From assembly GCA_030295235.1 (NCBI GenBank), contig AP026173.1, positions 186,001 through 250,000 of the forward strand: a stretch of DNA of 64,000 nt, given 5' to 3'. Made by a program: the position numbers and the translations under genes. Within the stretch, counting starts at the first letter, position 1. Each line of letters begins with the position of its first letter. The DNA comes from Fistulifera solaris (Eukaryota; Bacillariophyta; Bacillariophyceae; Naviculales; Stauroneidaceae). Positions 1 to 64,000 of the stretch are shown here, in pieces. The notes below the pieces were generated by a model. It was not told the DNA's origin. It searched no databases and saw only the letters and a program-made list of their open reading frames with translations.

Positions 1-609
1 CTTGTCTTCTCCTGTATCTTGTGCCCTTTCCTTTCTCTTGAATTCCCAAATATCAAGCGGAGTATTAGGTTCTACATACAAAAGTATATCTCTAAAGAAT
101 ACATCCCTGCAAGAACAAAGGCGTCAGTAATGATTTGCGTCTGTTAAGTCCAATGTCCAATGTCATGAAACTTCGCCGTTTTCCGCTGGCTGGAACGCTT
201 GGGACTTGGGATCAATCCAAATACGCGTTTACCTTTTTGTGCTATATGGCAAAAAAAGTACGGAAGGCGAGACCCCCGAACCGACTTAAAGCTTAATTAA
301 AGCCGCGATCAAGTTAATAGCTAAAATTCTAATACTGTGTACGTTCTGAACCATAGTAACAATTAGAGGACATCACAGGCTTTATACCACCTGCATGGCG
401 GGATTACGACTCTTGCCAAACGCCAAACGTTCTTTCGTGCACTTTGTACGACCATTCGTTCCGTACAATTACACACACAGACAGTGTTTTTTCGGCAGAA
501 AAAGCGGAGGCCCAACAAAAAAATCGTTTGGCAGGTCAAATCAATCAATCGACGCAATCATCCTCTTTGTATTTATTACATCGCTACCCGTTCGAGATCT
601 TGCACGACT
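1..609. other. Upstream intergenic region
   Basis: No convincing gene. The sequence is AT-rich, with short A/T runs near 245-310. Reading frames that begin between 395 and 484 here are either short or the upstream extension of the gene starting at 610. It probably holds that gene's promoter and 5' UTR, but I recognise no specific element. Confidence 0.4.
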
Positions 610-2345
610 ATGGCACCACTATCATCAACTCGAAACGACAAACGCATCGTATTAAGCCACGAGAAGAGCTCTCATGCAACAGTCAACAAAAGGACGCCTT
701 CCCAGTTTCTGTCGAGGATATCCAGCAAACGATTCGATTGCGGTCTTACAAGTGAAGTTACTGACTCTCAGTGCACGTCTCTTGACATGGATGCTAAAGA
801 TCTCAGTCAACATCGGTTCTTTGTCGATCGTCTAATTTCACCGTCTCGGGATGGAAGCCGAAGACAAAGTGTTTCCTCTCCTCCCAGCAAGCCGGTTCGC
901 AGAAATAGTAACGAAAGCGGTGAAAGCCTCGGTGCGCATCAAGACGGTGATGATCGTTTAGACAGCCTCAGCTACGACAATGAAGAAAATTCGTTATTGT
1001 TTCTTTTCAAGGATGAAGAGGAAAGCGTTCCGAGCATGCCAGATCTCATTCGACGCTCAACCTATCCAGAAGTACCAACCCGGAAGCCTTGCAGTCCATC
1101 TGCGTACGAGACGCTTTCGTTTTCTCCCAAACAAAAGAAGAAGACTTTTCAAATTCAGAATGCTCCACCAAGAATCATTTATATTACACTACAAGATCAA
1201 GCTCCGCCCAGTGACGACGATACCTTGTCATCCGGAAACACAGGTACCGAAGAAGGCGTTTCGAATTCGATGCCTATTGTTATAAAAACCAAGTCTTATT
1301 CCATGATGAGTGAAAAGAGTTCAGCGCAGTCGCCTTCCAAACCAGTCCGAAGATGCTTTGAAGATGATCCAACTCCAAGAAATGCGTCCTTTGGATGCTT
1401 CCAAGGCTTTACTTCCCCTAAAATGCTTCCTGGAATTGCAACCACCGCTATCAAGCCTACTGTTTCGAATGCTGAGAATGATATCGCATGTATGCACCAT
1501 GTAACAGAGAAGATTAGCCTACTATCATCTTCCTCGAATTCACCAATCGTTAAAAAAGACGCAACGCCGTCGCCGAAAGCTGATCTTCGAGAACCCACTG
1601 CCAAACTCAACGGTTCAAATCGAGAAAACCCTTCAACACCTTCCGATGACGAACTGGGAAGTCCCCTCCTCGAAAAGCCTCGCTTGTCACGCAAGAACAT
1701 GTTCTTTCAAAATTTAAAATGGGACGATAGCAAGGCCAAGCAATCTAGCAAGGCCCGGCGAAAGCGAAATACGAAGAATCCAAGACTACCGAAAGAAGGA
1801 AAACCCGAGTGCTCGGCATTGCACATTCCAATGCGATCTGTCGATCCCGGTCGCGCAGATGTGCCATGTAATAAACAACGACACGACAGAAAGAAACAGA
1901 TTCCAAGGGATGAATTAGTACCCGCTGTTTCACTTGATCCGCCACCACAATCTCCGGCTCTTTCTGAGGTGACTGGCAACTCGCCCCTGGAACACTGCTG
2001 CCGTTGGCATTCATCTCCCAGTGTCGGGCAAAAAATGTTGTCAAAAGAGCGTATTCTTCTGAACGCATGCCGGGTAAACCGAAAAGAAGCTCCAGTAGTC
2101 GACAGAATCTAACGCGCAGGATTCGTCTCGACAGGACAGTTGGGTCAATAACATGCCGACAAATTCAGCCAGTTCGCAGTTTTGATGCAGATCTGATGCG
2201 TGACTGCGTGAAGGATATCTATTCAAGGAATCCACTACTCTTGGCACGTTCTTATCCAAAGGAATCAGCTCATCATCTCAACCTTTCTATTTCATCGTTA
2301 CTGGTCTCTAATGATGGATATCACAAAAGCCCGGCTGTGACATGA
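610..2345 (+). CDS. Serine-rich, probably disordered protein of unknown function
   Basis: I do not recognise a family. The first in-frame ATG is at 610; the frame is open upstream to a GTG at 484, but that extension looks like UTR. The protein is rich in Ser, Pro, Lys and Arg and carries two similar short boxes, PSKPVRRNSNES and PSKPVRRCFEDD, which look like basophilic phosphorylation sites. The first frame stops at 2112, but protein-like sequence continues one frame over (for example GKPKRSSSSRQNLTRR) to a stop at 2343-2345. The switch fits one missing base near an A-run at about 2030, or a very short intron at about 1969-2021. A F-x-x-L-x-W box (FQNLKW) and a PVRSF box near the end loosely resemble the motif pair in the small proteins at 34.7 and 36.3 kb. 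Expected length is about 578 residues. The coding call is fair; function is unknown. Confidence 0.6.
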
Positions 2346-2662
2346 TATTCCCTTCCCGGAAGCAATGCTTGGTTCGTTGAAAGACGTTCGACGATGTCAT
2401 CTGGCAGCTAATAAGCAACAAGGATGCTCTCCGCAGTGCACCTGCATGACAATCACGGAATGTAAGTTAAGGGGTATGACGACGAGGTCCTCGGCGGATA
2501 GACTCTCGGTCTTCAGCATTTTCTCGACTGTAGATGTTGAGCTTTGTGAACAAGGGTAGCGAAATACTTGAATGCTGGATTTGACCTACGCGTCGACACG
2601 CAGCAAAATTCAATTCACGCTTCTAAACGGTAATCTTCAAAGTTCAACTAGCTAAATATTGC
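2346..2662. other. Short convergent intergenic region
   Basis: This lies between two convergent 3' ends. A 64-codon frame at 2365-2559 has no recognisable similarity or composition bias, and I do not call it. The stretch probably contains the two 3' UTRs. Confidence 0.4.
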
Positions 2663-5600
2663 TTAAGCGAAGAGAAAAGCACTTCCGCCTTCATTGATTG
2701 CATAGGAAAACTTCGTTCGCATTTCGTCTTCACTCTCGTAAACAGGTAGATCCAAGGAATTGAAACAAGTGTGCGCCGACATCAGAGCCCCTTTCGTCCC
2801 GCTCGCTTTGTGAATGCTGAACTTTTGAATTCCGCGCATACCTTGAAGCTCCGCAAAACCAGCCAGGGGGGACCTTAGAAGATCCTGTAACGAATTGCAA
2901 GAATGCAGCTTTTTCGTTACGCGAGAGCGAAAACATAATTTTCCAAAACCATTCGATTTGCTCGTCGGTAGCTTTCCAGCCTACATAGTCAGTGTTTGCT
3001 TTTAGATCATCGACGTCGATATCAGGCATGCCCGAAATCAGAAGCTCAAGCTCGCGAGGGGTAAATATAGAAATCAGTTCCGGGCTGACGAGCTCGTAAA
3101 AACCGTCTAGGTAGGCTTTGATTTGATTTTTGATTGCAGTTGTCATGCGGTGCTGGCATACAAGTTTGACGTACTTTTCCTTGTTCTCGTCCACTACAGG
3201 AGTTTTCCGTCCATTCGGAACAAGATCAATGACTTGGCTTCTGCCGAACGAATGATCCTCGATGCTGAAAGTAAGATCCAATCCAATGTCTTCGAGAGGA
3301 TATTCCAAAATAGTCTTCAAATTGCGGTAGTAGTCCGGGTCGATTGCTTCCATATCCTCGTGAGTCGGTTCTACGCCAAGCATATGCTTGTAGAGGCTAC
3401 GTGTAAAATGAGCGTCGAGAAGAAAGCCGTCTACAACTGCTTTGCCCACAATGCGCCCGACAAAGCGGAAGTAGCTAAGATGGTCAGGATTAATGCTGCT
3501 GTTTGGATTGGGCTGAAATGTGCATCCATCCTCTGTAGCAGTGAATAAGGCATAATTAGGGTTGAAGATCTCTTTCGCAAGAATAGCAAAAAATTCACGC
3601 GATAACCCTCCTGCATCAATGCCTTCTTCGTCCCTGAACGTAATGTGAAGGCGACCACGCATCTCCTCGGCATTTCGGAGTCGGAGCTGATGATAGGCGT
3701 CTTCAAATACGTACTTCCGTCTGATTCCAAGTCGTAGACTTTGGTGACCATGTCTTCTGCTCACTTGTTGCCGAAGCCGTCGCACTTGAGATCTAAACCA
3801 TTGACGCTTTACGTCAAAATCAAGAAACACTCGACAGCGAGGAACTTGAACCAAGCATCTTAGCGCCTTATCAAGAAGCCCGGGATTGTTTCGAACGAGT
3901 GCGTTGAGAAGCACTTTGTGCCTGGAAACAAACAACAAGACACTTTCCCCTTCAACCAGGTCTTTCAATTGAATTTCTTGTCTGGAATGTAGCCCTTCCG
4001 TGCCCTCGATGTCAACAGGGCGGGTCACGCTTGCATTGGCAACAAAGAATGCTTCAACGCTTGGAAGAAAGCGGGTGAGCAAGCCTGCTGCACTATTTCG
4101 TAGTTGCTTGGCTTTATTTCCGTTCTCGTCGTTGTGTTCGTTGTCTTCGCCTGCTTTATCAGCTAAATCTTCAAAAGATTTTACTCCTTCAAGCACTTGA
4201 ATATCCGTGAGACAGCCAGAGAGTTCCTCCCATAGTCCACCAAACTCCATTTGGCGCAACAGATGGACCAGCTCATCCGTAACAAACATCACGTTTTCTG
4301 TCTTTCGACTAATTTCATCCGCTCCGTCACTGCAAAGCGCTTGTAACGTCTGTAGGACCCGAAGCAGTTTCAGCTCATTGGTACTTGTCGACAAAGTAAT
4401 GGAATTGAACACTCCTGTATCTTGATTAGTTTCTTCCCTTTGAAAATCTGCAGAGGTACTTTCTTGTGGCTTCTTCTGTGTCAATGACGCTTCCATTCGT
4501 ATCTTCAGACTTCGTAAATCACGTAGTGCGTCAATCCCTAAACCGTGTGCAATAGAAGCAAGCTCGGATAGAACGTATCCTCTGTTACTTTCGACTCTGC
4601 ACAGCCTCCTCACTATAGTGTTGACTTTACCGAATGCAGAATCTCTGCAACTTTCCATTCTTAAAATAGAACAAAGAAGCTGTAGGTAAGAAGGGGGTAT
4701 TTCTACCCTTGGAATATCAACATAAACTTTTCCTGAGGTTTCGGCTGCATCAAGATCGCGTTGCGGGATGTTAGTCTCTTCATCCGGTAGCCGTGCGATG
4801 TGGGAAAAAGGCGAGACAGCACATTCCAAAATAGAAAGAAGAAGTTCGATATTAGTTGAGCTTTTGAGAATCGCTTGATTTCGTAGCAATCCGATGAACT
4901 GCTCAAGCGGAGTCTTCTCGACAAGTTCGTCCCATGGCAAAAGGGTTTGTAGACAGTATCTTGGCGAGTTCTTACAGAGCTGGGTGACCGTTTCCAGCAA
5001 TCTTGTTACCACGATTGGTGGCAAGGTGGTATCATTGAATTGTAAAACTGATGGAAGATTTGCAGCCACCGAGGTTGAGTTGTTAAAGCCGTGTCGATGC
5101 CTAAGCAGCGACGCGGCCATGCTACGTTGAAAGATTCACCTTCGAATGCATCCGGAGTCGCTCCTAATAGAGTTTCTGGTGGAATTTTCGACGAGTCACG
5201 AAACAAATCATCCATTGCCCTTCGCCATTGGTCCGAAGGCAAATATGTCGAACTGAACTGTTCCACTGCGGCGGATAATCTTGCCGGATTTGCGTTCAGT
5301 AAAGCCAGAAAAGCGGTAAGGAAAAACTCGCGTAAACTGGGGATGCTGCAAAAGTTTTGTATAACTTTCTGCATTAGTCGTTGCGGACGTATTGGGGAAA
5401 CCAGAAAAAATAGCTTGATGAAAAGCTTTACGTCGCTCTTACAAACAGGTGAAAAAAGCGAACTGGGTAAATAGACAGTATCGTCTAAATCCTTTTCGAC
5501 CTTGAATTTTCCCGTTCGCTGTCGTTTCTTCTGACTGGGCAATTCACTAACAGTTCCTCGTCCTGTTACAGCGAGTCTTGAGGAATCCGTTCCGTCACCG

Positions 5601-8600
5601 CCGACTGCATTCCCTTGCTGCGCACCGTCAACGTTCTCAGCGAATAGCCTACCATCCCTAAGGCCAGATGCTCTTTCACGCAAAACTTGTGCTTCTGCAA
5701 CTACATCCGGCGGTAGGCTACTAAGAACACTACTATCCGCAGTAAGGAGAACTTCTTCTCTAAGTCCTGGGGCAAGTGACGCAATGAAGCTTGCAGTGTC
5801 CATTTCTTCCGCGTGAGATGGGTCCGCAACCCCATCTCCTTCGATTTGCTGTCTTGCGCGCTCTCTCTCGATTCTATCTTGTTCAATGATATCTCTTCTA
5901 ATGTCCTCCGGCAGCTCTGCAAGTACAGACGGGTCAAGCGTCGACTCGCGGAGTTGCATTTCAAGCTCTTGGGTAGCATTGTATTGGGAAACACAATCAT
6001 GCTGCATTTCCACAGGGAGGCTATTGAATACTTCAGGATCAAAACCCGGAGGACAGACTAATCCATTGCTATTTTCTGCGTGGATTGGTATTGTTCGGTC
6101 AGTCTCTACATTGTCGGTGTCTGTTGTAGCAACGGTAACACGCAGCGAGCTTTCTTCAACGGCGGGAGCGTTGATCGTATCTCCTTCTGGTTCATGCTCC
6201 ATCGACTCTGCAAGCGCATGATCATCACTCTGTCTTTCAGCGGATTCGGGATCAGAAGATGGCCTTTCGACTGAAAGCGCGATTTGTTCGTCACTAGGCG
6301 ACAGTCGCAGACCAGCTTCCAGAGACGACGCCACATGATCCCCTTCACTGTTCACACTCTCATGTTCATTGGCACCATTACTATGTAATTCAGCTTCAAG
6401 GTGTGTATTTGCAGGAAGGGGGTCGGGCCCTAGAACTGGTTCGGTAGAATTTGTATCCATGTCGACTTCAGATGAGTTCATTGTAGCTGCCTGCTGTTGC
6501 AATGGCCTCGACTCGTCGCTCGCCTCTCTCAAAGCTCGCTCGAAGACAGAACTGAAATCCTGAGCACTTGCATCAAGTGGAAGACCATCGTCAGTCCATC
6601 CTATTGGGCGTGATGTATTTCCTTCGCCCATTCCAGCAAATGGATTGCCCAAATTCGTTCTACTTGACCTGACAATGTTTCCATTTGAAGTTGACACTAG
6701 GTAGCCACCTGATGGGAATGATGCATTAGACCAGTCACCAGCACGGCGAGTAGCCATTTGACCTCTTCGCGTTGCGCGAACACCATGAGGCAACAAATCT
6801 GACACAAGAGAATTCATTGGCGGAAGGTCTACTCCGCACAGAAGCGGGTGGAGAGAAAGCTGTGTGCGCGCATTAGTTGCCGACGCAGGCCCACCAGGAA
6901 AGAGCTGCAAATCAAGCTGAGTGAGATTAATCAGTGCATTCGCGTTGGCCTCATCATATGGCTCTTGACTTGGGACTAAATCGTAGTTTCTGCTCCCTGA
7001 CGTAACAGAAGGGCCGCCATAAATGTACTCCATCGAACTGGCTTCTCCCCAGTGTCCACCTCTGCCGAAGGCTGAGTATCCCACCTCCGGCCGACTTCGC
7101 TGGTGAACGTGAGGCAGCGTACCTGTGAGGTCGTTGCGACGTTCCAGGCTAATCGATTGGGCTTCGTCTACAACACGGATCCGAGCTCCATTCGCAATTG
7201 CCGTCCTCAAGCTACGATTGCCTGTCATTATGCGGATTCCCAAAGATCCCTCTATCTCGGCAAGCGCTTCAGCACTTATATCTGTATCTCTCAAAAGGGT
7301 TCCAATCATAGCTTCAGTGGCATCGATTGCACCGCCCTGGCGAGTATCTGAAGAGCGGCGGGCGACTCTGGATCCCATAAGCATGCCTCCAAAGCCCGTC
7401 GACTCGATACGAGTCCAACCGTCCTCTAACTCATGCTCGATACCTTCCGCGCCTCCTCCATCTACTTCATCGTAGGCCATACCGTCGCCGTCATTTTCGT
7501 TTCCTCCGTTGTAATTTTCGCCGTAATCCACAGCCCATTGCTCTTCATAGTCTAACGCGTTACTTTCATCCCTGCTTGACTCATCCATTTCAGAAAGTTC
7601 ATCGTCCTCCTCTTCATCATCATCCTCGTCGTCTTCTTCTTCCTCCTCCTCATCTTCGTCTTCTTCCATGCCAGAATCGTCCGATTCGTCAGAAGCACTA
7701 GAATTGCTCGACTCGATGCTACTCTCTTCCTCGACATCGTCGTCAACTGAAGGTTCTACATCTTCATCCATGTGGTCGGCCGTGTCATTCTCAATCAATT
7801 CGGAGGCATCGACCATCACGTCAAAGTGCCCGTCACCCCTTTCATTGATTTCGGGTATGTATTCACGTGTGCGGAGAACGTTGGCTTGCTGTTCGTCATT
7901 CAAATTTTCAGCGGTTGTGATTTTTACTTCTTCAGCCATTATCGACTCTTTTTTTACTAGCTCATACAAAGCGCTGGTTACAGTCGGGCGTGTCAAAATC
8001 TCAAAAGGATGCAACAACATGCTACAAGTGCTGGAAGCCATCGGATGCGACAGGTTTACCCGTTTCAGCGCATAGAGAAGAGCGTGGGCCATGCCATAAT
8101 CAAGCATCACTTTGATAGTCTCCATGCTAAGAGAAACCGAGCCCTCTAGATTTCTTCCATTGCTTCGAGGAGCAGCAAAGCCAAGACACAACTCTCCCCA
8201 TGCTTGCAAAGCGGACAGTTCGCTAGTAGCAAGCGTTGTCCTTCCTAATGATTGGGTCGGCGACATCGGACCGTGCCCTAGTTGCCCCCACTGAGGCAAA
8301 AGACTAGATCAGCTACTACACGTTTGCGACCTTCGCCAGGACGCGCCACAAGAGCGGCCAACACGCGCGAAGCCGTCTGGGAAACTTTTAGCACCCGGAA
8401 CGCTCGAGCTTTTTTCTCTTTGATTAAAAGTGGCTCAACTTTGTCGTCTTTCTTGCGATTCCATAAGTCGTGATCATTCCGAATAGCCCAACGGTCTTGA
8501 GGCAGCAAGTTATGAAAAATGAAAGAGATGAAGGATTTTGATGGGGCGGGACAACCATGGAGCGCGTGAGTGAGCTGGACCGCGACTTTCTTCGCACGGT

Positions 8601-11600
8601 TTAATCTGTAATTGTAAACAACTGAAGCGCATGTAGGAATGGCCAAAATCAAGTCAGCTAGTATTTGCAGAAGATCCGCCGCCCAGAGAAAAGTAGTATT
8701 TTCATTCTTTGATGATAGCGTCGCCTCGTTGGCTGCCATTTCGATTACCGAGTCGACAACAAGGCAGACAATGAATGAAGTAGGTGTGTCTTTTGAAACA
8801 TGAACTTGCTTGTGATCCGATTTTTCTCTTTGAGGAGTCTTTTTTGAGATGGAGTTACGCTTCGATGACTTGGCGGGAAGCATTCTAATTTTCGAGGGGG
8901 GTGATTCTTTGTTTGATTGAATATCATTTCCAACGACAATTTCTTCCTTGTCGGCCTTCTCCACGGCAGCAAAAAACTCCACTCTGCTTCGTCTGGTCTT
9001 TCCCTCTATCATTCTTATTCGCACCTGTCCGCTTTCTCCTTGATCATGATCGACCTCTACACAGAGAGCAAGAGCTTTCAAAAATGAATCGGGGTCTCTG
9101 TACAGGAGCGGAGTAACGCTGTCGAGCAACGATCTCAATGGAAACGATTTTTGGTCTGTATTGCTTTTTTTACTCAGTTTCGCAATAGCAGCCCTTATTT
9201 CATTTTCCATTGCCATTTGCAGAGAAGTCTCGTCTTCCATCAACCGCCGAAGAACCAACGTGACTAGTCCAGAATTTCCGGTAAAGCGGGCTTCTTGCGG
9301 CAGTTTCAGAATGGCTTCAACGATTCCACACCGAAGAAATTGAGCGGATATATCGGAGAAATGACAGAGCCGGAGCAATAAAAGTAAGGATGCTTGTGCT
9401 AATCCTGGAGATAGGGCGTTGTCCTGTGGAAAATCAACTAGAAGCCGTCTGCAAATAGCGACGCAAGATTGTAGCAGCGAGCTTGGAAGAAGTGGGAAAA
9501 ACGCAGGAAGGGATGCTAAAGAAGCATTCCTCGTCGCACTACGTCTCTTATCGGCGTTCTCAAGATCGGTATCGCTTTTCTCATGATTGTTGCTGCTCGT
9601 TGACTTTTGTGCGTCTAGAGAGCCATCGTGTCCATTAATCAAAGAAAAAACAGAATCCGCCGTATGTGAAAGTTCAGCGAGTCTGTCTTTATGATCCTTG
9701 TGGACACGATGAAAGTCGATTTCTACTTCTGCATTGCCAACTTCATGTTGGTCTCCTGACAATGCAGCGCTTGGCTGAGCCATAATATCAAGGAGCAGCA
9801 GAGATGGGGTCATCCACGCAGGAGTCGAACGTTCCCCCGGGTCCCTCGATTCGAGGTAAACCGATACGCAAGCAACAAGGTCGGACACAATGTTCAATTT
9901 CAGAACTGACAGCCGTGTCCTAGGAAGTGCGCGGATGAAAAGTACTGTGGCGTGGCACAAGGACGCTACGCAACTTTCGTCATCTTTGTCGATTCTGTGT
10001 GGACTCATATCAGCTCCTTCTTTTGGGCGAATCTTTCCGCATAAGTCCCCAAGAATAGAATTCAAAACAAGGTCACGTTTTTCAGGATACTTGTGGCAGA
10101 AGTCCAGCAAGAAAGAAGTGACTACAACAGTAATAGCTTCTCCCTCACCGTCTCCTGTAGTTTTCCCACGAATGTTGACTGAGTTCCTGCTGCTGTGGAG
10201 AAGTTTACACGCTACCTGAGGAATATCATCAGCCCACGACATCAACGCATCGTTTAATCGTTCCCATTCCACGTCCTTGAAAGGTGGCTTCGATAACTTT
10301 GATTCTAGCTCTGATTTTTCTATAGACTCAGGGTTCTCAACTTCGCTTGTCCTGTCTCCCCCCTCAGCTTCTACTCTATCAGTTCGGTGAGAATCCGGAA
10401 GTGCTTGAGCACGTTCTAGTCTCTCAGCACGACGTCGTTCGACTGTTCGTGGGCTAGGAGGAAAATTTGACAGCGCATATTCCATGGCTAAGTCGACTCT
10501 GTTCGACCTGATGCTCTCAATTGCATCGAGTGCATGATCACGTGTAAAACCCATTTCCATTAAACGATTTATTGCCTCTTCACTCGCCTCAAAAGTTTCC
10601 GCGTCTTCTGTTGCTGTTTCTTCGTCATTTTGCATGGGATCGATGTCAGAGCTAATACTTCTACGGCTGCTATGAGCTTGGCCTTGCTGATCAACAGGTG
10701 CCTTTTTCTTGACCGCATCTTCAAGGCAGATAAGAATATCTCCAACCAGTCCCGTTATGGGATGTGTAATGAATGATGGAGTCTGACATAATCGGTTGTC
10801 AAGCCAGCAGCCCTTAACGATATTCGATATGGACAACTGCAAAGATCTGGCAACGGATTCAGGGCGAAAGAAAGGACTTGAACCGCCACCTTCTGGTTGA
10901 AATCGATTGAGATCGCCGACATGAATAAGTGTCGCTGCATCTTTCCAATTCATACGACTCATGATAGAAGCAGCAGGAGAAGAAGACACAGGCGTGGATA
11001 TCAATTTGCGGAGCAAAGTCACGACAGGAGGGAAACTAGCCGCCACGCTGCGGCTTACCAGCCGTTGCTCTCCAGATGAATTTTCTTCGATTACCTTGCG
11101 CTTGCTCGCAAAATCACTGAAACCATGATCCAAAACGAGCCTAATTGCATCGAACATATTGAGTTGAGTATCGTCGCTGGTGGCCGAGCTGTCGCAAGAA
11201 GCAATCAGGTTTACAAGCAGTGGAAAATTTATTGCCCTCCGCTCTCTTCTGTCTTCAAAGAGGCAAGCGTAGATGTGGTTGACGATGCAGCTTAGGTACA
11301 TCGCTATCCCACCAGAACCGATTTCCAGTGTACCTTCCTTACCCCGTATACATTTCACAACTGGTGGTAAAGACAGCGCCGTTTTTACGTTTTCAGCAAG
11401 GATCCCAGTGGTCCACGCTATGTGGGCTCCAACTGTACCCTCATCAAAAGATACAGCTCTAACTTGCAAGGTGCGTATCCCTTGGGTCACCAAGCGTGAT
11501 AGAGAACTAAAAAGCTCAGCATACCCTGCTTGGCCCCTGGCAAGCACACCAACAGCTACTGTTTTGAGGTCCGGTACTCCAGCTTCAACGCGCTTTCGAG

Positions 11601-14600
11601 GCTCTGTCAAATCTTTTACATCGTCGTCGCATTCACCATGGGCGGAAGATTCGTCCCATATGCTCAATACCTCTGCTATTGGCTCACGCCCATGGCCACG
11701 GGTCATCTCTGACACCCAACCCCGATTTGTGCGGTACCTCATGATCCCAGATGAATTTATACACCGATCATCAGCAACTACAACTTCTCCCATTTCCATA
11801 TTACCGACATTTGCACAAGAATCTATCTCCATGCCATCCCGTAGAACAGCGCCCTCTGGACAAACTATTCGCAGCTTATACCGCCGTGCATTAACGCGTA
11901 GCGTCAAACGATTCACTTCGTTTGCCTCAAACCATTCTTCGGTCCTGACTCGACAAACATCGAAAAGTGTCAAACGGTGAAACTCGGCGATCCGTGAGAG
12001 AATGTTCTCAAAGTAAGAGGATGATATTTCCTTTTTCCACTCCCTTTCCGACCGACTCCATCCGGTCATATCTTGGCTCCTTTGCGATGCAGCCTTTATT
12101 GCCATTGCAACGATATTTGTAATCCACTGAATCTGTGCAACGTGGCGTAGATATTTCGAAAGATGTCTTGCTTGATCCAGTGGAAGAGGCTCTTTGCCAA
12201 CTAAATATGGTTCTTCGGGAAATGATTCTATTACAGAACACCCAACATCTGACAAAGGGTTTGTCGACATCGGTCGAAATCATCGAGATAAGACTTCGCT
12301 ACCGCGCCAATCTTTCGAACGAGTTTCAATGTATCGTAGCGGACGTACAAGCTTTTCAAGGTAACTGACAATGCTTCTTCGAGTTTAGAGTGATGCAAAG
12401 TTCCTAAAGACGGCGAACTCATACCAGATACGTGGGATAAAAATTGCAAGCCAGATGGCATCGACGCAGGAAATATCTTGAGTAAAGCGTCTAATCCACC
12501 GGCTTCGACAAAAGCTTCACAATGATCTTCGTTGTGTAGTATTTGCTCCAGCAATTGCGAAAAGTTCATGACATATTGAATAAGACAAGTTCGCATTTCT
12601 TCTACATCCTTCTCCTCATGACGATATCCATCTTCTAGAACTGTCAGCTCGTCTGCGAACAAAACAACTCGATTCATTGCTTCAGATATGGCCTGCAATA
12701 TTTGAGGGCGAAGACGATCTACATGCCGCATAACTTCGTCGAGACCAGTTCCAATCACAGCAGTCATTTCATTAAGAAGACACCGACTTCTAGGCATAGC
12801 ATACGCAGGATGATATAAAACGCGAAGCAGCGCTGGAAAAGGGTTTTTGCTCTTCACCGCCTTAGCACCATCTTCTGTTAGCGAAAACGCCGCAAGAACA
12901 TTTGGTATCGCCATGATCAGCTCAGACACAGCTGGTATTGAGGGGTCACCGCTCTCCGTCGTCCTCATGATCATGTTGATAAAAGCATCAGCGAGCCCCG
13001 ATTTATGAACGTGATTGACACAGTGAGGGTCACTGTTTAGTATTTCAGTGAGCATTGCTGAAACCAAAGCGACGAGGTTGCCGCCGAAAACTTCCACATT
13101 ATCCAGAATAGCAATAAGCGCCTTCTTCAAAACAGGTTTCCTTATTTCAGCACCGCCAGGGAGCGTAGTGCCCGACATGGCAGCAGACGTTGATTCTGGC
13201 TGAAACACAACGTTAAGGCAAGTCAATAAAGTGAACAACAAGACTTGCTGCGAAGAGCGGATCCGAACTGAATTTTCGACTAAAACCATCTCAGAATTTC
13301 CATCCGGGTCGACATATGATATGATTGGTACACCTGTGAACTCAATCTCTCGAGAAAGAACTTTCATCACAACGTCTAGACCACTCAGCTCATGAAACGT
13401 CAACAGAGCATTACCATGCGTGACGAATGCTCCTTCCAGAAGCTGCACAGCCTGGGAAATGACGTAACGCAGCATACACGAAATGCGGACGTCATTTTCC
13501 ACGCCAAGTTCCTTCAAAGTATGAACTGGATCCACCGATACTGTCGTAAGCAAGGTCGGAATAATACCACAGTCCACCAGCGCCGAAGTGCCAGCAGGGG
13601 TGGCAACTACTGCGGATGTCAAGGTAAGGATGCTGTCAATGAAGGCTAAGGCCTGCTCTACTTGGAATTTTCGTGGAACCCTGCTTGAAGTGAGAGCTGT
13701 TGCTTCCAGAAACGCCATGCCGATTTCCAATGACTCGTTTTCGGGCGGGCTTGTCGGTGGCACCTCCGTTGTATGTAGACAGGAGAGCGAATACCGAATC
13801 AACGTCGGTAATACACCAAGGTACTGTCCCTTCCCAACACCCAATTCAATCAAAACAGATGACAATCGAGTTGTCCCCGTCAACGCACCATTCGTTAAAC
13901 CGTCTCTTCGTAAAACGAGAGCGGCCAGCGCTTCGACCGCCAACAGTCGAACCTCATAGGGAATCACGTTCTGCAGCAAGTTCTCCACCGTTGGATGGGG
14001 AGCAACATGTGCTCCACTCACCGTAGGGCGTATCAGATCGACCACTTCCGCACATAATTCGGGTTGGGCAGAAAAGTAATTGGTAATGGCGTCTTGTGAC
14101 GGATGCGAGTGCAGCATGATGATCAAAGCTCGGAGACGGCGTTCAACAGCCTTGATTCGACTATCTCGACAATGAAATGACTTCGCCAAACGAATATCTG
14201 AAAGCAAGGCAAATTGACGCTCCTTCGGAACTTGCGGACACGAAAAGAATAGTTCCGCGGTTGATTTGACGCTGGTGACTTTCCGCCGTTTGTTACTATC
14301 GTCAAACTGTCGATCCACCAGTATATCCTTCCCCGTCAAAACAATCTCCTGCAGATCGGGATTATAATATTTGAAGTGCACTTCCCCAGCTTCCGCTGGC
14401 AAACTTTCCTGTTCGTCCGTGAGAACTGTCGTCTCCAAACCGAGTCCCAGCGCTCGTGTGCCCCAACCGCGCGCACACGCCACCACCCGATGGAGGGGGA
14501 AGTTGATGCAACGACGTGGCGTGCACCGAAGGTTCCGGTGCTTGCTGTTTGTGCAAGGCCGGGGGCAATGCGAGCGCTTGCAAGGCCGCCAATGCCACAT

Positions 14601-15255
14601 CGACAATGTCTTCCGAAGAGGCCGCCAACAACTCCAACAAAATCGAAGTCGACTGATAGATCGATTTGCCCGTCGCATTGCGGAGTATCGTTTCCGTGAA
14701 GGAGAGAAGCACCAGGAGGTACGACATCACTTCCTGGGGTACATCTAAAGTATCTTCCAAGTTTTTGACGTATTCACGCTTCGGATCCTCTGACGGAACT
14801 AGGAGAATCGATCGACTGTGTTTAACCAGAATTGATTCCAAAGCAGCATCGATGACATTCAATTGATGAATCCAGCAATGCAAATCAATCTATGACGTAA
14901 TAAATGAGTACCGAATTCGTTCCCAAAAGTATGACTTTGAAAAACGTACCTGCTGTTCGAGCGATCGCTGATGCACAGGTTGCAACAAATTCACCAATTT
15001 TTCCAAGGAACCCTCAACAAGAGGTAACTTGACAGCCTGCAACTCATCAAAGACATTTTGAAAGACATCATCGTCTAGATTTTTGAGGCTGGATAGCCAG
15101 TTCCACTGGCTAAGATAGTAGGCATTTTGCAGGATAATCCGCAGCAGAAATGAGTAAAAAGAAAAAATACCCTTGAGGTTTGTCAAACGTTTCCGCTCGA
15201 ATTGTAAACAAGAAAGCGATGGGTACGTTAAGCAATCAAAAATATAGGCAAACAA
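2663..15255 (-). CDS. Giant HECT-type E3 ubiquitin ligase (HUWE1/TOM1/UPL1-2 class)
   Basis: Transfers ubiquitin from an E2 to substrates through a HECT-domain cysteine. At about 4,150 residues it is close to human HUWE1. From the N-terminus: DUF908-like and DUF913-like armadillo regions (about 14.9-12.3 kb, with WGTRALGLGL), a UBA domain at about 10.5 kb (MEMGFTRDHALDAIES), a long acidic tract at 7.55-7.75 kb, ubiquitin-binding repeats at about 5.8-6.05 kb (GFDPEVFNSLPVEMQ, DPSVLAELPEDIRRDII) and a HECT domain from about 4.0 kb to the end (GGLSREFF, HLSYFRFVGRIVGKAV). A clear 60-nt intron, 14890-14949 with GTACGT donor, lies near the 5' end; the exact start is uncertain. The frame changes by one base near 14505, 12265, 8290, 5135 and 2866-2871. 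After the last, AGFAELQGMRGIQKF and the catalytic AHTCFNSLD (Cys codon 2765-2767) continue in the shifted frame to TAA at 2663-2665. Likely sequencing errors or tiny introns. Family call very secure. Confidence 0.88.
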
Positions 15256-15709
15256 TCAAAGGGTTTTCACACTTTCATCGAATGACATGGATGATAATGA
15301 AACACAAAATCTCCATCGTCTCCTTTACGAACACTCCCTCCAAGGCGTCCTTCGTAGAATGTACGTCAAGTTTAGTACCGGCGGAGACATCGAAAGAGCG
15401 AACGACGACCAGGCATCGTATCCGTTGTTGTCATTGTGCACTGTAAGACAGGAAGTAGACAACGATTTTCTACGAGTATCTGTTTCAGTACCGGTACGAG
15501 CAAGAAGTATATTCAAGATCCAACATCGTCCGCTCAATGATCTCGATCCTTGATGCAGATGCAAAACGGATCGCGGAAAGATCCGCAAACGCAAAGACAG
15601 ATGGCCCTGATGAAATTCACTTCAACAATGCCTCAATGACATTTCACATCCCTTTCAGACCGCGTAATATCTATTATCACTTCATAGCAATTCATAAGTT
15701 CACAATACT
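15256..15709. other. Divergent intergenic region
   Basis: Separates the 5' ends of the HECT ligase gene (-) and the membrane protein gene (+), so it should hold both promoters. An 88-codon frame at 15287-15553 has no protein-like features that I trust. No recognised element. Confidence 0.4.
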
Positions 15710-16471
15710 ATGCCACGACGCGAAAAGAAGGAGAAAAGCAACGCCGAGAGTTTGCAACAACTCGAGAACTCTCTGTCGCAAGCGCAAGCCACCGTCGAAC
15801 GGAGTCAAGAAAGCATTGCCCGATTGCATTACGAATGGCGATCTCATTTACAACGACTCGGTATCATGATAATATTTATTTCATTCTATCAAATGTACAC
15901 TCCCGCGAAAACGTGCTACGAGGAATTGAACGAATGGGGTGGATTGTCAAACACGCCCGTCGCTTTGGTGATTTTGGCCGATTCGGTCGTATTTCTGTTG
16001 GGTACCGTTGTAGCGATCCTGCTGGTTCGATTCACACGGTCGCATCAGCACAGCTTGAAGGATCCCAATTATATGCTCGCTAGCGCGATCGTACCCGTCT
16101 TACTCGGACTTTGGTTCCTGCAGAAACAACAGCCTACGTATGAAGGAGTCCCCGATTGCCTCGCTACCAGTCTAATGTATCAGCCCAACGGGACCGCGAA
16201 AGGGACCGTCACACGCCATCTTCCGGTCGTATTAGTCTTTCATGTCATCGTGTCGGCGTCTTACTTCTTCATGTCCCATCAGCGTGCCAAACAATCACGG
16301 AATTTGGAAGCGATTGTGCAGCTTCGGCAAGAACTAGAATTGAGTAAAAAAGAAGCGATGAGTGCGACTATGAAAGAGATGCTTGTTAAACTGAAACTCA
16401 CGATCATAGAATATTATGCTTTAATAGAGACGACTTTAAACAAATTGTTACTTGCTGTATATCTAAATTGA
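15710..16471 (+). CDS. Four-pass membrane protein with terminal coiled coils
   Basis: I do not recognise a family. The 253-residue frame begins with a highly charged stretch and a predicted coiled coil (residues about 1-45, EKSNAESLQQLENSLSQAQA). Four hydrophobic segments follow at roughly residues 48-66, 83-107, 122-138 and 172-190, then a second coiled coil at about 195-230 (RNLEAIVQLRQELELSKKEA). The loop between segments three and four contains an NGT glycosylation sequon. An even number of membrane passes places both coiled coils on the same side, probably the cytosol. After MKEMLVKLK the tail LTIIEYYALIETTLNKLL is less polar and could be read-through of an intron, so the true 3' end is uncertain. 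The codon use is typical of the neighbours. Confidence 0.6.
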   Translation: MPRREKKEKSNAESLQQLENSLSQAQATVERSQESIARLHYEWRSHLQRLGIMIIFISFYQMYTPAKTCYEELNEWGGLSNTPVALVILADSVVFLLGTVVAILLVRFTRSHQHSLKDPNYMLASAIVPVLLGLWFLQKQQPTYEGVPDCLATSLMYQPNGTAKGTVTRHLPVVLVFHVIVSASYFFMSHQRAKQSRNLEAIVQLRQELELSKKEAMSATMKEMLVKLKLTIIEYYALIETTLNKLLLAVYLN

Positions 16472-16574
16472 AATCAACTATAAAACGACTACGGAGTATA
16501 GGCTAATGTGTGAGCGTAATGTCGCCACGACTGCGTTTAGTCATGAACAGCCTTTCTAATAAAAGGGAAGTCTA

Positions 16575-16590
16575 GCGTCTAGCTAGACGC
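16575..16590. repeat. Perfect 16-bp palindrome
   Basis: GCGTCTAGCTAGACGC reads identically on both strands. It lies in the 3' intergenic space between the membrane protein gene (+) and the SOD gene (-), so it could form a hairpin in either 3' UTR. The function is unknown. Confidence 0.6.
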
Positions 16591-16700
16591 ACTAGGAAAC
16601 TAGGAATGCATCATTCACTCTATTGGCGTGCTTTCTTTTCATATGGTAGCGTATTAGCAACACAAGGAGCCTGTGAAGGGTTCACTACTAATTATTCATT

Positions 16701-17659
16701 TTAAAAGGGCACACCCGCATGCTTCTCAATCACATAAGCACAGTTCTGCGAAACCTTGTCCCAGTTGACCAGATTCCAAAAGTTGGAAACGTATTCCGGT
16801 CGACGGTTTTGATATTTGAGGTAATAAGCGTGTTCCCACACATCCAAACCGAGAATGGGAAACATGATTTCATCCGCGGCACCCTTCATGAGAGGGTTGT
16901 CTTGGTTGGGCGTTCCTACCAACTTTAACGCATCACCGGCTTGATTGACACAGATCCACACCCAGCCACTGCCAAACAAGGCACCGGGCGCCGCGCGTGC
17001 TTCGAATTGCGCCTTCATCTCGTCCAAACTACCGAACGACTTGTTGATCAAAGAGAGCAATTGCTCACTGGGCTTGGTTTTCGCGGCCTGATCGGCCGGA
17101 GCCAGTTCTTCCCAGAAGAAGGCGTGATTGTAATGACCGCCACCGTTGTTGCGTACGGCGGGTCCGGCCGCAATGGCATCTTCCATAAGATCCAAAATGG
17201 GTTTGGCCTCTTTTCCTTCCGTGGCCTTGTTGAGGTTCGCAACGTAAGTAGCGTGGTGCTTGTCGTGATGAATTTTCATGGTAGGAGCATCAATGTACGG
17301 CTCCAGGGCTTCAAAGGCGTAAGGCAAATCCGGCAAATCGTACGCACGGGCGGATTGTGCGTTGGCGGCCGTGGCCAATCCAAAGACGGCGGCCGCTCCT
17401 TTTTGAAAAATTTCACGACGAGAAGTCGCCGCTGACGAGGGGATATCTGCTTATGGAAAGAAATGAATGGAGAAAAGGAGATTGTGAGTCTCAATAAAGA
17501 AGGATGACAGCGATTGCAGTTGCAGTGACTCCTCTTTGTGACCAAATCATCGGAAAAGTCCTCTCTCTTTCGTTCTCACGTACCCGATTTCATGCTCATG
17601 GACGACCATGCTGCCGCGGATCCGATAAGACCCGCCGAAACTGCGAAAGAAAGCTTCAT
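16701..17659 (-). CDS. Mn-type superoxide dismutase, plastid/thylakoid-targeted
   Basis: Converts superoxide to oxygen and hydrogen peroxide. Two exons, 17659-17584 and 17446-16701, flank a 137-nt intron with GTACGTG donor and GCAG acceptor, giving 273 residues. All metal-ligand regions are present: HHDKHHATY, NHAFFW and LDVWEHAYY. NNGGGHYNH and NQDNPLM are typical of the manganese rather than the iron form. The N-terminus is in three parts: a signal peptide ending AAA before W18, the diatom plastid ASAF-like site; a short Ser-rich transit segment; then SRREIFQKG followed by a hydrophobic stretch ending ANA at residue 55. That last part looks like a twin-arginine thylakoid-transfer signal. 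The start at 17657-17659 is chosen because it alone supplies the presequence. Diatoms are known to keep a major MnSOD in the plastid; lumenal location is my inference. Confidence 0.92.
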
Positions 17660-18086
17660 TTTGATTTAACGCCGACGAATTGAAACTCAAATGCCTATTA
17701 TTTTTATGATTCAGTGTAGAAACGACTGAAAATAGCCATCAAGAAAGATCGCAACCGATCGAAGGAGATCTCCATCCTTTCTCAAACGGAAAGGGTTCTG
17801 TACGGCCTCCGTCGTCACACTACTTTCTGACTGATAGTCGAAAGGCTTTTTTCACACACGTCACTCATTGGCTCTGACCGACGTCCGGTCGGCACCCTTC
17901 ATCACCACTGCGACATTTGAAAGCGCACCTTCTCAGAAGTTCCTCGTTTGGATGCGGCTCGAGCAGCTTTTTTTCTTTTTTTCTTTTTTTCTGCCGATCA
18001 TCGAGAAGTTCGCTCTTTTTTTGTTATTTCACAACAACTCAAGTCTTCTTCAATCTCCAAAAAAGACTCGACATTCCCAGAGCAGG
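17660..18086. other. Divergent intergenic region
   Basis: Shared upstream region of the SOD gene (-) and the hydroxylase-family gene (+). It contains long pyrimidine runs at about 17967-17992 and the open, non-protein-like upstream extension of the hydroxylase frame. No specific site recognised. Confidence 0.4.
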
Positions 18087-18866
18087 ATGATTCAATGGCA
18101 AGGCTTTCCTACTTGGGATCTCGAACACGGAATAGTTCGAGCTTGGTGGTTCGATCCGTTCACGGCGACGCTGTCGTTTGCCGTTTTTATCAACTGGTAT
18201 TGGTTTCATGAGCGGCAGTTGGGCTTATCGACGACGCGTCAGTTCTCGGATACACTTCGGCTCGAATTGGGACCATTGTGGAGTTCGGGCTTGGCATATT
18301 GGATCGGAATTTTGATATGGAAATGTTTGGTTCCCCCCGCGGCCGTGACGGACGGTATACCGAGCGATGCTCGAGAATTGCTGTATTTACTTTGCGAAAT
18401 TGGATCCGGTATTCTTCTGTACGATGCCATTTTCTTCGGATTGCATTGGGGTATGCACGCCATTCCGTGTTTCCGGAAATTTCATCATCGTCATCACGCC
18501 GGGACACCAATCGAAGCACGCGATGTACTGCGGCATTCGCTGCTGGATGGAGGCTTACAGGTTCTGGTCAATATTCTGGTGCAGAGGCACACGCCTTGGG
18601 GCATCGCGAAATCTCGATTGGCACGGTTGGGTCACAACGTGATAGTCATTTGGATGTTGACCGAGTCACATACCTCTTCGCCGTATCCGTATCTATGGCG
18701 TCGATGGTTCGTGGGGGTACGCGAACACATTCATCACCACGCAGCGAAAGGAGATGATGCAAAGACAATGAAAGGACGGTTTCATCGTTATCAGCAGTTC
18801 TTCGGGTATTTGGATGATCTGCGAATATGGCTAGGTCGGCGAGAGTGCAGGTCGTCGATCAAGTAG
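18087..18866 (+). CDS. Fatty acid hydroxylase / sterol desaturase superfamily protein
   Basis: A probable membrane-bound di-iron oxygenase of the ERG3/BCH-like hydroxylase superfamily, acting on a lipid or sterol. The 259-residue protein starts at the ATG at 18087; the frame is open further upstream, but that part is low-complexity and UTR-like. It carries the family's histidine clusters: LHWGMH, FHHRHH and a C-terminal HIHHHAAKG. Hydrophobic segments flank them, at about residues 23-42, 75-95 and 118-140. Family members typically have four histidine clusters in about 250-300 residues, so the length fits. The substrate cannot be read from sequence. A 5'-truncated, nearly identical copy lies 15 kb downstream on the same strand (33989-34540). 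No introns are needed and the frame is intact. Confidence 0.82.
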   Translation: MIQWQGFPTWDLEHGIVRAWWFDPFTATLSFAVFINWYWFHERQLGLSTTRQFSDTLRLELGPLWSSGLAYWIGILIWKCLVPPAAVTDGIPSDARELLYLLCEIGSGILLYDAIFFGLHWGMHAIPCFRKFHHRHHAGTPIEARDVLRHSLLDGGLQVLVNILVQRHTPWGIAKSRLARLGHNVIVIWMLTESHTSSPYPYLWRRWFVGVREHIHHHAAKGDDAKTMKGRFHRYQQFFGYLDDLRIWLGRRECRSSIK

Positions 18867-19014
18867 AGAAACATGTCATATTATGCTAGAAAATTAACGA
18901 TTATTCGTTATAATTTGAAATATATATAACTGGGATTTACGAGTTGCCAGTCGGTAATTTTAAGGCCTGGGGTGTTTAAGTATATTGGACGAACTTTTGT
19001 CGCCGCTCTTCCGA

Positions 19015-22000
19015 TCAAACACATTCGGGGCACCGCGCACATATTGAAAGCCCCAACACGACATTGCTCAAACGCTTATCCGGAGGATCATTCTGGCCCA
19101 AACCGATGGCTGAATACTTTCCTTCACTGCATTGTCCGCATGACCAGCCACGATTGAGACGAAGTTGCGCAAAGAATGACGAAGTGCAAGTCGTCCGACA
19201 GGATCCAATTTTGGTTTTTTTGTGCAAGAAAAAGCGTTTAATCGTACCATTTCGCGTCGACAAGCAAACTTAATCGCACAGACCCCGTTATCGTCAATGT
19301 CAGGAAACTTTTCAGGAGCTTTGGTTGGTGGTGGCGATGGCTGGTCGGCTGGTTGCTCTGAGGGAGGCTGAGTGTCACCAACACCATCATCATCATCACC
19401 GTCGGAAGAGCTCGGTGCATACAAAAATCTGTACAGTTTGACTCTGGTAAACCATTGGCCGGGCCTTCATCGCATTCTTCACCAACGTCAACAATCGAAT
19501 TTCCACACTCAGAAGCAACGCCATTAGTGTTGCCTTTTACCTCAGCGCCAACCTTTTCGTGAGACGCCAAAATGACCAGCAAAGACTTTGATCGTATAAC
19601 TCGTACCAGCAGCCAATTGTCCGATCGTGCATGAGTTGATTTGGACGTACTTTTGGCAATCTTGTAGTAGAGGTCTGTGGCGCCGGAAGGCTTGATGATG
19701 ACATATGCAGCTCCTGTGCCTGTGCCCTCGCCCCCTTCCAACATACGAGATCTGTATGCATTCGTTGCCTGGAGCGTCGTTCCACGCCACCGAAAGCGAA
19801 TTATTCGTACTGGCGGTGATTCGAAGATTTGTCACAGGCAGCTGCATCACGCATCGTAAGTAGGTAAGTTGGCGCAACACCAAAATCAAAAAGGTGAACG
19901 TAGTTCTGCTTTTCAATCACACCACCCAGCAAATATTCCGTCCACGCTGTTTGCCACGCATTTGACTGCGGGATGAGAATGTAATCCACGTCTGTCCGCG
20001 TCACTGACAGAAGCAAATAATCTGTTCCCACCATCGGATCATCAAAACGTATATAGACCCAATCTTGGAGCAAATCTTGCTCTTCAATTGTGAGATTGTG
20101 GTGGACAAGTACGGTAACACGACCCGAATCTTCGGGCGTACTGTGGCTTGTCCGACCAAGCTCTACCAATCACGGATGATACCGGGTAGGTCCTTTCCCT
20201 TGTATCAGACATGAACACAGTATCCGGGTTATAAAAAGCATCTGCATTCTTGTTCACTAAGAAGTCATCAAGGCCATCGTCAGTGTAGCCCAAGCCACCT
20301 GGTATTGCCGGGTGGTTTCCAACTACACGAACAAGATGCGCGTCAACTCGTAGACGCTGACGTTCTCGATCAAGGATAGTCGGGCGTCGTCAATCGGCCC
20401 TTGGTACTGAAATGACGCCGAGAAATTAAAGAAATTACCCCTTAATGACGAGACAAGATCCCAGACTCCAACAACATTACTTTGGGCAGGAATCGTGCCG
20501 AAATCTATCTTCAGAGAATTTGACATGGGCTTGTTACCCAACCTGCTCCCAATAATTGTGAAGTCAACAAACAAACCTAAAAATAACGAGATCAGCGAGG
20601 GAAGCAATTGGCTCAAAGAAACAAAAGCGCAAACACTGACCTTTCTTATCCTCGATGATTTCCGGCTGGGGCGGAAACAATTTCAACTTCGCGTGCATCT
20701 CCATATCCGCGGTTTTCTATCAGAAGACCAAGTTGATATGGGATAACAGGTTCGACAGCAGTTGTGAAAGGATCGTCCGCATAAACAGGTCTGGAATGAA
20801 AGTATGTCAGGTGCAATTGTGGGTCAGGTCGCACCGTGATTGTGTCTGGAGCCAAGTTCTGGATGTATTCAACTCCGTCAATAGAATACAAAAGAATACC
20901 ACTTATGTCGTACTTGGTATCAAAAAATCGGCGCGGCCTCGGTTAGTGGGAGCATTAGCCATGTTGCCTTGGCATTACTGTTGGGCTCAATTTTCCCGTG
21001 CCGTCGACAGCAGTAACACCGTCGAGTTCTGGCTGCCCTCACGACAAAAAGATCTGTCGACTCTGCAGTTGCATTTCCAAAGAGAGTCACTTTCAATGTC
21101 ACCGATACGTTGACAAGCGGGAATGCTCCCCCATTCGCCATTTCAAGCCGCTTCAAACCCAGTTCTAGTTAAAGTCAATTCTTTCTCGATTCGAACGCGA
21201 ACCGTTGCACAAACTCCAGCCCGCTGTTTCGCTTCCTCAAACTGTTGGGCCTCAACGGCAGTCAGCCAAGCATCACTGAATCCACTGAAGCTTTCTTGTT
21301 GGACCTTGGAACGCGCTTGGTTAAACTTTTGCATCAGATTTGACGCCCGAGGTCAAGTCAAAGAAACCTGAAGTATAGTTCTGGGAGAGATCTTCTTTGC
21401 TGAAAATTTTGTTGTCCCAAAGCACAGAACTTCGGTTCCAGGTATCGGCGAACAGCGTTAAATCCAAATTGTTTGGAACGGCAATTCCAATAGACTGAAG
21501 CAACTCAAGCTCTCTCGGCGAAATGGCCTTGCCTCCCTCGCTGTCATCCGCAATCGCATTCACAAGAATGGTCGAAAAGTCCTTTATCTGCGTCACATTA
21601 GCCGAAGTGCCATTGACCAGGGCAATGGGATCGTCTGAAAGCGTCCCGCCCGAATGGTAGCAACGCAAGATCGACAAAAGCTGCCAATCGGTCAGCTTGG
21701 ATCAATAGGTTCTGCAAACCAGGGCTCCTCGCCAGATCATCACTAGTATAACAAGGTTCCTGGTCGAGCTGACATGCAACTACATCAGACGCCAAAAGCA
21801 TGAATCGAAGTGACTCCAAGCCACGCCCGGAGAGCCGCATGGGAAAAAACTCTTGATTCCGCCCAGACCCCAACGCGCTGTCAACGCACGTCTGTAGTGC
21901 AGACTTCGGTTGCAAGTAAAGTCGTCTCGGCATTGTCGAGTGCCTGGAACATGACCTTCAAGTCACTGTCCGAGCATCTTGGGCAACCAGCCAATAAAGC

Positions 22001-25000
22001 GCGATGGGAAGGAACCATGAAGGGAGGCAAGTCAGTACTGGATGATCTAAGGCGGCGGCGACTTCCGGGACTGGGACCGCATCCACTCGCAATACTCCGA
22101 CCATCAATGTCGCCATAACCACAACGGCTACAGCGTCGAGATCCTCCACCACGGACGGCCCCACAGAACTCGTTGGCCCCACAGAACTCGTCGGACTAGA
22201 ACCCCCAGTGCCAGTGTCAAGAGCAAGTAGGCAGTCGCCCTAAATTTGGAACTGGAAATGACGTGCAGAGCTTGATTGTTTCAATTCCACACTGGTATTC
22301 TGTACAGCTCCCTAGGTCTGAAGACCGGAAAATCTTGTTAGGTTGAGAAGGAGAACAAGTCTGGATCGTTAAAAGGCACTTACCTATGTCTGGCTTGCAA
22401 ATTAGGTTGCAGGGTCTGTATACCGCACACATCCTTCACGGACTTGCACGAAGCATATCCTGCCTTCAAAATTTTCGCAATTAAGGTACTCCATATTTTT
22501 GCATGTTTTTCCGATAACATTGTACGGAATTTTCCCCAACACCTGCCTGCAAATCTCACATGCAGTCGCTTGAGTACAGTCGAGAGCAGCGTTCAAATTT
22601 CTGGACTCTTTGATTCGTTCCAACGGCAAAAGCTCCTCTCCATAAAGCCGGCGCCCCGGTAGACTAGCGTTCGCCGTTTCCATGACATCCAAAACGTCTG
22701 TACTGTTCGGTCCTGCATATAAATATGTGTACAGAATGGAAGTGCTGAACTGGAACACACTCTCAATTCGACCAAAATCATCCAGCGAGACTAGGCTCTG
22801 CCCCATCACGGGGTCAGATTCTTCCGCGAACGATCATTTGCTGCCTTCCTTCATCTTCTGGAACAAAAGAACGTTATTTCCGTGCCGGAGCTCCCCGAAT
22901 CCCACCGGTATATCGAATCGAACAATCTGTTCGATACGGACAGGGAAAACGACACTAGAATTAGCTGGCACTGACCCAATATTTCGAACCCGTGTTGGAT
23001 CTTCCTCTTCGTTTGGAAGAATGAATCGGGCATTCTGAAAATATCGGTGGCCAGCGATAAGTCAGGTCATGTGCCGCAATCAGACCATAGTTAGTTGCAG
23101 TCACCTGGATCTCATCGACCAATCCTGAACGGATTCCCTCCCAGTCCAATAAGACTGGGTCCCATACTATGACAGGCCGGGGGGACGAATGTTTCGAATG
23201 TAACCTCAACCTGGGTAACATACTTGTCCAAAACGTCAACCTCAACAACGCTAAAAGTGTAGGACACGGGATCGGCTTGAAGAAAACGCCTCAACAAGTT
23301 GACCCGGTGCTTCTAGGAAGATCTCTTTCCGAAAGGAGCTGTGACCGAGCTTCTGCGCATAAATTTCATAGAAATCTTCAACAAGATCCGGGAATGTAAG
23401 CGTACCATTGGGCCCTGAGTTTTCCGTGTAGGAAGTACCGACTGTGAGACTCCGTATGCGAACTGACACGTTTATGAAGATTTGGAGTATTTGCCGCAAA
23501 GTAGGTGGCTTCATCTTGAGTGACAATTGTAAGCGCAGCCAGACTCTCAGAGACCACTGTAACGCGATAGGACAATTCAGCAAAAGTTAAATTTTCTTGA
23601 AAGCCAATGACACCTGAGAAGGTTGTTCCAACATCCATGTCTTCTGATGCCACAAAGGCCAATGATACAGTAGTGTTCTCGTCTCACGGCAAGACTTGGA
23701 ATTGTCTCGTCTGAGACCAACCGCAGAATGGTCTGATTAGGCATGACCATGCTAATCGGACTACTTGCATTGCTTCCAATGTTCTTGAGCGTGACATCTC
23801 TGTACACCACATTGCCTCCTTTCGCGGCGTGAATATCAATCCAACTTGGCGAAACTTGAAGTCTAGGTCTCCGGTCTCTTATGTCGAGATAGATGAATGC
23901 CGATTCGGTGATGCCTTCACTCGTTTGCACAGTAAAGTATAGCCGTCCTTGAAGCGCTTTGTCTGCAGTTGCTTCAAAAGAGAGGTCGACTGACGACGAC
24001 AAATTGTTTGTGCTATTAACACCCAAAGAACTTGTCAAAGACAAACGTTCGACCTTGTCGAATGCAACAGATATTCCAGAGAATGAACCGCCATAGAAAG
24101 AAATACGAACGCATTTTCAGCCAGCACAGTCTCCCCCCGTGAAAGCGGAAACAAGGTATGATGAAGGCGAGATGTCGACTCCCATTATAAACAATTCTCC
24201 TTGCACAGTCGAAGTTTTCGTAGCCAGAGTGCTCACCACCATAAACAAACATTCCAACTTCAAAGCTGTACGGTTGGTAAAGAATTGAAAGTGTGCCGTA
24301 CGGGCTGGTTTTCAGACTAATTTTCCGACGAGACCCATTGGGAGCTTCTCTGATCCACAGCGTGGCAAGCTTACCACCGACCAAGGCATTCGAAGCAATC
24401 GCTCGTGTTTCAACATCGAAACTCAATCGAGGGAGCAGGGGCGCATCATACTCACAGCATCGGTCGGAGACCTTGACGTAGTAGGAAGGACTCACTTCGA
24501 AGTAGACATAGATGTAGTCGCTCGTTAGCTCATTGCGGGCTTGGACACGGACAGACTGAGTCCGCAGTTTAGCTTCCGGGCTCTGCCACGACAGCTTTCC
24601 AGTGGAGCTATCGATCACCATGCCTAGGGGTGGAACTCCAATAATTGTCCACTCAACAGGCTCAGAACCCTTATCCAAAGAGAGAATCACATTAAAGGGC
24701 TCGCCTTCAACCAACGTGAACGGGCATTAATATCTCTGATAACTGGAGCCACAAGTTGTTCATCGCATGCTTCGCCCTCGAAAGCCATAGTAACACTGAC
24801 ACCGACCGAAACTACAAAAACCATTTTGACACTGTTCCTCAGGGCAGTTGCTGTAGAAAGTGAAGGGAATGGTATTGTAAGAGTACTCATCATCCACAAT
24901 CAGTCGCAAAGAAGAACGAAGCAACCCAGAAGATGAGACCTGCACGCCGGACTGATGCACCTGAGCGGCGCCGTCCAAAATGGCGTCTACTGTCCCAGCG

Positions 25001-28000
25001 CCATAGAAGTAACATTTCTTTGTGCTGTTGGTGTCACCAAAGTTAAAACCCTCTATTTGGATTGTAATTCCACCTTCGTCAATAGCGTCGTTTGGTGCAA
25101 CCAATTCGATGTAGGGCAACGAGAGACATGCCGGTCCGAAGTACCCCGGTGAGCACTGGCGACACATGTCCCCTGCAAAGTTGTGAGGGCACTCACAGCA
25201 AGCTTTGCTGCCGCGACGCACTGCAGCTGCCACCGTTGTAACAGATAGGGCATTCAACACATTTCTCTCCAATCTGCTTGTAGTTTGGAACACATTCATC
25301 GCAGCACTCTCCTGTATACCCAACAGTACAAGAGCAAACATTTGGCAAAGCGCAGAAACCATTGCCGTTGCACGAGTTGCACACGTTGCATTTAGCCACC
25401 GAGCATGATTCCCCAAGCCAATCGTCATCGCAACTGCATACATCAAAATCTAAACACTGACCATGACCGTTGCAGAATCCAAGACTCTGGCATGTTGGTG
25501 TTCCACAAGCCGGTCCACCCCATCCTTCCTCACAGATGCAGTAGTCAGGAAAAACACAAAACGCCTTGATTCGAACAATTAAGATCACATATAGGAGTAT
25601 AGTTCGAAGGGAGAAATGGAACTATAGTGATTTGCGGGAGACTTGGGTCTTCATCATCGCCGTGGATGCGATTGTCAATTACAGCCTCTGAGAGATCGGT
25701 TGGCAAAGTAAAGCGATTGTTGGTTGCATTGACCACCATGTCTGCAGGAAAGGCTCCACTGAAACCAAAAGTTGTTATTTCCAATCGTGACGACGGATAG
25801 TCATCAAAGTCATTGCCTTCGATATTCCATGTCGACAGTCCATTCGAGGCCAAAGAAAGGACAGCCCTTTCACCTGACGTTGAAAGCTTGGCTTGATTCT
25901 TTCTGAAAATGTTACCATGAATTCTAGCATACGGTTGGTGATTCCTATATAAGGCCAAATGAATGATATTGTCCCCTTCATTGCTCTCAACAAGGTTACC
26001 TTCAAAAGCAATTGATCTGAAAGAATGTAGGGTTACAATGTTACAACTGGGGCAGGAGTTTGACAGGAACCGGCTGGGCAAAAAAGAGGCAGCGAACATT
26101 AGAAGCAGCCAAGGATGGGAACAGAGTCAGCCGAAGTACACGCACCATAATGATACTGATATTTTTTCATTTTGAGATGAACTGGTAACAAACAAAGCCG
26201 AACGTAGATCAATAAAATTAACTCCAGCAATGTAGATACCAAGGTTCGACCCCCATCAATTCTCAATCCGTTGTTATTGGAGTTGGAAATTGAGCTGCAG
26301 AGCAAGAGACGAGACAGACCACGTGAGTTGGTACATGGACTGTCCATACAGTTTAGTCCCACTTTAAAAGCACGAGTGCATTTACCTGTCAGAGATATTG
26401 AAAAAATTGCTTCCGCCCTTGGAGTAAATCTGTGTCCCGGTTGGATCTTTTTCAAAATTCGCCACAAAATGCGAACCTGAAATCTTTACGCTTTTCGCCT
26501 TTGTTTACCAAAAGTCCTTCTTGTGCTGAGAAGGTGATGTTTGTGTCTTGGATTACCACAGACTGCGCATTGAAAGAGGAGTCAACATAGACTCCACGGC
26601 GTTTACTCCTCTCAATTACTGAATCCCGAATGAGAAAATCACCGGGAGCATCGTAAGCGTAGACACCGTCGGAGCCCGATCCCTCGATCAACCCACTATT
26701 AATCATCACTCCCACACGTTCAAGGTAAACAGCAGCTGGCATAGAAGCATATCCTCCATTGACAAGGATGAAGTGCCTCAGAACAGACCCATCGGTGTAT
26801 TCGGCTTCCTGCGATGTCACTGCCTTCCGCACCAGGACCGAACCAGATCCCACCCCATTCGCTCGATGATGGAATTTCGGAATCACCGTGCAGCATTCAA
26901 AAGTCGATCTGTAGAAGACAGGAGTACTGGATGGGTAGTATTGCCCAGAACACGAAACTCTCCTTCAGTGATACTGAATGATCACTGACGGACCGAAGAG
27001 AATCCTGACTCCAGCTTCAAAATAAGGACAGCATCCGGATGCTGAAGAACGATTGAGCGAGGTGCGTAGTACAAGCCAGCTTCTACCAAAATGGTGACTG
27101 CTTCGAAGACCGTCCCACTGATCGTTCGTCCCACCGTATCCACGATTGAACCCATGGGAGGCGAATTAATTTTGGCGCTCAAGGTTTCATCCACATAAAT
27201 CCCTGAATAAAAAACAGAAGCAAGTGTAGCTTGACTCAAGCTGTCAAATGTCTTTTCTTTTAACTCCTCAAAGCTTGTTGTGCCCCAGTAGTTGGAACCT
27301 ATCGTATATATACCACCATCAACATCTTGGAACTTCGTCGACACACTGACAAAAAAACTTCAAGGCCGCTCCGTTTGTAAGGATGTTCTCCGTTAATGCA
27401 AGAGAAGTATCTGTATTTCCTCGGAGGAAAATCGCACTGTATCCAGAGCAGTTATCAAAACGATTGAATGACGCTTGGGAAGTCTGGGAGTCGACGCTCA
27501 ATAAGCCGTAGGGCGACTCCACATTAACACTCGAAATTAGGTTTCCAGTCACATTTAAAGTGGATACTCGAAGTCTGAGGCAATCTAGACGGCAAGAAAA
27601 AGAATCAAAGGTGTTGTTGCGAAGTACAAGCGAGCGACTGGTGACATCGAGCGCAAAATTGGTAGTGGCACCACTCTCGCCCACGATGCGGTTACCAATC
27701 ATTTTGAAACTACCGGTACCTCCTTGATTCACATAGATAAGGGAGTTCGGGTTTCCCTTGAAGTTGATCAAGTTGTCGTGCCATTCAACCAAAAGAGAGC
27801 CTCTATAGTGGCCATGCGCATAGAATACGTGATAATAAAGATTCGGGACCTCAAATCTGCAACCTTTCATCGCCAAAGGACCCACATTATAACCAGCGTG
27901 CAGCGGATACCCGTAATAAATCCCCGGTAGCAGAGTCGCATCGAACACCACTGCTTCCACAAGAGACGTTCCCCGAATTATCGAGGTCAAGCCCTCTCAT

Positions 28001-31000
28001 ATATTGATACTTCGGTCGCATTTCGACATTCGTGACAACTAGATTCACAGCGTCTTGACTGTAGACAAACGATCTCCCTTCGCTCGACATAAAGCCATTC
28101 TTAACAGTGACGTTCCCACTCCCCTGCATACGGATAATTGCTGGACCATTAGATTTTGATGTGTCAACGAAATTAAAGCCATCAAGAGAGAAACTTTTAT
28201 CCGCCGCAAGGAATAGATGGAGCCCACCTCCGCTGCAATCAAGCATAGTGATATTGCGGAAAAACGCAGCCTGTTTGATCAATATTGGGCTCGCTGTACC
28301 TGATAAGTTAACATGTTCTAGAAAAACACTGCCTGCCATAGAAGCCACTTCAATACCGCCCCATCGGGTCCCAGATGCCTTGAAGAACACAGGTTTTTCC
28401 GGTTTCCGACATTCGTGACAACTAGATTCACAGCGTCTTGACTGTAGACAAACGATCTCCCCTTCGCTCGACATAAAGCCATTCTTAACAGTGACGTTCC
28501 CACTCCCCTGCATACGGATAATTGCTGGACCATTAGATTTTGATGTGTCAACGAAATTAAAGCCATCAAGAGAGAAACTTTTATCCGCTTCGCAAGGAAT
28601 AGATGGAGCCCACCTCCGCTGCAATCAAGCATAGTGATATTGCGGAAAAACGCAGCCTGTTTGATCAATATTGGGCTCGCTGTACCTGATAAGTTAACAT
28701 GTTCTAGAAAAACACTGCCTGCCATAGAAGCCACTTCAATACCGCCCCATCGGGTCCCAGATGCCTTGAAGAACACAGGTTTTTCCGGTAACCCTTTGCT
28801 ATGAGCGAACCCTTATCCACCAACAGACTTGATCCCGGATCCATCCAGATCAACACACCTGGTTCTAACACAAGTTTTCCATCAATCAGAAGCGACCCTT
28901 GTGACGTGTAATTACCCTCAGACAGAGTTAAGTTCATATTGTGTTCCAGGCGACCGCTCAAAACGTTTCCGTTCGGAAGAAATGGGATCGTTCGCGTTTA
29001 CTGCTTCTCCCGATGCATTGGGTGTCAGCAAGTATGGACTGAAGATAAGTTCGGAGTACCGAGTTTCGTCAAGCCCATCAAAAATACGCTCAATCACCTC
29101 CAAAGGATCAGGAGAGCCCCAGTAAGACATGGAAGCATCAATCTTAGGGCGTTTCTGATGCGGACTCCAACACTTGAACATAGTATTGCGCCGTATCATT
29201 TCGGAAGGGCGTTGTAAAGATGTTACCGGATAAAGTTGTTTCTCGTGATGGCCACTGCCGAATCACAATCAGGGCAGGGTTTGCCGTGGATGTTGCTCTA
29301 AGGTTCTCCGCGAAGACGCCTTGAATATTGGTAGCACTATAGTCAGTTCTGTACGAAACATCCATCACGATTTGGGCAGAAATGTTGCTGAAAACATTTC
29401 CGATGCTTCAAGACCGAAGGGACTTTTAGCATCATAGGAAAGGCGCATCGCAGCCCCATAGAGAATATCCCAGTTGTGAAGTTGGTTGTTTTGGACATAT
29501 ATTTGGTTACAGTTCTCACAATCCAAATTGAGAGCGTAGGAACTAGTGCGAACCACGTTATCTCCGTTAAAAACGTTGCCCTTCACCGAGGCAGAGCAGC
29601 CGTTGGTGCAATCCAGGTTCAAGCCACCATTCGTCCCTCTGAAGCTGTTGTTTAAAATCTCGTAGTAGATGGACTGGTGCAAGCCGTTGAGGTGGATGGC
29701 GTGAATTTGTTGTTCCCTCAAAATGAGAATCAACCACGTTCACACTTTTGACGTATTGACCCGTGTATACCCCCTTGCCGCCTGAAACAGCAATTGTCGA
29801 AAGCGATACAACTGAACGCCCTATCAATTCGGATGGCTTGACCCCCACAGGCTTCAAAATTGCTCAAATAGACACTGAAATCGTTGCCCTCAATGTTCCA
29901 GGAGCTCAATCCCCGGGAAACGATGCAATCGCCTTGAGTGCCGTTGACTCGGATCGAATTTAACTCCAACGCGCCTGAACCAGTATGCTCAATGCCAACA
30001 ATAGCGCCATCAATATTAAAATGCGAACAATTCATTGGAATTGCCGACTTGAACAGCAAACCCCTCCACCAAGTGCCATCCAGGGGCCGGAGGAAGATAG
30101 GAGAATTCTCCATGCCCGAGGCAACGAGGCTGCCGTGTACCACAATACCACGTGAGGGAGCAAAATTTATTATGGTGTCTGGACTCAACTCTAGAGTGGC
30201 ATTGTCGAGCACAATGAGCGACAAGCTGCAATTGTACTCTGAAGACGGCAAAACAAAGGTACCGTTCCAAACTACACCGCCAAGCGAACCGTCTGGAAGG
30301 ATCGGACCTGGTAGCTGCACATCAATAAGCGGGCCGTTGACAAGGGGATCTAATAGAATCGTCTTGAGCATGAAGACAGCGTGAATTGGCGTTTTCAGGC
30401 CGTCCTTCACTGTGGTGCGGACACCCTGCAAATCATCCTGGAATACACCCCAGTAGTTTGCTGGAAGGTCGACCATGTTGCTCGTCGTGAAACCACTCTG
30501 AAGAGTTTGGAGATTGACGGAAACCGAAGCAGTCGTGTTGATAAACAGATTCTGTTTGATAGGCGAGAATGGGTAGGTATGCAATTGCAGCAGCTCGACA
30601 GCAACACTGTTAATAACTGCATTCTTTTCAAACACGGTTGACCCAGTCAAATAGTTGCTACTACCTTGAAGATAAATCAAGACGTTACCAGCAGTACACT
30701 GTCTGACAATATTTCCAGCGAGCCTCCAAGAATTGTCCGTATCGCACCGACAAGTGCAGAATTGCGTAGCCTGTCGAGGACGACGGCGAATCTTCAACGG
30801 TATTGTTGTAGACGACTAGGTCGCCGGGCGTGACACCCGGTGCCTTGAACCCAGATCCCACCGGATAAACTTTTGATAACCGTGTTGTCGGAAACAGAGA
30901 TATTCATGCATTGCCACTGGAGATCAAGATGCAACCGACCGTTGTAAAGGTGTTACGATCGATGGCGCTCCCTCGTAGCCGTCTTTGGACCATCGTATTG

Positions 31001-32085
31001 AAAGGCGATTGAACTGGACGACGGCCGGGCAATCACTACATTGTCAGTAAACGAGAGCGGCTGATGGTTCACTCCAGATGAGCCAATGTATTGAGTATAA
31101 ACCGCAGTTGCTTGGCCATTATTCGGTATTTCGACATTGTTGCGAGTAAAAAAAACTTCGGAAATATAGTAAAGATACACTTGACCAAGAACGCGACAGT
31201 CTTGGACGGTCAGGCGGAACAGCCCTCGAACTTGAACCGCATCAGATACTGTCGGCATAATATCAACGTTATCCATCAAGACAATGCCACTGTTCTGGTT
31301 TTCGCCCGGACATAAATACCTGCCCTTAAAACGAAAGTACTGTTGACTGATTCTTTCATGATCTTCAAGTACTTTGCCACAAAGAACCCGCTAAGCTTTT
31401 CAACCTTAACAACATGGCGTCCGGTGTTTGAGGAATAGCACTCAATCAAGTTGACTGCGTTGATGAATGGAGTCTTTCCGTGCGTAAAGTCCATAGCATA
31501 CTTGGAACTCGATCCTGCTCTTACAATATCCACGCATTCGCATGATGCTTCCAGGAGACGAAGTTTAAGTCGCTGCCTCCTACCTCTGAGAATACCGCAG
31601 CATTTGCAGAGGACCAAAACTCAATACCTTGCCAATTGAAGGACGGATTTGCAGGCTTGAGCACTACAGCGGTTGTTGAAATCTCCGGAGATGAGGAGCG
31701 TACCACCAGAGTTGATGATTCCAGAACTCGAGTCCTGAAAAATAACGTGAGTCCCAGGTTGAATCACAAGTGTCCCACTACTTTGAATGTCGACAACTCC
31801 AGTGATATTAACGGGGCTGTCATCAGCTTTCCAGGTTACAGGACTGTCTACCACATAAGGACCTTGGATCTCGAGAGCACCGGCCGTAAGAGTCGTCAAC
31901 AAAAGTACATAGGTCGTTAGCGACCGACGGCGATTTCGTTCGCGACTCTTTGCCTGCTTCTTCCACGAAAGATTTTTCTCATGTTTTTTTGGCTTCCGGA
32001 GGTAAAGAGAGCGCAAGGCAGAGCGCCACCAAGACGCAAAAGACGATTTTTGTTTCAGTTTTTTCATGACGGAGGATTTCAACAA
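19015..32085 (-). CDS. Giant secreted mosaic protein (beta-helix, EGF-like, TIG, cadherin-like, FN3-like)
   Basis: A very large extracellular, adhesin-like gene read through many exons and frame changes. The N-terminus is basic (RERNRRR) and then hydrophobic (TTYVLLLTTLTAGA), a signal peptide or anchor. From about 31.9 to 25.6 kb it is dominated by repeats typical of right-handed parallel beta-helices. EGF/laminin-like Cys-rich modules follow at 25.2-25.6 kb (CNSCNGNGFC), a TIG-like domain at 24.8-25.15 kb with another EGF-like module, a cadherin-like Ig domain at 24.45-24.75 kb (GMVIDSSTGKLSW), and beta-sandwich segments at 20.3-23.3 kb (ENRGYGDAREVEI). Near the C-terminus are an FN3-like domain at about 19.6-19.87 kb, a CGNSIVDVGEECDEG Cys-rich motif at 19.5 kb, and a last Cys-rich stretch ending at 19015. 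Introns are clear at 20577-20640 and 22318-22383. Exact exon structure, start and end are uncertain; no C-terminal membrane segment is visible. Confidence 0.72.
28024..28789. repeat. Tandem direct duplication of about 380 bp inside the giant gene
   Basis: Copy 1 spans 28024-28403 and copy 2 28407-28789. They are nearly identical; the differences I see are a C-run of different length near 28071 versus 28455 and a 2-nt difference near 28203 versus 28589. The unit encodes beta-helix repeat sequence (for example SLDGFNFVDTSKSNG). It is either a very recent duplication or two versions of one region left in the assembly. Confidence 0.9.
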
Positions 32086-33988
32086 GTTTCTTCTTTTGCG
32101 GTGCGGCTGTTTTTAAGTTTTGAATTTCCATATCACAGCGGTATTCATATCCCTTAGGTGTCTTAATAAATTTTTTTCGTGTGGCCGTGCCCCTGCTTCT
32201 TGGGACAGCAGTCAGCAACGAGGGGTGGATCAAGAGAAACGACTGATGAATAAAAGCAAAGACGTAAATGAGTTTCGAGTGAAAAACTAAGGTTACCGAA
32301 AAACTAAACCCATCCGAGTAGATGGCCTCGGGCGCTGACCTTCTTGAGTGAGTGAGCGTCGAAGACAATCGCATTTTGAACGGTAGAAACACAGAAGACG
32401 ACTTCCAACGCAACCAACCTACAGCCAATGGTTATCGACGGAACTTACACTGCTTTTTGTCTTTAAAGTCAGCGCCTCTTTCCAGTGCAACCAACCTCAC
32501 CAAGCCGATCCTCTTCTGAGATCTGAAGAAAGCGGCGATAACGTAAAGGAAGCCGACCACGAGGCACGCAGGGAAGGAGAAGAAAGAATTATTTTGAGAG
32601 CAGAGGCAGTGGCATTAGTCAAGGGTTTGTCGTTCATATGCTGCCAGCTGCAAGCTATTTGGCGGTGGTCGTTACCATTATATAGAGAAACAACAGCTGA
32701 AAGGGCCGTTACTCATATATAAACAAACAACAGCAAAAACGTGCACCGTGTTTTCTTCGACATGTGAGGGACGTAAAAAGATTGCTTTACCAGTTCGATG
32801 GGGGCCACAAGCTCCTTTTTGAACTCGACGACGGGCGACATTGAGACAGACTGCACAAACATGATGCCAACGAGTAAAATAAAGGCCTCTTTCATCCTTG
32901 TCGTTGTTTCCGGTTTTGTTGTTTCTATCCTTCTTCTTTTTCTTTTTCTTCGTCTTCTGAACGTTTACGAGCAGATTACAGCTGGTTGCGGATAGTAATG
33001 GTTTGCAGGCTTTTAAATACGAAGCTCTGCCAATCCTCCTTTACGTGGTAATCTTTCATCGCAAAAACAAAACCGTTTGTGCATAGAGTGGGTCGGCCGG
33101 AGGACAAGGAACGGTGATGCTTATTCGTACTGTTTACTTGTACTGTACAAGGTTTGCACCATTTTATTCGTTTTTTACGATGTCGTATTCCGAATTTCTA
33201 AAAGTCATAGTGCCGATTTGAATGATTCATTTCACCTGTTCATCATGCCACAAATAAGTCCAAACCATAGCTTTGTACCTTCTGACTTCTGACCTTCTGC
33301 CTATATTGCCTCTCTCTCGTTCTCTCACCGGCTCACCGGTTACTACTATTGGACACTCTGGTTCAGGCTAAATTTATAATTATTGCAACATTGCTTACTT
33401 TTTTATGTGGAAAAGGAGAAGCCCTCTCGAGAGACTACAGTATAGAGTAGTCTAAGCAAATGAAGCGCAAATCTCACTTGATGCTTTATGGACAGAAAAC
33501 ATGAGTAAATAGTAAATAATGGTAAAGACTGATGAAGACTAAAGACTAAAGACACCAAAAATTGCGCCGGCCAGACGCCAGATCTCGCAGATCTCCCCTC
33601 TCCACCATTTCGATGGAACAACCAACCAACCCATTGAAATGCAACAAAACGAGTACAAACACCCCTTACAAACCTATAATGTTTTGCTTTTCATAAAACG
33701 TACATGGTCTAAAAGCTGTAATTGACCCGTCACAACGGTGCAAAAACTGCTAATGGCTGCAAATCCGTAGATACACGACCGGCAGAATGTGAAATCACAA
33801 TATGAGGCCAGAAATAGATCTTTGAACTCAATTTGCAACGAGTTCCTCGCTGATTTTTACCTGTTAGTCTTTCTGAGTTCCGTCCCTTTTGCTCGCTTGG
33901 TTTACTTTGGACCATAAGCAGCTATGGCAAGGCGTGTTGCCCATCCAATCGATACACATTTAAAAACTGAACCGTCGAGAATGGCTAG
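32086..33988. other. Long intergenic region
   Basis: This contains the likely promoter of the giant secreted-protein gene at its left side. An alternative frame at 31979-32428 includes a hydrophobic stretch and might contribute an upstream exon, but I cannot decide. Apart from a possible 60-codon secreted peptide at 32713-32895, the rest (33.0-34.0 kb) is AT-rich and shows no protein-like frame or repeat. Confidence 0.4.
32713..32895 (-). CDS. Possible small secreted peptide or first exon
   Basis: A 60-residue frame begins MKEAFILLVGIMFVQSVS, which resembles a signal peptide, followed by a short charged stretch (EFKKELVAPIELVKQ). The C-terminal part is less protein-like. A GTAAAG after the codons for IEL could be a splice donor, making this the first exon of a longer gene. 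There is no recognised family and confidence is low. Confidence 0.22.
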   Translation of the reverse strand: MKEAFILLVGIMFVQSVSMSPVVEFKKELVAPIELVKQSFYVPHMSKKTRCTFLLLFVYI

Positions 33989-34540
33989 GATCGGAAATGG
34001 TTTGTTCCTTCCGCGACGGTGGAAGATGGTATTCTGAGCGATGCTCAAGAATTACTGTATTTACTTTGCGAAATTGGATCCGGTATTCTTCTGTACGATG
34101 CCATTTTCTTCGGATTGCATTGGGGTATGCATGCCATTCCGTGTTTCCGGAAGTTTCATCATCGTCATCATGCCGAGACACATATTGAAGCGCGCGATGT
34201 ACTGCGGCATTCGCTTCTGGATGGAGGTTTACAGGTTCTGGTCAACATTCTGGTGCAGAGGCACACACCTTGGGGCGTGGCGAAATCCCGATTGGCACGG
34301 TTGGGTCACAACGTGATAGTCATTTGGATGTTGACCGAGTCGCATACATCTTCGCCGTATCCGTATCTATGGCGTCGATGGTTCGTGGGGGTACGCGAAC
34401 ATGTTCATCACCACGCAGCGAAAGGAGATGATGCAAAGACAATGAATGGACGGTGTCATCGTTATCAGCAGTTCTTCGGGTATTTGGATGATCTTCGAAT
34501 GTGGCTAGGTCGGCGAGAGTGCAGGTCGACGATCAAGTAA
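33989..34540 (+). pseudogene. 5'-truncated duplicate of the fatty acid hydroxylase-family gene
   Basis: This matches the second two-thirds of the gene at 18087-18866 at high identity, in the same orientation, and the match continues into the 3' UTR to about 34590. Open reading runs from 33989, just after an in-frame TAG at 33986-33988, to 34540. No ATG precedes the homology; the first good start would be internal. All three recognisable histidine clusters remain (LHWGMH, FHHRHH, HVHHHAAKG), and no frame break occurs in about 550 bp. The missing part includes the N-terminal membrane segments, so a working enzyme is unlikely unless an upstream exon exists. The preserved frame and mostly silent or conservative changes suggest a young duplicate. 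Confidence 0.8.
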
Positions 34541-34729
34541 AGAAACATGTCATAATGATAGAAAATGTACGATTATTTCGTTATAAGATATACGAAGAAG
34601 CTGTTTGAAAATCATTACAAACGAGTACGCACGAAGCGAACTCCGTTCAATCGACGCTTCGCAGAATGTACAAGAGTTGAAAAGGTGCCATGAGGTTACA
34701 AGGGGTCCTTTTCGTTGAAACAAAAATCA

Positions 34730-35227
34730 TCAAACGGAGTCGATGCATATGTTGGACAAAAACTCATCGAGACTCCGATTCGAGACTTTCAACTCGTCAA
34801 TTTTCCGTCTAAATGCAGGGTCGCTTTGATGGAAATGACTCGATTGCATGAATGATCTTTCCAGAGTTAAAGAAGCCGACGGCAAAGATCGATGCGTATC
34901 GGACAAATCTTTGAATATGGATCGACACCGTACCAGCCGGCGCTGATTTTGCATTTGCTGGTGAGACTGAAAGAGAGCAGACTTCAAGTCGATGCAAGGA
35001 GCTCCACTGGTGACAGAAGAATCGTCGGAACTAAAACTCCATTCGATACTAGGGAAGTCTATCGCGTCTTGTACGTTGCTTTCATCATGTTTTCCAAATG
35101 CGAGTGAAGATCCAGATCGCCGACGCTTCCTGTCCGATGTGGGCTGATCCCAAAGTAATAAAGCCGCCTCTAAAGCCAACGTTGCTGGTTGGTTACTCGT
35201 GCTCCCTATATTGCTATCTCCTCTCAT
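34730..35227 (-). CDS. Small unknown protein, paralogue A
   Basis: A 165-residue Ser-rich protein with no recognised domain, starting at the ATG complementary to 35225-35227. Two boxes are shared with the protein at 36279-36644: DFPSIEWSFSSDDSSVTS and, about 30 residues later, LVRCRSIFKDLSD. The first is a short hydrophobic motif (F-P-x-I-x-W) followed by an acidic Ser/Thr cluster resembling casein-kinase-2 sites; the second is basic-hydrophobic. This arrangement suggests a docking or regulatory peptide protein rather than an enzyme. An arginine patch (RKRRRSG) at about residue 35 could be a nuclear signal. Similarity to its neighbour supports a real gene; function is unknown. Confidence 0.6.
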   Translation of the reverse strand: MRGDSNIGSTSNQPATLALEAALLLWDQPTSDRKRRRSGSSLAFGKHDESNVQDAIDFPSIEWSFSSDDSSVTSGAPCIDLKSALFQSHQQMQNQRRLVRCRSIFKDLSDTHRSLPSASLTLERSFMQSSHFHQSDPAFRRKIDELKVSNRSLDEFLSNICIDSV

Positions 35228-36278
35228 GACAGCTTGTTGTTTGCTAAAAGAAAAGAGAATTCCCGGTCGCCCGAACGCTTTATTGCAGCAATCCGATGCG
35301 ATAAACGCGGTAGTTCCACTCTTTCGTCTCTCATCTGTCTCTCATTGCCTTCCCATGCCACATCGATCTTGATGGATGAAAAAGTGCGGCTTTCACCTCA
35401 ATCCGAATGGTAACCTGACGTGTTGCGCATCGAATCGATTCTTTTAAGAAACTGCACCGTCAAGAACGAGTTCGGTACTACACTCCAGATGACCACGCAT
35501 GTCGAAGAATGTCGGTCGAACACGAAGAAGAAATAGCTGGCAGCTGCAGGACTTGCGTTTGTTGCCAACTCAGTTTCCCAGAGGTGAAACGGCGTTAAAA
35601 TTCTGCGTCTTCGTAGCCCGTACGTAGAATTTTATACCGGAGGCAGAATTTTAACGTCCTTATGTATCTGATAAACACAAAGTACCAGGTAGACTACGGT
35701 AAATAAATAAACGAAGAACAGTGGTGTCCAATAAGAAGTAGGGAAGAGATGTGCCTCCGATCTCCGATTTTTCTACTCTCGCACGACGGACGTGGGACGT
35801 GGCGCATGGCGCGAAACCGAGTTATGGTAGCTACAATAAGGTTAGAACTTGTTCCATTCGTATTCGTGCTAGGTCGCTCTACGGCGACAAAAACAAAATC
35901 GACAGCCGCACAACCCAAGAGCGACCCAAGAAGAAAATCCTTTAAATCAACCTGAAACACAGATATTGGTAAACATCGCTGAGGCTCTGTTTTTATTGCT
36001 TCCCATCTGCATTCCGCTTTACTCGCGACAATTTACGTCGCTCTCCAACTTTGGTTGCATTTCCTGTTGTCGTTTATAGCCACATCATTGAGGCACCTGG
36101 TTTCGCAGAAGGCTTTAATAAAATCAAGGCTTTACTTTATGAGTGTTGAGGCTAAATTCTATTAACAATATTTACAAGGTCGTCCGCCAATTGTGTACAA
36201 AGGTCCTCTGTATTAACAAGAGAACCACAACGGCGAAGTGGTCCACAGCCTCTCCTTTGTTCAATAATTAATAATAAT
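35228..36278. other. Intergenic region with an inverted repeat
   Basis: This should contain the promoter of the gene at 34730-35227. Overlapping 60-90 codon frames near 35700-35960 on both strands are not protein-like. The only structure I see is the 14-bp inverted repeat listed separately. Confidence 0.4.
35593..35656. repeat. Inverted repeat with 14-bp arms
   Basis: The arms CGTTAAAATTCTGC (35593-35606) and GCAGAATTTTAACG (35643-35656) are perfect reverse complements around a 36-nt loop. There is no obvious target-site duplication at the flanks. It could be a hairpin or a remnant of a very small inverted-repeat element. Confidence 0.6.
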
Positions 36279-36644
36279 TTACATGACCGACGTGATAGGA
36301 ACAATAGAGTAGTGATGGGTCAATTGAGAAAGGTCTCTGTACATGGACTTCGAGCGTACCATTCCAGTGCGAGTCGTTTTCCTCCGCTTGGAAGGAGACA
36401 TAATACGTTTTATCGAAGACAAATCCGATGTGTAATCAGATTCGTCATTATCCCAAGAGATCTCGGGAAAGTTCCAAGCGTGCTTTTTGGGTTTTTGCAT
36501 CAGATCTATCGAATCCGATGACATGAAAGCCTGGAACAAGGTGAAGCTATTGCCGCTGTTCTGCCTGTATCTCTGCAAGCGCTTTGCTGGCCTCCTGGAC
36601 AGGTGCGTCGCACCATGATGTCCAAATGCTGTGGCATGATCCAT
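36279..36644 (-). CDS. Small unknown protein, paralogue B
   Basis: A 121-residue protein starting at the ATG complementary to 36642-36644 (MDHATAFGHHG); the frame extends 21 codons upstream but that part is UTR-like. It shares with the protein at 34730-35227 the box NFPEISWDNDESDYTSD and, after a spacer, MVRSKSMYRDLSQ. The spacer is basic (SPSKRRKTTR), and the N-terminal third has RRPAKRLQRYR. The pairwise pattern is F-P-x-I-x-W plus acidic residues, then V-R-x-[KR]-S-[IM]-[FY]-[KR]-D-L-S. The two genes are 1.1 kb apart on the same strand, consistent with an old tandem duplication. No known domain. Confidence 0.6.
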   Translation of the reverse strand: MDHATAFGHHGATHLSRRPAKRLQRYRQNSGNSFTLFQAFMSSDSIDLMQKPKKHAWNFPEISWDNDESDYTSDLSSIKRIMSPSKRRKTTRTGMVRSKSMYRDLSQLTHHYSIVPITSVM

Positions 36645-37731
36645 AATGAAATGCAAGGTGAAAGTTGGTAGAAGCTTAGATTTGTGTCTAGTGAGAAACA
36701 AAACCAATCTTGGATTAGACCAAAAGAGAGATGTTCTCTCTCGTTCTTTCCCTTGCTAAGCTCGATGGATTCGTCGAAATGTGCGAGTAAGAAGGTGAGC
36801 AAGGAGCATGAAGTGAAATGCGAATGAGAAGCTTCTTTCCTGATTTTTTGAAACGTCAGCTCCAATTTCACGAAACCGAATAGGGGCGTATTGAAAGAAG
36901 ATGAAGACGTGTTCCACGTTCTACCGATAAAAGTTCTTCAGCCTTTTTTACGAGAAATGACTAGCTTTTTCTTGTTCTGCGTTTTCCGTAAAAAGTCAAA
37001 TTTCTGTTTTTGTATTAGTTACTACTTTTAGGCTACTTCAAGCTTCAAGCTGCACAAGAAGGCGTAGAATGAAAATTTGACTAATGTAAAGAGTAGAGAA
37101 TAGGGAATGTAAATGTAGAAAGTAGAAAGCCGAAAGCAGAAAGCAACCGGAACCCGAAATCGGAACTTAGGAACACAAAAGTCTTGTTGTTTGTTCGCGC
37201 CCTGCGCCTTGCGCCCCATCTACTTTTCGTTTGGTACTCCTTAACTGTATCTTGAACTTCAAAGTAGATACTCAATAGTGATTAGCGCAATAACAATATT
37301 AAGTAATAAGCAACGGCTCGTGACTTTGTGACACGTTGTTGGTTTCTACTTTCTACGTGGTCGTCGTTCTCGTTGAAGCGTCGATAGTCGATACTGGTAC
37401 CTGGTAGCGCGAGAGAAAACGTCGAAAAAATGGTTGAAGCTTTCAAGGTCGCTTTGCAGTTCGCCAGGCACTTTAGGCTTTAGCGTTAAATCAGCGAACG
37501 AACGAACGATCGATCACTGCCGAAACCAATCGAGACGAACTACCGTACGGGAGCATAAGCGTACAAGCTTTTAACCAGCTAATTTGTTCTAAAAGAAGCA
37601 CGAAAGCTAGAATAATCAATAATCTGTCAAATGGAGCTACAGGTACTCCACAGAGCAGCATGTAAACTAGAGAAATAATAGTATAACAAATCACCGGGTC
37701 TCAAACTAATGATTCATTATTCCACACTATT
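36645..37731. other. Intergenic region
   Basis: Upstream of the small gene at 36279-36644 and beyond the 3' end of the phosphatase gene at 37732. Several 60-70 codon frames on the minus strand have no protein-like features. Short alternating purine tracts near 37080-37140 are low complexity. Nothing else recognised. Confidence 0.4.
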
Positions 37732-39007
37732 TCATTGAGACGCCGGCGTCGGCGGTCGACGTAGCGCTGTGACTGCTATCGATATGTCATCGCGATAGCG
37801 CCCTGCTTGGCTTGCTGCCAGGCTTGAGCGGCGGCAAATACTAAATGTTCACAAGCGGATATAGGATGCACACCCGTGGCCTCAAAAGAGAGTGAGCCAG
37901 TATTTTGGCGATATCTCCTTCGTCTAAATAATCCATCATTCCATCTGTAGCACTTATAGCAAAGATGTAAACATCGTCATCTTCTTCGTGCGATCTCACC
38001 GAGCCGTCATTTTCGACTTGATATCCTTCCATTTCCGTTGCCACAATCGTGGGAATATCCAATACATGCACAATCGGATCCGGTATGACCCCCATCTTCC
38101 CCGCCGCCCAATCCCCAATCGAACGACTCATGGCCAGACCCGTCGGCGCCATCGTTTCGGGATCTTGATACACCACCCGACTGGTCCCCCGGATCGGAAT
38201 GTACACTTGCCCTCCCGCCGCTTCGACACGGGCTTTTTCTTCCGGCAAATTGGGTTTGTCTTCCCGGGTCATGTACACAATTTCACACCGCATCGTCGAA
38301 GGACGGTACGCTACGATAAAACTCCGTGAATCGCCCGCATTGGCCACGTAGATTTTGGATCCCTGCCGCAGAACCACCGTGGCAGTGCAACCCCCGATGG
38401 ATCGGCGGGGACGCGTTGATCCAGTTCAATGAATGTTTCGGACAACATGTTGGCCGTCTGTTTCATAATATCCTCAGGGGAGGAACAGTGTTCCAGTGCG
38501 TTCCGCAATTTGGCCGCGAGTAAGGGCGGCAGCTCGGTCGCGGCAAATTCCGACACTTGTTCTCCCCGCGGCGCATGACCATCAAAGACTCCCATCAGTA
38601 TTCGTTCTTGTTGAATGGCTGCATTCGATGATGATGATGATTCTGTCGTGATATAATACGGAGACACAATGACGGCCCGATCTTGATTGATTTGATCGGT
38701 GAGTTGACCTCCTTTGTACCCAATCAAGGTCAAAGTCACGGCATCCGTCGCGATGGATTCTTGCAAAACACCCACCGAATGTCGATCCGCATGAATTCGT
38801 TTTGTATCACGAATTTTTGGAAAGCTACTTTGACGGCATCGTAATTGTAATGCACATCGTGCGGCTTTTGGGGCAACCATAGTACGGACAGCGCGGATCG
38901 CGTTTGTGCGGAGAAGCTTCCATCGCGGCGGTCGATGACGACGACATGGGCCGCGAACTCCATGCGGCCGCCGTTGTGAGTACAATGAGAGGTGATAGAA
39001 GATGCAT
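37732..39007 (-). CDS. PP2C-type protein phosphatase, signal peptide-bearing (paralogue 1)
   Basis: A metal-dependent Ser/Thr phosphatase of the PPM/PP2C fold. Metal-binding aspartate motifs are visible as VFDGHA, NAGDSRSF, ATDGMMD and, near the end, RYRDDISIA. QINQDR and GLAMSRSIGD are also family hallmarks. The start at 39005-39007 gives MHLLSPLIVLTTAAA then W, a signal peptide with an aromatic +1 residue that could direct plastid import; a frame change lies right there, so the +1 residue is uncertain. Conserved sequence passes through five single-base frame changes (near 38965, 38775, 38394, 37893 and 37805), all at short homopolymers; each is consistent with one missing base. The real C-terminus, with AWQQAKQGRYRDD, ends at 37732. 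It is head-to-head with a homologue at 39529. Family secure, localisation inferred. Confidence 0.8.
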
Positions 39008-39528
39008 ATTGTTGGTATTGCTAGTGTTGTGACTCTGTTGGTGCGGAGAATTCGCGATTCGCACGGCAAAGGCCGATCGGACCGAGCGTCGAGAATGATT
39101 ATATGGAAAATGTGATACTGCGGAGCGACACTGTCGTAACATTGCGACAAAACTCGCTTTTTTTCCTGGACGAGAAGCAACAGCTGGAGCAGTAATGGAA
39201 AAAGTGGCTCTCCGTCTTATTTGCAGGACGCCGTCATGGTCGAAACGAAAAAAAAAACAGCCGTTCCAAGCCACCGAAAAAAAAAGCGAAGTTGCTGACA
39301 CGTCGACACGTCACCCTTTCTTCTTTATGGCTTATACTCACGAGCAGTGACTCTGCAAATGGAGTAGATGTCACTCTCTCTGTGACATTCGTCCAGTCAA
39401 ATATTATTGTCGCCAAACGTGGTTTGCTTCAGTCACGAGTTGCCTCATTCTTGTTGATGGTTGATGTCTGATGTCTGATGTCGTTTCATCTGAATCCACA
39501 AAATTATTCACAATAGTAGACTACAATC
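39008..39528. promoter_or_regulatory. Shared divergent promoter region of two PP2C genes
   Basis: 520 bp separate the two divergent phosphatase starts, so both promoters must lie here. I see three direct copies of TGATGTC at 39462-39482 with no spacer, about 50-65 bp upstream of the plus-strand ATG, and A-runs at 39249-39258 and 39281-39289. None is a recognised diatom element. Confidence 0.45.
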
Positions 39529-40699
39529 ATGTCCCCTTCTACTTTCTTGGCGTTCTTCTTTCTCCTCGTCGGTGTATCAAGTCGCAACGACGACTCGTAT
39601 TTACTGCTTCCCCGCGATTTGGCGTTTGATTCAACGACACGTCTCGCGCTCCAAAGTCTCCGCCAGTCGCCCGACACGCCCTTTCTCTACTTGCAATCGT
39701 TATTTCCGCATCATTCTTTGGGGGAGCCATACTGGAATCATACCGATTACGGAACATTGGCATTGGTGGGAAGTAAGGGAGGACATGTGTTGGAACAAAT
39801 CAATCAAGATCGGTCCTTTGTTTGGCTTTCTTCCAAAGGAGTATTGTCGGGTGTCATGGATGGACACGGAACGGCCGGTCATTTTGTGGCGGAATACGCG
39901 CGACACGATTTGTTGCAACGCTTCCTGAATGCTACTTCAAACGATATCGAAGCGTGGTTGCACGAGGCGTTTCTACAAACCGATCATGCGATACCGGATG
40001 ATTTGGCACAGCAAGGTGGATGTACCTGTTCTTTGGTCTACCAAAACGGTGAACGAATCTATTTTGCCAATACCGGTGACTCGCAATCCTTTTGGCGGCC
40101 GCCTTGTCGACGGGAATTGACGAAATGCAGGTGCAAATCATGTACGAAACGCGTTTGGACAAACCCGGTCATCCCGACGAGGCGCGGCGGTTGCAACACG
40201 CTGGGGCCCAGGTCACGCCAGAAACCGCAGAGGATGATGCTCGTGTGTGGGCGACCGATCCGACCACGGGACACACCAGTGGTTTGGCCATGAGTCGCGT
40301 CCTGGGCGATCGACAGCATACGGCCGTGATTGCGGATCCTATCATCCAAGTCATTGATTTGAAGGCAATGAAAGAAAAGGTGTTACAAGAATACGATGCT
40401 TATCGTACACAACAATGCCAACAAGTAACGATCCACGCAGATGGTTCCATTGAACCTTGTCCTCTGGCGGAGACACCGGAGGCGGTGCACTTTTTGTGGT
40501 TTCGGCCACCGATGGTGTCATGGATTTTTTGAAACCTATCGAAATAGCACAAACTATGGCTGGTTATTTGTATGGAAACCAAGGGCATCCTTATTTGGGA
40601 ATGGAAGATCTTTTGTGGCAATCGACACAACTGTGGCAACAACACGGACAGTACCGCGATGACATGGCCATTGCGTATGCGAAAACAGTGCAAGTATAG
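39529..40699 (+). CDS. PP2C-type protein phosphatase, secretory (paralogue 2)
   Basis: Homologue of the divergent neighbour, sharing the N-terminal block (FDSTTRLALQSL here, FSAQTRSALSVL there), SKGGHVLEQINQDRS and the metal motifs: VMDGHG, NTGDSQSF, ATDGVMD and QYRDDMAIA. The N-terminus, MSPSTFLAFFFLLVGVSS, is a signal peptide; the next residues are RND, which does not fit the plastid ASAF rule, so the secretory pathway is more likely. Two single-base frame changes, at the T-run 40090-40093 and near 40460, interrupt the frame, and conserved sequence continues in the next frame each time (GIDEMQVQIMYETRLDKPGH, then GGALFVVSATDGVMDF). Each fits one missing base. The acid and charged insert around YRTQQCQQVTIHADGS is shared in position with paralogue 1. 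About 390 residues. Confidence 0.8.
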
Positions 40700-41294
40700 T
40701 TAATATTTTTTTGTGAAGTCGATGGATGCTTTCCGTTCTAACTACAAAACTAAAGCTGGTATGCATCGATATTGTTAATAAATTTATTGTAACCTTAGGA
40801 ATGAATGGCGCCACTTTTCTCCTAAACTTGAAATGACTATCGCGCGATTAGTATGTGACCTTTTCGCGCGACTCAACTCATTTTCAGTCCCGGTTAACGT
40901 TGAGACAATCATTCACTTCAACGTAAGCGATGAGAATCCATTTCAACCCATGGATGCCCGAGCTCTCCCATTATGGTAGGTGGCGTTGATAGGTTTGTGT
41001 TATAGATGATTTGAGAGGATTGGTTTGCTTCATTGGCAGACGAGAATACGAATATTTACAGTGTTACAAATAGTAGGCGAAGCTCGACCCCGAGACGACT
41101 CCTCCTCAACTGACTTTCAGTCCCATAGCCATTCTTGTGCGTTGTTTTACTACGTTGCTCATCGTCCGTAATATTATACACACGGCACACCGCGTGGAGC
41201 TTCGCAATTGTTGCATGTCAAGAAGCCGTATTCTCATTCATTTCTTAGTGCACTTTCTTTTCTTATACTGTTTAAAGAACAAACTTATATTACA
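40700..41294. other. Intergenic region
   Basis: Between the 3' end of the PP2C gene and the Rtf2 start. It should include the latter's promoter. No protein-like frame or repeat seen. Confidence 0.4.
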
Positions 41295-41933
41295 ATGGGC
41301 GGAGACGGTGGAGTGATTGCCTCCAATCGACGGTACATGCGCGGGGCCGGAACCGCCGAACCTGCCAAACACCGCGACGAAGCGCTCGAACGCGACGAAA
41401 TGGCACGAACGATGCAAGTGTGTGCGGCCTCCAGCCAGTTGCTGCAATTTTCGCGACAAACCATTGTGACGTGTCCGTATGGCAATTTGTATCACAAGGA
41501 AGCGGCTTTGGAGGCCTTGTTGCGTCGAAAACAAGACGACGACGCGGTTTTGGGAGATCACATTCGTGGTTTGAAGGATTTGCACGAAGTGCGGTTTCAT
41601 CTCACAACCGATAATATTCCGACATGCCCGATTACGGGACGAGAATTGAATGGGAACATACCCGCTGTAGCGTTGATTCCGGGAAAGCCGGGACTGTGCA
41701 ATGTTGTCAGTGAACGGGGGATGCAAGAAATGGGGGACGATTTTGTCATCGAATACGGACCAGTGGAAGAGAAAATACGATTGGCTCCGTCCTTGGATGT
41801 CCTCGCCGAAATGAAGGCGAAATTAGAAGAGAAAAGGGCCAAGAAGTCCAAGAAAAAGCGGAAAGAACCAAGCCAAGAGCCAGACCGCCCTTCCAAAAAA
41901 AGCAGCCACGAATGTGACGGCTGTGGCTCGTGA
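41295..41933 (+). CDS. RTF2: Replication termination factor 2 (Rtf2) family protein
   Basis: Rtf2 proteins act at stalled replication forks and have a RING-like C2HC2 zinc-binding region. The 212-residue protein begins MGGDGGVIASNRRYMR, the near-invariant family start, which fixes the ATG at 41295 although the frame is open 29 codons further up. The paired half-sites are visible: QTIVTCPYGNLYHKEAALEALL and, about 60 residues later, TCPITGRELNG. The C-terminus is a lysine-rich, disordered tail (KKSKKKRKE) ending ECDGCGS, probably a nuclear signal. The size is slightly smaller than the human protein because the tail is shorter. Single exon, intact frame, high confidence. Confidence 0.92.
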   Translation: MGGDGGVIASNRRYMRGAGTAEPAKHRDEALERDEMARTMQVCAASSQLLQFSRQTIVTCPYGNLYHKEAALEALLRRKQDDDAVLGDHIRGLKDLHEVRFHLTTDNIPTCPITGRELNGNIPAVALIPGKPGLCNVVSERGMQEMGDDFVIEYGPVEEKIRLAPSLDVLAEMKAKLEEKRAKKSKKKRKEPSQEPDRPSKKSSHECDGCGS

Positions 41934-42581
41934 TAAAGTGACTGATGCTATCCGTGAAAATACTGTTTTCTCGAGTCTCTTTTCTCGTGATGGCGTGTCA
42001 GTCTCAGAGAAAGACAAGAAGGATAATTTGTTTGCCCGATGAAGGGAGTTGTTTTTATTCGCGCGATGCGTGGAATCAACCGTATTAAGAGTCCGTTAAG
42101 TTCATTTGTCGAGACAGGTAGTAGGAACTATCCCCATGGTCAATGATGAAGTTTTGGGTTGAGCTAACAATTTTCGAAACTGCCTGGGAGAACTACACTT
42201 ATAATGTTGTGGATGTTCTAGATGTTGTGACATTCACTAAGGTTACAAGTTACGGATGCGTTGCAGATAATGGTGAATGAATTTATTCCCGAGTTGGGTT
42301 TTCGCCGGACGAGATTCGTGCGTGCAGAGTGCAGAACGAGGAAGAATCTTCGAGAGGAAAACGTCTTTGGCACAATCGCACGCCGACATTGCCCCTCGAT
42401 ACATCACTCTTACGTAATTATGGATGAAGAAAACACCAAAAATGAATCTCCTCCGTCGTGTCGTTGCCAAAGATTCTTTTGCGACAGATTCATTGCAACA
42501 TTGTAGGACCGTGCCATCGAACGCAAATTGGTTGCTATTTTGCTTTCTCTCCTTTGACAATATTGATTTTTTTTTGAAACG
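41934..42581. other. Intergenic region
   Basis: Between Rtf2 and the PhoD-like gene. Short frames at 42261-42560 on both strands overlap each other and are not protein-like. A T-run at 42567-42575 lies just upstream of the PhoD-like ATG. An unrecognised upstream exon is possible. Confidence 0.35.
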
Positions 42582-44213
42582 ATGGTCCTTTCAACCAATC
42601 ATCGTCGTGCCGATCGCATTGCGTTTGGTTCCTGCAATCGCCAAGATCGACAGAACAATTTTTGGCCCATTATTGAAGCCAGAAGGCCTGTGGCGTTTAT
42701 CTGGGGCGGAGATGCCATCTATGCCGGTAAGTGAGACGATATTTCATTGTGAGCAATCAGCAAGGATCTGTTATACTGATACATGAACGACTTGCTATAA
42801 ACAGATTACAAAGCACCCACCGATTGGTCGACTTTCCCACCAACTAAAGAACATATATGCGGGACTCCTGCTCGTCTCGAAGAACTGTATCAAAAGCAGC
42901 TATCCAATCCTGGTTATCAGCATCTCATAGAAAGTAACGTGACTATATTTGGAGCATTCGATGATCACGATTACGGATGTGACAATGGTGACGCGACGTA
43001 CGCCTACCGCAGAGAGAGCGCCGTGGCGTTTGTCAACTTTTTGGGGGAGCCCTACGAATCGGCCATGTCCCGTCGCGCCCGGGCGGGAGCTGGCGTGTAT
43101 GGAGTCAAGCTGTTTGATTTTGCGCGACCCGCGGGGAAAACACAAGTCCACGAGATTGAAGCGGGAATTGATCCAGATGTATCGTATTTGGCGGACGAAA
43201 CTTCTTTTCACGCCTATTCGAACCAATCGGTAGCAGTGTTCGTGTTAGACATTCGATCGCACAAAACTCCTTGGAAGACCGGATCCGCTGCGTACCTTCC
43301 TGACTATGAAGGGGACTTTCTGGGTGAACAACAATGGCAATGGCTGGAAGCGGCGCTTCGACGATCACAAGCATCGGTCAACGTGATTCTCAGTGGTGTA
43401 CAAGTCCATTCCAACAAGTTTCCCGACGGAAATATCGCCGAGGCCTGGGGGAAATATCCGAAAGCACAGCAGCGCTTGTTTCATGCTATATTACAGGAGG
43501 GAGTTCAGTCTCCTGTCCTTATCAGTGGCGATGTGCATATGACACAACTTTCCAGAAAGGATTGCGTGCGAAGGGACAGTGTCGATCGTCACATTTCGTT
43601 ACGACCTTTGATTGAAATGACGACGAGTGGGATGACACATTCGTGGGGTACAGTCCCAAGTCGTCCTTTGGATGAACCAGACTACCAGTCGAGTCTGTTT
43701 CTTCGTTACAAAGCCCAAGTAGGCAGTCTTTTGATGCACGCTTTGCACAACCTTTGTTCTTGGAAGGATGTAATGACGTTTCCCAATTCAAAAGGAAAGG
43801 ATGAACTGCAATATAGCTTGGAAAAGAATGTTGGGGAATTGGAGTTTGATTGGAGCGATAGAACAATCATCCTGCGGACACTGGGAGAAGACAATGTTCC
43901 GCTCGTCCAAGCCAAATTTGAAATGGACACATTGTCGGGCCACACATCGACGCGAAATACGTTTTTATCCAAACGAGATTTCATGAAAGAGATAAAAGCC
44001 ATGCACCCATCTGTCAATAGCGATTGGGTCTGCATCAATTACCGAGGCCGCGAGAACAACCTAGCGAATATGGCTGGACATGTCGCGACGGGCGTTGTGT
44101 TGGTGACCCTGACTCCCCTTCCATGCATTGTCCCCTTCTTTTGTATTCTATTTGTGTTGTTCTATCGGGGACCCTCCCGGTATAGAAAGCAATCGAAAGT
44201 ACTGATTCAGTGA
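42582..44213 (+). CDS. PhoD-like metallophosphatase with C-terminal membrane anchor
   Basis: A phosphodiesterase/alkaline phosphatase of the PhoD class. Two exons, 42582-42726 and 42805-44213, are joined across a 78-nt intron (GTAAGT donor, ACAG acceptor), giving 517 residues. The family motifs are in place: IAFGSCNRQDRQNNFW, FIWGGDAIYAD spanning the splice, FGAFDDHDYG (usually WDDHDYG) and LISGDVHM. Bacterial PhoD is exported and releases phosphate from diesters. Here the start ATG at 42582 gives no signal peptide, and an in-frame TGA lies just upstream. Near the C-terminus, a long hydrophobic segment (VVLVTLTPLPCIVPFFCILF) is followed by a basic tail, as in tail-anchored or type I proteins. 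Either an upstream signal exon is missed or the enzyme is tail-anchored. Family call secure. Confidence 0.88.
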
Positions 44214-44332
44214 TGGCTCTAGTGAAAGAACCATGATCTTTCACGTGGTTGCTAGTTCTAGCAGCCGCATCCCAATTTTTATTATTATTGAAAAGACTGT
44301 ATAACTTCCACTGATTTTATCTCTTCTACCAT

Positions 44333-45482
44333 TTAGAAACCTTGCCAAATCTCATCGTACTCGGGCAACCCCATGGCACGATTCCAGGGACGATTATCTT
44401 CGACCGATTCGTAGACACCTTTCACGACAATGGGGGCCGTCGCGCGTAGTTCCTTGGTTGGATCGGGTGCTGGCACTTGTTGCAGAAGCGTCTGGGCCCA
44501 GGATGCCTCCCAAGGAAAGGGACGCGCGGCGGCTCCCGTGTCGCGGACGCGAATGTGTTTCCAAAACGCCACCATGAGTGTGACGCGACGTCCCACCGCC
44601 GTGCCCTTTCCGGGGACGACACCGTGTAACACCTTTCCATCCATGACCACCAATTGATTCGATTTTGCGGGACACAACCACGCCGTGTCGGCCAACGCGC
44701 GACTCGAAACACGTTGTTGTGTTACCACGGACGGTCCTCCACACGGAGCATCGAGATACAATATACAGGTAACGATGGGGTGCTGGACGACACCACCACA
44801 ACCTTCATTGTCGGTATCAAAATGGAACTGATGTCCACTCGCGTGCGGCCGATTGTGTGCCCACAATTCGACCGCTGTCGCTTGTTGAATCGATGATGAC
44901 TTGAGTCGGGCACTCGTCGACTGCAAGGAACGCAAGAGATTCCCGAGACAGGAGGTGGTGTCGATCGACTCCAGGGGGACGACAAAACTATAGTACGGAC
45001 TGGGTGGTTCGACGCTGTAGCTGTGATGCACCCAGTAGTCTGCCCCGGGATCTAGAAACGCGTCTCGGAGAATGTTCAGTGTCAACGGATCTAAATAATC
45101 GTTGTAAATCTGACAGGGTGGATTCGGGGGGCTTTCGAGCGGCGATGATGTTGGGTAGTCGAGAATGCCGTGCGCCAGACGACACTTGTATCCCAGTACT
45201 TTTAAGATGACATCCGCCTGTTGGGTTCTACCCGATTGAATATACAGCAATGCCAAGCGTTCGCCAGCCGTTATGACAGTATCATTCGAAAGATCCGGCA
45301 CGACGTTGGCTTCCCAAATTCCCTCGATACGAATCTTCCACTTCTTCTAAATTACAGTTTTCGCTCAACCATCTCAAACGAGCCTCACGGCAGACTTCTT
45401 TTTGTTTCGTGAAAGAATTGCTTTCAACCTGTTGCATGGATTTGTTTCGAACTAGGTAAATAGGAAGGTTCATCCACCGCAA
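44333..45482 (-). CDS. 2-oxoglutarate/Fe(II) oxygenase-like protein
   Basis: A likely non-heme iron dioxygenase. The iron-binding facial triad can be read as HFD in HQFHFDTDNEG and a distal His in KVLHGVVPG, with Arg in GRRVTLMVAFW as the probable 2-oxoglutarate contact. The core runs from PCQIYNDYLDP onward, with ILYLDAPCGGPSVV as the central strand. A further N-terminal segment (EARLRWLSENCNLEEVEDSYRG) continues upstream in the adjacent frame to 45482; the junction near 45315 fits one extra base. The real start is either 45482 or the internal Met of MQQVESNS at 45437. Total about 370-383 residues. The substrate is unknown: prolyl hydroxylase-like and other family roles are possible. It is divergently arranged with the UvrB-UvrC gene across about 420 bp. 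Confidence 0.68.
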
Positions 45483-45905
45483 ACAAAAAAGAACGGGCGA
45501 ATAATAATGCGATTGTGGCGCGCTCCTCGCGATTCGCGATCTTGGCGATTGGTGACTGAATCCAGTCGTGACGAAATCCGCCTACATTTTTGTGACTATA
45601 GTAGGGAATGACGAAATCGGCTCCTTACTACGTAGATTGAGCGGAACGAAGTTCCTCTTGTACATAAAGGGATAGAGTAAATCACCGCTACGACACTCTG
45701 TGCGCGGTGGAACCCAGCAGATGTTCTCGCCGTCGGCACGAGCTTTTTCTATTTATTTTCGATCAAACACAAATGCCATGATAAAGAGAGTAATGCAATC
45801 CCATTTCTGTGACCTCTTTCATCCCCAAGTACTTTCTTTCTTTGCTTTGATCCCCTTAATACCTGATTCTTCTGTATGGGTCGTTTTCGGCACCCAATTT
45901 CTCTC
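45483..45905. other. Divergent intergenic region
   Basis: Upstream of both the oxygenase-like gene (-) and the UvrB-UvrC gene (+). It should contain both promoters. An open 69-codon frame at 45700-45909 is not protein-like. No element recognised. Confidence 0.4.
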
Positions 45906-48900
45906 ATGATTCTGACATTTCTCGCACGGAGTCGATCGCTCGTATGGGTTAACGCGTGGAGTGCATCCTTGCGTACAACAAAGAGAGGGCGAGCACTCTT
46001 CGAACCATTTTATTTCGTGAATAATCGATCCGGTCGTAGCTTGTCGGTATCGGCGGTGGATCTTGCCGATGTCGACACTGAAAGCGCAGACGGATCGTTT
46101 GCATCGGATGCCTTTCAAGTTCAGGCGCCCTTTCCACCGGCGGGAGATCAACCAGCAGCGATACAGGCGTTGATTGAGCGGGTGCAGCAAGGTGATCGGT
46201 TTGCCTTATTGCGGGGTTGCACTGGCACAGGAAAGACGTTGGTCATGAGTCACGTGATTGCCGGCACGCAAAAGCCGACCCTCGTCTTGTGTCACAACAA
46301 GACGTTGGCGGCGCAATTGGCGCGGGAATTGCGGGCCTTTCTCGGACCCGTCGTCGAACTGTTTGTCAGTTATTACAATCATTACCGTCCCGAGTTTTAT
46401 CGCGAAACGACGGGAACGTATATGGCGAAAAAATCGTCAGTCAATCCGGATTTGGACGTGTTGCGGCACCGAGCGACGCGTGCCCTCGCGTCGCGAAGAA
46501 ATGTGGTGGTAGTCGCGTCGGTGAGTTGCTTGTTTGGTTTGGGGCTGCCCAAGGAATATTTGGATGCCTGTGTACACTACAAGACCCATGACCCTTTGGA
46601 TTGGGATGAGTTCGTAGAGAAGTTGACTCGATTGCAGTACCGAATGGCGGTAGACGATGACAGTTTTGAAAGAGGGAAATACCAGGTTTTACACGATGAC
46701 AGCTCGGACTCGAAAGTGATAACCTTATGGCCTCCTTACGAAAAATTCCCCATGCAGCTGGTTGTCGCTCCAATGGCGGCGAATTCGACGCAATTTTCGG
46801 TTCGAAGGATTCTACAAGGAAATCAAGACGGATTTCATCCAATCAACGGATGCAAACTTTTCCCCGCTAGTCATCATGTTACACATGATATGGAAGCGGC
46901 GTGTCTCTCCATTGAGGAAGAATTACAGGAAAGGATTAAATACTTCAATGACATGGGGAACAAAGACGCGTGCAATCGCTTGCAAGTTTCTGTATTAAGA
47001 GACTTGGATCAACTTCGTACTTGGCACAGTTGCAAGGGCATTGAGAACTACAGTCGCCATTTAGCGGGTCGACCTGCTGGCTTACCTCCCGACACTTTAT
47101 TGGATTACATGAGACTACTTAATGGGGATGATTGGCTACTCATGATGGATGAAAGCCACGTGACGCTGCCTCAACTGAGCAGTATGTTTCGAGGCGATCA
47201 GTCTCGAAAGCGTCAATTAGTCAAACACGGTTTTCGGTTGCCATCTGCATTGGACAACCGCCCACTCAATGAACACGAATTCTGGGACCGTGCCAGTCAA
47301 ACAATTTTTGTTTCGGCGACTCCGTCACCCCGTGAACTTGCACTAACAAACAGCGACCCCATAGATATGATCATCCGACCCACCCATGTTTGTGACCCGA
47401 AGATCGAGGTTCGGCCGGCTGATGGAAAGCACATCAATGATTTGATCGAGGAGGTAAAAACTCGCGCAAAGAAAAAGCAAGGAAGTCTCGTTATCACCCT
47501 GACTAAGCGAGATGCAGAAGATCTGGCTAGCCATTTGGAAGGATGTGGTGTGAAGAGTGCGTATTTGCATTCCGGTTTGAAAACGCTCGAGCGCTCGAAT
47601 GCTTTGCGAGCTTTGCAACTGCGAGAAATCGACTGTATAGTTGGCATCAACTGTTTGCGTGAGGGACTCGACTTGCCGCAAGTATCTCTAGTGGCGGTTC
47701 TTAATGCCGACTGTGAAGGATTCCTGCGGTCCGAATCGGCATTGCTTCAAGTGGTCGGTCGTGCGGCTCGAAACGTTCATGGAATGGCAATCTTTTATGC
47801 GAACCGAGTGACAGATAGCATGAAACGGTGCATGGATTTGACAGCGCATCGACGACAATTACAGCTTGACTACAATAAGAAGAATGGGTGTTCTACGAGA
47901 TCAACAACAGGATCTTCGGCGCTATCCTTTTTGATTTACTCAAGGAACAGATTGAGTTGGAAAAGGGCTGATGGCAGAAGAGTCCAAAGCAGTCCAACTT
48001 GCTAGTTTTACTTCGGAGCCTTTACAAATTATTTCTGCTCAGAAAGGAAAAAGTCAGATTGTGACTGACCACATACCGAATACACCCGGCGTTTACTTCT
48101 GGAAAGACGACGAAGGATCGATACTGTATATTGGGAAGGGTGTCAATCTTCGTAGTCGTGTTAAATCATATATTTCGCCAAGTGCCAAACACGGCCCTCG
48201 TATCAAGGAAATGGTTCGGCGAGCCAAGTCGGTTGACGTTGTCTTGACAGCCAGCGAACGCGACGCATTACTTCTCGAATCAAATTACATTAAGCATCAC
48301 CAGCCCCCTTTTAATGTTCTTTTGAAAGATGATGAACATTATCCTTACATTTGTGCCAGTGTGGGAGACTCGATTCCGAGTCTCACTGTTGTGCCATACC
48401 GGAAGCCAGAACATGTCAGTGGATCGTCGCGTTACCGATACTTTGGCCCGTATACGAGCTTCCAAGAAATCAATGCCATTCTTGATGACATAGAGCGAAT
48501 GTATGACTTGAGAGTTAAATCATTCATGACTCGCCAAGGATCTTTGTCGAAAGAAGCATACAATGAGCTCTTTGACAAAGCATTAGAGGAGATTTTCGGC
48601 GACTCCAGAGGGCTTTCTCACAATTTGCGCATACGGCGCCGCCAATACGAAGAGGCGGGGCTGCTATTTGATTCAGAGAGTAATGCATGCAGGGATGTTG
48701 TAACCGTCCAGCTTTTACAAGATGATAAAGCCATCGTGAGTGTGATGCAACTTCGAAGTGGGATCATGGCTGGAAGGTATAAATATACCTGTCAAGTCTC
48801 CGCTGGTCTTGGGGATGAGGATCTAGGATCGGTCCTTCAGACTGTTCTGACCGAAAGACATTATCCGTCAGGAGGCGAACACTCAACAAGCTGGTTTCCC

Positions 48901-49697
48901 GACAATGTGTTACTCTCTCTTCCTGCGTTAGACGTAAAAGTTTTGAAAGAGAGTATTCGAGAAAGTCGTTCACGGATCGAACCGAATAGAAAAGGAAGGA
49001 TTCAAGTTAGGACAGCTGCAACACGTGGTGCGCAGAAGGAAATTGATGAAAGAACTTTAGAGTTTGCAACAAAAACATGTTTCAGGACTTACTTACCCAT
49101 GCCAACCAATACAGCATTTCTTTGAATGGAGATTTGGCGTCCACGGAGTTGGCTGATCTATTGGCTTTAGAAAATCCTCCGTCGCGCATCGAGTGCTACG
49201 ATATCAGCCATACGCAGGGAGAGAATGCCGTTGCATCGAGGGTCGTGTTTGAGAATGGCGAGCCGCAGCCTCACTTATACCGACAATTTGTAATCCGATC
49301 TGTCGTTGGTATCGATGATTATGCTAGTATAGAGGAAGTTTTGGAGCGGCGTTTTCGGCGGGCGTTTAAATCCAATACGGATCTGGATGGAGACGACCCA
49401 TGGGCAGTTCCAGATCTAGTAGTGATTGATGGAGGTAAAGGACAGTTAAACGCAGCTGTAAAAGGAATTTCGAAAGCAGCTGAATCACCGGAAGGCCAAT
49501 TCGATATTCGATCACTAGTCGCCGTATGCGCTTTGGCGAAAGACAAGGAGGAAGTTTTTGTGCCTGGTCGAGGTGATCCAGTTAATGATCACCCCGACTC
49601 GCGCGCTTTGCTTTTGTTGAGAGCCCTCCGTGACGAAAGCCATCGTTTTGCATTGAAGGCACATCGAAAGAGGCGGTCGGTTTTGAAACATGTATAG
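45906..49697 (+). CDS. UvrB-UvrC fusion: bacterial-type nucleotide excision repair, plastid-targeted
   Basis: Bacterial UvrB verifies DNA damage as a helicase-like ATPase, and UvrC makes both incisions. The UvrB part has Walker A GCTGTGKT, the hairpin FVSYYNHYRPEFY, ASVSCLFGLG, GIENYSRH, MMDESHVTLPQ, GFRLPSALDNRPL and the HELICc motifs GINCLREGLDLPQ and QVVGRAAR. The UvrC part has a GIY-YIG nuclease (TPGVYFW, LYIGKG), a UVR-like helix (QYEEAGLLFDSESNACRD) and the RNase H-like nuclease (ECYDISHTQGE, DLVVIDGGKGQL, RDESHRFA). Both are in one orientation with no gap: protein-like sequence (FDLLKEQIELEKG) bridges them. Three frame changes, at G-runs 47886-47888 and 47965-47967 and the A-run 49071-49075, are each resolved by one missing base; the result is one frame of about 1,264 residues. 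The first ATG in the targeting context gives MILTFLARSRSLVWVNA then W, a diatom plastid presequence. Ends without UvrC's C-terminal helix-hairpin-helix pair. Confidence 0.85.
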
Positions 49698-49764
49698 TAC
49701 AAGTCCCAAACAACTTATAGAACCTAGACTTCCCCTTTGTTGGAAATTTTCGATTATTTTATGA

Positions 49765-51201
49765 TCATTCGTAAAGTGACGACCCTTCCGCCTCCAACTT
49801 CTTTCCAATATTTACAAAATCCACAATTTGATCCGGATCCGACGCCCCCACAATGATTTTATCAATGCCCTTTTCTTTCCACACATGCCGTAAGGCAAAC
49901 TCTTGTAATCGCATGTCGTCTGGCACAGGATACTTGGGAGAATCCCCACCACCATCTTCTCCATGGATCAACAGATGTCGCACATTTTTGGCGATTGAAT
50001 ACTTGACCGCCAAATTGAACGCCCCAAAGAATGCCTCCAAAACTTTGGCCGTATCTTCGTCGTAGGACTCGAACGTGTCATGGATCAAAGGAATGACTTG
50101 TTGCAGCAAAAATTCTTCGTGCGCCGCATAGGATCGCACTCGATCGAGACCCGCATCCACATCGTGCAACAAGCTCTGCATGAGCTTACATCCATCCAAC
50201 GTTTCTCGTTGATCGGTATCCAATTCAATCCCTTGTGACTTGAGTTCCAAAATTTCTTCAGCATCAAAATGTGCCATGGCGGCCTTCAATGCGACTTGAT
50301 AGGCTTCCGGAAGTCCTGTCATTTGATGAGTCCATTGCAGTGGATCGTTCTTGTTCATAGTGGCGGGTAGTAAATAATCGCGCAACACAAACGGATGTGA
50401 GGTGGAAGTTCCTCGATCCGGATAACACGACAACGGCCGCATGGCATAATATTGAATGTGTGCGGGTGCATCTTTCTTGCTCTTTAGAAAATCAGAATGT
50501 TCCAACAGGTTGTAAGGGAATTGTACGACACAAAAATCGGGCGTATCTTGTTGCAACGCGGGCGCCACGTGGTGCAGCCAGGACAAATGCAAGGGATGCG
50601 TCGGAGGCAAACTGAATCCATTGCTAACAATCCCGTACGAATGCAAAGGACTCTCACGAACGAGCCTTTGAAGTTCTCTACAAGATTCTGACAATTGATG
50701 AGCCAGTGTTTCATCCTTCTGATCTTGTAGATTGTGATTCTTTTGGACTTCAGGATTGTGCAGCAAAACGACCAATTCAAGATGATCCGGATATTGTTCC
50801 GCCAATTTCATCAACGGCGACTGTGTCAAAGCGTAATCCAAGTAATTGGGTCCTATATTGTGCAATACTCGATTTTTTTCAACGACGACATCGCCCGGAA
50901 AGAAGTTACCGTGAATTTCTTCGGTCCCCGTTTCGGCTTCCGCGACGGATCGATATCCGACTCGTAAGAGACATTGAATTTTGCGGGGCATTTCCTTTTC
51001 TAAAATTTGTGCCAACGCCGCATCCCCTCCTTCCGTTCCCGCTTCGATACACGAGATACCTTGTTGTACAGCGGTTTGCACGAGGAGTGGATACTGCGAC
51101 GAACGCCATTTCGAGCCGCCCAAGCCGAGGCGATCGATTGCCACTGTCGATAGACATCGTTTACTGATTGTTATTCTTCTTAATAGCGTTGAGGGAATCA
51201 T
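49765..51201 (-). CDS. Aldo/keto reductase-like protein, probably mitochondrial
   Basis: A 478-residue single-exon protein related to the aldo/keto reductase (TIM-barrel, NADPH-dependent) superfamily. Supporting features are the early LGLGGSKW and SCIEAGTEGGDAALAQIL segments and the late GIDKIIVGASDPDQIVDFV, which match the position of the NADPH-binding strand in the family. The start MIPSTLLRRITISKRCLST is basic and amphipathic, like a mitochondrial transit peptide. Oddly, the usual D-T-A-x-x-Y-G motif carrying the catalytic Tyr reads E-A-G-T-E-G-G, so the classical catalytic Tyr is missing; the protein may have lost reductase activity or use another residue. An insert of about 100 residues (DAEEILELKSQG to DTFESYDED) is helical and not typical. 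The frame is intact. Confidence 0.72.
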   Translation of the reverse strand: MIPSTLLRRITISKRCLSTVAIDRLGLGGSKWRSSQYPLLVQTAVQQGISCIEAGTEGGDAALAQILEKEMPRKIQCLLRVGYRSVAEAETGTEEIHGNFFPGDVVVEKNRVLHNIGPNYLDYALTQSPLMKLAEQYPDHLELVVLLHNPEVQKNHNLQDQKDETLAHQLSESCRELQRLVRESPLHSYGIVSNGFSLPPTHPLHLSWLHHVAPALQQDTPDFCVVQFPYNLLEHSDFLKSKKDAPAHIQYYAMRPLSCYPDRGTSTSHPFVLRDYLLPATMNKNDPLQWTHQMTGLPEAYQVALKAAMAHFDAEEILELKSQGIELDTDQRETLDGCKLMQSLLHDVDAGLDRVRSYAAHEEFLLQQVIPLIHDTFESYDEDTAKVLEAFFGAFNLAVKYSIAKNVRHLLIHGEDGGGDSPKYPVPDDMRLQEFALRHVWKEKGIDKIIVGASDPDQIVDFVNIGKKLEAEGSSLYE

Positions 51202-51763
51202 TGTCTTGCTTGATGGTTATTCAATATGAATAGTAAGAAAGGTTCGTGAAGCGGCAATGCCTTGTAGAATGATGATAGACATCATCATTCATTTCATGGT
51301 CGATGCTTTTTTCGCAAGATCTTCGCTCGATCTTCCTTGATCTTCCGTTCGAAATGCTTCCACGAGCGAAGGACAGAACGCAACGGAAATGTGACCTGGT
51401 GTGACGTGACCACGAACTCTAAGTATCCGAATTTTGAACGGACGAACGGACGACGAAACGTTTCCTGTCTAGAGCTATAGTGTACAAACCTTCTTTTTGT
51501 CAGGTACTTTCTGGTAAATACTCCAGCACAGAACTTCCACCTATGGCCCTTTACTACTGTTTTTGGTTAGAATGATGTCAGCGCAGAACTGCTTGGTATC
51601 TTCGCAAAGCTGACGTATTCAATGTTGTTTCTCCCCCTCGCACGGCGCGCCACCGCAAAACACAAACTTTCTCGCAAACGGAGCCGGCTGCTTTTGAAGT
51701 CAAACGCCCTCTGTTGCAACAAAACGAAACGGCCTTGTTCTGAAGAAGACACGTTCATCAACG
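51202..51763. other. Divergent intergenic region
   Basis: Upstream of the reductase-like gene (-) and the first Gly/Tyr-rich gene (+). A frame open from 51622 overlaps the latter in another register and is a shadow. No recognised site. Confidence 0.4.
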
Positions 51764-53271
51764 ATGATTCGAACAATCCTCAATCTCTTGCTCTTCTTGC
51801 ATCTCTTGGTGCAAGGAGACGCTTACGCGTACGGCTATGGCGGCACCTCCATGTGGGACAAAATGCCGGTCATGACGTCGGACGCCTCGGAGCCCGCCCA
51901 CCGGTCGTACAATTTGGCTCGAAATGGTGGATACGGGTACATGGGATACGATGGATGGGGCGGATACGGAATGAATCGTTATTCGCCCTACATGAGTTAC
52001 GGGTAAGTGGAGGAAGCGCCCGGGCGTGTTGCAAAATTCCGAGGCCTCACTGACTGGGGCGTGCTTTCTTCTTTCTTTTGCAGAGGTTACAACGATTATT
52101 ACGGCGGATATGGTCGTGGTTATTCGTCGTACGGGTACGGAGGATATTCGCCGTATTACAATAGGTAAGAAATGAGAGCCTTAGTGCTGTCTCTGAAAGA
52201 GAAAGGTTCCTGTCATGAAGTTCTTGCGGAGGTTTCCTGATTCTCACTTGTTCCCTTCCTTTAGGGGATACAACGATTATTACGGAGGATACGGACGTGG
52301 CTACGGATACGGAGGTTATTCTCCTTATTACAACAGGTAAGTTTATGTTATTGTTGTACGTAGAGGAGCCCGTTCGGTTGTCTGTGAATGAGGCAGCCTT
52401 CACTTCACGTGTACAAGTCATGTTGTATTGCATCCGTTTATCAAATGTCTCACGCTGTCCTCTTCTTTTTTGTCCTTCTTCAGTGGGTACTCTTCGTACG
52501 GATACGGAGGTTACTCCCCATACTACAGGTAAGAGCTTTGGAGTTGCTATTATTGCCAAGTTGACTTGAACATTTTTCTGCTGGCCTGTCTTGATGATTC
52601 GATTTGCAGATAAAAATGTCTTCTGTGTGACTGTTTCGTCTCATGCTTTCGTCTCATTCTTTTCTTTTAGCTCGTACGGCTATGGATCTGGGTAAGAACG
52701 TCGTTCGCTCATTTCGTAAAAATGCCTGCTCGAGCTGGTGTCTCATTCTTCTTTTAATTTCTTATTCATTCAGCAGATACGGCGGATACGGTGGATACGG
52801 TGGATACGGAGGCTATGGAGGTTATGGCGGATACGGTGGATACGGCCTCAGCTCGTACTACCGCCCCTACGAGTCGGACAAAATTGCTCGCGTGAGTCGC
52901 TGGACTGGCTCGGATGCTCGATACGGATACGACAGCTACTACCCTCGTTCGTACGGATATGGCTACGGTGGTGGCTACGGCGGTGGCTACGGCGGTGGCT
53001 ATTACAATAAGTAAGAAGATAAAGTTGGTGTTGGGATGATTTTGCCATCGTTTGCCTCATTGTTGTATTTGTCTCTTCCAGCTATTATGGCGGCCGCTAT
53101 GGTTCTGGCTATTACAATAACGGATACTACAATCCTTACAACAGTTACTACAACCGTGACCCCTACGCGATGAACCGAGGATACGGCATGAACTGGGGCT
53201 CGTCGTGGAGATCTCCTTTGTCTCCGGACGATATCACGTCGCGCAAGTCCTACTTTGACTGGCAGGCGTAA
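51764..53271 (+). CDS. Gly/Tyr-rich secreted protein with duplicated mini-exons (paralogue 1)
   Basis: A predicted secreted structural protein of 294 residues from seven exons: 51764-52002, 52084-52164, 52265-52336, 52484-52528, 52671-52691, 52774-53010 and 53082-53271. Every intron has GTAAG-like donors and a pyrimidine-AG acceptor, and every junction is phase 2, so exons can be lost or duplicated without changing frame. The signal peptide is MIRTILNLLLFLHLLVQGDA. Exons 2-4 encode versions of GYNDYYGGYGRGY / GYGGYSPYYN, clearly related to one another; exon 6 holds a YGG minirepeat. Then come SRWTGSDARYGY and the C-terminal block SWRSPLSPDDITSRKS. Gly/Tyr-rich repeats are common in cell-wall, adhesive or elastomeric proteins, but no known family matches. 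The adjacent gene at 54022 shares RWTGS and the C-terminal block. The splice model gives one open frame throughout, which supports it strongly. Confidence 0.82.
52777..52850 (+). repeat. Coding minisatellite of GGATACGGT-like units
   Basis: Nine-base units encoding Tyr-Gly-Gly repeat within exon 6 of the Gly/Tyr-rich gene. Units differ mainly at third positions (GGATACGGC, GGATACGGT, GGCTATGGA), so they are not a fresh slippage product. Confidence 0.75.
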
Positions 53272-54021
53272 ACTTCCATACCAGATACTATATTCTTGAA
53301 TGTTTTCCAATACTATTTTAAAACGATTAACCATGTGTTGTAATGTTAAGTTAGGTCTCTAGATTAGGTCTGGGATCTTACGTAGGTTTCGGTTTGTGTT
53401 CGTGGGGAACTTTAGTTGGTTCCGCAGCCGAGCGCCAACGCTTTCCATGGAGTTGGGCGTTAGACCCAAAGATATCGAAGCTCACACGATAGGAAAGAAG
53501 AACGCTGATGATAGGTGGATCCAAGCAAAGAGAAACTAATCGAGTTAGGAGCATTGGCGATGAAGGCAGATGGTCATCCGTTTGGGTGGGTCTCGTTATC
53601 TCTTCACGCTCGCTCATTCGTCCATTGTTGTTCGACAGTTTTTCGCCCGAAGACGGTCAGTACTGCCAACGTCATACATGTTGATTGACGACAGCTGACC
53701 ACTTTTCATCTCTGATAGAGTAGTGTACGATTTCTGGATGACGTGGGTTTGCGCGCCCGTCGAGCACACAAACTGCAACCTTCGACGACCACGTCGTGGC
53801 AAAAAAAGTCTTGGGGGGTGGAGAAAACCCAAGTTTTTGCGCGCGCAAGGGTACGCACTTTCTTCGTTCCATTCTTTTGACACCCATCGCATTGTCGTGT
53901 CCTTCATTCTCTTTCTTCTGATTCTTCCAGTTCTCTCTCTTTTCGAACCAGCATTCCTCTGTCTTCCTTTTTCCCATTGTTGACGCTTCCTCTTTCTATA
54001 AAGCAGCAAACAAACAAAACA
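53272..54021. other. Intergenic region between two Gly/Tyr-rich genes
   Basis: 3' UTR of the first gene and promoter of the second. The frames here on both strands (53378-54033) are Arg/Lys-rich and low complexity, with no support. A pyrimidine-rich tract at about 53905-54000 precedes the second ATG. Confidence 0.4.
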
Positions 54022-55110
54022 ATGATGCTTCAAAAGACACTCTTACTACTTCTCGTAGCGAACGTCTCGGCTTACACCGCGAGCAGCTACGCTTCTTCGG
54101 GCCGTGAATGGACGACCGAAACCGGTTTTCAGCCCAATTATTACGCCGGACATTACGGCGGTAACTACGCCCCGGGACCCTGGCAGGGTTCGTTCTCTCG
54201 CTCGCTCGACACCGCCGACGGCTTTCAGCAAGGAAAATCGTCGCGCTGGACGGGCTCGTCGCCGACCGCCTCGTATTCGCCGTACGTGCAGCCAATGTGG
54301 AACAACAACGGCTACTATCCGTCGAGCGAATACGGCTATGACAATATGTATCAAGGTCAAGGGTATCAAAGATCGAACAACAACAACTATCGTTTCTATG
54401 ATGACAACAGTTACTCGTCACGGTCCCCATACAGCCAGTCCTACCGCAATGGCAACTATGGGTACGGCGTTTCGAGTCAGTATTCAGGCTATCGCAACAA
54501 TGGGTATGCGAATGGGTATGCGAATCAGGCGTACGGCTTCGACAATCGTCGTTCCGATCAAATGAACGGCAAGAAAGTCGACCGCTGGACCGGGTCGTCC
54601 CCCACCACCAGCAACAGCCGTTATCTGTATGATTATGGAGGCCGCTATTACAACATCGATAACTCCTACGAAGATTCGTACTACAATGGTGCAGAAATGC
54701 CCTATTATTCTCAAGACGGATACGGTCGTCGGGCCGACAACTATCGCTACGGAAACTACCAGAATTACAAGCCATCGTCTATGGACGGACGAGAACCCTA
54801 CAACCAGTGGACTTCTGGATCTTCAAGAAATTATGGTAACCGCAACTACGATCGATACCAGACATCTTACAATGATCGAGGTTACTACCGAAACGGAGCC
54901 TACGACAACCGTGATGCCTACTACGACAATAACTATGGACGCTACGGCTTTGATCGCAGTGCCTATCGCGCCAATGAACAGATGAACTCGTACCAGAACT
55001 CGATTTATGGTTCGGGGCGTCAACAAGGACAGTCATGGAAGTCGCCCTTGTCTCCCGATGACATGGCTTCGCGAAAATCATCTGACGATTGGTCTTCGGC
55101 GTCACGTTAA
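54022..55110 (+). CDS. Gly/Tyr/Asn-rich secreted protein (paralogue 2)
   Basis: A predicted secreted 362-residue protein in a single exon. The start at 54022 gives MMLQKTLLLLLVANVSA, a signal peptide; the frame is open upstream, but the extension lacks sense. The mature protein is dominated by Tyr, Asn, Ser, Gly and Arg (for example YGNYQNYKPSS, NYGNRNYDRYQTSYNDRGYY). RWTGSSPTASYSP and RWTGSSPTTSNSR are internal repeats of the RWTGS box also found once in the neighbouring gene, and the C-terminus SWKSPLSPDDMASRKS repeats that gene's C-terminal block. The two genes are therefore paralogues, one multi-exonic with Gly-rich repeats and one intron-free with Asn/Arg-rich repeats. A role in wall or extracellular mucilage is an inference from composition only. 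Confidence 0.8.
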   Translation: MMLQKTLLLLLVANVSAYTASSYASSGREWTTETGFQPNYYAGHYGGNYAPGPWQGSFSRSLDTADGFQQGKSSRWTGSSPTASYSPYVQPMWNNNGYYPSSEYGYDNMYQGQGYQRSNNNNYRFYDDNSYSSRSPYSQSYRNGNYGYGVSSQYSGYRNNGYANGYANQAYGFDNRRSDQMNGKKVDRWTGSSPTTSNSRYLYDYGGRYYNIDNSYEDSYYNGAEMPYYSQDGYGRRADNYRYGNYQNYKPSSMDGREPYNQWTSGSSRNYGNRNYDRYQTSYNDRGYYRNGAYDNRDAYYDNNYGRYGFDRSAYRANEQMNSYQNSIYGSGRQQGQSWKSPLSPDDMASRKSSDDWSSASR

Positions 55111-55775
55111 GAAAATATTACGTTTTCATGACCAGCTTTTTTGTGCACTCTGCAAGGCAATCAAGATATTATCATGATATTGTGTGTAAATCTAACTAAA
55201 TAAGACTCCTTGATATAATAGTCTATCGGCTGCTCACAAAACATTGCTCTGAGTCGATACAAAATGCATACGGAGTAGCAGATAGCGTTATTCACGTCGG
55301 CCAAGAACTCTTTCAAGTTCTGTAGGCTTAAACAACAAACCTATGCTTTAGTTGACGTTGCTCTATCAACTTCAGTTTAAAAACGAAAATTCAACGAACC
55401 TAGCTAAACCTTCAAACAGAATCCCTTTTGTTCTTTGGATGACCCCAAATGCCCTCCCACCGAGTCGGATGACGTCGTTGATGCAAAAGTATGACGTGGT
55501 CGATGCAAAAATTGCTGACGTTGTCGATGCAGATTTGAAGTTCTGGATGACGCGACACCCAAACACTTGGACGGACGGACAAGACTTCAGTCCTCGATCA
55601 TGTCGTTAGTCACGAATCAATATTGAAAAAACTACGGAGTAATACGATGTTCGCCATTTGGCTACTATAATAAGTTCTAATCGAGCAAGCACAAAATTTT
55701 ATTCTTGGCGATCAAAAAAATTTATGATGATCATACAAGTTTACGCAAGTCTCACTTATGCTGATACAAGTAATT
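55111..55775. other. Convergent intergenic region with TGACGT repeats
   Basis: 3' ends of the Gly/Tyr-rich gene (+) and the kinase gene (-) face each other here. An 85-codon frame at 55352-55609 mostly translates the repeat listed separately. No other gene is supported. Confidence 0.45.
55470..55540 (+). repeat. Three imperfect repeats of TGACGTNGTNGATGCA
   Basis: TGACGT occurs at 55470-55475, 55492-55497 and 55516-55521, each followed by G/C-T-(T/C)-GATGCA, with 22-24 bp spacing. A further TGACGT lies at 55353-55358 and a TGACGC at 55548-55553. TGACGT and TGACGC match the published CO2/cAMP-responsive elements of Phaeodactylum carbonic anhydrase promoters. Here they lie between convergent genes, so a regulatory role is uncertain. 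Confidence 0.6.
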
Positions 55776-58700
55776 TTACACATTATTCATGAGGCGCGCT
55801 AGGCAAACGTTGCAGGAGGGCCTCATCGCAAAACACTTAGAAGCCCTCAAAAGAGCCATATGTTTATCGCTGAGAGGAGGTCCTTTGTCCAACGTCTTGT
55901 CGGTCACACCACTCCAATCATCAAAGTTTGAAGTGTCGAACAGACTCTTGATCGTGGGAATCCATGGAGCTTGTATTGCTCGCTCTCTCATTCTGACCGT
56001 GCTGAGATCACCGAACCACCTATGACTTAAAATGTCTTTTTCTCCGCGAGCCAAGGAACCAAGACGGTTTGATGGAGACTTTTCCAGTAACCTTGAAATG
56101 AAGTCAACCGCCTCCGGAGATCGTCCTTCCAATTCGGGAAAGTCTTCTTCAACGATCAGCCGATAAAGTTCGAACTGCTCAATACCGTCCTCATAAAAGG
56201 ACTAAAGCCCATGACCATTTCATAGCTCAAAACCCCCAGTGCCCAGTGGTCGACAGGCCAACTATGGCCTTGCGATATCACAATTTCAGGTGCAAGGTAG
56301 GCCGGGGTGCCACAAAGGGTGAATGTTTGATCCAAGACTTTCTTTGTGAAGCCGAAGTCGATCAGCTTAGGAAAACCAAACCTGTCGAGCATAACGTTTT
56401 CAGGTTTGAGATCGCGGTATACATATTTCTTTTGATGCAAATGAGCCAGGGCATCTGCAATTCCCAGCAAGTAAAAGCGAGCTCTATCCTCGTGTATCTT
56501 GATCCGACCGTCATCATTGTTGAGAATTGAAAATAGCTCTCCGCCTGGCACAAAATCCAGTAGCATATAAACAAATGCAGCGTCTTGAAAGGTTTGGAAA
56601 AGATCGATGATGAAGGGATGGTTCACATTCAGAAGAACATCTTTCTCGCGCTTACAAACCTCTACCTCTCCTTCGGTAATAAGGTGGTACTTCGATTGGA
56701 TCTTCAAAACGTAGGGTTGCTGCTTCTTAGCCTCCTTGTCGACGACCAACCAAACCTGACCAAATTCTCCTTCACCCAAACAAACCCGTCTTTCCAGGTT
56801 TTCAAGCTTGATATTCAGATTGAGGCTTGCCTTCGGCGAGTATAAGTGAAGATTATCATTGTCAAGGGCATCGGAAGATGATTTTGCTTTCTTGGCCTTT
56901 TTCTCATCTTTCAATGTACGTGGTTTCGAACTTCTAGTGCTTTCAGCTGTCACTTCAACATTTGCCTTTGTCGACTTCGGAGAAGCTAGTGGACTCTCCA
57001 TAGCGTTAGTATCGTTTGTAACAACGACTTGATCACCAAAGAACGCATAATAATCTTTCACGGACAGAACACCGCACGTGCAGTCGGATTCTGCAGTTAC
57101 TTTGGACAACGACCTCCCCTTCAGCGACTTATTATCTCTGGCCGACTGAAATAAGTTCTCCCCAAAATGTGCCCCTTCGGAAATCAGAAGTAAGTTTCGC
57201 CCCTCCGTTTCATAGACCTTCCCAGATCGAACGAAATAAATTGCAGCATCTACGTCTTGATCGGCTTCAATGATCGTGTCGCCTTTTGAATATTCGACGT
57301 TCTTAATCAACCGAGTTAGACCCACAATTTCGTAGTGTTTCAAAGGTCTTCCAGGTTTTCGTTCAAAAGATCTTACGGAATGAAGAGTTCTGGAATGAAT
57401 CGGAACCAAACTGGAACCCATAGCTTGGTCTTTGAGTTCTCTCGATACAACGTAGGCCTTTCCGTGAGTCAAAGCAACCACATTTGCTTTCATGATTGGT
57501 TCTTCGGCGAGTATTGCATGTTTTCCAAAGTAATCACCAGGGCCCATAATTTTGTTGTCTTTACTTAAACGGCCAACCTTTACGTCTCGGCACTCCACAC
57601 TACCTTCTGCTATCAAGAAAAACTTGTCGCCAATGTTGTCTTGCTTCGCTAAGGTTTCGCCTTTTTGAACTTGACGAGGGTGAGCAGATTGGAAAGCTTG
57701 TGGAGCTGTTCTGTCGACGCATTCTCTAAAAAGTCGAGCTTTTCTAATAAAGCTCGCTTGTGTACAGTGCTCCTAGTCGCCTCGTCCTGAAGCAAGTGCC
57801 TGAAGGTCGTCTGGTCGAATCGGTACAAAACTGAATCGGTAGTAGCCGTTGCAGATGCAAGACGACGTGAGTTGTGCAGCAATGCTTCCTCACCGAAGGA
57901 ATCACCATTCGTTGCCACATCATGCCTTTCACCATCAATGATAATGTCACACTGTCCGTCAGCGACGACATAGAAGTACTTATCCTCGTCGCCTTGCGCA
58001 AACAACTGGGTCCCCGCTGGAACATTGACCTTTTCGAATGCAGCTGTGAGTGACTTAATGGTCTTGTCAGGTAAATTTTCAAAGACGAATCGCTTTTTGA
58101 TTGCATTCTTCAGAAGTCGTTCCTCTTGATCCGTTTTTGGGTGTCGAGGAGCTTTAAAATTTGTAGGCAGCTTGGTTGGGACCTGATAGACATTACCAGC
58201 CTGACGTATAACAGGTACACCGTCTTTTCCTCCTTGGTCCTCGAAACGAGCTATTCTGGCAATAAACGAAGCTTTTTTCTTTTCTCTTTCGCGGAGAAAG
58301 TAGCGGGCCTGACAACTTCTTGGGTTGAATAGGGCTTAAGTCAGGTTCGACTATCTTTGTTTCTGCGCGCTTCTTCTTTTCCTTTTTCTCTTTCTTGTCC
58401 TTCTCTTTCTTACTGCTTTTCGACTTTTTTGGCGACGACTTAGGAGACTCAAACTCAGCGAGTGGTGGCACTGGAATCGGTGCAGCGTTTGAGGGGTCTT
58501 TTATTTCTTCAGTCGCATCGTGACGCATCGAAGATTCGCCGTCGTCCTCGTAGAGCTCTTCATCCGCTTCATGAATTACTTCCGGATGCTTATCGGCATT
58601 GAACACCTCGCGTATAGGACCGTCTTCATTGGAGAAGCTTTCGGATCCATCTTGCCATGTTTCGACGAATAGGCCTCTATTGCACTGTACAGGCAGAGAG

Positions 58701-60466
58701 AATCGATGTCGCTCCTTGGTGGGTGAAGTGGGCTCGGAAGAAGCAGAATCTGAATGATTACTGTTGTCGAGAGGACGTATAACTGCCGGGCCATTCTGCT
58801 TTATTTGATTTTCATAAGTGTTGCGGGCTATTCTCACAGGGCTTATGAGATCTTTGTTTCGAGGAGGAGTGAGAGATTGCTCGCGTTTTATTTGATTCTC
58901 AAATACGCCCCGAGCCATCATGACAGGGCTGGCAATTTCTTTGGGAGGAGGCGGTGGTGGCGGAGGTTGTTGTTCCTCTGAGGGTTCACTATCAATCTCG
59001 GATACTTCAATGCGCTCTGTTCGCAAAACTTCAGATTCTGCCTCTTCGTTTGCAACAGGCGTCACATTGTGCGTTGATGTGTCGTCTAATTCTAGTCCTG
59101 TCATGTCTTGTCGGATGTCATCGTGCATCATGGGTGGTTTTGGGAGTTCTTGCTTCGCCGCATTATTGGCAACTTTGCTCAAGAAGCGCTCGGCGACCGT
59201 ACCGCGTTTTGCACTGATAGGGCCACGATAATGTCCAGGTTCAACCACAACTGGCCTCTGAGCTTTATTTTCAGTAGCGTTGGTAGCATCACCTTCGGCA
59301 TCCGTCGTCTCAATAATGGCAGGAAACGCTGGCTGCCTAACGGATGCAGCGGGTTGCACTGAAGCAGCTGCATCTTTTCCCCATCGCCGTGTCGTCCCTG
59401 CAAAGCTGACGGGTGGGGTCGCTTTCTGGGTAGCATCGCTAACCGAAGACGGAAAAAGTTCCCTGAGGCCGTCCACCCGAACGATTTCCCAAGAATTTGT
59501 TCCTCAATTCGGAAAAAGACGTTGCCGAGTTGTCTAAAGAGTTTTTCGATTTTTCATTTTCCTGTAGCGAAACTTCTGAAGGGTCAAATCCGTCCATTGA
59601 AATCGAAGTATTCGAAGATTGCAATCCTCCTTTGTCTGTTTTCAAATCCATTGAAGGAACATCATTCACCTCGGCGGAAACGAATTCATTCTCTATACTA
59701 TGGGAGCTTGTTAGTGCTAGCAGAGGCGTTTCGACCTCGTCAATCACTTCAGTCACTTCATCGTCTTCCGATTTCCTTTCGGTCACTTCATCGCTCGCTT
59801 CGATCCTATTTTCCCCGTCAACGACATCGTCGGTTAGTTCAACGGTCGCTTCAATTTTCTTTTCTTTGACTTTGTCCTTGGATCTCTTTTTCTCCTTTTT
59901 CACTTTCGCCGATTTGTTGGATTTTGACGATCGAGGTACATCGTCATCCCTCTTTTGGGTGATTTTTGGTGCTTGGTGAGTTTCTTCGGAGATATTATTA
60001 CTGGCGAAGAAGTTATTGACGGATAAGGGTTCAGAAGCATATTCAGGTTGGCATCATTCTGTTTCTTCGCATTATCAATATCAAAGACTTCTCGACAGGC
60101 TTCCATCGTCAAAACCGCGCATACGCAGGCATCGTCGGCCGCTGTGACCGAGTAGGGTGAAATCACAATGGCAGAATCGTTGCCTTCGGAAGCTTTCAAT
60201 AATTCTTCACCAAAATTGCACCCACTCGGCAGTTTGATCGGCGCCATACCATCACGTCCCAACCATACGCTTCCCGTAATGACCAAGTAAAGGGCTGCCT
60301 TGGTTTCTTCATGAAGCTCGGTTATAATTTCGTCTTTATTGTAGGGTCGCACATCAATCTTACTGACCAACTCTTTGTATTGCGTATTCGTCAGTTTGCT
60401 TTCACGAAAGACATTTATACATTTGAGATCGTAATAAAGTGAATTGTAGTCGTCGAGTGCTGGCAT
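55776..60466 (-). CDS. Cyclic-nucleotide-dependent protein kinase (PKG-like, AGC group)
   Basis: A kinase of about 1,560 residues with several cyclic-nucleotide-binding (CNB) folds, resembling protist PKGs. A first, degenerate CNB fold is at the N-terminus (about 59.99-60.47 kb, CNFGEELL). A long acidic, Lys-rich linker follows, with a polyproline run near 58.95 kb. A canonical CNB domain lies at about 57.7-58.0 kb (FGEEALLHNSRRLASATA, the phosphate-binding cassette). Two more folds sit at 57.0-57.6 kb with weakened cassettes (YFGKHAILAEE, HFGENLFQ). The kinase domain (about 55.9-56.8 kb) has GEGEFGQVW, VLKIQSK, YRDLKPENVM, LIDFGFTK and TLCGTPAYLAPE. Single-base frame changes near 59945, 59490, 58280, 57665 and 56195 lie at homopolymers, and conserved sequence resumes in the next frame each time. 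Whether cGMP or cAMP is the ligand cannot be told. Kinase and CNB calls are secure. Confidence 0.86.
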
Positions 60467-61131
60467 GTTGCTATTGAACTATAGCTTTTAATGATGCAAA
60501 AGATAGATGAAGCTCATCAATAGCTTTCACTGGAAACAAAAAAAGAGAAAACAAGACGGCGGAGTAATTTAGGGGGACTTCTTTGGCTTCTCCTGACCAC
60601 GACAGACCAACGCGGTATCACTTGTGCTTGTACAGTTTCATGCGATAGACTTCGCGCAAGATTTCTCTACAGTTTTGAGGACACTCGTGAAAGACGGGAC
60701 TGTTCACAAGTCACAATGACCGTCACATGCCGAAGCAGAAAGTGTCACTCCAGTCAGTCACAATATTTATTTCGAGAAACACGTCGTAACACGCAATACG
60801 CGTTTCTTCGGGAATCATCTAAGGTTATGCTTACAAAATTAAGGTAAACAAACAAACTTACCAGCATAGTTTCCCTTTTCATCCGTCGATCACTAACGCG
60901 TATTTGAATCCGTTATCAGAATAAAGCGGAAAAACATACTATGTGAAAGGTCGCCTCCTCCTTGTTTACACACGAAAGAATTGCTTTCCCTTTAGCTCAT
61001 TTGGTATATCAATAAGATCTAGATTAAATTTTGATAATGTAAGCGCGCAACGCATTTCAAAAAGTCTTAATATTTATTGATACTACCAGCCCCTTCACTT
61101 AACTTCCGCTTCCACCGATAGATTGCTATAT
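60467..61131. other. Intergenic region
   Basis: Promoter region of the kinase gene (-). No protein-like frame. A tRNA-like box A at about 60990 was considered and rejected. Otherwise AT-rich and featureless. Confidence 0.4.
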
Positions 61132-62361
61132 CTATAACATTTCGTGTCGCCGCCCTTGAGATTTCGAGCGCTCACTTCCTCGTGGTTCCTCATCGGCACT
61201 CGTTTTTCGCGATCTCGATGGTCTCCGAGGCGATTCGGCCGGCAGTCGCTCCGTCGTCTGTGCGGGAGCGCTCTTGACGGAACGATTCTCGTTCGATCTT
61301 TGGTGAACTTTTTGTGCGTCCAAGACATTCGCCAGCGACTTGGGTTTCTTTTTGGCCACTCGAATCATAATTTTGCCCGCCGCGTTGGTTTCCACCATTC
61401 CGCTTTCGATGGCTTTCCGAAGATCGGCACTGGCGGCGACTTTCTTTACCACTCTTCGTCGCGGAGACTTTTTCGGGGTATCCTCGACGAGAGTCGCTTT
61501 GGTCTCACTGGATGTAGTAGCAGTGTCGTCGGAAGTAGTCAAATTGTCTTTTTCGGTCGACGCATGTAGCATGTGCGCCAAAACAGCATCCAAATTTTGG
61601 GTATCGCTTTCCTGATGCGACTTTTCACCGACTTTCTTTCTTCGGCTTAGAGACCGCGTTTTCTCTCGTGGCTTCTGACTCGGAGAAGTCCTAGTTGCAG
61701 ACGACTCAAGATCAGCAATTCTCTTTTTATGAGCACTGGATGTTCGACGCCGTGGAGTTGTGGATCCCTCCGTCTTAAGATTTTCGTTCGGTGTTTCTCT
61801 CCTAGGTTGCGTTTTCGATGCATCCTCGCCTCTTGATTTGCGACGAGTGCTACTCAACGGATCAAACGATGAATCGAAGGGTTCCCAGACGGCACTTGAC
61901 AACACATCTTCTGCTGTAGTTTTGCTGCTTGGCTTATTTCGAGTATTCCGACTCCGCCCACGCACGTTCGGTCCATTCTCCCCACGATCGCGGCTGGGTC
62001 GATGCGACTGTTCGGAGTGAAAGACTGCCTCATCATTCGCTACAAAGTCGTCCGGAAACGGATGTTCCGATTCTTCGGGCCACTCGGTGGCCTCGAAGTG
62101 TCCTGCCTCGTCGTCCTGACTTTTACTACTATCTTCTACGGTAGCAAAGTCTCCAAAGTCGGCCGCCGCAAAGATATCCGATAGGTGACTGTCGTGAAAT
62201 GCGGCCATTGTGTTTGCTTCGCGTTGCTGATTGAGTTCGGCGACCAAGGTATTCAAATCCTCCAAAGGAACGTCCCCATTTTGAATTAAACCTTGCAAGG
62301 TTTGAAAGAGCGTTTCCCGTTCGTCCGGTGCCAATCTTCTCGAGGTAGCCGTTTGCATCAT
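61132..62361 (-). CDS. Basic, probably disordered protein of unknown function
   Basis: A 409-residue intact frame of no recognised family, starting MMQTATSRRLAPDE. The first 50 residues (ETLFQTLQGLIQNGDVPLEDLNTLVAELNQQ) look helical and might form a small domain; the next 60 are acidic; the rest is Ser/Arg/Lys-rich with many SPRR, SRRK and TPRRR motifs that resemble nuclear-localisation and proline-directed phosphorylation sites. One conserved-looking segment, ADLRKAIESGMVETNAAGKIMIRV, stands out from the low-complexity background and may be a structured peptide. A nuclear or chromatin role is possible but is only inference from composition. Confidence 0.62.
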   Translation of the reverse strand: MMQTATSRRLAPDERETLFQTLQGLIQNGDVPLEDLNTLVAELNQQREANTMAAFHDSHLSDIFAAADFGDFATVEDSSKSQDDEAGHFEATEWPEESEHPFPDDFVANDEAVFHSEQSHRPSRDRGENGPNVRGRSRNTRNKPSSKTTAEDVLSSAVWEPFDSSFDPLSSTRRKSRGEDASKTQPRRETPNENLKTEGSTTPRRRTSSAHKKRIADLESSATRTSPSQKPREKTRSLSRRKKVGEKSHQESDTQNLDAVLAHMLHASTEKDNLTTSDDTATTSSETKATLVEDTPKKSPRRRVVKKVAASADLRKAIESGMVETNAAGKIMIRVAKKKPKSLANVLDAQKVHQRSNENRSVKSAPAQTTERLPAESPRRPSRSRKTSADEEPRGSERSKSQGRRHEML

Positions 62362-63173
62362 TCTGGGTTTCGAAAATCAATGGATGTGAACTTTTGAAGT
62401 GAATGATGGACGAAAGATTGTGCTATGCTTCCCCAGTTAGAGTGTGAAGTGTGAAGAAGGATGAGAATGATGACATGGCGCCGCGACGAAAGCGTGAGGT
62501 TGTTTGGATCAAGCGGGGCGGGGATCGGGAAAGCGCTCGGAAAAAGTCGGAACAGTCACTAACTGTACTAATTGCGACTACAAGATTCCGTGAACGGTAC
62601 TCGATAGTTAAGCCATTGATTCGGACGCTTCCTTATTTCATAATAGGGTATGAACAAAACAGTAGATGCTTGGTATAATTGCATCATTACATAGTATATT
62701 TCCAATCCGCTGTTGTTCACGTTGCCGGGCAATCTTCAATGATGGCAAAATGACTCTATTTCCCAATAGTAGACCTATCTGATCGTAATGTCGAAGCGGC
62801 TTTATGGCTTCGTGCTTCGTTGTCTTTTATAGTATTGCCCGTTGTTGTTTGGCGCCAGAATGGATAGTGTTGAGTGTTGAGGAAGAAAATTAACGGTGCG
62901 CTTAACGCTCGAGGCCCAATGAAACGCGAAGCTTGAGGTCGTCCGAGATCAATAAAAGGTCGTACAGGTACTCAAAGGACATCTTCCACGTTTCATTCCC
63001 CAGACACGATCCGGAAATAATTTATTGCATCGAAGAAACGAATGAATCCAAGCAGTTTGCTTCACATCGTAAAGCCATTTTTTTGAGGTGCAACACCGAC
63101 ATAACGTACCTTAAAGCTCGAACGTACGGGGCGGCGACTCTATTGTAAACAAAGAAGAAACGAAGCACTCAAC
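62362..63173. other. Divergent intergenic region
   Basis: Upstream of the basic protein gene (-) and the TPM-domain gene (+), so it holds both promoters. Frames at 62451-62678 and 62933-63148 lack signs of coding. No element recognised. Confidence 0.4.
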
Positions 63174-64000
63174 ATGACACGCTGCATCTCACGATCGATC
63201 CATCTGTTCTATTTGTTGGTGGCATGTTCCCACGCTTACATGACTCTGCCATGGCGTCCCGAACAATATCCTCATCCCGATCTGGATGCTCGGGTTTGTC
63301 GGACGGAATATCATCGTTTTTGTGATCCAGATCAAATATTGATGGAATCGGAAATTCAAAGTGTCGAAGCGTATTTACGAAAGGATCGGCGTCTCGAATG
63401 TCAGGAAAACATGTATGAAGTCCAATTTGGCGTTGCGATTGTGAAACAAGTGAGTTCGACAGATATGAGTCGGTTGTGACGATGAAATTTCCGGGCTCAC
63501 TTCATCTTTGTGTTTGTACAGATGGAATTGAATGGTTCTTTGGCACTGAACGCCGCCGAAGCCTTTGCTCGTACCATTCATGACAGTTGGGGCGTTGGGC
63601 AACAAACATCCTGTGGGGACACGGGAGCCTTGTTGTTTTTGAGTGAACACGATCGGACTCTGTATATTTCACGGGGCAGTGCCCTGGAGACGTACTTGAC
63701 GAATGCGCGCATCGACAAGATTGTCGCAGCGATGCGTCCCTATTTGCGAAAACAGCAATACGGACGCGCCATTTTGGAAGGATTACGACAAATGGATCAC
63801 TGGATGGAACAAGGACCCGCCACCGAAGATGAGAATAGCCCCGGTTGGGCTCCCGTCGTGATTGTCGTAATCTTTGTGGCCGTCTTTGTCGGCGTGGTCG
63901 TGTATGCCGCTCAGGAACAGAAACGAGAACGCGAACAATATGCCCGAATACAATATCATTTGAGTGAACTGGATCAACAACAAGCACAAGCGAAGCAGGG
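63174..64000 (+). CDS. TPM-domain membrane protein (partial; runs off the window)
   Basis: TPM domains (TLP18.3/Psb32/MOLO-1 family) occur in lumenal and extracytoplasmic proteins, some with acid phosphatase activity. Exon 1 is 63174-63449 and exon 2 starts at 63522; the 72-nt intron has a GTGAGT donor and a TACAG acceptor, phase 0. A signal peptide (MTRCISRSIHLFYLLVACSHA) precedes the domain, which includes QFGVAIVKQ, FARTIHDSWGVGQQ and TGALLFLSEHDRTLYISRGSALE, the typical strand order. After the domain a single membrane segment (VVIVVIFVAVFVGVVVYAA) is followed by a charged, probably coiled-coil tail (QEQKREREQYARIQYHLSEL). This makes a type I membrane protein. The 3' end lies beyond base 64000, so the full length is unknown. 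Confidence 0.82.

Follow-up and report, generated by a model that had tools for sequence, protein, structure and literature searches.

The window analysed here, a 64,000-nucleotide stretch of Fistulifera solaris DNA, contains a UvrB homologue followed on a single strand by the N-terminal half and then the C-terminal half of UvrC, with less than 190 nt between the two homologies. A sequence-only reading had claimed this head-to-tail order, and profile matches to TIGR00631, PF01541, TIGR00194 and PF08459 confirmed the homologies. The features of the locus are as follows:

45876-49697, + strand: UvrB-UvrC gene, a UvrB homologue and then both UvrC nuclease halves
45876-48005, + strand: UvrB ORF (TIGR00631, 680.1 bits, profile positions 2-585 of 658)
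47971-49125, + strand: UvrC N-half ORF (PF01541, E 5.9e-7; TIGR00194, 172.9 bits)
49077-49697, + strand: UvrC RNase H ORF (PF08459, E 5.4e-45)
45876-46112, + strand: N-terminal extension of 79 residues without UvrB homology (TIGR00631 match from residue 80)
46113-47888, + strand: UvrB helicase core (TIGR00631, 680 bits, alignment A1; profile matches extend to about 47903)
46563-46859, + strand: UvrB domain 2 (UvrA-binding), provisionally eroded (columns 151-250 of alignment A1)
47889-48072, + strand: UvrB/UvrC junction, about 165-185 nt between homologies, with frame changes and no UVR module
47971-49076, + strand: UvrC N-terminal half, a GIY-YIG nuclease and a residual RNase H-like segment
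49066-49080, + strand: frame change at the A run 49071-49075, within uninterrupted UvrC homology
49077-49697, + strand: UvrC C-terminal RNase H nuclease without HhH2 (stop 49695-49697)

The UvrB half keeps the Walker A motif GCTGTGKT, the beta-hairpin YYNHYRPEFY, DESH, LREGLDLP and QVVGRAARN (alignment A1, motif check). One tyrosine of the hairpin is replaced by histidine, a change shared with the Tepidibacter row L002. The score of 680.1 bits lies below the TIGR00631 equivalog cut-off of 750.1. An AlphaFold2 model of the core (mean pLDDT 78) found its best PDB match in UvrB 3uwx_B (TM 0.84), and the codon model placed no frame break within the core at a penalty of 12 or more. The first 40 residues of the N-terminal extension contain 7 Arg, 1 Lys and neither Asp nor Glu by composition count, and on this composition the extension is probably an organelle-targeting presequence. 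A second in-frame ATG at 45906 is the start that had been given in the sequence-only reading.

Domain 2 of the UvrB half is far less well conserved. PF17757 was not found at E values up to 10, with the same profile detecting the domain in 7/7 control UvrBs at 67-118 bits. A custom domain 2 profile scored 22.5 bits over the first half only, the second half being unrecognised in every frame. Moreover, 12/36 conserved columns (33%) are kept within domain 2 versus 214/308 (69%) elsewhere. The UvrA-binding domain therefore appears eroded, a conclusion that is provisional because a compensating pair of frame errors at 46770/46829 gains approximately 19 bits. This pair appears at penalty 9, is mixed with many other shifts at penalty 6 and is absent at 12 or more. 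Compensating frame errors inside domain 2 were not accepted.

In the UvrC half, alignment with 9 bacterial UvrCs revealed Tyr, Arg and Glu in the GIY-YIG domain and Asp, Asp and His in the RNase H domain, which we take to be the respective catalytic residues. The RNase H half matched the PDB UvrC 2nrr at 6.8e-22. Scored apart, the two halves reached 172.9 and 146.2 bits against TIGR00194, for which the whole-protein cut-off is 285.45. A PF22920 match in the N-terminal half (5.4e-4) fell below its cut-off, and a structural model of that half built without an alignment had a pLDDT of 32. The four-Cys region is deleted (0/4 cysteines in the same alignment), and a short remnant, YEEAGLLFD, aligns to the UVR module region. 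HhH2 is missing, with the stop at 49695 and a convergent ORF ending at 49765 leaving little room for it. The UvrC part has no basic leader at its own start.

The UVR module (PF02151) was absent from both halves when a custom profile was run in three frames (best reported score -0.9 bits); the same custom profile found 8/8 held-out bacterial proteins at 23-52 bits. All three segments keep their catalytic residues, and docking and accessory modules are missing. None of the apparent losses (UVR modules, UvrA-binding domain, UvrC cysteines, HhH2) had been remarked on in the sequence-only reading.

The given sequence does contain the frame changes. Read literally, it holds two overlapping ORFs with a TGATG stop/start overlap at 47969-47973, the sequence at 47966-47976 being GGCTGATGGCA, and the frame breaks again near 49072. 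The peptide FDLLKEQIELEKG is encoded in the third frame (47930-47968), and the UvrB frame, if left unchanged, ends at 48005, 35 nt into the UvrC ORF. When trained on the window, a codon model gave near-equal fits for three missing-base breaks and for two breaks, of which one is an extra base near 47955-47968. The three-break path is ahead by about 7.4 bits before the cost of its additional break, so that at the junction two missing bases and one extra base fit almost equally well. It had been claimed that there are three breaks, all in the same direction, and that missing bases are the only obstacles to a single frame; neither statement is supported, since the model allows an extra base. Moreover, 13 GT..AG pairs with donors at 47840-48000 and acceptors no further than 48080 also join the frames without a stop, although their donors match 2-3/6 consensus positions and none is a GTRAGT donor. 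Every reading that joins the frames yields one chain. A fusion in a nuclear genome stands as the best reading, with the homologies so close together and the docking modules of both halves lost; that FDLLKEQIELEKG is certainly the frame used is not supported.

A closer look at the neighbourhood supports the earlier placement in a eukaryotic genome. Eukaryotic genes lie on both sides on one contig, including a DUF908/DUF913/UBA/UBM/HECT ligase, Rtf2 and a cyclic-nucleotide (cNMP) kinase. At 42727, GTAAGTGAG opens an intron-like, stop-containing stretch inside PhoD (joined by eye). GC3 is 0.41-0.51 in the UvrB-UvrC gene and 0.43-0.59 in seven host genes. No UvrA-type match was found among the subset of window ORFs scanned with Pfam. 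The neighbouring kinase profile is split, with positions 6-198 in one ORF and 211-263 in the next, in another frame; the second piece scores 18.2 bits, below the cut-off, and the two ORFs overlap by 43 nt. A PP2C is likewise divided between positions 31-123 in one ORF and 141-201 in the next (19.7 bits, just below the cut-off). The codon model, trained partly on the same neighbours, called 2 breaks in 3.8 kb in the UvrB-UvrC gene, and 5 in 12.2 kb and 5 in 4.6 kb in two neighbours. Its call for the HECT gene disagrees with the frames judged by eye. Since similar breaks occur in nearby genes, those of the UvrB-UvrC gene look like assembly indels, and an indel-rich assembly is likely to lie behind them. 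Programmed frameshifting or a variant code was set aside because the breaks span unrelated genes and run in both directions. The codon score was rejected as evidence of nativeness because bacterial uvrB genes (mean 0.148 bits per codon, n=52) score as high as host genes.

A search of genome contigs with UvrB returned two loci, from a planctomycete (48% identity) and Tepidibacter (44%). Identity to full-length bacterial UvrBs from several phyla was approximately 42-49%. Among the matches listed, it was at most 45.5% for plasmids (40 of 200 records) and at most 45.9% for phages (20 of 36 records). Viral contigs gave no match when searched with UvrB and each UvrC piece; with the UvrB alignment as query they gave 29 loci, at 46% or less for full-length matches and up to 54% for short pieces. 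A UvrC match beside UvrB was found at 0/62 UvrB loci, a weak test because the flanks spanned about 0.6-6 kb and some loci were cut at contig ends. The donor tree that had been proposed was built for the UvrB half (47 rows, none known to be cyanobacterial), but it named no donor, the F. solaris branch being 4.72 changes per column long with no supported neighbour. A C-terminal motif, presumably cyanobacterial, was not matched among the UvrBs collected. Among the matches listed from open-licence full texts, there was no paper on diatom UvrB or UvrC or on a UvrB-UvrC fusion.

These data can be read in several ways. The two to three frame breaks, the several missing domains and the very long UvrB branch (4.72), which decay would also produce, are what would be expected of a decaying pseudogene, in which a bacterial-derived or organellar repair gene carries real frameshifts and has lost domains. 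However, similar breaks split the domains of adjacent genes, the ATPase motifs, hairpin and both nuclease active sites are intact, and erosion is selective (33% in domain 2 versus 69% elsewhere) where decay should be more even; we consider a pseudogene unlikely. It is still harder to favour two adjacent genes or a dicistronic message, with UvrB ending at the TGA and UvrC starting at the overlapping ATG. Whilst GGCTGATGGCA has the form of a bacterial stop/start overlap, such overlaps are a trait of bacterial operons and unexpected in a nuclear genome. Moreover, the UvrB frame must itself shift before reaching the TGA, the UvrC part has no basic leader, and two separate proteins would be without docking modules.

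Removal of a short intron by the spliceosome at the junction would restore the frame, leaving the fusion in place with a different linker. The 13 frame-joining pairs and the intron-like stretch in PhoD (donor at 42727) are in keeping with this, but the best donors match 3/6 consensus positions, no GTRAGT lies in the junction and the break at 49072 is left unexplained, making an intron very improbable. The least credible origin is bacterial contamination or a chimeric assembly join: UvrB and UvrC are bacterial families and identity to bacterial UvrBs is about 42-49%, yet genes with eukaryotic domains flank both sides of one contig, a basic leader precedes UvrB, GC3 resembles that of host genes (0.41-0.51 and 0.43-0.59), and none of the bacterial or viral loci examined is close or fused.

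Taken together, these data make it reasonably likely that the locus is a single nuclear gene whose product is one chain of approximately 1,270 residues, comprising a presequence, the UvrB core, a short linker, GIY-YIG and RNase H. On the best reading, the product is a one-chain UvrBC excinuclease that is targeted to an organelle and may act independently of UvrA. The frame breaks would be sequencing or assembly indels and the chain would be imported into an organelle, where the UvrB part may verify damage through its beta-hairpin and ATPase and the tethered UvrC part may cut on the 3′ side of the lesion with its GIY-YIG domain and on the 5′ side with its RNase H domain. To our knowledge, UvrBC is not expected in eukaryotes, and how bulky lesions in organelle DNA are handled is largely an open question.

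Bacterial UvrB and UvrC carry matching UVR modules by which the former recruits the latter, a contact needed for 3′ incision, and the UVR-bearing domain 4 of UvrB keeps its ATPase inhibited unless both UvrA and single-stranded DNA are there (PMC7835731). In the fused chain, covalent linkage would take the place of UVR docking, and the ATPase brake would be lifted by the loss of domain 4. The apparent erosion of domain 2 suggests that loading no longer depends on UvrA in the bacterial manner. A stronger proposal, which we regard as possible though rather doubtful, is a UvrA-free excinuclease that finds, verifies and cuts lesions in the organelle alone. After the fusion, the UVRs and the auto-inhibitory domain 4 would have become dispensable and disappeared, and domain 2 would have seen its UvrA-docking arginine patch erode. 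If true, it would be a minimal helicase and dual-nuclease repair machine. A fusion lacking both docking modules would offer an independent test of the role of UVR-UVR contact in bringing UvrC to UvrB, and an eroded UvrA interface would make the claim of UvrA-independent UvrBC, as put in PMC5814901, testable with one protein.

The UvrB half shares with bacterial UvrB (TIGR00631; PDB 3uwx, 2fdc, 9ga3) the helicase core, beta-hairpin and motifs over residues 80-676, but differs in its apparently eroded domain 2, absent C-terminal UVR, N-terminal leader and fused UvrC. Likewise, bacterial UvrC (TIGR00194; PDB 1yd6, 2nrr, 3c65) has GIY-YIG and RNase H in identical order with the same active-site residues, whereas here the four-Cys region is deleted, the UVR is vestigial, HhH2 and an own leader are absent, and the whole lies behind UvrB. 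Two UvrCs, that of the planctomycete hit (L030) and a relative (L028), are likewise without the middle domain and HhH2, but retain the cysteines and UVR. Fusions of a DEDD exonuclease to the UvrC N-terminus (PRK07883 models) similarly join the GIY-YIG part of UvrC to an enzyme; they are bacterial, have an exonuclease as partner and lack both the UvrB helicase and a complete UvrC, an architecture that we assume beyond the family names and matched range. A parallel in function is the UvrBC complex described by Springall et al. 2017 (PMC5814901), who report that UvrBC finds lesions without UvrA and state that evidence for damage excision by UvrBC alone is lacking. That unit too combines UvrB and UvrC and recognises lesions via the UvrB hairpin, but is described there as two separate bacterial proteins held non-covalently, whereas the F. 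solaris locus would encode one covalent chain.

Three long ORFs lie on the + strand within 45876-49697 of the window, and their matches to UvrB and UvrC are well beyond chance level:

45876-48005, + strand: UvrB homologue (TIGR00631, 680.1 bits, profile positions 2-585 of 658, from residue 80)
47971-49125, + strand: N-terminal half of UvrC (GIY-YIG PF01541, E 5.9e-7; TIGR00194, 172.9 bits; PDB 1yd6, E 6.2e-18)
49077-49697, + strand: RNase H half of UvrC (PF08459, E 5.4e-45; PDB 2nrr, E 6.8e-22)

PDB UvrB chains also match the first ORF (E down to 5.4e-162). The sequence-only reading had placed UvrB and UvrC head to tail here, which the TIGR00631, PF01541, TIGR00194 and PF08459 matches in the three ORFs bear out; its coordinates were correct, the start it gave (45906) being the second in-frame ATG. 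A UvrB-UvrC fusion is the best reading of 45876-49697.

The window is eukaryotic DNA, since it encodes a giant ligase with a HECT domain, Rtf2, a cyclic-nucleotide-binding protein kinase, PP2C phosphatases and a PhoD gene. The last is interrupted, as judged by eye, by a stretch starting with GTAAGTGAG at 42727. Elsewhere, a long stretch at 23580-28624 (- strand) has weak EGF-like and beta-helix matches over some nine short ORFs, its fragmentation reflecting either introns or assembly errors, and two small ORFs at 51764-53014 (80 and 123 aa), with Gly-Tyr-rich ends and hydrophobic N-terminal parts, possibly encode secreted structural proteins. Conserved domains of several neighbours are split:

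~2.5-14.7 kb: giant ligase with DUF908, DUF913, UBA, UBM and HECT (domain matches across four ORFs)
2450-14726, 37844-40529 and 55779-60478: split HECT, PP2C and protein kinase domains, in overlapping ORFs of different frames

Frame breaks are thus common to the UvrB-UvrC gene and its neighbours, and are not peculiar to the former. Two ORFs that differ in frame share the kinase domain (profile 6-198 in the first, 211-263 in the second, which scores 18.2 bits, below the cut-off), and an intron hardly fits because these ORFs overlap by 43 nt. One PP2C is divided likewise (profile 31-123 and 141-201, the latter at 19.7 bits, just below the cut-off), while another matches at 97-224 in a second frame, with no match in the upstream ORF. 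The four ligase ORFs overlap by 46, 28 and 127 nt; the HECT match ends at profile position 247 of 306 and its remainder is readable by eye in another frame, a reading with which the break called there by a codon model disagrees. That model was built from 7,030 window codons, leaving out the UvrB-UvrC gene and including the neighbour pieces, and was scanned over 13 gene spans at a break penalty of 10. Breaks were called in five spans: five in the ligase (12.2 kb), five in the kinase (4.6 kb), one in each PP2C and two in the UvrB-UvrC gene; the eight single-ORF spans had none, as expected given how they were picked. Outside the UvrB-UvrC gene, 9/12 breaks were missing-base and 3/12 extra-base. 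An assembly with many indel errors is the simplest explanation, and as it seems rich in one-base indels, frame-break findings anywhere in the window call for caution.

The UvrB match runs to 47888 by the frame-aware profile, or to ~47903 by TIGR00631, and UvrC homology starts at 48070-48073, therefore leaving a gap of ~165-185 nt. The three missing-base breaks proposed from sequence alone are one of two counts that fit. Passage through FDLLKEQIELEKG by two missing bases, as noted in the sequence-only reading, reaches the UvrC frame, but so does one extra base near 47955-47968, which gives a two-break alternative under the codon model; both paths stand, because the better codon-usage fit of the former (~7.4 bits) precedes the cost of its additional break. 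Splicing is another possible route, with thirteen GT..AG pairs able to connect the frames, every donor being poor. All three kinds of joining produce one chain. Alternatively, a genuine stop in the junction would leave two separate ORFs. In a nuclear genome a TGATG stop/start overlap would be strange, and merely to arrive at that stop the UvrB frame must change once. Inside uninterrupted UvrC homology lies one more frame change, at ~49072.

More telling for the fusion than the break count is that both parts have lost their docking modules. A home-built UVR profile recovered the module in all eight bacterial proteins held out, UvrBs and UvrCs (23-52 bits; seeds were regex-picked segments, with 40 of the 80 proteins fetched, many being fragments, yielding none), and its top reported score in any of the three frames across 45876-49700 was -0.9 bits. 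Pfam UVR was likewise absent from the UvrB and UvrC segments at E up to 10. The window gave no match to the UvrA-interaction domain PF17757 at E up to 10, and 7/7 control UvrBs contained it (67-118 bits), two divergent viral-contig copies among them. Domain 2, which binds UvrA, retained 12/36 conserved columns versus 214/308 in the remainder (Fisher p 5e-5); 11 controls, treated leave-one-out, retained 68-100% and 90-95%, respectively. At four positions where 10 or 11 of 11 bacterial UvrBs have arginine, this gene has Met, Gln, Leu and Val; these arginines presumably correspond to the UvrA-contact arginines of Bacillus UvrB. Reading errors may nonetheless lie within domain 2, because paired frame changes at 46770 and 46829 would raise the UvrB match by ~19 bits, at penalty 9 though not at penalties of at least 12.

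Alignment with 11 bacterial UvrBs showed intact Walker A, DESH, LREGLD and GRAARN motifs and a largely preserved hairpin. AlphaFold2 predicted the UvrB part with a mean pLDDT of 78, and the model matched PDB UvrB 3uwx_B with TM 0.84; it was least confident in the latter half of domain 2 and past ~residue 606, in the tail that corresponds to the junction translated in the first frame. The UvrC part, aligned with 9 bacterial UvrCs, keeps its GIY-YIG residues and the Asp, Asp and His of the RNase H site, and retains none of the four cysteines that serve the UvrC iron-sulphur cluster. HhH2 is absent, with a stop at 49695-49697 and a convergent ORF ending at 49765. The UvrCs of the planctomycete matched by UvrB and its relatives (L028-L038) are short, with open frames of 455-565 aa, and TIGR00194 matches them in two pieces, the middle part being absent; two placed in the alignment also lack HhH2.

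Among the UvrBs examined, identity to full-length proteins was 49% or less (short pieces up to 54%), with no clear best-matching group. In a 47-row tree, in which cyanobacteria were not knowingly sampled, the window branch measured 4.72 changes per column and had no supported neighbour. No UvrC match lay beside uvrB at any of 62 loci, within the DNA examined at each, and a UvrC search of ten genomes (the planctomycete with eight relatives, plus Tepidibacter) placed uvrC and uvrB on different contigs in every case. A divergent UvrB (L061:3995-5953, 78-kb viral contig, end branch 3.86 in the tree) is encoded near a sigma-70 region 4 protein and retains domain 2 and UVR. A 58.9-kb IMG/VR contig (L071) has no ORF >110 aa under table 11 in the 6.7 kb examined; under table 4 (TGA as Trp), 753-4400 encodes a 727-aa UvrB that contains UVR and the UvrA-interaction domain, plus a 480-aa ORF lacking a Pfam match. 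It is probably a TGA-recoded genome with a uvrB gene.

The 79-residue leader is basic, its first 40 residues including neither Asp nor Glu, and so suggests import into an organelle. According to PMC7835731, a UvrC element resembling the UvrB C-terminal domain is needed for UvrB-UvrC interaction, this contact is required for the pre-incision complex and 3' incision, and domain 4 holds down the UvrB ATPase until UvrA and single-stranded DNA arrive. With a covalent link the UVR contact would no longer be needed, and without domain 4 the ATPase would lose its brake. UvrBC finds lesions without UvrA via the UvrB hairpin, according to PMC5814901, which also notes a lack of evidence for damage excision by UvrBC alone. 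The enzyme is thus likely an organelle-located UvrBC that would verify damage and carry out both incisions; the eroded domain 2 suggests that UvrA may be dispensable. The fusion is read from a single error-rich contig.
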